A stretch of 64,000 nucleotides of DNA from Ulva prolifera (lineage: Eukaryota > Chlorophyta > Ulvophyceae > Ulvales > Ulvaceae): NCBI GenBank assembly GCA_023078555.1, contig CM041196.1:4785658-4849657 (forward strand), read 5' to 3'. The first letter of the stretch is position 1. Each line of letters opens with the position of its first letter. This document shows, one piece after another, positions 1-64,000 of the stretch. A program made the position numbers and the translations under genes. The notes beneath the pieces were generated by a model. It did no database searches and was not told where the DNA came from. It was given only the letters and a program-made list of their open reading frames with translations.

Positions 1-1245
1 TCACCAAAGTAGAAGACAGAGCGGACTGGGACACCCTTTCCCGTGAGGTCGACGTCGAACCGTGGCTGTGTACATCCAGGTGTGCCACAGGTGTCCTCCA
101 AGTGATGCTGATGGTCACTTGGATCAAGCTCAGGAAACAGTTCCCAGCACTGGGGACAAACGTGCCGCGTCACAGACGACACATCCGGGACATCCAACAC
201 TGCCTTGACGAGGTGGAACGACGGTGGGAAAAAGTTGCCATCAGGTAGCAGGAGGTAATGTATGAACCTGCACCACGTATCGACGACCACGTCTTGTATG
301 CGAAAGAGGCTCTTCAACTGGGCAATCCACATGCACACCGTAAGTACGGTGAGGGCGCTCCCGGTGTATATGTGTTTCTTTCGTTGCTCATGCCACCAGG
401 CTCCTGTGCCCTTCCGGGCCCCGGAGGTGGGGGGGGGGGGCTGTCGACGTCATCGTCATGCAAGAGGGAGACACATGCCACATGGGAAATCAGCACGCCA
501 GGGGAGACACGACGTAACAGACCGATGTTGAAGTTGCCACACCTCGGACCCGTCCGTGCTGTATTCAGATTCGGACGAGGAGGGGATGGAGGAAGCGTCT
601 GAGAAGTAGGAGTCCGAGTCTGAATCCCGGGCGGGGTACTCGGCCTCGTCGATGTCGGAGGGTGGGGGCAGCTGTAAAATCACGCGAATGAGTGCAGTAG
701 CTGCAGATGCAGGTATGGGCAGCCGCACCGCCCGTCCTGGAACCACAGCGGGCCCACACATGGCCCACATCAGTCACTGGCAGACCAAACAACAGCAGGC
801 AAGGCACGCGGGCATCGAGCAACAGCATGCATGGAGGGGTTCGCACAGCGAAGAGGTCGTCAGAGTTGACGGGATGGTTGGGGTGGCAAGCCAGCGCAGG
901 GGGTATGGGCTGTGGCGAAGAGGGGCCGGCCCCATCGGGAACCCCGCTGACGTCAGCCCCAAGGGTAGCGGAGGAGAATGGCGTAGGTGGCCGCGAGGAT
1001 GGACCTGCCCCATCGTGGCCACCAGCGGCTCCCGGGGCACGGGCCGCGGCGGCCTTCCTCAGGCGCTTTTGGCAAGGCTCATAGTGGTTTTGAGCGGTGG
1101 TATGTCTGACGAACTTCTCACCACAGGCTTGGCACTGGAATTTAAGTGTATCCTTCCCCACACGCTCTGGACAGAGTAGACGCTTACAGTTAACCTCTCC
1201 CATCAAGGCATCGACCTCATCCCTCGTCCTTCTGGATCCGGCCAT
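1..1245 (-). CDS. CACTA/EnSpm-like transposase, N-terminal part (runs off left edge)
   Basis: Minus-strand coding sequence reconstructed from three blocks. The first runs from an ATG at 1,245 (MAGSRRTRDEV) and has a C2H2-like finger, CQACGEKF followed by H and C, shortly after the start. A middle exon at 543-671 is bounded by AG and GT sites, is exactly 43 codons long and is acidic and Ser-rich (DSDSDSYFSDASS). A block at about 1-317 reads through the window edge with LLLPDGNFFPPS and then a second Cys/His cluster (HVCPQC ... CGTPGC). The order 'LP..N..P.S, then CxxC, then CxxxxC, R' is what I know from Tnp2-type CACTA transposases. The DDE core would lie outside the window. The donor ending the first block and the intron between 317 and 543 are not resolved. 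Family call is from motif recall only; other domesticated zinc-finger transposases are possible. Confidence 0.5.
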
Positions 1246-1552
1246 CTTCTGCGGCCGGCATAAAAGGGTGGAAAGGCTACCTGAGTCTCTGGCACCTGCT
1301 GTGCGGACAACCGCATTCAGGTCGAAAGAGTACAGCGACACGTACACAGAACCACGGCGACGGGACGTGCGCCGGGATATCGAGGCAGACCGGTATTCGA
1401 AAGCAGACACCGCTACGACGCTTGACTACCTTACCAGTGAAAGCGCGGCACAGCACAGCATTTCAGGACAAATATGTGTGATACTGATTCACAATAACAC
1501 CTACTGCCGTTGCGTATCTTACTGTCTAAACATCTACGTCGATTACCGCAGT
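1246..1552. promoter_or_regulatory. Divergent intergenic region with TATA-like box
   Basis: Gap between two divergent predicted starts (minus ATG at 1,245, plus ATG at 1,553). A TATA-like string GCATAAAAGG lies at 1,258-1,267 in plus orientation. No other element is recognised. An open frame runs through the gap upstream of 1,553 but lacks coding character. Confidence 0.25.
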
Positions 1553-3972
1553 ATGACCAACCTGCAGTTTAAATTTCTTCGCGCCTCGCCGGTCGTGATC
1601 GAGCAAGAAGTTGTAGATGATGTAGAGGTCGGAGGAGGGATGCTCGATGTGCTGGTGAGCAACGTATGGAGCAGAGGCGCCGGCGTCGACGGTTTAACTC
1701 TGGCGTCGACCGCTGACAAGGACAGCACCGTAGACATCGACAGTCAAGATAAACTGAAGACTTGCGTGTTGTACTTCTTCAAGAAAGGCACCATAGCCGG
1801 TGTGCTTGTGTCGCCCGTGCTCGTGAAGCCGTTGGGGAAAGGGAGAGGGGGCTTGGCAGCAGCGCCGACAGCGCAGGGCACTGCCTGTTCCACCGCCACG
1901 GCTGCGTGCGGCGAAGATCACGAGAAGTGGGAGCGGATGAAGGATGGGGTACTGATGTGGACGGCAGGGATGGAGAAAGTAGTCGCTGGCATGGCGGAGG
2001 CTGACACAGAAGGAAAGCTGGTGAATGCACTCGTCAACGAGGAGGCCCCAGCAGACGAGAGGATGTTCCCTGGCAGCTTTCTAACGAAATTTTTCGCGGA
2101 CGCGCTGAGGAATGCAGCAGCAGGGGTGCGACAGCCATGTCAGAATAACAACGTGCTTGGAACATGTCGTCCGCGGTCAGCCCTCCAGCACCTGTGGCTG
2201 CCGACCTATCGTGTGAGCTCCTGACTCCGGTCCGTGATAATATATGCGTGCAGTAATTACTGACAGATGTTGTGTACAGGACGGAAAAACTGGCGCAGCT
2301 TACGTCGCTGCGAGGAATATCAGCAGCGCTTTCTACAGTCAGATTGGCTGTCTGAGCAACAAGAACAAACAGTGCGCTGCGCAGGATGCTTAAGTTTCCA
2401 GCTTGTTTTGATGCAGCTGTGGTGTTGCGTCCCGGGCCCGATATGGGCAGCCTGAGGGGCGTTTGCCGAGTGTGCAGGAAGTTTCCGGGACGGGCGTATG
2501 ACCACAACATAGCGATGCGAAGGAAGGAATCGTATCGTGAAGCTCCCCATCTGCTTGCGGCACTGCACAAGTCTGCAAACTCCAAGGCACGTCCTTCTCC
2601 TTGGTAGGGGCTGGAGTAGCCATTCGCCGAATGGCCACTCTGTGCGGTGTCATGCATTGTCTTGCACTGCACGCGGCTGGAGTAGCCATTCGCCGAATGG
2701 CCACTCTGTGTGGTGTCATGCATTGTCTTGCACTGCACGCGGCTGGAGTAGCCATTCGCCGAATGGCCACTCTGTGTGGTGTCATGCATTGTCTTGCACT
2801 GCACGCGGCTGGAGTAGCCATTCGCCGAATGGCCACTCTGTGCGGTGTCATGCATTGTCTTGCACTGCACGCGGCTGGAGTAGCCATTCGCCGAATGGCC
2901 ACAACATAGCAGTGTCATGCATTGTCTTGCACTGCACGCGACGTACCAAGAGCCTGTGCAGTTCACCATTAGAGGAGACCGGACCCCAATAGACCACGAA
3001 CCCTTGAAAACGCCCGAGGCATGGGCAATGGAGGACGGCGTGTATGTGTGCGAAAATCTCGTGGCAATCACTGGGGCCCGACGCGCTATAGAAGGGACCG
3101 CAGACTCGCCCATGAAGCCTGGCAAGAGACCACGAAAGAACGGGAAGGTACTTCCACCTGACACCCTGTACTGACTACGCCACTGATGTGTTCTACCTGT
3201 GACATCGACCGTGACAAGCAGGCGCTCCTGCAGGCACATACCGCAAACAAGGCATCGAGACAGGGAGGTCATCCCAACACAGGACGGCGCAAGGTGCTCG
3301 ACGATCTGCCATCCCCACCACGAGCGCTGGCGCGACGATCAAGGGCAGACCAATCAGTTCATGATAACAGTGTACAGCAGCCGGCAACGGACGAGGCAGA
3401 TACCGCCGAGTCGGATGAAGAGGCCGAACCTGATCAGCCTGCGGACGCACGCAGCCCCTCACCGGAGATGGAAGTGCAAGCAATGGCACCGGTACGGCTT
3501 CTCCAGCTAACTGCTTGTGTCTGAGATCTCTGTCCGTGGGTAATTGCCCCGTCCAATGCCCTGCCAGCTGGAAGAGCTCTTGCGCGATGCAGAAGTCTCA
3601 AGACGCGATCGCGAGGCGAAAGGCCAAGGCCGACAAGAAGGCTGACGAAGAAGCACGTGACGAGTTGAAGAAAAAGATTGAGGAGTACGAGACTCGGCTG
3701 GCGAAATATCGGCCCACGAGCAAGAAACCGGAAGTGCAGAAGCTCAAAGCTGATATTGCGCTATTCACGGTACGTCAATCTTCGATACAGTTGATACTAC
3801 ATTTAACACCAAAGTCTGTATTAAAATCAATGTTTGCATATGATTAACCCATGCGACGAATGGATACCAGGTGGTCTGGGAGACACGGAATAATGCCGCA
3901 GACTCATGCATCTGGTCATGCCTGCAGGCGGAGTTGGTTAAGATTCAAGACTCCTTATTGCTTCACAAGTAG
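1553..3972 (+). CDS. Five-exon gene of unknown function with C-terminal coiled coil
   Basis: Exons at 1,553-2,125, 2,962-3,147, 3,234-3,491, 3,593-3,769 and 3,928-3,972. Every junction has GT/AG sites in phase 0, giving a predicted 412-residue protein (413 codons with stop). Exon 1 contains the charged helix-like stretch DHEKWERMKDGVLMWTAGME. Exon 2 is Arg/Lys-rich near its end (MKPGKRPRKNGK). Exon 3 is acidic and Ser/Pro-rich (TDEADTAESDEEAEPDQ). Exon 4 is a highly charged coiled-coil segment (KADKKADEEARDELKKKIEE) that continues into the short last exon (ELVKIQDSLLLHK, stop). I do not recognise the family. It is divergent to the CACTA-like transposase and could be that element's second gene; this is inference. 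The first exon could extend upstream through an unseen exon. Intron 1 carries a minisatellite. Confidence 0.5.
2611..2940. repeat. 66-bp minisatellite, five units
   Basis: Units start at 2,611, 2,677, 2,743, 2,809 and 2,875 with a strict 66-bp period. The first four are almost identical, differing by tgCgg/tgTgg; the fifth has a changed middle part. Each unit holds the near-palindrome CCATTCGCCGAATGG. Since 66 is a multiple of three and the unit is almost stop-free, long spurious ORFs appear in several frames. It sits inside intron 1 of the 1,553-3,972 gene. Confidence 0.95.
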
Positions 3973-4299
3973 CGAAGGCGCTTCGGTCAATATTGATTAA
4001 TCGTCCAACATAGGTCCTCTGCCCGGTCGGGTTCATATCATGTTACGAGATGTTGAGTGTCCCTGTAGCAGTGAATGCTTGCTCTGACTCGAGGTGAATG
4101 TGGGAAGTGCAGGCAATGTAAGCACACACATCACACTGACTCAGGCAAGCTGCCAATTCCAGACCCGTGTTCACGTTCCCCAAATGGTCAACACTAGATT
4201 CCCAATCAAAGCACGTGCGTGCACGCCGAACACCACTCCATGTACACGTCAGTTGATGCAACTCACGCCCAGCAAGCTCTTGGCGACTCATTGATCGGT

Positions 4300-4780
4300 G
4301 TCTACAAGTGCACTTGTCGAGTCACGAATGTATCAGCGTCCACGATTAACGAACCATTCGTGACATGCCTCGCGAGATGTCACAAGCCGCACGTCATAAA
4401 TCACCATGGACTACGGCCCAGCCTACGCTGTCCGTCGCCCCCTGTCGGACGCCATACGTATGCGCTCCGGATCAGGCAGTTTATGCAAATCTCCGTTCTC
4501 CGTCCGTCGGACGGCCAGCGGATCCGTGATTTCCTCCGCTCATTGTCCGATGCAGCTCCTAAGTGAGGCTGAAGGCAACCAGCGTTGCCCTGTGACTCAC
4601 CGGACGGGAAACGGAACATCCTGCCTACCTCTGTAACGTCGCCCCGATAGTCCGTGCAACATACGTCTGGCCTCCACCGATTCTCCGAAGGCTCTCCAAC
4701 TGCCCCTCCGTACACACTACGTCAGCTCTCCAATTCACCGTGTCGCCATTCTTCTAGGGCCTCTAGATGCTCCTGTAGTG
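4300..4780. mobile_element. Candidate right terminus of the CACTA-like element
   Basis: The sequence ...TCCTGTAGTG ends at 4,780; its reverse complement, CACTACAGGAGC, resembles known CACTA termini. The preceding about 450 bp carries repeated TCCG/CGGA-type motifs (for example CCGTCCGTCGGACGG near 4,500), as in subterminal repeats of CACTA elements. The left terminus is outside the window, so neither the inverted match nor a 3-bp target duplication can be checked. Confidence 0.35.
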
Positions 4781-7501
4781 ACGTTTAGTCTGAAGTCCGA
4801 CCATCATGCCACTACGTCCTGGAACTCAATGTGTACACACCTGTGCGAAAGGTATCAAGGCATGAAGTACGCAGTTTAGTTCATTTTCTCCCGTTGAAGC
4901 ACGTCTCATCTGTGCATGGTTTGTTATCATTCACCACCGCAGCATCTGCTCATCCAGGCCAAAGCTCTTCAATTCAGCTGCTTGTGTTCATAGCTATGAG
5001 CTGTAATTCTGCGGACCGTATGATCGCAACGTACCATCACTATCACTACCAATGAGCAGCCTCGATGGCAACCATATACCGTATGCGGCTGTATCAAGAT
5101 GCAATGCTGCCAATCGACACTGTCTGATATGAAGGGAACATGTATCCGTGCCATATGCACGTGTTGGGTGCTTGTATTCTTGAAGGTGTCACATCCGTTG
5201 AGCTGATGCCTCTGTGATCAAGCAGCTGCAGTACACTGTAGCCCAGTGTGAATGTGCACTGGGCTCGTGGCTGACTGACGCAGGTTAGCAGGTTAACCAA
5301 CTATCTGTCTGCTTGGTGTCGTGTGGACATCGAATGGAAAGAAAAGATGGTGGTTCAGAGCACTTACAATGTGACAGCCTGCGTACAGCTGCAGAGCTGA
5401 AAACAATTCGCAGATCGTGCAGCTCATGGATCAATGCTTACGCCACTGAATTTCTGGACTGCCCTGTGTGGTATCATTGTATTATCGTGGGAGGCGGTAA
5501 GTAGACTTGGTGAGTCTCTCGCGACATGTGCATTTTCAGTACATGCACCATGTGTGTCCAGTCTTTCGCAAGGACGGTACATGAGAGCGACGTATGTTTC
5601 AGCTGATAACTCTCCGGCGTAACCGTGGAATGATTTTATGTGTCACAGTCTTGTCGCGAAATGATCACCGTATTCTGCTCTACCCCATACGCAGTACATC
5701 AACCCAATTTGCCAACAGGCGCAAACGTCTGACAAAAGTGCCATATGTTACCGCATGGTCCTGTCGCATATCAATCTGGCATTACCATTACTGGTGCATG
5801 CGTGCGCAGGCGCTTGGAACCTCACGGGATCACGTTGTTAAGCTTTGGATGACATACGTTCCACATACAGTCAGTAAACTATCGTTCAACAATTTACAGC
5901 CCGATGACCGCTAGCTGTCGACGGTCAGACAGGTTCACGGCAGCCCAACGTCAATACACATGGCGAGGCCACCCACACAACGAGAATGTACCGATCATCA
6001 GCAAAAGAAGCAATACAGTGTCCTGTGTGTCAGTTTTGATGCTCTCCGTGCACTGGACACGATGCCGCGCGATTGGGGAACAAATAAGCGCGAGTGGGGA
6101 GAATCGCCCATTCTCGCTGAAACGGGTCCTCGCGTTGGGGAGGCTCCCCAACACTGGGATCGACCTCCCAGAGTGCCCAAACAACATAGACAATAGTTGA
6201 ATGCTTCCCAATTTGCCAAATTCGCTGTCGATTTGGCGCGCCCTTACTGGTCCCACCCTTTAGCGGGAGTGCGTGACCCTGGCCAGCCTCTGGGATGTGA
6301 CACGCCAGATGGCTAGAAGGATTGAGGATCCAGCAAGCGCGACTGCAGGTTCCGGGCTTGTCAGATCTTGCACACACATGTATATGTTGATCATATATTT
6401 GAAAGTCAGATCTTGCACACACATGTATATGTTGATCATATATTTGAGAGAGCTCACTGGGAGATGGCGAAAGGACTGTTTTGTGCAGTGTGCTCGACAT
6501 TGCTGATACCAGCCTACTCATGTATGGGGGAACACCTTCACCCAGGCAGAGCTGAACCTACTCTTCACCAACGCGTGGACACTGTTCCAGCTGCAGGGAT
6601 AACCTCGTCAGCTCTTCCCGGACTGACTGGTTGGTGCACCTGTTCTCAAGGCATGTCGTGCTACTCTGCGCCCTTCTTCGTCCCGGTGTGAGCGAAACAC
6701 GCAGTGGACAAGTGAATGTGGGTGGAATTGCTGCTGAACCCTCAATCGCGTTTTCATACGCAACAGTGTGCTCACATCGAACATCACATTGCACCTCACA
6801 GCACAGTCCGGCTCGCGCAGAGCAACTCTACTTGACCGCAAATGTTGCACCATGCCCAGACTGCCAATTCCACAAGGGGTACTCCTGGATATGTACTCCT
6901 GGCGCCGTACAGAAGTACGCAAACTTCCTAGAGCAACAATCCTTGATTGTGAGATCGCAGCATTCGACATATGTCCATGAAATGTCAGGTTGGATTTATG
7001 GAATGCGGAGAGTCGAGCCGGCTGCTGTGTGCAGCTACTGCCTGCTGCGCATCGTGCACAGAGCGGGGCGCTCTTGTCACATGCCTGCCGGCCTGCACTG
7101 CTGCATGGCGCCCGGAGGCGCTGTTGTTTGATGAGACAAAGTGAATCAACCATCATGGCTCCCCATCGCACATGTGCGTTTCTGGTCCTACGTATGCCAT
7201 TGTGCACAGCAGAGCATGGCGTGCATGGATATGCAGCACTTGTGCTGACGTAAAAGTTGAACCCACAAGCACCGCTCCAGCATCTTGCATGTCGCGCGGC
7301 AGGCATGCTCTCTCTTGCAATGCATGACGACTTGCCGACAGCATATGCATGCCAGGAGCGTTGTTAGCTTCATGTGAAACAGGCGCCATCCCATCCTCGA
7401 TGTAAGGTCCTTCAAACATATTGATGCCCCGATCCACAGGGACAGGCGTGACGTCCAATTCAAATTACGGTGTATTGTTGGAGGGATCGTCAGATGCGGC
7501 T
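4781..7501. other. Gene-poor interval
   Basis: No coding region supported. Only short unrelated ORFs in all frames. A GC-rich palindromic patch lies at about 6,060-6,190 (alternating 'ggggag', 'ctcccc' and 'gcgcgag' motifs), similar in style to the subterminal part of the hAT-like element at 16,927-18,507, but I found no matching termini. A 45-bp tandem repeat lies at 6,361-6,450. Confidence 0.6.
6361..6450. repeat. 45-bp tandem duplication
   Basis: Two adjacent 45-bp copies (6,361-6,405 and 6,406-6,450) beginning TCAGATCTTGCACACACATG and differing at one base. No function evident. Confidence 0.95.
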
Positions 7502-10911
<3,410 letters not shown>

Positions 10912-12080
10912 TGTCAAAGTACATATGACGATGTAGAAGAGGAAAAGTTGAAGAAAGCTCCACTTCGTATATCGCTGACGATCTACATGAGAAGAGCTGT
11001 AGATGTGCCTGAGAAAGCGTCGCTATATATCGCGATCGCAAACGACAGGTGTGCAAAGTCAAACGGGGCTATTGCACGTACGCAACACCATCGTCAAAAC
11101 AGAAAAATGTTCCATTATACAAGTTGCCAGTGCTCTTCAGGTAGTTCTGCCGAGCTCAGGATCGCGGACTATGCAGAACTGTGTTGCGCGCATGAACATG
11201 TGTCGGGGTACCAGTAGCCATGGCAGGGAATACAAAGAGTGATATGCACAACCTCCTTTCGGGCTTGCAAGTCTGTGTAAGTGACTAACAGAACGTGACG
11301 CAAGTGATTGACGATGTTGCGCTGGCTGCTGCGAGCTCTCTATTCAGTCGGTTTTCAGGCGAAATCAGCAGAGGTGCTGTGAACGAGCATGCAATATGCG
11401 TGTCACACTGACGAGGTGGATGCAGATCATGGCCCATGTGCCGCAACATTGACTTGGAAGTGACTTGGCTACGCTTTGGGATGCTTGTGTAGCCTCGTGT
11501 GGAAGCTGCAGTTTGCAGGGGTACAGCGGCTGTGCCTGCCAGTGGTGCCTCACTGCCAGAGCTTGAACGCCACAGCATGCTGTTGGGGACCGTGGCAAGG
11601 TCATACGGATCTATTGTTGAATTCCTTGTCACGATCAATCTGTAATTCTGTGATCACATGTGGCTTTGTATCGCAAGTTCATGCATTCTGCCCATAGTCA
11701 CATACGTCAGGCATGAACAGAACTGCAATCAAATCGTGCTGACGCAGCACATGACTGGTTGCATCGGGTAGCTGTTGGCATTCCCAGGATGCAGCACTCC
11801 CTTGAGTGGAGCAAAAAACATATTTCCCGGTGGATTTGAAAAATCCTGCAGGCCACCCTGAAAGCCCGTCCTTTTGCAGCCCCAACAACGAGCACCCACG
11901 CCATCTCTGTGCACACCACATGCACACAGGCCCATGGAGTGGTTTTGTTACAAATATGTCAACGGGTACGTACCGCGGTGCGAACAGAAACGTCTTTTTT
12001 TTTACAAATCTGTGAGTGGGCCCATGCAGTGGCCGGTCTGAAACGCAGTAATTTTCAAGTGCACGTCACCACGACTTGCG
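10912..12080. other. 5' flank of SDR-A1 / 3' flank of SDR-B1
   Basis: No gene seen. Conserved with 41,066-42,197 and 53,639-54,770 as part of the repeated cassette, with scattered substitutions and small indels. Confidence 0.6.
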
Positions 12081-13046
12081 CTAGCATGGCTGGTAGTCTG
12101 CAGCCACGTGGAAGCCGTTGGCGGACATGCCGCCGTCGATGGGCAGCACATGCCCGGTGATGAAGGACGCTGCAGCCGAGGCGAGGAACACCATCACACC
12201 TGCACACACACACACCTCCTCAAGCACCGGCCGGCACACATCACACACCCACGTGTGTGTATCGGTGGCAAATTGGATGCAGACAGCTGATGCGGGCAGC
12301 GACTTGATGGTGGCTCACGGCGGCAGCAGGTGGGGTTGGTGGTTCACTCGACTGCGAAGCTGCACCGGCATCCCCGACTACAATGGTGGACTGCATCTCC
12401 CAGGATCGATGTTGAGCGTAACATCCGTGGCGTATTTTCAATTCAGGCCGCGGCCCGACATGGGGCCGCTGTTGAACCCCCCGGGCTGCAGCCTGGTGGC
12501 AACGGTAGCAGCCTAGACACAGCGCAGTGACCTCGCATGACAGCAACGTGAGGGGAACTGCCGAAGCAGGTGCTGGCACACGAGCCGTCTCGCAGGGGCA
12601 CCTGAGAGTGACAAGGGGCGCGCCCGACGTCTCCTCCGGCTCCGCGATGCGGCCGAGCGGCGTGCGCGCCAGCACACCCTGCCGGAAGCCGTCGTCCTGC
12701 AGCGCCTGCCGCACGAGCGGCGTCGCGGCGAACCACGGCGCGACCGCGTTGACGCGGATCCCGTCCCGCGCCCACTCGCACGCGAGGCTCCGCGTCAGCT
12801 GATTCAGCGCCGCTGCATACACCCCGCTGGGCTGGCACAGGCTGCCGCAGGGCACGGTTCCCTGGTGTCTCCGTGCATGCCAGATTCTATGCAAGCTGCC
12901 GTGAGTAGCGTGTCTTGCGGTAGCCGATTCCGCTGTTTGCGCGCTTGCCCCATGCCGCCCCTGTGTCATCACGTGTTTGTCCAGGCAATGCATGTAGATC
13001 CTGGGAGGTACACATCGATGCAAAGACAGATGTGGACTCTGCGTTC

Positions 13047-13100
<54 letters not shown>

Positions 13101-13346
13101 TTGGCTTACCTTTCGTCATCCCGTAGACGCATCCGCTCCACAGCGCCAGCGGGCCGCCAGCCACGGAGGAGTTAAACATGATGGATGGTGCGCTGGATCT
13201 GGCGAGGTGCGGCCGGCAGAATTGACAGAGACGCAGTGTAGAGCGCACGTTCGTTGCCATCATCATGTCAAAGTCCTCTGCAGTTGCGTCCTCAGCCTGC
13301 CGGCGGCGATTCGTGCCGACGTTGTTGACCAGAACATCCAGCTGCC
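12081..13346 (-). pseudogene. SDR paralogue B1, 5'-truncated (exons 3-5 only)
   Basis: Three exons at 13,110-13,346, 12,624-12,812 and 12,081-12,199 match exons 3-5 of the intact B2 and B3 genes in length and phase. They encode LDVLVNNVGTNRRRQAED, NSSVAGG, the catalytic YGMTK, NAVAPWFAATP, GRIAEPEETSG and the C-terminal ITGHVLPIDGGMSANG. Homology to B2 stops at about 13,618, inside intron 2. The exons for the Rossmann TGGSKG motif and strand 2 are missing, replaced by sequence that includes a tyrosine-recombinase-like fragment. Intron 3 has a 51-G tract starting ten bases past the donor. Without the cofactor-binding half it cannot make a working SDR unless new 5' exons were recruited, which I do not see. 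Confidence 0.8.
13049..13099. repeat. G51 homopolymer
   Basis: 51 consecutive G (C on the transcribed strand) next to the exon 3 donor of SDR-B1. The same site in B2 and B3 has GGG only. It creates artefactual poly-Gly/poly-Pro ORFs. Confidence 0.95.
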
Positions 13347-13578
13347 CTGAAACCATGGACATCGTTGGGTTCAGCTGCAGCTGAGGTTGAGGATGTGAAG
13401 GACGTGTATAGGAGGGGGTGCAGGCCTATTGCCACCTGCGCATTGTTCGATGCTGCATGCCATTGGATGTACCCTTCCACTCCGTAATGAAAAGCAGATG
13501 ACGTCCCTACACTCCAGAAGACATCAAGGCCATGGCATGCCACCAGCATGAGGTCAGGCCTGAGGTGTTCGGTGACAG

Positions 13579-14055
13579 TCACTCACGCTGTACCGGCTTG
13601 GTGGCCTGGACTCGGAGCCAGTTGCAGACTGTTTGGAACTGTTTGGAACTGGCCACATCAGCAGTGGGCCCGCTGCGGCCGGTAAGAGTGGGCAAGAGGT
13701 GGCTGCGTATGTAACAACATACATCATCGGGACGGCAGAAGCGCCACCCAACGTCCACACTGGAAAACATGCCCCCGAGATACGAGCTGAAAGAAGCGTG
13801 TATGCGCTGGTAATTCGAAATAGTCCGGGGATGACGGGAAAGCTCCATCTCCTCAGCGACAAGAGCCACGCGCTCCGCACACAGCAGCCGTTCCCTCTCC
13901 ATGCGAGAGACAGGCGCAACCGGTGTCGGTGAAGGGCCAGCGCCATACCGAAGAAATGTAAGGTGCTCAAGTGCATCAGCCTGCGCATATACAAGACAAC
14001 TCAGCGGTGACAAAGCTCGGTGGGGAATGCTGCGTGCAGCGGTAAGGTTGCACAA
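13579..14055 (-). pseudogene. Fragment of a tyrosine recombinase (core-binding domain)
   Basis: A 158-codon minus-strand ORF contains SRHPRTISNYQRIHASFSSY, then WRFCRPDDVCCYIRSHLLPT and GRSGPTADVASS. This layout (T..NY..... F..YL, then PDDV..Y..SH.LP, then SS) is what I associate with the helical N-terminal core-binding domain of Crypton/DIRS-type tyrosine recombinases of green algae. The catalytic R..HxxR..Y domain is absent. The ORF crosses the junction at about 13,618 where SDR-B homology ends, so its last dozen codons are SDR intron. It lies in the segment (about 13,618-14,365) that replaces SDR-B exons 1-2. Fragment only; family call is from pattern memory. Confidence 0.4.
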
Positions 14056-14365
14056 GGGAGCTCCCTAGGGAGGGGCCTGGAAGAACGTTCCAGCGCGGAT
14101 CCCAAAGCATTCTCACCAGCGACTACCATCAGCACTGTGTCGCAGTGTAGAATGATTCTTTTCTCCATTTGGCCTGACAACCAAGTGGAGCACTAGCAAC
14201 CGAGATAAAGAGACAATGCAGCAGGCATATTGCACTGCGAATGCTACACCAATGCGCCAGCATCACACGAACGAATATGCAGACACGTACAGATGAATCA
14301 TCCATCTGTTGTTTTGGCTGCTGCATAGACTTTCGATTTAATAGACGAGAATCGCAACAGTCTGG

Positions 14366-15146
14366 TTGTTGACAAACGACACAGTTGCAGTGGCTTGTCT
14401 CGAGTGCGTTGCTGCCGCTGCTGTTCTGCTTTGCCCCGCGCCACGTGAACGCACCGGCTCAACACTTTCAGACGCTGAAACAGACACCAAACAATCTATG
14501 GCATATGCAGATGCTCAATAGCTGTTAAATATATGCATCTAATATCTGATGTGGGGGCGTTTCTCTTGCAGAAACATGCCTGCTTTGAGCCAGGTGTGGT
14601 ACAACTCTTCAGGAGGCAGCTCTTCTGTCATGCTTGGCGCAGCACTGTACATACATGTGTGGCAGCAAAGCAACTGCAATGGCCTACACCAGGCACATGG
14701 GAATGCACGTGATGTTACCATTCTACTGCATTGATCATGCATCCATAAGGACTACTACTCCAATTTGGGATCCAGCCCCACGCCGTTACGACACACACAC
14801 CAGGCATGTGGATACCTGCAGCCACAGTGAAGCGCCTCCAGCATTGGATGCTCAGGGCTCAGGAGGGTTGCAAACCCGACAGGTACCCACCGGCACACTG
14901 GCCATGTCCGTTTTGGCTGGCCTGGATATGGCTGCCCATGTATACACTCTGTGTAGGACTGCTGCACTCCGGTGTCATCTATCCACCCCCCCCCCCCCCC
15001 CCCCCCCCGCCCAGCCATACACCTGTTCGGCAGGTGCGCCTGTATACATATACACTGGTCTATAGTCTGCGACAGACAACCCAGCGAACAGGCTGCACCG
15101 CCGCCGCCGCGGTCAGCGGCCGCAACGCGCATTTGTCCACAACACC
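14366..15146. other. Spacer between SDR-B1 remains and ATPase fragment
   Basis: No gene. Homologous to 44,577-45,354 and to the corresponding part of copy 3 near 57,140-57,935. Contains a C24 tract at 14,985-15,008. Confidence 0.6.
14985..15008. repeat. Poly-C tract (C24)
   Basis: 24 C about 140 bp beyond the ATPase stop codon. Equivalent tracts are C23 at 45,193-45,215 and C29 at 57,769-57,797. Confidence 0.95.
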
Positions 15147-15792
15147 CTACGTCGAGCGCAGCTTCTGCATCTCTTGCCCATCCCCCGCATCCTCGTCGTA
15201 GCGGGTGCCGTCCCCCGCGACGCCCATGTAGCGCCGGCTGCGCCAGCAGAAGGTGCACGCCCATGTCAGCGCGCGGCCCCACGATGCGAGGCCGCCCCGC
15301 GACACAAACTTGAGGCCCTCATCGAGCAGCACCACCGGCGTGGAGAGCAGCAGCACGGCCCGCCACTCCGGCCACGACAGCGCCGTGACACCAAACACGA
15401 GCTGCAGCCCGGGGATGTGCCTGCACGGCACCACCAGCGAGTTGTTATAGAGTCCATGAACGAGCCTAGTGGGGGGGGCCTGTCAAAAGGACGAAGACTG
15501 AACCCCGTATGCTTCAGACGGCCATGCAAATGCACGATCCCATCAACGGAGGCACCGCACCTCACTGCACCCTCATTCAATCAAACATTAACACATGCAT
15601 GAGCATCCAGGAGCGCACAAGATGGCCATGTGGAGCGCCATCGACACCGCGATCGCGGCGACGAGCCACCAGTTGCGCCACGGCGGCACGACCAGCAGCG
15701 AGCCGTTCTCCGAGATCGCGCCAGCGCGCACATGCGGAGGTCGTTGCACACCGAGAACTCATGCTGCCGCGCCATGCGCCGCGTGCCGAGCG
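15147..15792 (-). pseudogene. Ca2+-ATPase remnant, copy 1, with collapsed exons
   Basis: Last exon complete at 15,147-15,420 (LQLVFGVTALSWPEWRAVLL ... LLDEGLKFVSRGG, stop). The next exon is present only as 15,619-15,718 ([14 protein letters not shown] segment). From 15,719 the sequence jumps through three short pieces identical or near-identical to parts of upstream exons of the intact copy: 15,721-15,740 equals 62,672-62,691; 15,749-15,760 equals 62,793-62,804; 15,761-15,792 equals 63,289-63,320. They are in the same order as in the intact gene. It then joins an SDR exon at about 15,793. No catalytic core remains, so this is a decayed fragment. Confidence 0.85.
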
Positions 15793-18700
15793 ACCGCGTT
15801 GACGCGGATCCCGCACCCAACGCAAGGCTCCGAGTCAGCTGGTTCAGCGCCGCTGCATGCATCCCGCTGGGCTGGCAGAGGCTGTTGAACAGTGCGCTTC
15901 CCTGGTGCCTCGGTGCACATCAGATTCTACGCAACCCGCCGTGAGTATCATTTCTTGTGGTTGACGATTCCGTTGTTTCTGCGCTTGCCCCATGAGACGC
16001 CCCGTGTGGTTTCTCCGCCGATGCATGTAGGCCTGGGAGGTTAACATCGTTGAAAGCGTGGATGTGGACTATGCGCGAAGGGCATACCTTTCGTCATGCC
16101 GTAGACGCACCCGCTCCACAGGGCCAGCGGGCCGCCGGCCACGGAGGAGTTGAAGATGATCGATGGTGAGCTGGAGCTGGCAGAGGTGCGGCGCGGAGCG
16201 CACTTTGGTTGCCATCATCACGTCAAAGTCCTTTGCGCTCGCATCCTCAGCCTGGCGGCGGCGGTTCGTGCCGACATTGTTGACGAGAACATCCAGCTGC
16301 CCCGGAATCATGGATATTGTTGAGCCCGTTTGCAACTGAGGTGAAGTAAACGTAAATGACTGGTGCAGGAGCTCCCAGGAGATACGGGATCAATGCCAGC
16401 TGCGTGAGTGTTGGAATTTCAAGCGAAGTTCGATTGGTTGTGCCCACACCTTCCATGTACGGACAGCTGATGACGTCCCGGCATATCATAGAACGTCAAG
16501 GACACGGCATGCCACTAGCGTGAGTTCAGGCCTTGCGCATGCGACGACAAACACTCATGATCTACTAGCTCAGCGACACACACATTGCCTGCCATGTCGA
16601 AGCTGCATTTGGCAAGCGTCGTGAGCAGGTGACTGTGCCAGCTGGCCAGCAGCAGGCTTGCTGATGAGAGTGGTATGGCATTCGGTGCCAGCAGATGTTA
16701 CTTCTGGTGCTCAGAAGTGGTCTGTGTTACAAGGATGAAGGTGGCAGGGGTCTGTGACACACCTCTGAAGAAGGCAAGAGCTTGACTGACCAGATGCCCA
16801 GCTGCGCCTGTGTCAGTGAAATCAGCCCGGGAGCCTTCCACTGGTAGACCTCTGGCATTCAGAGGCTGCAGCACAGTGTCTAGCTCCGCCTCGTCTCTCG
16901 AGCATGTAAACACTCGAGCTCCTACCAGGGGGGTCGGCACTCAGGCCTCATGCACGTCCAATTGAACCGCGAGCAGCTCAGAACGCTTGAGACATCGCTG
17001 GGAACGTCTATAGACTCACAATAACCTTCTGAATGCTGCTGTATCTTTTGTTAAACTCGCTGGGCGAAATGGACCTTTGGCCCGAAATCCGTGTGCATGG
17101 CTGGGCGAAAAGCCCCATTGTGCCCAGCGAGCGCGAGAACGCGCCCAGCGGGACCGGAAGCATGCCCAATGGCCTCAGAACACCCTTATATGCCTGTAAT
17201 GCATCCTGATGCGTTATAAATGGTCTATGTGTTGCTGCGGGCGGTACTAGTACATGCTTTGCCATGTTTGCTTCCCTTGGACACCATCGACCGCGTCGTT
17301 AGGAGCTATTACGCACAGAATAATTACCGGAGATAGTTGACATGGCTTTCCGGGTCTGGCGAGACTGTTGCTTGCCCGATGTGGCTGGGGGGCAGCTTGG
17401 CTGCTGCAATTTGTACTCCACAGCGCTGGGCGTTGTCAACAGTTGATCACAACAGAGCCAAGCACAGGTTCTACAGCACATCAGATTGCCATGTCCTGAT
17501 AGCATGTGTGATGCTTGTCCTTCCATCCAGCGTATTTGTGATGACCTGGTTGCGTACATGTGTGACTCTGTACCACTGGAAATCAGTGTATCGCCTTCGT
17601 CAACAGATCAGGCATCAGGACCAGATCAGGACCATGGCAGAGTCTTAAGGACCATGGCAGACTATCTCTGGTAACACTGTGCGTGGATCTACTGCATGAT
17701 GGTGTGGATTCAGGCGAACAATGACGTGCCTACGCAAGCCTTCCATTCTGTAGAATGGTGTTTGCTTGCAGACCATGCTGATGATAGGCATGTAAATTTC
17801 AAATTTGTATTCTGATCGCTTTTGAAGAACATGTCTGGTCGGTGGTGCTGCTGTCCCTTCGATCTTAAGGTGCAAAGGTGCACTGCTATGCAGTGTAGCA
17901 TGCCACACTGACTGACCCGAAGGTTCACTCAGTACCGTATGGGCAGGCACCAAAGCGTGGGTAGTCTCACAACAATGCCATCTTCAGATGAAGTTCACAA
18001 CACTGGAGCTGCTGCGATGTTTTGAGTATCTCTGCAAGGAGCACGTCGCCCACCTGCTCTTTGATCACCACACAAGACAGCTGCATATGTGCCAATAGTC
18101 CGGTAAGCTAGTCGAAATCATGGTAATCGATGGGATGTTTCCCGGTAGTATGGACGCCCGCCATGACGCTGGTCGGACGCGAACACCGCACGGTGACACA
18201 AGTCGAGGTGGCCATATGAACATCAGGGCAACATATTATGGTGTTTTTCGAGTGCTCTCTGCCCACTGAGCACGATGGGCATACGCTGGGCACCGTTTGA
18301 GGCCATCTGAGGCGTCGCTGGGCAAAACGGGCTTTTTGGTACAAAAATCCCGGTTTCGCTGGGCGTTTTCACCTGTTTCGCCCACACTACATACAATCAA
18401 TTCAGAAGGTTATTGCGAGTCTATAGGACTTTTCCTTTTGTTCTGGAGCGCTCTGAGGTGCTCGCGGTTCAATTGGACGTGCATGAGGCCTGAGTGCCGA
18501 CCCCCCTCTCCTACCGCAGCAAATTCCTTGACAGTAGCTTTGCCAATACCTGCAGAGGTGCAACGCCATGAGTCACCTGATCAGCATGAATCTTCAAAGA
18601 GGCCTCTTACAGCGAGGTTCGTGGCTCTGCGTTCGAGAAATTGAACGGCCCGGTGCGCGGCATTTACCACTGCTCGACACGCCGGTTGCACCTTCAACGT

Positions 18701-18971
18701 AATGAAAGCCAACTAGGTCGAGACATGCGAATGATGCCACCTGATATTCCTCTTCAAGTCTTGAACGTTTAGGCAAGCACAGCGCGCGTGCCAAGTGATT
18801 GCCGACGAAAACGTGATCAAGCCCGACTCTGCTGTTCCCGTAGACACTGTGCACTGACATGCTTAGCTATGGCAGCGATGCTATCGTCATCATGAACACA
18901 ACTTTCGAGCCTCCAGTGACCAGAACACATTTTGTATCCAGTCCGAACCGTTCAAATGTGCGGTCAGTCAT
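15793..18971 (-). pseudogene. SDR paralogue D1, multiply disrupted
   Basis: Exon order on the minus strand: exon 1 at 18,902-18,971 (start MTDRTFERFG, then VLVTGGSK), exon 2 split into 18,508-18,549 and 16,763-16,926, exon 3 at about 16,088-16,302, exon 4 remnant at 15,793-15,852. Damage seen: the exon 1 donor reads AAAG|TT instead of GT; a 1,581-bp hAT-like element sits in exon 2; the exon 3 acceptor is GG instead of AG; and exon 3 has a 23-bp net deletion that shifts the frame after LCQL. Exon 5 is not found. Closest to the B type. The exon 3 deletion is shared with D2, so the D lineage was already broken before the copies separated. Confidence 0.85.
16927..18507. mobile_element. hAT-like non-autonomous element 2 (1,581 bp)
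   Basis: Termini are perfect inverted repeats starting AGGGGGGTCGGCACTCAGG. Near-identity runs for about 50 bp, and a second matching block (ATAGACTC.CAATAACCTTC) lies further in. Flanked by the 8-bp direct duplication CTCCTACC (16,919-16,926 and 18,508-18,515). The paralogue D2 near 49,430 has a single CTCCTACC, the empty site. An 8-bp duplication is typical of hAT elements. Subterminal regions repeat GCTGGGC/GCCCAGC motifs. No transposase ORF is seen inside. It interrupts exon 2 of SDR-D1. Confidence 0.85.
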
Positions 18972-19911
18972 CGTACCGCGCTTCAGTTCAGATGAGACTC
19001 ATTCCACACATGCTGCTCTGTGACTCTTCAGCAGTGCGGTGCTCGACCTTGCCTTGGAAGCCTTGACATTATTAATGACAGAAGGTACACATGGAGGCGG
19101 GGTTTGGTCTCGAATGCGCTGCTTCCGCTTCTGACGTTCCTCTCTCCGCGCCACATGCAGGCGCTCGCTCAATGCTTTCGGACACTGAAACAAACATCAA
19201 AACGTCTATGCCACATGTACATGCTCGACGGCTGTGTATCAGCGTCATTCTTTCGGTGATGTAGGGGATCCTCTCTTCCAGGCAGCTGCTTTGAGCCAGG
19301 AGTGACTCCATGTTCAGAAGCCAGCTCTGCTGTCATGCTTGGCGTAGCATCGTACACACATGTGATACAAAGACAAAGCAAGCGAGGCACGTACCACCGC
19401 AGGCAACAAGCAGGGGAATCTCATACCCACACTACCGGCAACACGCAGCACAGACCAACACACCCATGCAACCGAACACATCAGCACTCACCGAGGCCAC
19501 TGCATACATGTGTGGGATGCATCTCCCGTTGCTCGCCGTTGGTTTCCGGTGTGAGTACTTTGCTGGCCGCCGCGCCGCCTGTTCCGCGTGATCCAGCGCC
19601 CGGGCACGTCCCCAGGGTGCCGTGGCTTGGGCGTGCATTGGCCTAGGCAGGCGGCTGGATGTAGGCGCTGCCGTGGTGCCCTACCGCTCGGGGCTGACCT
19701 GATCGGACGCGGGGATTGAGGTGGGGACGGCTGCGGAAGGAGGGGCGGGTTGGGGTCTGGGGGCTTGGGTCGGCAACGGCAACGGCAATCACCGGTCAGA
19801 TCTTGTGCCGGGAGCCCTGCTGTGGAGACCATCGGGAAGCAGCGCGGCGAGGCAGTGTCCAACATGTGTATGGCGGGCAGTGTTCAACATGTGTATCGCC
19901 GCTCAGCCCAG
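18972..19911. other. Cassette 3' flank; no gene
   Basis: 18,972-19,610 matches 49,889-50,560 (same order, several percent divergence), then homology stops. No ORF with coding character; 19,610-19,911 is unique and contains nothing recognised. Confidence 0.6.
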
Positions 19912-20828
19912 ATAGCGTACGTCGGCCGCCTCACACACCAGAAGGGCGTGGACGTGCTGCTCAAGGCGCTGCACAGCTGCGTCGGGCCGGAGGAGCTCGC
20001 GCGGGAGACCCTCGTGCGCAACCTCGGGCCGCAGGTGTTGTGGTGCAGGGTTTGCACGCTGTGCTGTGCTCTGCATCTCTGCATGTGACCCCTGAGCTGC
20101 GATTCCTGCCGCGGGCGCTGCCGCGGCGCGCGGCGGCCGTCGTGCGCTTCGACGAGCGCCTCGCGCAACGCCTCGTGGCCGCCGCCGACATCCTGGTTGT
20201 GCCGTCGCGCTTCGAGCCGTGCGGCCTCGTCGCACTGGCCGCGCTGCGCTACGGCGCGGTGCCGGTCGTCACGTCGACCGGGGGCCTCCGGGACATTGTC
20301 GCCGGGCGCTTCCTTCTGTCCGGCACTAGCCGTGGCCAGGTACGGCCGCTGTGCTGCGCCATACTGTGTGCTGGTCGTGGGTCAATCGTGACTTGATCCG
20401 CATGCGATTGGTGTTGCAAGGAGATAAATGGCAAGGCGGGCAGCTCCGGGAAAGCAGCAGTCCGCATGTGATTGGTGTACCTTGAGAATGGTGGCAAACT
20501 CATGCATGCGATAATGCCTCAGCGCGGCTGCTCAACTTGTGTCGATGTGAGGGTTGGGTCTGTCCAGGGGCCCCTGGGTGCGCCGCTGCCGGTGCCGGTG
20601 GACAAGCCCGCTGCGCGTGCCTTTGGCTACGAGGCCGGCCGCATCAGCATCGGCGGCGGCGACGCGAGCGAGGCGGCCGCGAGCGTGATGCGCCTGCGCC
20701 GCGCCCTCGACCGCGCGATCGCCGAGGTCGGCACCGCGCGGTTCCGCCGCATGCAGCAGGCGGGCATGCGCGCCGACGTCGGCCCGATGTCAAGAATTCC
20801 AAAATGGCTCGGCGAGCATGGCAGATAG
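19912..20828 (+). CDS. GT5 starch/glycogen synthase, C-terminal lobe exons (partial)
   Basis: Three phase-0 exons with AG/GT borders: 19,912-20,034 ([20 protein letters not shown]), 20,097-20,339 ([12 protein letters not shown], then [14 protein letters not shown], then [12 protein letters not shown]) and 20,568-20,828 (helical end [14 protein letters not shown]). The motifs [16 protein letters not shown] and TGGL are the conserved ADP-glucose-binding half of GT5 synthases, which elongate alpha-1,4-glucan in the plastid of green algae. Missing: the whole N-terminal lobe (KxGGL), any transit peptide, and the usual segment between the first and second exon. After ADVG the normal ending is replaced by a short unrelated tail and stop. 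Most likely a truncated gene copy. The upstream 300 bp shows no further exon. Confidence 0.65.
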
Positions 20829-22410
20829 ATCGCATGTTTCGAATTCCCGCCAGACAGCTCTCCAACGCCACAATCAACAATCCACACGGAATCAACAGCC
20901 ACCCAGGCGCCACATGCTGTGGGCCAGGCGCCGCATGCTGTGTGCATGCATTGATGTCCTTCTTTTGTGCACGCATGCTGCGCACGTCACTTCCCAAACC
21001 TTGTTGTCGGCGGCTGTTGGTGGTGTTGCTATGCCCTGGGTGAACGTGCGTCTGGCTCTGCAGCTGGCAGTGCTGCAGCATGCTTGGGACGTTTCAATAT
21101 CTTGGTGTAGCACACGAATGGAACCGCGGAGCATGCAGCAGACTTCCACCTGCAAACAAATGTCCTGAGCTCCAGCCATTGCATGGCACAACGCCAGCGC
21201 AGCCTGCCGCGATCGCTCAACAGTGCACAGCTTCCTGTCAGCGCGATGCATGCACTGTGGCGCTACTTCACACCGCGTCAGTTGGTAACTTACGCGGCGT
21301 AACCCGTCTTAAGGGCGCAAGCGTACTTGGCTGTTGCCGTCGGCTTCGACGCCGTCCCTGCTGCATCATAAATGTGGCTGTGCCGTGTTCACCAGCTACA
21401 TGTGCATAAACTTCTTATTCGCTCCTTCACGCAGCGGCGCTCTAGAGCGCTCGACTGACATCGTCGAGGAAAGTGGCACGCAGATGGCTGTGGCTCTGGG
21501 CCGATGGGATGATCTCTCGCACTGAGTGAGCTTTGTGCCTTCAAAAGTGACCCAGGTACGATTTCTGAACTTGCCTGGCGACCGCGGGACTCGCTCCCGG
21601 TATATGTGGTATGCATATGCTGTCGCTGTGTCTGCAGCTGTGCACGCGGCAGCCCTGCATAAAGCGTGACAGCTCTAAAACAGACCCATAGCAATGGCTC
21701 CTCTTGTTCTTAGGTTGTATGCTGAGCTGCTAAACTCCTGTCGGAGGTTTCACGCGCGCAAAGCCTCGTTGCTGATACGCCCCCAGTCCCGTCATCGTGC
21801 AGCACTATTAAGTTGCGTAGACATCGAGCCCTGATGTGTATGGGTCCGCGGTATTTGGTCCAGCGTTCCTTGGACTCTGGCTTGTCAAGAACGATGTGCA
21901 GCCTGTGCCATACTGGAAAGTTTGCAAAGCTGGGCAGAAACAGACTATCGAACGCTGTTCTGTCGATTGCTATGCGGAGCCAAAGCAGATCCAAACGGCC
22001 AGCGTCGGGTGTAGCGCGGGACAGGCACACTTCTCACGGGGCCCCGCTTATGACACTTCTCACTTTTGCCCTTGTAACACTTCTCACGGGAACACTCATC
22101 TTAGCTGCCTTTCTTGTATATTTATGTATACCTTCATTCGCGCACGGGCTTCTGCTACATTTCCCTGGCTTTCCAGAGACCGATCGCGAATCCAGGTCGA
22201 CAGATTCGGTTCAAACGAAAACTTGATTCACAGGACATAGACAGCGCCTTGACGGGATCATCAGCAAGTTCAGCTGCCTTGTGAGGGAAGCTTTCACGTC
22301 GTGCACGAGCGTGTCGAGCCAACTACGCATGGCACACGCTCCACTCGTGACCACCTCTGCTTCTCCTACACTGCTTTCCACATGCCAAATATAGTTTTGA
22401 ATCCGCATCG
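20829..22410. other. Gene-free interval
   Basis: No gene supported. 21,020-21,560 resembles 26,110-26,600 in short blocks (for example GCGATGCATGCA), consistent with an old dispersed repeat. Short direct repeats ACACTTCTCACGGG occur near 22,028-22,092. Confidence 0.5.
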
Positions 22411-22811
22411 ACCCTATTTTTAGCCTTGTCTGCCGACATCACAACCAATCATGTCCGCATCATACACCTGCGATCTGCACCTTGCAATGTTGCTGTTCAG
22501 CAGTGAGAACCCCTAGCAGTGAGTCAGCACCCCCGCTGAGCTGGGTTGGGTCGCCCCCGATCTCCCGATGTCGGGATTTTGCAAATCGGGCCCGATAAAT
22601 CGGGATTTATTTCGACAAATCCGGATAAGAAAATCGATTTTTGGGGGATGTGGCCAGCTTGGTGCATATGAGTGGTATGAAGCAGTAGGATACCACAGGA
22701 AACATACAAACCGGACCACGATGCTTCAATACAATGCAGCAATTACAATATTGCATTCATGATGTATTGCTCATGCAGATGTAGTTGATTTGTGACTGGC
22801 TGTTCGGGTCA

Positions 22812-22857
22812 GTCCATCCATCTGAGTATATTGATCAATATACTCAGATGGATGGAC
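22812..22857. repeat. 46-bp perfect palindrome
   Basis: Every base from 22,812 to 22,857 pairs with its mirror position, with the centre in TTGATCAA and no spacer. The flanking bases (22,811/22,858) do not pair. It lies inside hAT-like element 1, at the 3' end of its transposase remnant. Confidence 0.97.
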
Positions 22858-23288
22858 ACTCCACAATGCAGTCCACAGGAAACCGAGCCAGTTGATTGCT
22901 TCCTGATATCCATGTATGTTTGGTCCAGAATTTTGGTGCTGATTGTCTTGCGAGTTGGTACACGGAATCCAGGTCCAGCTCTGATCACACTGGCAATGGC
23001 ATCTTGAAATTCTGGATTGTCAATTAAATTAAAAGAAACTCCAGAGGAAAACAACCATCTACCAACTGCTGCCCTTGCTTGATCATGTGAAGCCTTGTGG
23101 AAGGCTGATGACACAGTCGCTTGCTGCAGCTGCAGCTCTGATCCAACACATCCGCTTTGAAAGCTTGCCCTGATATCTAGCGGTAATTTTGGACAGGAAT
23201 TTCCTTTCTTCGGTTGCACGCCAGCCAAGTGAGCCTTGCACTCGTCCGCGCCAGCTCGTTGACGAGACCACGAGCAATACTTACACAC
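22858..23288 (-). pseudogene. hAT transposase remnant (DUF659-like region)
   Basis: Minus-strand ORF with an N-terminal CKYC...C.AHL zinc-finger-like pattern, then AVGRWLFSSGVSFNLI, NPEFQDAIASVI and RVPTRKTISTKILDQTY. The series 'FF..G.pFn.i..p.F...i......y..Psr.tl...lLd..y' is what I know from the DUF659 region of hAT transposases. The catalytic DDE and C-terminal dimerisation parts are missing; the frame ends at the palindrome. The element is therefore non-autonomous, an internal deletion derivative of a longer relative. Confidence 0.6.
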
Positions 23289-25326
23289 GACGCTATACTT
23301 CGAGATGTCTGCGCTGACACGCTCTACAGGATCAAAATGCGCCTTCCAATCTTGCGAATGCTGCGGCGCTTAGCGCCCGTGCTTGTGTACCGGTTCATTG
23401 TAAGCTTAGGTAGCGAAAGAATTGTCCACAGAACGAATTTGGCTACACGGAAACTTGCCACAATCCGCAAACATGATTATCTATCATATCACACCTTCAA
23501 AACTGTCATCGGAGTTCATTTTAGCTCGCAGCCAACCAGATCGGGGGATTAATCGGGATTTTTCAAATCGGGCCCGATAAATCGGGAAATTTTCCCCATC
23601 GGGCCCGATGACCCAACCCAGCCGCTGAGTGTGTCCCCTTCAGTCACAACGGAGCCCCAGGATGTGGATGTGTCGCGATTGCTACAGCATCTGCATGTCA
23701 TTCAGGGTGCTAGGGCGCCTGCCTGTTCGATTCATGCATGTTCGCTGCTGTCCGGTCCATGCATGTTCGCTCTGGCCCGGTCGACGTGTGCCTGTCACGT
23801 CCGCGCTGCAGTATTCCTCTTGCAGTGCCGACGGCGCTGTCGATGTATCGGTGATGCAGCGCGCCACCCCGAGACGTTCAAGAATGCATCACGACAGAGG
23901 GCACGTCCCTACACTGCCACACAGTGTCACTCGAGAGTGTGATGCTGCAGGACTGCGGCTGCTTGGCTAGGCCATCTCAGAGCCCACCGGGGCCTGCCTC
24001 TGTTCCTTGACTGTGCCGACCCTTTCCGAACCGCCCCTCCCGTTTTCGCGCCACACCGAGACAACAGCGCTTCAACCCGTGCTTCGGCCACGTTTTTGGT
24101 CAGTTGGAAGACGCCAATTTCCACTGGCAGGTGTGTAATGCTACATGCACATGTGTTCGCAAAACGACATAGTGTGTGGTATGTACCCGTAAACATGCCA
24201 CTTGATGACTGTGAATGCCGCAGGAATGAGATTGCAGTTGTGGCGCCAGCCAATGCAGCTGTGCCATGGCGCCAGGGGCTCGCTGCAGCGTGCAATCCAT
24301 CTTGCAATTGGGATCTAGAACTGCATCCGTCATGTTGCATTGAGATGCCAAATGTGGCGGAAAACCGCATTGCCAGATTCGATTCTTCTGTGCAACGGCG
24401 GCCGGGGTGCCCCTGACCGCCGCAGCGTGTGCAGGCCCTCTCAAGCCCAACTCGCACTTGGTCCTGCATCTGCAGCTACTGCCTCCAGAGCCCGCCAGTG
24501 CCAGCCTCTGTCCCTTGACTGCGGTGAGCTAATCTGAACCCCCCCCTCATGCCACACTGAGACAACAGCGCTTTGGGACGTGTTTCGGCCACAACTTTGG
24601 TCAACCGGAAGACGTCGATTGTCAGGTGTGCATGCATCTGCACGTGTGTCTGCAAAGCGGCATAGTGTATTTGCTAACATGCTACGCCATGACTTTGAAT
24701 TGCGCAGGAATGAGTCGTTGCAGTGCTGCTGCCATCCATTGGAGACGTGCCGCCAGCCATTGGAGATATGCCACGGTGTCAGGGGCTCGCTACAGCGTGC
24801 AATCCATCTTGCAATTGGGATATGCATCCGCCATGATATTGTGAGATGCGAGATGTGGTGGCGAAGCACGGTGCCACAAGTGTTGGTTTTGCAGACACTG
24901 TGACGCAGGTCTGTGCCACAGCGCCGGGGGTGCCGCTGACTGCCGCAGCCTGTGCAGGCCCTCTCAAACCCCAATTGCACGTAAGTAATCGGTCTTGCAT
25001 CTGCCGCTACTAGCGTAGTACCGCCTCAAGAGGCGCCCCACGCCAAGCTCTCCCGCCCCCACCCACACCCGCATTCCCTAGAGCGAGCCACACCCCAACT
25101 GCACACTGAGCTGGGCTCCCCCCCCCCCCCGGCACCGCTGCGCGAGTTCTGGATACTGCCGCGCTCGACCAAGGCCCCAGCGTGAGGTGTGTTCTCCACG
25201 CATGCGTGCACGGTGGACTGCCGCAGCGGGACTAGGCTCAGCTGCAGGGTGGCATCACACCACGGGAACGTGCAGCCATCTGGTCCTCATGCATGGCTCT
25301 GCACATGGCAGGGCAGGCTATGTGTA

Positions 25327-25587
25327 AAAGTAAAGTAAATATAAATTTACTGAGCTGTATCCTATTGGACATTGACAACTCCGAGTTAACGGGACCACAT
25401 ATGCCGAAGGGGTAAACCACCTGGAAACCCCCCTCAGACGACCATACGCAACTCACAGGGCCTCCTCCTGTGCTTAGCAAGGTGGTCACGTACGGCCGTT
25501 TCGTCTCGCCAAAGCGCACGCAGAATCGAACCCACGACCTCCTGAAACGCAGGGGGTAGCTTTTAATCCGTCCTCAACCCATTGGAC
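25327..25587 (-). mobile_element. tRNA-derived SINE, near full length (261 bp)
   Basis: Read on the minus strand it starts GTCCAATGGGTTGAGGAC (A-box-like) and continues to GGTTCGATTC (B box), then a tRNA-unrelated body, ending in a TTTAC/TTTA repeat. Flanked by the 6-bp repeat TGTGTA (25,321-25,326 and 25,588-25,593). The related family-R copy near 31,990 lacks it. The plus-strand copy at 10,293 matches over the body. It does not fold as a functional tRNA here, so I call it a SINE, not a tRNA gene. Confidence 0.8.
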
Positions 25588-25818
25588 TGTGTATATTGTG
25601 GCAGCACTAACTGCAGCGATGGCAGCACTAACTTACGACTAGCTACGAGAACCCTGCCTCGCATGCATTCGCGTTGAGTTCGTGCTGCAGTTTGCAAAAT
25701 GCGTGACACAATCGCATCATGGCGCGACCTGCGGTGGATCCACGGTATAGTACAGGATAGTGAAGTCGTAGAGTGTCGCGCAGTACAATGGGATCTGTAA
25801 CTTGACATCAGCTAGTAG

Positions 25819-26133
25819 GTGGCTGACAGATCCATGTTGCAGCTATTGCACTATAGTATACGCCACGGAATCTCAGAGCTGTCTCAACAAACCCAGCAGG
25901 TGTGCACTGACATCATGATTGACAATGGCACACGGTGGAACACCATGCATGCATCAATGCAGCTCATACGGAAGCACATTCCGGAATTCCGCAGGCTTTG
26001 TAGACACCTGCCAACCAAGCTGATGAGGCCAGGCTACTTCAAGTTCGGCGCGCCACGTCACACCTGCCTTGAAGTCCTCTTGAGACATTGCATTGCAGAG
26101 ATACAACACAGCATGCAGGAATCCCCCAGCTGA
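25819..26133 (+). pseudogene. hAT transposase catalytic-region scrap
   Basis: 104-codon ORF with VCTDIMIDNGTRWNTMHASM followed by a helical stretch. The TRWN(S/T) motif, followed about four residues on by a helix, is typical of hAT transposases. No neighbouring exon could be joined, so it is a decayed fragment. It is outside hAT-like element 1 and belongs to family R copy 1. Confidence 0.4.
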
Positions 26134-26250
26134 GCACAGATTCTTGTCGGTGCGATGCATGCATTGTGCCGCCAACTCACACCGCGTGGTGCGCAAATCG
26201 CGCGCAATCAGCGTTGCAATCGGCTCTTGCCCGACGTTGCCGGCGTCCAC

Positions 26251-27630
26251 AGTCTCATCCCTGTGGCACCATAGCAGGGTACACCGTGTTTCCTGAGCTC
26301 AGTATCAGCTGAGCTCCACAAGTTTGTTCCCCGTGTTCGCTTCTGTATATGCGCACTCTCACTCACTGTCGGCTGGAGCATCATCGTCGCGTCGACAACA
26401 TTGGCATGCACATGGCCAGGACTCCACACCGCGGGGTGCTGTCACACGCCGAGCGAGCTTTGTGCCGTTGCACGTGACCAAGGTGAGCTTGCAAACGTGT
26501 CCGACGGTCGTGGGTCTCGATCGATCTCGGATGATGTCGCTCTGTCTGTAGTAGGCTCGGTACAGCAGGTCTGCCGGGAGCATGGGAGTCATACGAGTGA
26601 CGTGCCAGAGTGACTGCTTTCATCTTTCGGATATCTGATGTATATTTTGTCGAAAGCTCTTTCACGCGCGCATGCACCGCGCTCAACCCGCGGTGAGGTA
26701 ACCCGCAGGGCGTGCCCTCACTCTCATTCCACAGTTTGCCCGCTCATCGAGTCCTTGCGCATACCGACCTGCGGTGATTGACTCATTGACCCTTGAACTC
26801 TGGTAGGTATCAGACGGTGTCCCGCTTCCAGCAGCTTTTGCCAAAAGCTGGCACAGTAGCAGGAACAGAAACACGCATCAAAATCTCTGTCGATCCCCCT
26901 GTGCCACAGCACAAGTCCAAGGCCAGCACCACACGCAGCACGAGCGCGCTCTTGGAAAATACCATATGCTGTACATGTATGTATATGTAAGCTGGCTGTC
27001 TCTCGTAATACACTGGCTTTCCAAGCGACAGGTGCAGCACAGCAGCATTCAGAGCAGCGGTTTCTCTGGGCTTTTGGCACCTATCTCAAAATGAGCGATC
27101 GTAGCAAACATCGAACTGATTTGCGTTCTTGCTAAGCGATTTCGACAGGGTTCCAGAATGATTTCACGTCTTGGGACGCGACGCAGCAGCGCGGCTTTCT
27201 TGTGGCGTCCCATCTGTGCTGCTGTCCGCAGGATTTTGACAGCAATGCTCCTCAGTCCAGTGGCTATGCACTGTTTGTCAGCAAAGACAAGCGGTTAATG
27301 CACATATGCGATAAGGGGTGCTGCAAATTCTGGTTTCAAGAGCACTTTAAGCGATGACTTTCATCGTATTGTTTATTGTATCCGCAACGTTTGTTAAAAC
27401 AACGCTGAATGTCAGTGTAGTTGTTGTTTTCCAGGACATTGACTCAATCCACGAAGATTTAAAAATCTCCGATAGCGATATCAGCAAAGATTTGTTACGA
27501 GATTGTGAAGTTGACCAGACATGGTACCTGCCCCATGCATATGCGTGACCACCTCTTCTGCACTGCTTTCCACATGACAAAGCAGGTCTAAAATCGAGAC
27601 TCTCAATCCGCCTTCAGCTCACTCCTGACC
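26251..27630. other. Gene-free interval
   Basis: No gene recognised. The more AT-rich stretch at 27,350-27,550 has a 64-codon ORF with a hydrophobic start and acidic end but no context supporting expression. Confidence 0.5.
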
Positions 27631-28990
27631 TATCCTGCCAATGTCAGAAGCGGTGGTGCCTGCATCACACTACCGCATCATGCAACCTGTACCTTGCGAT
27701 ATTGTTCGGCTTGTGCAGCTGCCTGGTCACTGTCCAAGTGATATTTGCGCGGGCGCTCACTGCGTGTCGCTCAGGCTGCTTGGGCGGCTGCCTGCCCCAG
27801 TGTTTGCTGCCCAAGTCATGTTGGCACTGCCCCTCCCGGCACGTTCCTATGCATCACTTTGGCAGCAAAGGTCTTGTTGGATCTTTGGCCAAGTCTGCAT
27901 ATGCACATGCATGTACCAAAAACACCCACAGGCATTGGCATAGAACGCTATCATCTGTGAGATATGCAACGCCGACAGTTCTGACTTTTAACACTATACC
28001 GGTGCGGCTGCAAGGGGAGATTTGCAAGGGGACGATAGTTTTTGGGCTTCTCACTACATTGCAACACAATGTCAGTTGCATTTGGGTTGCATCAGGCTGT
28101 GCAGCTGGTGACTGCAGCTGCCCGTGCAGGCCCTCGTGCCAGACTGAGGCAGCCACACCCGCAGTCTACTTTGCAGCCACATTTGGTCTTCCTGAAGACG
28201 CCCGCTGGCAGGTGTGTGTACATTCGCCACATGCGCATGCATCTGAAGTGCAAAGTCTCCAAGGCAAAGTCTTGGCAACTCGGCCACGGCATCAAAGGCT
28301 CAGTGGATCCATCTAAGAATCGGCATCCGCTAGCGCTATGATGTATGCTGATGCCAAATGTGGTGGTGATGGTGACAGGCCGTGCCACATTCGTCCATCT
28401 GGTGCCATGGCGGCGGGCGTGCCCCTGACAGTTGCTGTCCTGCAGGTCCCCTCAAGCCCCACTTAACGTTGATCCTCCATCTATAGCCACTGTCTCACAG
28501 GCATTCCACCCACTCCCGCCCCCACCGACGCCCCCTTACCCAGAGGGAGCCACATCCAAGTGCACACGAAGCCGGGCAGTCCATTCAGGCGCCCCTGCGT
28601 GAGTTGCGGCCACTGCCGCGCTCGGCTCGGGCACCAGCGGCAGGTGTGTTCTGCGTGCATGCAGGCGTTTGCCATGGACTGCCCCAGCATCCATAGGGCC
28701 AGGGCCACATCAAGCCACGGCACCACCAAGCCATCTGGGCGCATGGCCTTGTGCATGGCAGGGTAGAACATTTCCGTGTTTTGTCCATGTGCTCCGAGCG
28801 CGATGAATCGTCGACACCCTGTGTCTCGCACCCTGTGTCTCATGCCCTGTGTCTCAGGCGTGCGCGTTGAAGCTGCACTGACATGATGCGGCACTGCGCC
28901 CACCGGAATCCACGACACTGCGCAACTCAACAAGGATGTTGTACTGCATTATATATGTATCGTCATGGCGAGTCGCGCAGTGCCATGGGA
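27631..28990. repeat. Dispersed repeat family R, diverged copy 3
   Basis: Shares landmarks with the copies at 22,411 and 30,728: GCATCATGCAACCTG..CTTGCGATATTG near 27,675 resembles the 5' part; 28,480-28,760 resembles 25,010-25,300; 28,960-29,030 resembles 25,750-25,840 (GATCTG...CAGCTAGTAG..GCTGACAGATCCATG). More diverged than the other two. A 14-bp CCCTGTGTCTC repeat is present three times near 28,815-28,857. Confidence 0.45.
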
Positions 28991-30727
28991 TCTGCACTTC
29001 AGCTAGTAGCCAGCTGACAGATCCATGAAAATTAGGTTAGTGGGCATGCTACGTAATTTCCCACGCATCCGGTAGGTGTGCTTGTGGCGACGGCAGCACC
29101 AACATGCACGTGCGAGCAGGTTTGCTCACAATGTGGCACGCCATGATGCGTACAACGCTGCCAATTGCGCTGACGAAGCTTGCCGGCATAGTTATTGACA
29201 GAGTGCTGACTGCTGAACCTGTTTGCAGGACGTCCGGAGCCTGGCCTCTGTCCGTCAGGCAGCCGACCCCACGCTCACTGCCCTCCCCCCCCCTATCACC
29301 CCCCCCCCCCCCCCCCCCCCTACAGGCCAGCTGAACAAGCTTGGACGAGCTCAGACCCCTCACAGCCTTCCCTCATCCCCTCCCTGATCCCCCTTCCGAG
29401 TCGTCACTGCCCCTACAGCCACACCGAAACGTATTTTAGACACCAGGGCTTGGGCGTCAACCATCGCGGTGGTTCATCTTGGATCCCCAACGTGAGGTGT
29501 GATCTACGTGCATGCACATCATCGATTCAGTCATCGTCGTGCGTGTAGATGGCTTTTGAACACGATTTAGCTGGGCGCTTGTGGCATGATTGCATCTCAT
29601 GATCACATGACCACATCCGCCGCAGGCTCTGCTCCCTGCTGCCTTCAGACCCCGGTTTGCAACTGCGCAGGCCGGGGATCGTGCCTCAGGGAGTGTGGCT
29701 AACTATAACCACACACCGACAGTCATGACTATGCGATTGTGCCAAGCTAATTTACTGTAGCATGGTACAGTGTCAACGTGACTGTACATTAATCTGTCTC
29801 TCACCCGCCCAGAATCTGCGCAACGCCAGAGCCCTGCAGAGGCGATTTGCAAGATGCACACATCACACGTCAGTTCCCATGTATGCCATTTTACCCATTT
29901 ACCCAAGGCAGGCCGGCAAACATGCTGGGCGACTGCAAGCCGATGGCATGCATGCACATGTATGGCCATGCAGGTAATTTTTCCCGGCCCTCAGGTTTAG
30001 ATCCTTCGCTTGTGTGACTGTCACGGCCAGCTGCCACGTAAGCACCGGTAGCGCGCCGTGCGTGCAATTGTGCACAGCTGTGATACCTCGGCATGCAGCG
30101 AGCTTTGAACACTTTTTGAACTGTGACAACAGCTATTACTTGCTTGCGTAAAGCTACATGGGGAAAGCTGAAATGAGCGAAATGTCTGTTTCCGGGGCGT
30201 TTTCAACTGCGCACTGGCTTTGGTCACCAGCCTGGTGTCGCCGACGACTCCAGCTCTGAGCACATTGACCGTCTCTGCGTTCGCAGCCGAACACTCTATC
30301 ATCATACAATGCTAGAGCTTTGTAAAGAATGCGTGATTGAGACTGCGTGAGCGTTGCAGCGTCGGCGCACTCTGGAGCATTGTTAACGCAGTGACATCCT
30401 CACAACACTACCGAAGCTCGCTACAGCACGGCAGTAAAATCACACCTAGTGGCTCACTTTGAAGTAAGTAGCGTCACATTATGCGTGACCGTATGTGCCC
30501 TGGCATCGGGAGATGACTGACAGCACTCGCAACGCATTGCATTTACACATACAGCATGCTCCCGCAAATTGATAATGACGTTGACATCTGCTTGATACAT
30601 TTGGCAGGGCTGTGGCAACGGTCAGGCTTGCTATAGACCGACATGCCTTGGAATTACCTCCATCCCTAAGGCTACACAACCGCTGCTATCCCAACTTCTT
30701 CACGCTACTATACAGATAGAGATTGTA
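28991..30727. other. Gene-free interval
   Basis: No gene supported. Long C-rich runs at 29,285-29,320 generate poly-Pro/poly-Gly ORFs. Nothing else recognised. Confidence 0.5.
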
Positions 30728-32530
30728 TCTACATTGTGACATCACAACCGACCATGTCCGCATCATACAGCTGCGATCTGCACCTTGCAATGTTGCTGCT
30801 CATCAGTGAGTTGAGAACCCCTAGCAGTGAGTCAGCACCTCCGCTGAGTATACCCTTTAGTCACAGCGGAGCCCCAGGATGTGGATGTGTCGCGATTGCT
30901 ACAGCATCTGCATGTCACTCAGGGTGCTAGGGCGCCTGCCTGTTTGCTGTCCGATTCATGCCTGTTCACTCTGGCCCGATCGACGTGTGCCTGCCACGAG
31001 CCCGCTGCAGTGTTCCTCCGAGTCTTGCAGTGCCGGTGGCGCTGTCGATGTATCGGTGATGTGGCAAACCACGGCGAGACGTGCAAGAATACCTCACAAC
31101 AGAGGGCATGTCCCTAGACTGCCACACAGTGTCACTCGAGAGTGTGATGCTGCAGGACTGCGGCTGCTTGATTAGGCCATCTCAGAGCCCACCGGGGCCT
31201 GTCTCCGTTCCTTGACTGTGCCGACCCTTTCCGAACCGCCCCTCCCGTTTTCGCGCCACACCGAGACAACAGCGCTTCAATCCGTTCTGCGGCCACGTTT
31301 TTGGTCAATTGGAAGACACCAATTTCCAGGTGTGCAATGCTACATCCCATGTGCCCGCAAAATGGCATAGTGTGTTGTTTGTACTTGTAAATAGGCCACT
31401 GGATGACTTTGAATGGCGCAGGAATGAGATTGCAGTTGTGGCGCCAGCCAATGCAGCTGTGCCATGGCGCCAGGGGCTTGCTGCAGCGTGCAATCCATCT
31501 AGCAATTGGGATGTGCATCCGCCATGATGCATTGAGATGCCAAATGTGGCGGAAAACCGCATTGCTAGATTCGATCCTTCTGTGCAACGGCGGCCGGGGT
31601 GCCCCTGACCGCCGCAGCGTGTGCAGGCCCTCTGAAACCCCAATTGCACTTAAGTACTTGGTCCTGCATCTGCCGCTACCGCCTCCTGAGTGGCGCCCCA
31701 CCCAAACCTCTCCCGCCCCCAACCCCACCCCCCACCCACACGCGCCTTCCCTAGCGGGAGCCACGCCCCAAGTGCGCACCGAGCCGGGCTGCCGCCTCTG
31801 GCACCGCCGCGCGGGTTGTGGATACTGCCGCGCTTGACCGAGGCCCCAGCGTGAGGTGTGTTCTCCATGCATGCGTACACCGTGTACTGCCGCTGCGGGC
31901 GTACGCTCAGGGTGGCATCACGCCACGGGACCGTGCAGCCATCTGCCCCTCTCACATGGCTCTGCACATACCAGGGCAGGCTGTGTGTACATTCTGACCA
32001 CGTGCGCCGACCGCGATGGCAGCACTGATTGTACAATGGCAGCACCAACTTACGACTAGCTACGAGTACCCTGCCTCGTATGCATGCGCGTCGAGTTGAT
32101 CCTGCAGTTTGCAAAATGCGTGATGCAATCACATCATGCAGTGCAACGGGATCTGTAACTTGCGGCCCGGGGTGACGTCACGCCACGCGTCCGTGCAGCC
32201 ATCTGGTCCTCATGCATGGTTCTGCGCATGGCAGGGCAGGCTGCGTGTATATTCTGACCACGCGCGCCGAGCACTAACGTTGGGTATCCTGCCTTGCATG
32301 CATGTGTGCTGCGCCGATGCTGCAATACTATGGTGCAAAATACGTAACGCAATCCACATCATGGCACGACCTGCGATGGATCCACGGTGTACGGTGCAGT
32401 GAAGTCATAGCGAGTCGCGCAGTGCCATGAGGTCTACCATTTACCTAGTACTACTAGCTAGTAGCTGGCGGACACATCATTGACGTAGCTAGTGCATTCG
32501 AGTGGGTACGCCACAGAATGTCCAACCGGC
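30728..32530. repeat. Dispersed repeat family R, copy 2 (uninterrupted)
   Basis: Collinear partner of copy 1. It retains the empty hAT site (CCGCTGAG at about 30,842) and the empty SINE site (about 31,990). The last part (31,960-32,400) contains an internal second copy of the 'CATCTGGTCCTCATGCATGG..CTG' block. Confidence 0.7.
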
Positions 32531-33031
32531 CTCATCAAACCCAGCAGGTGTACAATGGTTGCGGCAACGGCAGCACACAGTTGAGTTGCTGCTGTAAAGC
32601 TGCCACTCAACCGTGTGCAGCCTTGCAGCAGCAACTCAGCTCATATGCATGCACCCTCTGCAGGCTCTGTGCCCTACTGCCTTTGGAACCCTGTTCCCGT
32701 TTGCCCTGGCGTGGGAGTAATGGTGCATGAGTGGGGAGATCCGCAACGCGGCCTCCGCGGCTCATCACCTTCACTAGCTGCCTATAGGCTTCCTCTTTTC
32801 AGTACATGTGCAATACTTCAGTTTTAAGGTGACAGTACAGTCATTTGTAACCTCGCCGGCCCAGATTCTTCTCATCGCCAGCATTGCCAGCATCGCCGAT
32901 GGTGTTTCGCAGCACACTCCGCACGCCGAATTGTATTGACGCCAATTTGTCCAATGTCCCAAACATGAGTCAGGCTGCTGAGCGAACTGCTTGACTGCCA
33001 GGTCGTGCGGTGCATACACACACGTGTGGCC
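32531..33031. other. 5' flank of the NLR gene
   Basis: No gene. Contains a perfect 13-bp inverted repeat (TGAGTTGCTGCTG at 32,582 and its complement at 32,626) with a 31-base loop. No TATA-like box is convincing. A small upstream exon for the NLR cannot be excluded, because an acceptor-like CCCTGCAG lies just inside the ORF at about 33,069-33,076. Confidence 0.4.
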
Positions 33032-36000
33032 ATGCATCCAAGGATGCACCTCGATCTGAAAGCCGATGCCCTGCAGGTGATGTTTTATGGGAAGGAAGCA
33101 CGCAAGAAAGCAGGCGAGAATGCAGGCAAGGCTGCGGGAAAGGCAGCTGGCACCGCCGTGAAGACAGTCCTTCCCCCGATCGTCAGCGATGTCGCCGGCT
33201 GGGCTGTTGAGGAGTCAATTCAGTGGCTGGTAGAACGTGGAATAGCCATCGGCGGCCACCCAAAGCAGTGCCGGAAGCTGCTCGATCAGCTGAGCAAAGC
33301 GGAGCTCCTGAATGCTGCACATGCCTTCGACCAGCTGACGGATCTGCCTGAATTTGCGTGCCACCGGCCAAAGTATCAGGCCCTGTGTGACACTCTGCAG
33401 GAGGCCGAGGTGCTGCTGCTGCACGTGCAATCCAGGTCGCAGAGGTTGTGGCAGCGAGTGTTCTACAGCAGCAGGCCCAAAGAGTTACGCTCTTCGCTAC
33501 AGGAAGTCTGCAATCTGGACACAGCCTTGAAGCTGTACCCAACGCTGAAGAGCAGGGCAGCGTCTGTGCCCACAGCGCCCCGCATCACCTTCGGCAGGTT
33601 ACCGTCTATGCAGCCCTACAGAGGCCCATCGAGCGAGCTGCCGCAGTACAGTGAGCCTGCCCTGCCGCCGCATGTCTTCCAGCACTGCGACGACCTCGTG
33701 CCCCTTATTGACGAGCAGCTCAAGGACAACCGCAACATCGGCATCGTCGGGGCTCCTGGCATCGGCAAGACGACCATCGCCCGCGCAGTGTTTGCGCGCG
33801 CCAGGTCGCGCTTTGATGATGCTGTGTGGCTGACGGTCGGGAAAGATGCAAACGACAGAGAAATGCTGCGCCTTCTCGAGGCGGCATTTGTCAAGCTGTA
33901 TCCCGGCCAGAGTCTTCGCTTCGCAACCGCGGCTGAGGGACTGCAGGCACTGGCCCAGCTGACGCACGGCGGAGATGAGCGGGGTCGGGCGGTGCTCCTG
34001 GTGCTGGATGACTTGTGGCCATTTTCGCAGGGCCATCCGCTTCAGCTGGCGGGTTTGAACTTTGCCTCGCAGCCCAGAGTGCGGCATGACGGAAGCAGGC
34101 TCATTGTTACGACGAGGAGCGAAGAGACTCTGTCTTACCTTCCCCGCGATCCAAGCACAGGTGAAGTCACGCGCATGCGCGAGCTGCGCATTCATAAGCC
34201 TGGTCTCCTCAAAGAAGGGCCTGCAAAGCAGCTGTTCTACCACCATGCCTTTGGGTCGGCCGAAGCGCATCCGCCAGAGTATGTGCCTGCTGCTGCCTGC
34301 TCAGAGCTGCTGCAGAGCTGCGGCCGCAATCCCCTCGCGCTGGAAGTGCTCGGCCGTGCACTGCAGCACTGCAGGACAGCGGAGGCTTGGGAGGAGCACC
34401 TGAAAGTGCAGAAGGCGCAGAGGGCAGCAGGTGCACGTGATGATGCTGTCACGCAGACCTGTGCTACGAGCGTTGAAATCTTGCCCCCATCCCTGAAGGA
34501 GTGCTTCATGGACTTTGCGATGTTCCCCGAGGATGCGAGGGTGGGGGAGGAGGCTCTGCTGCACCTCTTTGCGACGCACGCGCCCCTGCACACGCCCGCC
34601 AGCGTGAAGGCAGCCGCCGCCAAGCTCGAGCATCTCGTCAGCCGCAGCCTCGTGTCCAGGTCTGTGGCACCAGATTCCGTCAAAATGCGTCACCATCATA
34701 CGCATGCATACTACATGCACGACATCCTGCGAGACATTGCGCTGCGACTGTCAATGGTGGACCAAGAGCGCTGCATCTCAAGCAGCGCACACAGCCATGC
34801 ATCCTCAACGCTGCGGTACATCAGCTCGCACCAGCCGGCAGGTCACGACGCGGATGCATCGATTGATCCACAGTTGAAGGTCGATGGGAGGCGGTTGCAA
34901 GCCTGCGTTGCGGTCGATGTGGCCAGTTCGCACTGGGACAAGCAGTGGCGATGCCTATACGCGCCAAGGCTGCAGTGGCTATGGCTGGAATTTCACGTAT
35001 CTGCGCTGGAAAGGGCTGTGCAGTACCTTTGCTGCTGGCCCATGCTCAGGTTCCTCAGGATGCGAACATTGTCCGATTTTCCAGTGGAGCAACTGGGGAA
35101 GCTGGGGAAGCTGGAGCACCTTGACCTCAGTGGGAGCATGTTCATGAGACAGCTGCCGCAGGGCATCAGCGGCTGCAGCCAGCTACAGCACCTCGACCTC
35201 AGCTGGTGCCTGAGGCTTACACAACTGCCAGACAGCATCAGCAGCTGCAGCAAGCTACAGCACCTCGACCTCAGCCTTTGCTTCAGGCTTACACATCTGC
35301 CAGAGGGCATCAGCAGCTGCAGCCAGCTACAGCACCTGGACCTCAGCAACTGCATGACTCTTACACAACTGCCAGAGGGCATCAGCAGCTGCAGCCAGCT
35401 ACAGCACCTGGACCTCAGCAACTGCATGACTCTTACACAACTGCCAGAGGGCATCAGCAGCTGCAGCCAGCTACAGTTCCTCAACCTCAGCTATTGCAAG
35501 AGTCTTACACAACTGCCAGAGGGCATCAGCAGCTGCAGCCAGCTACAGTTCCTCAACCTCAGCTATTGCATGACTCTTACACAACTGCCAGAGGGCATCA
35601 GCAGCTGCAGCCAGCTACAGCACCTGGACCTCAGCAACTGCATGACTCTTACACAACTGCCAGAGGGCATCAGCAGCTGCAGCCAGCTACAGTTCCTCAA
35701 CCTCAGCTATTGCAAGAGTCTTACACAACTGCCAGAGGGCATCAGCGGCTGCAGCCAGCTACAGCACCTCGACCTCGGCAGGTGCGAGAGTCTTACACAC
35801 CTGCCAGAGGGCATCAGCGGCTGCAGCCAGCTACAGCACCTCTACCTCAGGCAGTGCGAGAGCCTTACACAACTGCCAGAGGGCATCAGCGGCTGCAGCC
35901 AGCTACAGCACCTCTACCTCAGGCAGTGCGAGAGCCTTACACAACTGCCAGAGGGCATCAGCGGCTGCAGCCAGCTACAGCACCTCGACCTCGGCAGGTG

Positions 36001-36779
36001 CGAGAGTCTTACACAACTGCCAGAGGGCATCAGCAGCTGCAGCCAGCTACAGCACCTCAACCTCAGCTATTGCAAGAGTCTTACACAACTGCCTCAGGGC
36101 ATCAGCGGCTGCAGCCAGCTACAGTTCCTCGACCTCAGCTATTGCAAGAGCCTTACACAACTGCCAGAGGGCATCAGCGGCTGCAGCCAGCTACAGTTCC
36201 TCGACCTCAGCTATTGCAAGAGCCTTACACACCTGCCAGAGGGCATCAGCGGCTGCAGCCAGCTACAACACCTTTTCCTCAGCAATTGCAAGAGTCTTAC
36301 ACAACTGCCAGAGGGCATCAGCGGCTGCAGCCAGCTACAGCACCTCGACCTCGGCAGGTGCGAGAGTCTTACACAACTGCCAGAGGGCATCAGCAGCTGC
36401 AGCCAGCTACAGCACCTCAACCTCAGCTATTGCAAGAGTCTTACACAACTGCCTCAGGGCATCAGCGGCTGCAGCCAGCTACAGCACCTCGACCTCGGCA
36501 GGTGGAGAGTCTTACACACCTGCCAGAGGGCATCAGCGGCTGCAGCCAGCTACAGCACCTCGACCTCGGCAGGTGGAGAGTCTTACACACCTGCCAGAGG
36601 GCATCAGGGGCTGCAGCCAGCTACAGTACCTCAACCTCAGCAGATGCGAGAGCCTTACACACCTGCCAGAGGGCATCAGCGGCTGCAGCCAGCTACCGGA
36701 TCTCGACCTCAGCTATTGCAAGAGTCTTACACAACTGCCTCAGGGCATCAGGGGCATCGTACTTCATTTCAAAGACTGA
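33032..36779 (+). CDS. NLR-type receptor: helical N-terminus, NB-ARC, LRR (frameshifted in LRRs)
   Basis: Intron-less reading frame; first ATG of the frame at 33,032 (33,044 also possible). Residues about 27-45 form a glycine zipper (GENAGKAAGKAAGTAV). A helical region follows to about 200. NB-ARC: P-loop GIVGAPGIGKTT at about 237, kinase-2 VLLVLDDLW at about 322, RNBS-B GSRLIVTTRSE, GLPL-like GRNPLALEVLG at about 431, RNBS-D CFMDFAMFPED at about 491, MHD in YYMHDILRDIAL at about 560. From about 706 come 22 leucine-rich repeats of 24 residues. Known family role: ATP/ADP-switched intracellular sensor triggering immune cell death. Two 1-nt deletions (after 36,504 and 36,575) shift the frame; the LRR sequence continues in the other frames to TGA at 36,777. 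Unshifted translation would end at 37,090 in a non-LRR tail. Strong family call, unsure of intactness. Confidence 0.85.
35147..36776 (+). repeat. 72-bp tandem array encoding 24-residue LRRs
   Basis: About 22 units of 72 bp plus a partial last one, consensus GIS.CSQLQHLDLS.C.SL and TQLPE. Many neighbours differ by only a few bases. Unit pairs recur as blocks (for example the 12th-13th and the 17th-18th are the same at protein level), so the array grew by duplication of multi-unit blocks. The unit has no stop in a second frame, giving an artefactual 527-codon ORF. Confidence 0.95.
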
Positions 36780-38369
36780 CAAAGATTGACGGACTCAAGC
36801 GGCAGCACGGGACTCCAGATAGCAGCAAGGTGTGGCTGACCTATCTGCCTGTGCTGCATCCTTGCTCATGCATGGGTTTCAATAGAGTTGAGGAGCGTTG
36901 TCGGGCATTGTGGTGGTGGAGGTGCGCCGCGGTAGGCTGCTGCCAGAGTGTGACCCAGGGGGCACAAGCGATCCTGCCAAACTGTCTGAGTTGCTGCCTG
37001 CTTTACAAGCAACATGTACCCTGCTGCATGTGCCCGGCGAGTTGTCGACGCTCAGAATTGTGGCCAAGGTCATGCTGCAACCAATTCTAGAGCATTGTCT
37101 CCAGTGCAGAGCATGCAGCAACACTGTGCAAGGCTCGTTTTCACAGACATGTTGACAGCCTGTGCGCATGTTGCAGACGTTGTAGAGCAGTTCAATTTTG
37201 ACTGTGTGCAAGCCATTGGAGCAACCTTTCATGGGATCCGCAACTGTTGAAGCTGGCCGCTGCCGGTGTAAGCATGCTGAGCCATTAGCTGAGCCATTAG
37301 CTGAGCCATTAGCGTAGACCGCTGGATGGCATGCTGATGCCAAACATCAGAGAGTAGTCAAAGCAGCATGAAACAGGCACATCACGAATGTTGCCACTCA
37401 AGAAGCACATCAGTCATTACATCACAACACAGAAGTGCTGCAGTATGGCTGTGTGTATGCTGACTGGGAAGAGCTTCTTTTGTTGTGTTTGTCTATGCCT
37501 GTGTCAATCATCGGTAAGAACAAATTACAATACAACTCAGGCTCGAGCTTTCAGCAACAGGGTACCAAGTCCCACTCTATACCAGGGGGTTCCCGTTCCG
37601 ACCATCGTTGTGTGTGGCGCGTACACATGTGTAGCTGCAGCATGACAGAATACATGTACGTTAGCCCTCTTTGGCTCCCTATTCCTCTGCACAGGCCTGT
37701 GGCAGCACTTCTCGAACGACAGTGCCTGTTAGGGGCATAAGTCTGACGTGTTGTTCAGAGTTGAGATGCTCTGCAATGATTGTGCGGTGGGCCCAGTTGG
37801 AGGCTTTGCCGCCACATTGCGACGTAAGGCTGTTCAGAATATCTGTATTATCAACGTAATTGCGTGGCATTCCGGGTGGTGCATGTCATGTCAGTTGGCA
37901 TTGCCTTACACCCCATCATGGCCAGACTGCCCCTTCGACAGGATGTCCTCCTACTGCTATCTTGCATGTTCACGAGTGTATCCCAAAGCAACAGTCCCTC
38001 CCACACCTGGACCAGCGCTGACACTCAGCACCCGAAGGCTCCATGGTCCGATCAGGTGCCGCAAAACTATGGCATCTGGTCGCCTCCACACGTGAACACA
38101 GCAGCGCTAGCGGTGCGTGGCATGCGCAGTGCGAACGCATGCGCAGTGCGAACAAGCCCGGGTGCTGGCTGTCGACGGCCGCACGGAATGCACGCTCGCG
38201 CTTGCAAGCATGACCATTTGCCAACAGCATGTGCAAGAAAGGAGAGCTAGCATCCACAGGCGGGCAAGGTGCGAGCCTCGTGCGATCCAAGCAGCGACCC
38301 TGCTCAGCGTGCTTGTGACCCCGACACAGTAGCTGCAGAGATGCCAGGTCCGCAAAATCCTGCGATTGC
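36780..38369. other. Gene-free interval after the NLR
   Basis: No gene recognised. Contains a 12-bp triplet repeat (GCTGAGCCATTA, about 37,277-37,313). From about 38,060 homology to copy 3 (about 50,610) begins at roughly 80-90 percent. Confidence 0.5.
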
Positions 38370-38395
38370 TTGTTGGAGGAGCGTCAGATGCGGCA

Positions 38396-41065
38396 CTAGA
38401 AGCGGGCGCCGCTGGAGGCGGCATCCCCCTGGGCCTCGGCATAGATGCCCATCACGCTGTGGCCACCGTCAACGGCGAGCGTCTGCCCCGTCATGTACGC
38501 CGCCGCCGGCGACGCCAGGAAGGCCATCACCGCTGCACCCGCCGCCGCTGTCGCTATCGCACATGCATGGGCGCTGAGGTGCCATACACGTGGCCATGTT
38601 TGGGTTCCTCGGTGTCAGTGGCATGTGTGCACGCCGGAAGAGGGGTGGGCGCACCGGCGATCTCGGCGGGGTGGCCGATGCGGCCGAGCGGCATGCGGCC
38701 AAGCACGACGGCCTCGTACTGCGGGTCGGCGTGCAGCGCGGCGGCGGCGGCGTTGACGCGGATGCCGTCCCGCGCCCACTCACACGCGAGGTTCTTGGTC
38801 AGCTGGTTCAGTGAGGCTGCAGCAGCGCTGGCACGGTGTTTGTGCGAGGCATCTGTGGCTGACGGGTTCAGCAAAGTTCCAAAGCACCAAGTGGCTCCCA
38901 CGTACTTGGGGTGACACGCTTGAGGGGGGCCCGGGTGTGGGCTGTTGTGATCACGGTGGAAGAGAGGGGGGGGGGCCATCCAGGCTGGGGCAGCGTGCAA
39001 GGGGTCTGGTGTCCCAGCACTATGCAAACACACTATGTACCACAGATTCCCGCTGTAATTCTGGAAAATGGTCAATGTGCTGTGAGCGGCCTCGGCAGGC
39101 CTAACAGGGGTGCAAGTGACTGTGCAATGCAGCAGGCTAAACTGCAAAAACTGTGTGGCGCAGGGGCCACGTGAGGCCTAGTGATCAACACCTCCGTCAC
39201 CCGCAGCAGCACAGCGGCCAGTTCGCACACATGCATGCATGCTCACTCGCTCACGTTTGCAGGAGCCCTGCCAAGTCTGCCATTTGATCAAAGGTGAAAA
39301 AGCCTCACCTTTGGTCATGGCGTACATGCAGCCGCTCTTCATCGCCTGCGGCCCGCTCGCCACGGACGAGTTGAGCACAATGCTACCGCCCGCCTTGGCC
39401 AGCGCCGGGTGGCACAGCTGGCTCAGCTGAAGCGCGGACTGCACGTTGGTGGCCATCAGGAATGCGAGGTCCTCCGCTGTGGCGTCGAGGGCGGCCTTGC
39501 GGAGGTTGGTGCCCACATTGTTGATCAGCACGTCCAGCCTGCCTGCATGGAATTTAACGTCTGACTACACACATAGATGCTCAGCCTTTGGCCTGTCTCT
39601 TCAAGGCATCGTGCGGCTGAAGTGAGGCTGTAGAAGTGTGTATGTTGGGCCTGTTGGTCCCATCACACTGCAGCGTGAAGAGGCCTGAATGCTCACCTAG
39701 CTGTGTGCAACACCCGATCCGCCTCTTCCAGGCCACACCTGACCATCATGCGAGATTCGCATGCAATCGACATCAGCGGCGGTGTGATCACAACCACAGT
39801 CCAACACTGATGTATGTGAAGCAGTCTGCATCGTGCGCAAGCAAGGACAGGCCTGCCCCACACGCAGCATGCAGCTGTAGAGGTGCCCCATGTCGTTGCG
39901 TGACAGGGCTTATTGCTACGCTAGTCGGGAGTGGCATGGTGATGCATGGAATGAAATGCCGCCCGGGTACAGGTGTGGCAGAGCTGACCAGACATCCACG
40001 TGAACATGCCGATTCCACCACGGTCCGCACAGACCATGGTGATTTGCTTCTGGATGTCAGTATGCACTCGCTTTAAGGATGCTAGTTAGTGATGTCGATG
40101 GGCTCTACTGCCTGGTTCTCTGCGATGAGCGGCTGTACTGATACAAAGGTCTGCCTGCCAGTGGGATTGACAGTGGTAATGTGCACTGATGAAAGCAAAT
40201 GCCTTAAATGATCCCATAACAATGGATGCATACCGTCAAAGAACGTCATCGCTTTCGCCACCAAGTCCTTGGCATCTTCGAGGTTGCAAACATCTGCCGG
40301 GGAGCCTCCGACGACATGGCCTTTGTCGCTGAGGTTGGCGACGGTCTGGCTCAGCTTCCGCTCGTCTCGGGCACATGTGTACACCTTCGCTCCGAGCTTT
40401 GCAAACTCCTCAACGACGGCCTTGCCTATGCCTGAATCTCCGCGGACCTGTCAACTTACTGTGAATCAGTGGGTGATGCTCGTGTTGAGGCCCTGACGTG
40501 CGCATGCTGTTCCCAAACCGGCCTGGTCTGACTCTGGTGTCAGACACATAAACTATCACTGAGCAAGATGACATGCAAAGGCGTCTGAGTGGTATGTCTT
40601 GACATGTGTCCCGCATAATTGTATTCCTGGTTTACTTTCAAGAGTGAAGACGGCCTGCACCGGGATGTTGATGCATGATCTTGCCCATCCATTGACAGGT
40701 GGGCCCCAGCTGAGATGCATATAGCACATGACTGGACCTGGCTGACATTTGACACATACTCGTGATCTCATGGACACAACAGCTGTTGACAACGCTGTCT
40801 CTGTACTGATGCGATGGAAAGCTGATTGCGTTCACCAGCATCGGCTGCATGACCGTCCTGGCCTGGCTTCCCCAAGCACATGGCTTCAACTTTTAGGTCA
40901 TTCTCAGGAAACGTGAGTGCAAGATCGAAATCATTCCAATGTTATTTCCTTTATCAGTGGCTGGAGATCACCCCATGTTGACGCACCTGACGTGCCACCG
41001 GTGACCAGGACGCACTTGCCTTCCATCCCGAACAGCTTGGACGTGTAGCTGGCTGCACTTGCCAT
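38396..41065 (-). CDS. Tropinone-reductase-like SDR, paralogue A2 (post-catalytic motif deleted)
   Basis: Exons 40,987-41,065, 40,234-40,431, 39,309-39,542, 38,655-38,816 and 38,396-38,532; GT-AG borders; 810 nt, 269 aa. Start MASAASYTSKLFGMEGK, intact Rossmann motif VLVTGGTSG then GIGKAVVEE, NNVGTN, NSSVASG, catalytic YAMTK, C-terminal GQTLAVDGG. Compared with A1, exon 4 lacks exactly 30 nt: A1 reads RVNAVVPWYTATPAAAAAL, A2 reads RVNAAAAAL. The lost PWYxxTP segment follows the catalytic Lys and in SDRs contacts the nicotinamide and shapes the active site, so activity is doubtful although the frame is open. Substrate unknown. Confidence 0.82.
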
Positions 41066-42197
41066 TGTCAAAGTACATATGACGATGTGGAAGAAGAAAA
41101 GTTGAAAAAGTTCCACTTCGTATATCGCTGACGATCTACATGAGAAGAGCTGTAGATATGCGTGAGAAAGCGTCGCTATCGCGATCGCAAACGACGGGCG
41201 TGCAAAGTCAAACGGGGCTATTGCACGTGGGCATCGTCAAACAGAAGAATGTTCCATCATACAAGTTGCCAGTGCTCTTCAGGTAGTTCTGCCGAGCTCA
41301 GGATCGCGGACTATGCAGAACTGTGTTGCGCGCATGAACATGTGTCGGGGTACCAATAGCCATGGCAGGGAATACAAAGAGTGATATGCACAACCTCCTT
41401 TCGGGCTTGCAAGTCTGTGTGAGTGACTAACATGACGTGACGCAAGTGATTGACGATGTTGCGCTGGCTGCTGCGAGCTCTCTATTCAGTCGGTTTGCAG
41501 GCGAAATCAGCAGAGGTGATGTGAACGAGCATGCAGTGTGCATGTCACACTGACGAGGTGGATGCAGATCATGGGCCATGTGCAGCAACATTGACTTGGA
41601 AGTGACTTGGCTACGCTTTGGGATGCTTGTGTAGCCTTATGTGGAAGCTGCAGTTTGCAGGGGTACAGCGGCTGTGCCTCATTGCCAGAGCTTTAACACC
41701 ACAGCATGCTGCTGGGGACCGTGGCAAGGTCATACGGATCTATTGTTGAATTCCTTGGCACGATCAATCTGTAATTCTGTGATCATATGTGGCTTTGTAT
41801 CGCAAGTTCATGTATTCTGCCCATAGTCACATACGTCAGGCATGAACAGAACGGCAATCAAATCGTGCTGACGCAGCACATGACTGGTTACATCGGGTAG
41901 CTGTTGGCATTCCCAGGATGCACCACTCCGTTGACTGGAGCAAAACACACATTTCCCGGTGGATTTGAAAAATCCTGCAGGCCACCCTGAAAGCCCGTCC
42001 TTTTGCAGCCCCAACAACGAGCACCCACGCCATCTCTGTGCACACCACATGCACACGGGGCCATGGAGTGGTTTTATTACAAAAATGTCAACGGGTGCGA
42101 ACAGAAAAATCTTTTTGTTTACAAATCTGTGAATGGGCCCATGCAGTGGCCGGTCTGAAACGTGGCAGTTTTCAAGCGCACGTCACCACGACTTGCG
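41066..42197. other. Spacer between SDR-A2 and SDR-B2
   Basis: No gene; identical to 53,639-54,770 and homologous to 10,912-12,080. Confidence 0.6.
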
Positions 42198-44476
42198 CTA
42201 GCATGGCTGGTAGTCTGCGGCCACGTGGAACCCATTGGCGGACATGCCGCCGTCGATGGGCAGCACATGCCCGGTGATGAAGGACGCTGCAGCCGAGGCG
42301 AGGAACACCATCACACCTGCACACACACACCTCCTCAAGCACCGGCCGGCACACATCACACACCCACGTGGGTGTATCGGTGGCAAATTGGATGCAGGAA
42401 CAAGACAGCTGATGCGGGCAGCGACTTGATGGTGGCCCACGGCGGCAGCAGATGGGGTTGGTGGTCACTCGACTGCGAAGCTGCACCGGTATCCCAGACT
42501 ACAATGGTGGACTGCATCTCCCAGGATCGATGTTGAGCGTAACGTCCGTGGCGTATTTTCAATTCAGGCCGCGGCCAAACACGGGGCCCTTGATGTACCC
42601 CCGACGCAACCGTCTGCGTTCGGGCCGCAATAGAACCAGCACAACCACAGCGCGGTGACCTCGCATGACGGCATCGCGAGGCGCTTTGGCATCACAGAAT
42701 CCGTCTCGCAGGGGCACCTGAGAGTGACAAGGGGCGCGCCCGACGTCTCCTCCGGCTCGGCGATGCGGCCGAGCGGCGTGCGCGCCAGCACACCCTGCCG
42801 GAAGCCTTCGTCCTGCAGCGCCTGCCGCACGAGTGGCGTCGCGGCAAACCACGGCGCGACCGCGTTGACGCGGATGCCGTCCCGCGCCCACTCACACGCG
42901 AGGCTCCGCGTCAGCTGATTCAGCGCCGCTGCATACACCCCGCTGGGCTGGCACAGGCTGCCGCAGGGCACGGTTCCCTGGTGCCTCCGTGCATGCCAGA
43001 TTCTATGCAAGCTGCCGTGAGTAGCATGTCTTGCGGTAGCCGATTCCGCTGTTTGTGCGCTTGCCCCATGAGACCCCTGTGTCATCACGTGTTTGTCCAG
43101 GCAATTCATGTAGATCCTGGGAGGTGCACTTCGATGCAAAGACAGATGTGGACTGTGCGTTTGGGATTGGCTTACCTTTCGTCATCCCGTAGACGCATCC
43201 GCTCCACAGCGCCAGCGGGCCGCCAGCCACGGAGGAGTTAAAGATGATGGATGGTGCGCTGGATCTGGCGAGGTGCGGCCGGCAGAGCTGACAGAGACGC
43301 AGTGCAGAGCGCACGTTCGTTGCCATCATCATGTCAAAGTCCTCTGCAGTCGCGTCCTCAGCCTGCCGGCGGCGATTCGTGCCGACGTTGTTGACCAGAA
43401 CATCCAGCTGCCCTGAAATCATGGACATCTTTGAGCTCAGCTGCAGCTGAAGTTGACGATTTAGAGGGCGCGTACAGGAGGGGGTGCAGGCCTATTGCCA
43501 CCTGCGCATTGTTCGATGCTGAATGCCATTGGATGTACCCTTCCATTCCGTAATGAAAAGCAGATGACGTCCCTACCCTGCAGAAGACATCAAGGCCATG
43601 GCATGCCACCAGCATGAGGTCAGGCCTGAGGTGTTCGGTGAAAGTCACTCACGCTGTACCGGCTCGGTGGCCTGGATTCGGAGCTAGGTGGGCGAAAAAC
43701 TTGCCAATGTCTAGCTGCATTTGGCACGTGTCCGGGAGCAGGAGGCTGCGCAGGTTGGCCAGTGTCAGGCCCGTGAAAGAGATCTGGAATGCGGTGCCAG
43801 TACATCTTACACCTTGGTGCTGAGCAGTGATCTGTGACACACCTCCAAAGAAGGCGAGCGCCTGGTTGACCAGATGCTCAGCTGCGTCTGTGTCGGTGAC
43901 ATCCGCCATGCATCCTGCCACTGGTAAACCTTTAGCTTTCAGAGGCTCCAGCACAGTGTCTAGCTCAGCCTGGTCTCTCGAGCATGTATACACTCGAGCT
44001 CCTAACGCGGCAAACTCCCTGACAGCAGCTTTGCCAATGCCTGCAGAGGTACAGCGCCGTGAGACACCTGATCAACATGCCTTTTGATCGAGGCCTCTTT
44101 CGGCAATTCTGGTGGCTAGGCGTTCTAGACATTGGGCGGTCCTGGGCGTGACATTCCCCGCTGTGGCGCTCTGATCGACACGCCGGTTGAAGCTCCAACA
44201 TAATGAATGACAATTAGGTCGTTGCATGCCAGCTTTTCCCTCCTTACAATGTTTTCCACAGTCTTCGCACGCGCGTTGTGCTTGTATGAATGGGACAACG
44301 ACATTGCAGACGCAAACGTGAGCGTGCACGACACTTCTGTTCATGAAAGACCTGTGCATTGACGTACTTGGCACGAGCAGCGACGCTGCCGTCGGCATGA
44401 ACACACCTTTCGAGCCTCCGGTGATCAGAACACACTTCCTGTCCATTCCGAAACGTTCAAATGTGCGCTCAGCCAT
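42198..44476 (-). CDS. Tropinone-reductase-like SDR, paralogue B2 (intact frame)
   Basis: Exons 44,407-44,476, 43,843-44,040, 43,176-43,412, 42,740-42,928 and 42,198-42,316; 813 nt closes in frame, 270 aa. Start MAERTFERFGMDRKCVLITG with TGGSKGIGK cofactor motif, YTCSRDQAELD, NNVGTNRRRQ, NSSVAGG, catalytic YGMTK, NAVAPWFAATPLV, GRIAEPEETSG, C-terminal ITGHVLPIDGG. All SDR catalytic features are present. The last intron appears to start with GC, not GT (CGG|GCGCGC): this is the only choice that keeps both the frame and the family alignment. Family role: NAD(P)H-dependent ketone reduction; substrate unknown. Sits tail-to-head behind SDR-A2 on the same strand. Confidence 0.82.
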
Positions 44477-45354
44477 CGTGCCGCGCTTCAGTCTACGTCA
44501 AGGAGGCGCTCCTCAAATGCTCAGTCGAATGTCGAGCAGTGTGGTGCTCGGCATTGCCTTACAAGACTTAAACTGGATGTTGACAAACGACCAACACAGT
44601 TGCAGTGACTTGTCTCGAATTCGCTGCTGCCGCTGCTGATCTGCCTTGCCCCGCGCCACGTGAAGGCACCGGCTCAACACTTTCAGACGCTGAAACAGAC
44701 ACCAAACAATCTATGGCATATGCAGATGCTCAATAGCTGTTATATAGATGCATCTAGTATCTGATGTGGGGGCATTTCTCTTGCGGAAACATGCCTGCTT
44801 TGAGCCCGGTGTGGTACAACTCTTCAGGAGGCAGCTCTTCTCTCATGCTTGGCGCAGCACTGTACATACATGTGTGGCAGCAAAGCAACTGCAATGGCCT
44901 ACACCAGGCACATGGGAATGCACGTGATGTTACCATTCTACTGCATAGATCATGCATCCATAAGGACCACTACTGCATTTTGGGATCCAGCCCCACGCCG
45001 TTACGACACACACACACCATGCATGTGGATACCTGCAGCCACAGTGAAGCGCCTCCAGCATCGGATGCTCAGGAGGGTTGCAATCTCGACAGGTACCCAC
45101 CGGCACACTGGCCATGTCCGTTTTGGCTGGCCTGGATATGGCTGCCCATGTATACACTCTGTGTCGGACAGCTGCACTCCGGTGTCATCTATCCCCCCCC
45201 CCCCCCCCCCCCCCCTGCCCAGCCATACACCTGTTCGGCAGGTGCGCCTGTTTACATATACACTGGTCTATAGTCTGCGACAGACAACCCAGAGAACAGG
45301 CTGCACCGCCGCCGCCGCGGTCAGCGGCCGCAACGCGCATTTGTCCACAATACC
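44477..45354. other. Spacer between SDR-B2 and the ATPase copy 2
   Basis: No gene; homologous to 57,048-57,935. Contains a C23 tract. Confidence 0.6.
45193..45215. repeat. Poly-C tract (C23)
   Basis: Homopolymer about 140 bp downstream of the ATPase copy 2 stop codon. Confidence 0.95.
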
Positions 45355-48346
<2,992 letters not shown>

Positions 48347-48633
48347 CTGCACGCATGCATGTGTACATGTGGACCAGGTGGGGCATCACTGCACGCTTCG
48401 TATTACACAAAATCGATCGCGGAACAATGACGCAGTGTACCGGACGACGTTAAAAGATTCGCTAGATCAGCCTGCGTTACATGGGGTCTGAAATTTCTAA
48501 TCTGTGTTGGGTCAGTCACCCCGAAAAATCATGATTACCTATACCTAGCGGAGTACCTAGAAAACCCAGCGTTACGCGTGACATGGCGAACGATTTCATT
48601 TAGTACGGTATTGCTCCCATCTCCGGTGGTCAA

Positions 48634-49888
48634 GTGGGCCGCCGGCCACGGAGGAGTTGAAGTTGATCGATGGTGAGCTGGAGCTGGCAGAGGTGCAGTG
48701 CAGAGCGCACGTTGGTTGCCATCATCACGTCAAAGTCCTCTGCGGTCGCATCCTCAGCCTGGCGGCGGCGGTTCGTGCCGACATTGTTGACGAGAACATC
48801 CAGCTGCCCTGGAATCATGGATATTGTTGAGCCTGTTTGCAACTGAGGTGAAGTAAGCGTAAATGACTGGTGCAGGAGCTCCTAGGAGATACGGGATCAA
48901 TGCCAGCTGTGTGAGTGTTGGAATTTCAAGCGAAGTTCGATTGGTTGTGCCCACACCTTCCATTTGCGGACAGCTGATGACATCCCGGCATATCATAGAA
49001 CGTGAAGGACACGGCATGCCACTAGCGTGAGTTCAGGCCTTGCGCATGCGACGACAAACACTCATGATCTACTAGCTCAGCGACACACACATTGCCTGCC
49101 ATGTCGAAGCTGCATTTGGCAAGCGTCGTGAGCAGGTGACTGTGCCAGCTGGCCAGCAGCAGGCTTGCTGATGAGAGTGGTATGGCATTCGGTGCCAGCA
49201 TATGTTACTTCTGGTGCTCAGAAGTGGTCTGTGTTACAAGGATGAAGGTGGCAGGGGTCTGTGACACACCTCTGAAGAAGGCAAGAGCTTGACTGACCAG
49301 ATGCCCAGCTGCGCCTGTGTCAGTGAAATCAGCCCGGTAGCCTTCCACTGATAGACCTCTGGCCTTCAGAGGCTGCAGCACAGTGTCTAGCTCCGCCTCG
49401 TCTCTCGAGCATGGAAACACTCGAGCTCCTACCGCAGCAGATTCCTTGACAGTAGCTTTGCCAATACCTGCAGAGGTGCAACGCCATGGATCACCTGATC
49501 AGCATGTATTTTCAAAGACGCCTCTTACAGCGAGGCTCGTGGCTCAGCGTTCGAGGAAATGAACGGCCCGGTGCGTCGAATTTACCACTGATCGACACGC
49601 CGGTTGCACCTTCAACGTAATGAAAGCCAACTAGGTCGAGACGTGCGAATGATCTCACCCGATAACTGCTTTCAAAGTCTTGGCACGCGCTGTGCTTGTG
49701 TAAACGTTCAAGTGATTGCCGACGAAAACGTGATCAAGCCCGACACTGCTGTTCCCGTAGACACTGTGCACTGACATGCTTAGCTATGGCAGCGACGCTA
49801 TCGTCATCATGAACACACATTTCGAGCCTCCAGTGACCAGAACACAGTTTGTATCCAGTCCGAACCGTTCAAATGTGCGGTCAGCCAT
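48634..49888 (-). pseudogene. SDR paralogue D2, truncated
   Basis: Exon 1 49,819-49,888 (MADRTFERFGLDTNCVLVTG), exon 2 49,270-49,467 (FPCSRDEAELDTVLQPL, no insertion), exon 3 fragment 48,634-48,808. Exon 3 carries the same 23-bp net deletion as D1 and is cut at 48,634 by the junction with ATPase intron sequence. Exon 1 ends AAAT instead of AAAG, so splicing would make the second Rossmann glycine a cysteine. Exons 4 and 5 are absent. Confidence 0.8.
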
Positions 49889-50943
49889 CGTACCGCGCTT
49901 CAGTTCAGGTGAGATTCATTCCACACATGCTCCGCTGTGACTCTTCAGCAGTGCGGTACTCGACCTTGCCTTGGAAGCCTTGACATTATGAATGACAGAA
50001 GGTACACATGGAGGCGGGGTTTGGTCTCGAATGCGCTGCTTCCGCTTCTGACGTTCCTCTCCCCGCGCCACATGCAGGCGCTCGCTCAATGCTTTCGGAC
50101 ACTGCAACAAACATCAAAACGTCTATGCCACATGTACATGCTCGACGGCTGTGTATCAGCGTCATTCTTTCGGTGATGTAGGGGATCCTCTCTTCCAGGC
50201 AGCTGCTGTGAGCCAGGAGTGACTCCATGTTCAGAAGCCAGCTCTGCTGTCATGCTTGGCGTAGCATCGTGCACACATGTGTAACTGTACATGTGTACGA
50301 AGGACAAAGTATGCCAGGCAGGTAGCATCGCAGGCAACAAGCAGGGGAGCCTCACAACCACACAACCAGCAACACGCAGCACAGACCAGCACGCCCATGC
50401 AACCGAACACATCAGCACTCACCGAGGCCGCTGTACACACATGCGTGGGATGCATCTCCCCTCGCTCGCCGGCTGTTGGTCGCCTGTGCGGGGACTTTGC
50501 CGGCCGCCGCGCCGCCTGTTCCGCGTGATCCAGCGCCCGGGCACGTCCCGAGGTAGTGTGCGCAGCCGCTGCCTGCTAGGCAGGGTGGGCAATGCGGGGC
50601 TGTCGCCTCCACACGTGAACACCGCAGCGCTAGGAGTGCGTGGCACGCATGCGCAGTGCGCACGAGCCCCTAACCCCTAACCCCTGCTGCTGTCGAGCCC
50701 CGGTGCTGCCTGTCGGGTTAGGGGTTAGTGCGCACGAGCCCCGGTGCTGCCTGTCGGCGGCCGCCCGGAACGCATGCTCGCGCTTGCAAGCATGACAAAT
50801 TGCCAACAGCATGTGCAAGCAAGGAGTGCTAGCATCTATACACGGGCGAGGTGTCAGCCGCGTGCGTTCAAGCAGCCACCCTGCTAAGCGTGCCTGACAC
50901 AGTAGCTGCAGAGATGCCAGGTCCGCAAATTTCCGCTTGTTGT
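49889..50943. other. Inter-cassette spacer
   Basis: 49,889-50,560 is homologous to 18,972-19,610. 50,610-50,943 is homologous to 38,060-38,369 with an insertion of telomere-like sequence. No gene. Confidence 0.6.
50667..50728. repeat. Interstitial telomere-like repeats, inverted pair
   Basis: CCCCTAACCCCTAACCCC at 50,667-50,684 and GGGTTAGGGGTTAG at 50,715-50,728, i.e. TTAGGGG-type units in opposite orientation 30 bp apart. They lie in a segment absent from the paralogous site near 38,150. Flanked by direct repeats of GTGCGCACGAGCCC. Confidence 0.6.
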
Positions 50944-50969
50944 TTGTTGGAGGAGCGTCAGATGCGGCA

Positions 50970-53638
50970 CTAGAAGCGGGCGCCGCTGGAGGCGGCATCC
51001 CCCTGGGCCTCGGCATAGATGCCCATCACGCTGTGGCCACCGTCAACGGCGAGCGTCTGCCCCGTCATGTACGCCGCCGCCGGCGACGCCAGGAAGGCCA
51101 TCACCGCTGCACCCGCCGCCGCTGTCGCTATCGCACATGCATGGGCGCTGAGGTGCCATACACGTGGCCATGTTTGGGTTCCTCGGTGTCAGTGGCATGT
51201 GTGCACGCCGGAAGAGGGGTGGGCGCACCGGCGATCTCGGCGGGGTGGCCGATGCGGCCGAGCGGCATGCGGCCAAGCACGACGGCCTCGTACTGCGGGT
51301 CGGCGTGCAGCGCGGCGGCGGCGGCGTTGACGCGGATGCCGTCCCGCGCCCACTCACACGCGAGGTTCTTGGTCAGCTGGTTCAGTGAGGCTGCAGCAGC
51401 GCTGGCACGGTGTTTGTGCGAGGCATCTGTGGCTGACGGGTTCAGCAAAGTTCCAAAGCACCAAGTGGCTCCCACGTACTTGGGGTGACACGCTTGAGGG
51501 GGGCCCGGGTGTGGGCTGTTGTGATCACGGTGGAAGAGAGGGGGGGGGCCATCCAGGCTGGGGCAGCGTGCAAGGGGTCTGGTGTCCCAGCACTATGCAA
51601 ACACACTATGTACCACAGATTCCCGCTGTAATTCTGGAAAATGGTCAATGTGCTGTGAGCGGCCTCGGCAGGCCTAACAGGGGTGCAAGTGACTGTGCAA
51701 TGCAGCAGGCTAAACTGCAAAAACTGTGTGGCGCAGGGGCCACGTGAGGCCTAGTGATCAACACCTCCGTCACCCGCAGCAGCACAGCGGCCAGTTCGCA
51801 CACATGCATGCATGCTCACTCGCTCACGTTTGCAGGAGCCCTGCCAAGTCTGCCATTTGATCAAAGGTGAAAAAGCCTCACCTTTGGTCATGGCGTACAT
51901 GCAGCCGCTCTTCATCGCCTGCGGCCCGCTCGCCACGGACGAGTTGAGCACAATGCTACCGCCCGCCTTGGCCAGCGCCGGGTGGCACAGCTGGCTCAGC
52001 TGAAGCGCGGACTGCACGTTGGTGGCCATCAGGAATGCGAGGTCCTCCGCTGTGGCGTCGAGGGCGGCCTTGCGGAGGTTGGTGCCCACATTGTTGATCA
52101 GCACGTCCAGCCTGCCTGCATGGAATTTAACGTCTGACTACACACATAGATGCTCAGCCTTTGGCCTGTCTCTTCAAGGCATCGTGCGGCTGAAGTGAGG
52201 CTGTAGAAGTGTGTATGTTGGGCCTGTTGGTCCCATCACACTGCAGCGTGAAGAGGCCTGAATGCTCACCTAGCTGTGTGCAACACCCGATCCGCCTCTT
52301 CCAGGCCACACCTGACCATCATGCGAGATTCGCATGCAATCGACATCAGCGGCGGTGTGATCACAACCACAGTCCAACACTGATGTATGTGAAGCAGTCT
52401 GCATCGTGCGCAAGCAAGGACAGGCCTGCCCCACACGCAGCATGCAGCTGTAGAGGTGCCCCATGTCGTTGCGTGACAGGGCTTATTGCTACGCTAGTCG
52501 GGAGTGGCATGGTGATGCATGGAATGAAATGCCGCCCGGGTACAGGTGTGGCAGAGCTGACCAGACATCCACGTGAACATGCCGATTCCACCACGGTCCG
52601 CACAGACCATGGTGATTTGCTTCTGGATGTCAGTATGCACTCGCTTTAAGGATGCTAGTTAGTGATGTCGATGGGCTCTACTGCCTGGTTCTCTGCGATG
52701 AGCGGCTGTACTGATACAAAGGTCTGCCTGCCAGTGGGATTGACAGTGGTAATGTGCACTGATGAAAGCAAATGCCTTAAATGATCCCATAACAATGGAT
52801 GCATACCGTCAAAGAACGTCATCGCTTTCGCCACCAAGTCCTTGGCATCTTCGAGGTTGCAAACATCTGCCGGGGAGCCTCCGACGACATGGCCTTTGTC
52901 GCTGAGGTTGGCGACGGTCTGGCTCAGCTTCCGCTCGTCTCGGGCACATGTGTACACCTTCGCTCCGAGCTTTGCAAACTCCTCAACGACGGCCTTGCCT
53001 ATGCCTGAATCTCCGCGGACCTGTCAACTTACTGTGAATCAGTGGGTGATGCTCGTGTTGAGGCCCTGACGTGCGCATGCTGTTCCCAAACCGGCCTGGT
53101 CTGACTCTGGTGTCAGACACATAAACTATCACTGAGCAAGATGACATGCAAAGGCGTCTGAGTGGTATGTCTTGACATGTGTCCCGCATAATTGTATTCC
53201 TGGTTTACTTTCAAGAGTGAAGACGGCCTGCACCGGGATGTTGATGCATGATCTTGCCCATCCATTGACAGGTGGGCCCCAGCTGAGATGCATATAGCAC
53301 ATGACTGGACCTGGCTGACATTTGACACATACTCGTGATCTCATGGACACAACAGCTGTTGACAACGCTGTCTCTGTACTGATGCGATGGAAAGCTGATT
53401 GCGTTCACCAGCATCGGCTGCATGACCGTCCTGGCCTGGCTTCCCCAAGCACATGGCTTCAACTTTTAGGTCATTCTCAGGAAACGTGAGTGCAAGATCG
53501 AAATCATTCCAATGTTATTTCCTTTATCAGTGGCTGGAGATCACCCCATGTTGACGCACCTGACGTGCCACCGGTGACCAGGACGCACTTGCCTTCCATC
53601 CCGAACAGCTTGGACGTGTAGCTGGCTGCACTTGCCAT
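50970..53638 (-). CDS. Tropinone-reductase-like SDR, paralogue A3 (post-catalytic motif deleted)
   Basis: Exons 53,560-53,638, 52,807-53,004, 51,882-52,115, 51,229-51,390 and 50,970-51,106. Coding sequence is identical to A2, including the intact VLVTGGTSG motif and the missing VVPWYTATPA segment in exon 4; predicted 269 aa. With A2 it forms a recent or recently converted pair. Same doubts about activity as for A2. Confidence 0.82.
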
Positions 53639-54770
53639 TGTCAAAGTACATATGACGATGTGGAAGAAGAAAAGTTGAAAAAGTTCCACTTCGTATATCG
53701 CTGACGATCTACATGAGAAGAGCTGTAGATATGCGTGAGAAAGCGTCGCTATCGCGATCGCAAACGACGGGCGTGCAAAGTCAAACGGGGCTATTGCACG
53801 TGGGCATCGTCAAACAGAAGAATGTTCCATCATACAAGTTGCCAGTGCTCTTCAGGTAGTTCTGCCGAGCTCAGGATCGCGGACTATGCAGAACTGTGTT
53901 GCGCGCATGAACATGTGTCGGGGTACCAATAGCCATGGCAGGGAATACAAAGAGTGATATGCACAACCTCCTTTCGGGCTTGCAAGTCTGTGTGAGTGAC
54001 TAACATGACGTGACGCAAGTGATTGACGATGTTGCGCTGGCTGCTGCGAGCTCTCTATTCAGTCGGTTTGCAGGCGAAATCAGCAGAGGTGATGTGAACG
54101 AGCATGCAGTGTGCATGTCACACTGACGAGGTGGATGCAGATCATGGGCCATGTGCAGCAACATTGACTTGGAAGTGACTTGGCTACGCTTTGGGATGCT
54201 TGTGTAGCCTTATGTGGAAGCTGCAGTTTGCAGGGGTACAGCGGCTGTGCCTCATTGCCAGAGCTTTAACACCACAGCATGCTGCTGGGGACCGTGGCAA
54301 GGTCATACGGATCTATTGTTGAATTCCTTGGCACGATCAATCTGTAATTCTGTGATCATATGTGGCTTTGTATCGCAAGTTCATGTATTCTGCCCATAGT
54401 CACATACGTCAGGCATGAACAGAACGGCAATCAAATCGTGCTGACGCAGCACATGACTGGTTACATCGGGTAGCTGTTGGCATTCCCAGGATGCACCACT
54501 CCGTTGACTGGAGCAAAACACACATTTCCCGGTGGATTTGAAAAATCCTGCAGGCCACCCTGAAAGCCCGTCCTTTTGCAGCCCCAACAACGAGCACCCA
54601 CGCCATCTCTGTGCACACCACATGCACACGGGGCCATGGAGTGGTTTTATTACAAAAATGTCAACGGGTGCGAACAGAAAAATCTTTTTGTTTACAAATC
54701 TGTGAATGGGCCCATGCAGTGGCCGGTCTGAAACGTGGCAGTTTTCAAGCGCACGTCACCACGACTTGCG
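53639..54770. other. Spacer between SDR-A3 and SDR-B3
   Basis: No gene; identical to 41,066-42,197. Confidence 0.6.
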
Positions 54771-57047
54771 CTAGCATGGCTGGTAGTCTGCGGCCACGTG
54801 GAACCCATTGGCGGACATGCCGCCGTCGATGGGCAGCACATGCCCGGTGATGAAGGACGCTGCAGCCGAGGCGAGGAACACCATCACACCTGCACACACA
54901 CACCTCCTCAAGCACCGGCCGGCACACATCACACACCCACGTGGGTGTATCGGTGGCAAATTGGATGCAGGAACAAGACAGCTGATGCGGGCAGCGACTT
55001 GATGGTGGCCCACGGCGGCAGCAGATGGGGTTGGTGGTCACTCGACTGCGAAGCTGCACCGGTATCCCAGACTACAATGGTGGACTGCATCTCCCAGGAT
55101 CGATGTTGAGCGTAACGTCCGTGGCGTATTTTCAATTCAGGCCGCGGCCAAACACGGGGCCCTTGATGTACCCCCGACGCAACCGTCTGCGTTCGGGCCG
55201 CAATAGAACCAGCACAACCACAGCGCGGTGACCTCGCATGACGGCATCGCGAGGCGCTTTGGCATCACAGAATCCGTCTCGCAGGGGCACCTGAGAGTGA
55301 CAAGGGGCGCGCCCGACGTCTCCTCCGGCTCGGCGATGCGGCCGAGCGGCGTGCGCGCCAGCACACCCTGCCGGAAGCCTTCGTCCTGCAGCGCCTGCCG
55401 CACGAGTGGCGTCGCGGCAAACCACGGCGCGACCGCGTTGACGCGGATGCCGTCCCGCGCCCACTCACACGCGAGGCTCCGCGTCAGCTGATTCAGCGCC
55501 GCTGCATACACCCCGCTGGGCTGGCACAGGCTGCCGCAGGGCACGGTTCCCTGGTGCCTCCGTGCATGCCAGATTCTATGCAAGCTGCCGTGAGTAGCAT
55601 GTCTTGCGGTAGCCGATTCCGCTGTTTGTGCGCTTGCCCCATGAGACCCCTGTGTCATCACGTGTTTGTCCAGGCAATTCATGTAGATCCTGGGAGGTGC
55701 ACTTCGATGCAAAGACAGATGTGGACTGTGCGTTTGGGATTGGCTTACCTTTCGTCATCCCGTAGACGCATCCGCTCCACAGCGCCAGCGGGCCGCCAGC
55801 CACGGAGGAGTTAAAGATGATGGATGGTGCGCTGGATCTGGCGAGGTGCGGCCGGCAGAGCTGACAGAGACGCAGTGCAGAGCGCACGTTCGTTGCCATC
55901 ATCATGTCAAAGTCCTCTGCAGTCGCGTCCTCAGCCTGCCGGCGGCGATTCGTGCCGACGTTGTTGACCAGAACATCCAGCTGCCCTGAAATCATGGACA
56001 TCTTTGAGCTCAGCTGCAGCTGAAGTTGACGATTTAGAGGGCGCGTACAGGAGGGGGTGCAGGCCTATTGCCACCTGCGCATTGTTCGATGCTGAATGCC
56101 ATTGGATGTACCCTTCCATTCCGTAATGAAAAGCAGATGACGTCCCTACCCTGCAGAAGACATCAAGGCCATGGCATGCCACCAGCATGAGGTCAGGCCT
56201 GAGGTGTTCGGTGAAAGTCACTCACGCTGTACCGGCTCGGTGGCCTGGATTCGGAGCTAGGTGGGCGAAAAACTTGCCAATGTCTAGCTGCATTTGGCAC
56301 GTGTCCGGGAGCAGGAGGCTGCGCAGGTTGGCCAGTGTCAGGCCCGTGAAAGAGATCTGGAATGCGGTGCCAGTACATCTTCCACCTTGGTGCTGAGCAG
56401 TGATCTGTGACACACCTCCAAAGAAGGCGAGCGCCTGATTGACCAGATTCTCAGCTGCGTCTGTGTCGGTGACATCCGCCATGCATCCTGCCACTGGTAA
56501 ACCTTTAGCCTTCAGAGGCTCCAGCACAGTGTCTAGCTCAGCCTGGTCTCTCGAGCATGTATACACTCGAGCTCCTACCTCGGCAAACTCCCTGACAGCA
56601 GCTTTGCCAATGCCTGCAGAGGTGCAGCGCCGTGAGACACCCGAGTAACATGCATTTTGATCGAGGCCTCTTTCGACAATTCTGGTGGCTAGGTGTTCTA
56701 GACGTTGGGCGGTCCTGGGCGTGACATTCCCCGCTGTGGCGCTCTGATCGACAAGCCGGTTAAATCTCCAACATATTGAAAGAAATTTAGGTCGTTACAT
56801 GCCAGCTGATCTCCTTACAATGTTTTCCACAGTCTTGGCACGCGCGTTGTGCTTGCATGAATGGGACAACGACATTGCAGACGCAAACGTGAGCGTGCAC
56901 GACACTTCTGTTCATGAAAGACCTGTGCATTGACGTACTTGGCACGAGCAGCGACGCTGCCGTCGGCATGAACACACCTTTCGAGCCTCCGGTGATCAGA
57001 ACACACTTCCTGTCCATTCCAAAACGTTCAAATGTGCGCTCAGCCAT
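54771..57047 (-). CDS. Tropinone-reductase-like SDR, paralogue B3 (intact frame)
   Basis: Exons 56,978-57,047, 56,416-56,613, 55,749-55,985, 55,313-55,501 and 54,771-54,889; 813 nt, 270 aa. Exons 3-5 are identical to B2. Exon 2 differs by a few bases (for example AENLVNQ for AEHLVNQ). All SDR motifs present (TGGSKGIGK, NNVGTN, NSSVAGG, YGMTK, PWFAATP). Same GC-type donor in the last intron. With B2 it is the best candidate for an active enzyme in the cluster. Confidence 0.82.
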
Positions 57048-57935
57048 CGTGCCGCGCTTCAGTCTACATAAGGGGGGGCGCTCCTCAAATGCTCAGTCGA
57101 ATGTCGAGCAGTTTGGTGCTCTGCATTGCCTTACAAGACTAAAAGTGGATGTTGACAAACGACGCAGTTGCAGTGGCTTGTCTCGAGTGCGTTGCTGCCG
57201 CTGCTGTTCTGCTTTGCCCCGCGCCACGTGAAGGCACCGGCTCAACACTTTCAGACGCTGAAACAGACACCAAACAATCTATGGCATATGCAGATGCTCA
57301 ATAGCTGTTAAATATATGCATCTAATATCTGATGTGGGGGCGTTTCTCTTGCGGAAACATGCCTGCTTTGAGCCAGGTGTGGTACAACTCTTCAGGAGGC
57401 AGCTCTTCTGTCATGCTTGGCGCAGCACTGTACATACATGTGTGGCAGCAAAGCAACTGCAAGTGCCTACACCAGGCACATGGGAATGCACGTGATGTTA
57501 CCATTCTACTGCATTGATCATGCATCCATAAGGACTACTACTCCAATTTGGGATCCAGCCCCACGCCGTTACGACACACACACCAGGCATGTGGATACCT
57601 GCAGCCACAGTGAAGCGCCTCCAGCATTGGATGCTCAGGGCTCAGGAGGGTTGCAAACCCGACAGGTACCCACCGGCACACTGGCCATGTCCGTTTTGGC
57701 TGGCCTGGATATGGCTGCCCATGTATACACTCTGTGTAGGACTGCTGCACTCCGGTGTCATCTATCCACCCCCCCCCCCCCCCCCCCCCCCCCCCCCGCC
57801 CAGCCATACACCTGTTCGGCAGGTGCGCCTGTATACATATACACTGGTCAATAGTCTGCGACAGACAACCCAGCGAACAGGCTGCACCGCCGCCGCCGCG
57901 GTCAGCGGCCGCAACGCGCATTTGTCCACAACGTC
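57048..57935. other. Spacer between SDR-B3 and the ATPase
   Basis: No gene; homologous to 44,477-45,354. Contains a C29 tract at 57,769-57,797. Confidence 0.6.
57769..57797. repeat. Poly-C tract (C29)
   Basis: Homopolymer about 140 bp beyond the intact ATPase stop codon. Confidence 0.95.

Positions 57936-64000
<6,065 letters not shown>

Follow-up and report, generated by a model that had tools for sequence, protein, structure and literature searches.

A clustered family of non-TIR NLRs in a probable chlorophyte, with a shared N-terminal domain that weakly resembles RPW8

Did the resistosome-type executioner exist before land plants? A probable chlorophyte that encodes non-TIR NLRs by the dozen, with one N-terminal domain in common, offers a direct test of this question. 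The gene considered here lies in a window of 64,000 nucleotides (the whole stretch of DNA analysed, C1:4785658-4849657), and its main parts are given below in window positions.

33080..37090, + strand: main frame of the NLR gene, 1336 codons and a stop when read from the proposed ATG, with Pfam NB-ARC and LRR matches
33713..34783, + strand: NB-ARC region from P-loop to MHD, based on Pfam, on best PDB matches to plant NLR chains and on the tree

The open frame comprised 1361 codons when counted from 33005 and 1336 when counted from ATG 33080, and ended at 37090 in both cases. Pfam NB-ARC was matched with an E value of 5e-18 (65.7 bits, against a curated cut-off of 23.5) and LRR_8 with 9.7e-46. 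Five motifs were placed in the NB-ARC, namely the P-loop (33749-33781), kinase-2 (VLLVLDDLW, 33992-34018), a GLPL-like motif (CGRNPLALEVLG, 34319-34354), RNBS-D (CFMDFAMFPEDA, 34502-34537) and MHD (YYMHDILRDIALRL, 34709-34750), on what we take to be the usual definitions of these names. The Trp of kinase-2 and the CFMDFAMFPED of RNBS-D are of the non-TIR kind. An earlier note on this DNA had reported a full NB-ARC motif set followed by LRRs, and with all five motifs placed and both Pfam matches strong, that report was borne out. Judged from its sequence, the gene is a plant-type NB-ARC-LRR NLR; it has the NB-ARC switch, a sensor made of LRRs and, at the N-terminus, a conserved domain that is not TIR.

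The gene content of the assembly points to a green alga, probably a chlorophyte. The chlorophyll a/b-binding family had 38 genome matches, including seven on C1, and a PsbO exon of 108 residues matched six solved sequences, which we assume to be from green algae, at 167.1-147.5 bits, ahead of all others (145.6 bits or less, land plants first). An Lhcb exon did not separate green algae from land plants, and psaA/psaB had no match in this assembly. A pherophorin search gave no match in any genome and so carries no information on the alga. The phytochrome PHY domain was not found in the genome, an absence that fits a core chlorophyte. The chlorophyll a/b-binding genes, the order of the PsbO matches and the lack of PHY agree with the earlier description of the genome as apparently algal.

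A six-frame search of this genome (88.9 Mb, 44 contigs) gave 33 NB-ARC matches, mostly clustered: 11 on C4 at 7.32-7.53 Mb, 10 on C6 at 2.31-2.61 Mb, five on C1 at 4.68-4.88 Mb and seven elsewhere. This genome, with its 33 matches, is at odds with the premise that algal NLRs are few and scattered. From 31 fetched loci and the window, 30 P-loop frames were obtained, and three loci (L030, L036 and L037) yielded none with the pattern used. The N-terminus of the window gene had 29 genome matches at E<=0.01, and relatives of it were sought among viral contigs, where none was found. The TIR domain (PF01582) had no genome match at E<=0.01, and on this result a TIR-NLR reading was rejected. The family is real: algal NLRs of the non-TIR kind, clustered, with a common N-terminal domain.

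To which NLRs is its NB-ARC related? A profile of 22 members (alignment A2) matched plant NLR chains best in the PDB (MLA13, 4e-27; the RPW8-domain protein 8zf0, 1.8e-26; ROQ1, 1.4e-25), with APAF1 (1.7e-12) and bacterial AfsR (0.001) further down. A bacterial contaminant, or the recent transfer of a bacterial STAND protein, might nevertheless be suspected, as a scan of bacterial and archaeal genomes with the NB-ARC gave 20 loci, bacterial by title, at 24-30% identity. A tree of 37 rows was built from 11 algal sequences (the 22 thinned at 75% identity), nine plant chains and 17 of these bacterial loci, leaving off L057 and L058, whose matches were short, and L047, which lies close to the end of a contig. 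The algal rows formed a single clade (100/100), and the bacteria were split from the algal and plant rows with 99/93 support, the root being arbitrary. This split led us to reject a bacterial origin, which we regard as very improbable; C1 is moreover a contig of 12.7 Mb with chlorophyll a/b-binding genes, and the NB-ARC matches are spread over C1, C3, C4, C6, C8 and C31. The phylogeny thus supports a place for the algal NB-ARC on the plant-NLR side, apart from the 17 bacterial STAND proteins. The four RNL rows formed a 100/100 clade that held no algal row in the 37-row tree. The algal clade also fell outside the CNL rows (only two of which were sampled) and the TNL rows, with a weak attraction to the latter (83/69); eight rows of the tree, six of them from plants, had an unusual composition. 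Since the algal NB-ARC lies outside the sampled CNL, RNL and TNL clades, the early-branching architecture that had been proposed is allowed.

The next question is where the protein begins. The features that bear on it are as follows.

33071..33076, + strand: acceptor-like CTGCAG/G, the putative 3' splice site of a 5' intron, directly before the proposed ATG
33080..33172, + strand: A-G-x-x repeat segment (glycine zipper), MFYGKEARKKAGENAGKAAGKAAGTAVKTVL, based on its G run, shuffles and dN/dS

The earlier note had started the protein at 33032. A TGCAG/G site ends 3 nt before ATG 33080, and 10 of 12 paralogs had such a site no more than 35 nt from the ATG chosen for them (10 of 14 with L022 and L023; 3.6% expected for each), a favourable figure because the ATGs were picked by eye with the upstream sequence already in view. 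Of the 13 classes that share less than 70% identity this set took in 11, together with L010; L022 and L023 were added later, and TGCAG/G was looked for at their plausible starts and not found. L038, a partial and more distant frame, had an acceptor-like site at 29 nt. Against the divergent paralog L021, similarity collapsed upstream of ATG 33080, at saturated divergence (pS 0.83, pN 0.55). Among eight close copies dN/dS was 0.44 upstream of this ATG and 0.60 in the zipper; the upstream stretch seems no less constrained than the zipper, so these copies carry no signal for the start. Because of the acceptor-like sites near the paralog ATGs, it is likely that a 5' intron precedes a start at 33080, and together with the collapse against L021 these sites make ATG 33080 the more likely true start. 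The zipper would then probably be the true N-terminus of the protein. A coding exon further upstream, spliced on before 33080, is a conceivable alternative.

The zipper itself has four G at i+4, a run reached 212 times when the same 35 residues were shuffled 100,000 times. The G-x3-G-x3-G-x3-G spacing described earlier is therefore real in the window copy, but it does not serve as a family hallmark: only the subfamily of the window gene has the strict glycine zipper, since the exact GKAAGKAAG occurs in 10 of the 30 family frames (several being near copies) and a G run longer than two at i+4 occurs in the window gene alone among 12 paralogs compared. A run of at least three small residues at i+4, each being G, A or S, was present in eight of the other 11. 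The zipper carries lysine, and its amphipathicity is no more than moderate, which counts against the membrane-executioner reading given below (moment 0.46 and mean hydrophobicity 0.17 in the 18-residue core; 0.29 and -0.16 in a 27-residue stretch). Its dN/dS (33080-33166) was 0.38 against L021.

What the family does have in common lies just downstream.

33173..33580, + strand: conserved helical-looking N-terminal domain, PPIVSDVAGWAVEESIQWLV..., a candidate RPW8/CC-like domain, based on the A1 alignment, dN/dS and a weak RPW8 match

As aligned, the common core is the P...GWAxxESIxWLV stretch and the sequence after it. Alignment A1 holds 23 of the 30 frames, near copies and the partial L038 being excluded, and its invariant columns include P33, W41, L67, L71 and L140. 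The dN/dS of the domain (33167-33580) was 0.20 against L021 and 0.41 among the eight close copies; the corresponding values were 0.13 and 0.78 for the linker and 0.35 and 0.63 for the NB-ARC. The alignment and the ratios against L021 support a conserved and coding domain; the higher ratios among close copies weigh on the other side. The domain looks helical, and the helical N-terminal region without a TIR signature that had been described earlier stands. Two single-sequence AlphaFold models of the N-terminus were helical and of low confidence (pLDDT 44.9 and 46.6), and Foldseek with both of these low-pLDDT models gave no match at E<=0.001.

Does this domain resemble a known executioner? A Pfam scan of the 23 members matched RPW8 in five, more than any other family (best E 0.0047), L27 in two and SLH in two; the best L27 match (E 0.0015) was stronger than the best RPW8 match. 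In the whole-family consensus RPW8 was at the top of five Pfam families (E 0.0073). It was the sole match of the window-clade consensus (14 members, E 0.0072), residues 39-153 of which aligned to positions 5-120 of the 139 of RPW8 with the length nearly unchanged. Seven reversed or shuffled controls gave a best E of 0.013, to an unrelated family. The RPW8 scores, where given, were 12.8-16.6 bits against a curated cut-off of 30.4, which no RPW8 match in the window family exceeded, and of nine single members rescanned one (L016) matched RPW8. With hhalign against three RPW8 domains, P was 0.026 and 0.039 (probability 1.9% and 1.3%, over 65 and 56 columns). A search of the PDB with the N-terminal profile gave no chain of RPW8, MLKL or HeLo at E<=10. 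RPW8 had no match at E<=10 in the six-frame genome, a search that says little because two of 14 control genomes matched, both of them bacteria and below the cut-off. HeLo, MLKL, Cbl-N and Rx_N were rejected by sequence, as none appeared among the Pfam matches of members or consensuses; Rx_N, the Pfam CC family, was missing from the 19 families matched by the 23 members at E<=10, a search in which HMMER filters drop most weak matches. Hence the distant likeness to RPW8/HeLo bundles that had been put forward survives in part: a colinear but weak RPW8 resemblance is seen, below the curated cut-off, and HeLo and MLKL were matched in neither Pfam nor the PDB.

The L27 matches also allow another reading, in which the N-terminus is a helical adaptor (L27-like, CARD-like or of the NACHT N-terminal kind) unrelated to RPW8/CC, which would recruit partners and not insert into membranes. 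The consensus of nine divergent members gave L27 at E 0.00072 and, at E 0.13, the helical domain NNH6 from the N-terminus of NACHT proteins, with no RPW8 match, and outside the window subfamily the strict zipper is missing. That L27 match, however, spans 35 residues at 19.6 bits, under the cut-off of 22, and the window-clade consensus aligns with RPW8 almost end to end. We give the adaptor a substantial chance, well short of even.

By analogy with known systems and by the weak RPW8 match, a membrane executioner appears the most likely mechanism. With the variable residues on its surface, the LRR array would bind a ligand of pathogen or other non-self origin, whereupon the NB-ARC would exchange ADP for ATP and the protein would oligomerise. 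The N-terminal domain, probably a divergent member of the CC/RPW8 class of four-helix bundles whose first helix is rich in small residues, would then act at the membrane and cause cell death. Our best reading of the window gene, as a copy from an expanded green-algal NLR family with a probable executioner of this kind, comes close to an even chance of being right.

Among known systems, plant RNLs (ADR1 and NRG1; PDB 8zw9, 9jbn, 8zf0 and 8yl6) have the same NB-ARC motifs as the algal family, and 8zf0 is the best or second-best solved relative of the algal NB-ARC depending on the search. However, the algal N-terminus matches RPW8 only weakly, if colinearly, and below the cut-off, the NB-ARC lies outside the RNL clade, and the algal gene has an additional leader rich in small residues and near-identical LRR units. 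CC-NLRs (MLA, NRC and ZAR1) and the CC-MAEPL NLRs of nonflowering plants, as far as the available part of PMC11218826 describes them, follow the same non-TIR NB-ARC-LRR plan. In CC-NLRs a helix stands at the very start of the protein, as in the algal gene, and paralog L031, from the ATG chosen for it, begins MAEPI... (compare CC-MAEPL); but the algal members have no Pfam CC match, and their NB-ARC is outside the two sampled CNLs. Fungal HELL/HeLo proteins and MLKL have an N-terminal helical four-helix executioner, the role proposed for the algal domain, although the latter matched none of them in Pfam or the PDB. A glycine-rich leader may be a further point in common with HELL proteins. The text of PMC7885112 contains no word beginning with "glycine", and the term "glycine zipper" was not found in the related literature searched.

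NLRs in chlorophytes are already known, and the family described here is a variant, non-TIR and with a common N-terminal domain of its own. They have been described, in the portions available of these sources, from Chromochloris zofingiensis (Andolfo et al. 2019, PMC7145615) and from Botryococcus and Ulva (PMC8891106). Compared by description, and within the part of PMC7145615 at hand, the C. zofingiensis NLRs are NB-ARC-LRR proteins in clusters like those of the present family; C. zofingiensis is described as having TIR-NLRs (partial text of PMC10952240), whereas PF01582 was not found in the window genome at E<=0.01. CC/RPW8-like bundles are on record from streptophyte algae (PMC10952240 and PMC11218826, each in its accessible part), and the sample of Chia et al. 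2024 (PMC11218826) included, in the sections available, two streptophyte algae and no chlorophyte that could be seen there. The origin of RPW8 was placed in early land plants, a sequence search having found no algal homologue, according to the accessible portion of PMC5039405. Among the titles and abstracts listed, in a coverage that leaves out most subscription papers, chlorophyte NLRs of the RPW8 or CC type did not appear. If the RPW8/CC executioner was already present in the ancestor of chlorophytes and land plants, the algal gene may keep an early form, with a zipper leader in one subfamily, a plant-type NB-ARC and LRRs homogenised in the fungal style. We consider this rather unlikely; if true, it would overturn the published view that RPW8 arose in land plants.

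The sensor part of the gene is arranged as follows.

35111..36469, + strand: LRR region in the main frame, 18 units of exactly 72 nt each, from 35174
36470..36611, + strand: two adjacent 71-nt LRR units (spacing 71, 71; same local sequence at both), where the LRR frame is lost
36612..36779, + strand: last LRR-like units and the C-terminus typical of the family, not in the main frame, the third-frame reading ending LPQGIRGIVLHFKD

Altogether 22 LRR units were located, the first 18 in frame at 24 residues each, with most framework codons identical letter for letter. The pN/pS of these 18 was 1.77 at the five predicted exposed positions of LxxLxLxxC and 0.99 elsewhere, the latter class including two more variable codons just after this motif. 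One unit is nearly identical to the next, the differences falling mainly at positions predicted to lie on the surface, and the number of LRR pattern matches ranges from 4 to 50 among family frames over 800 residues. In the available text of PMC4986451, fungal NLR repeats of high internal conservation likewise have near-identical units, variable number and position-specific variation; the fungal repeats described there are WD, ANK and TPR, with no LRR, whereas here LRRs stand on a plant-type NB-ARC. Homogenised arrays with variable surface residues suggest a fast-evolving recognition system in this alga.

The two 71-nt units, starting at 36470 and 36541, share the same one-base shortening, and because of it the LRR frame is lost ahead of the family-type stop. 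The earlier note had ended the gene at 36779. Paralog L018 ends LPQGISGIVLHLKD in frame, and the equivalent window ending at 36779, similar as it is, is out of frame, the main frame running on to 37090. The window copy may therefore have an altered C-terminus or be decaying. That it is a non-functional remnant, with a frame-shifted array in a duplicated, repeat-rich region, is possible though on the whole doubtful. Its surroundings fit such a fate: the 8.5 kb around the gene recur on C6 at 99.9% identity, in a copy with the same frame length, the 5' half is copied on C1, and another partial copy (L039) is broken at window position 33907. Nevertheless, the motifs of both the NB-ARC and the N-terminus are intact, no stop interrupts the main frame before 37090, and dN/dS is below 1 throughout the clade.

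The window's NLR gene (main frame 33080..37090, forward strand) has further copies elsewhere in the same genome. Together with its flanks (29978-38463), it matched C6:32000-40500, close to the start of contig C6, at 99.9% identity, a match known from this fetched stretch alone; this copy is either an assembly artefact or a recent segmental duplication. Locus L039 (C1:4874500-4882500) was identical to window 30138-33907, was then interrupted within the NB-ARC, and beyond the break switched to sequence resembling window 10628-14866. It is a partial, chimeric duplicate.

In three paralogs (L010, L019, and L024), the 5' region was swapped for sequence that recurs in the window, at about these positions:

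21051-22540, repeat matching the replacing 5' sequence
23623-24460, repeat matching the replacing 5' sequence
30753-31668, repeat matching the replacing 5' sequence

As a result of this replacement their N-terminus was shorter, and a different acceptor-like site, measured for L010 only, preceded MAAGTAAGATL.

Just 3' of the NLR lie two near-tandem 9.8 kb copies (38145-47897 and 50727-60462; 97.9% identity), and fragments of a third, more diverged copy were found upstream of the gene, in 7471-15720. Two frames lie inside these units:

12244-13425, minus strand, short-chain dehydrogenase frame, in the third (diverged) copy
59218-60096, minus strand, HAD-hydrolase frame, in one downstream copy; it reads like a P-type ATPase

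A second forward frame, with a Gln/Pro-rich reading, was open through the LRR array (35125-36786, 554 codons), so that a one-base length change in a unit need not reach an early stop. Paralog L020 (C6:2566500-2576000), with 50 LRR pattern matches, is an extreme case of variation in repeat number; its frame has at least 1995 residues, continuing past the fetched piece, and 2458 in the six-frame genome search for NB-ARC.

Ten bacterial loci (L040-L046, L048, L052, and L055) formed one STAND NB-ARC clade in the tree (100/98). The titles of the contigs that share this clade name Verrucomicrobia, Phycisphaerae, Brocadiaceae, Desulfomonile, Hydrogenedentota, Zipacnadia, and Pontiellaceae, and its branches are mostly short; this pattern suggests that the NB-ARC was transferred between bacterial phyla.
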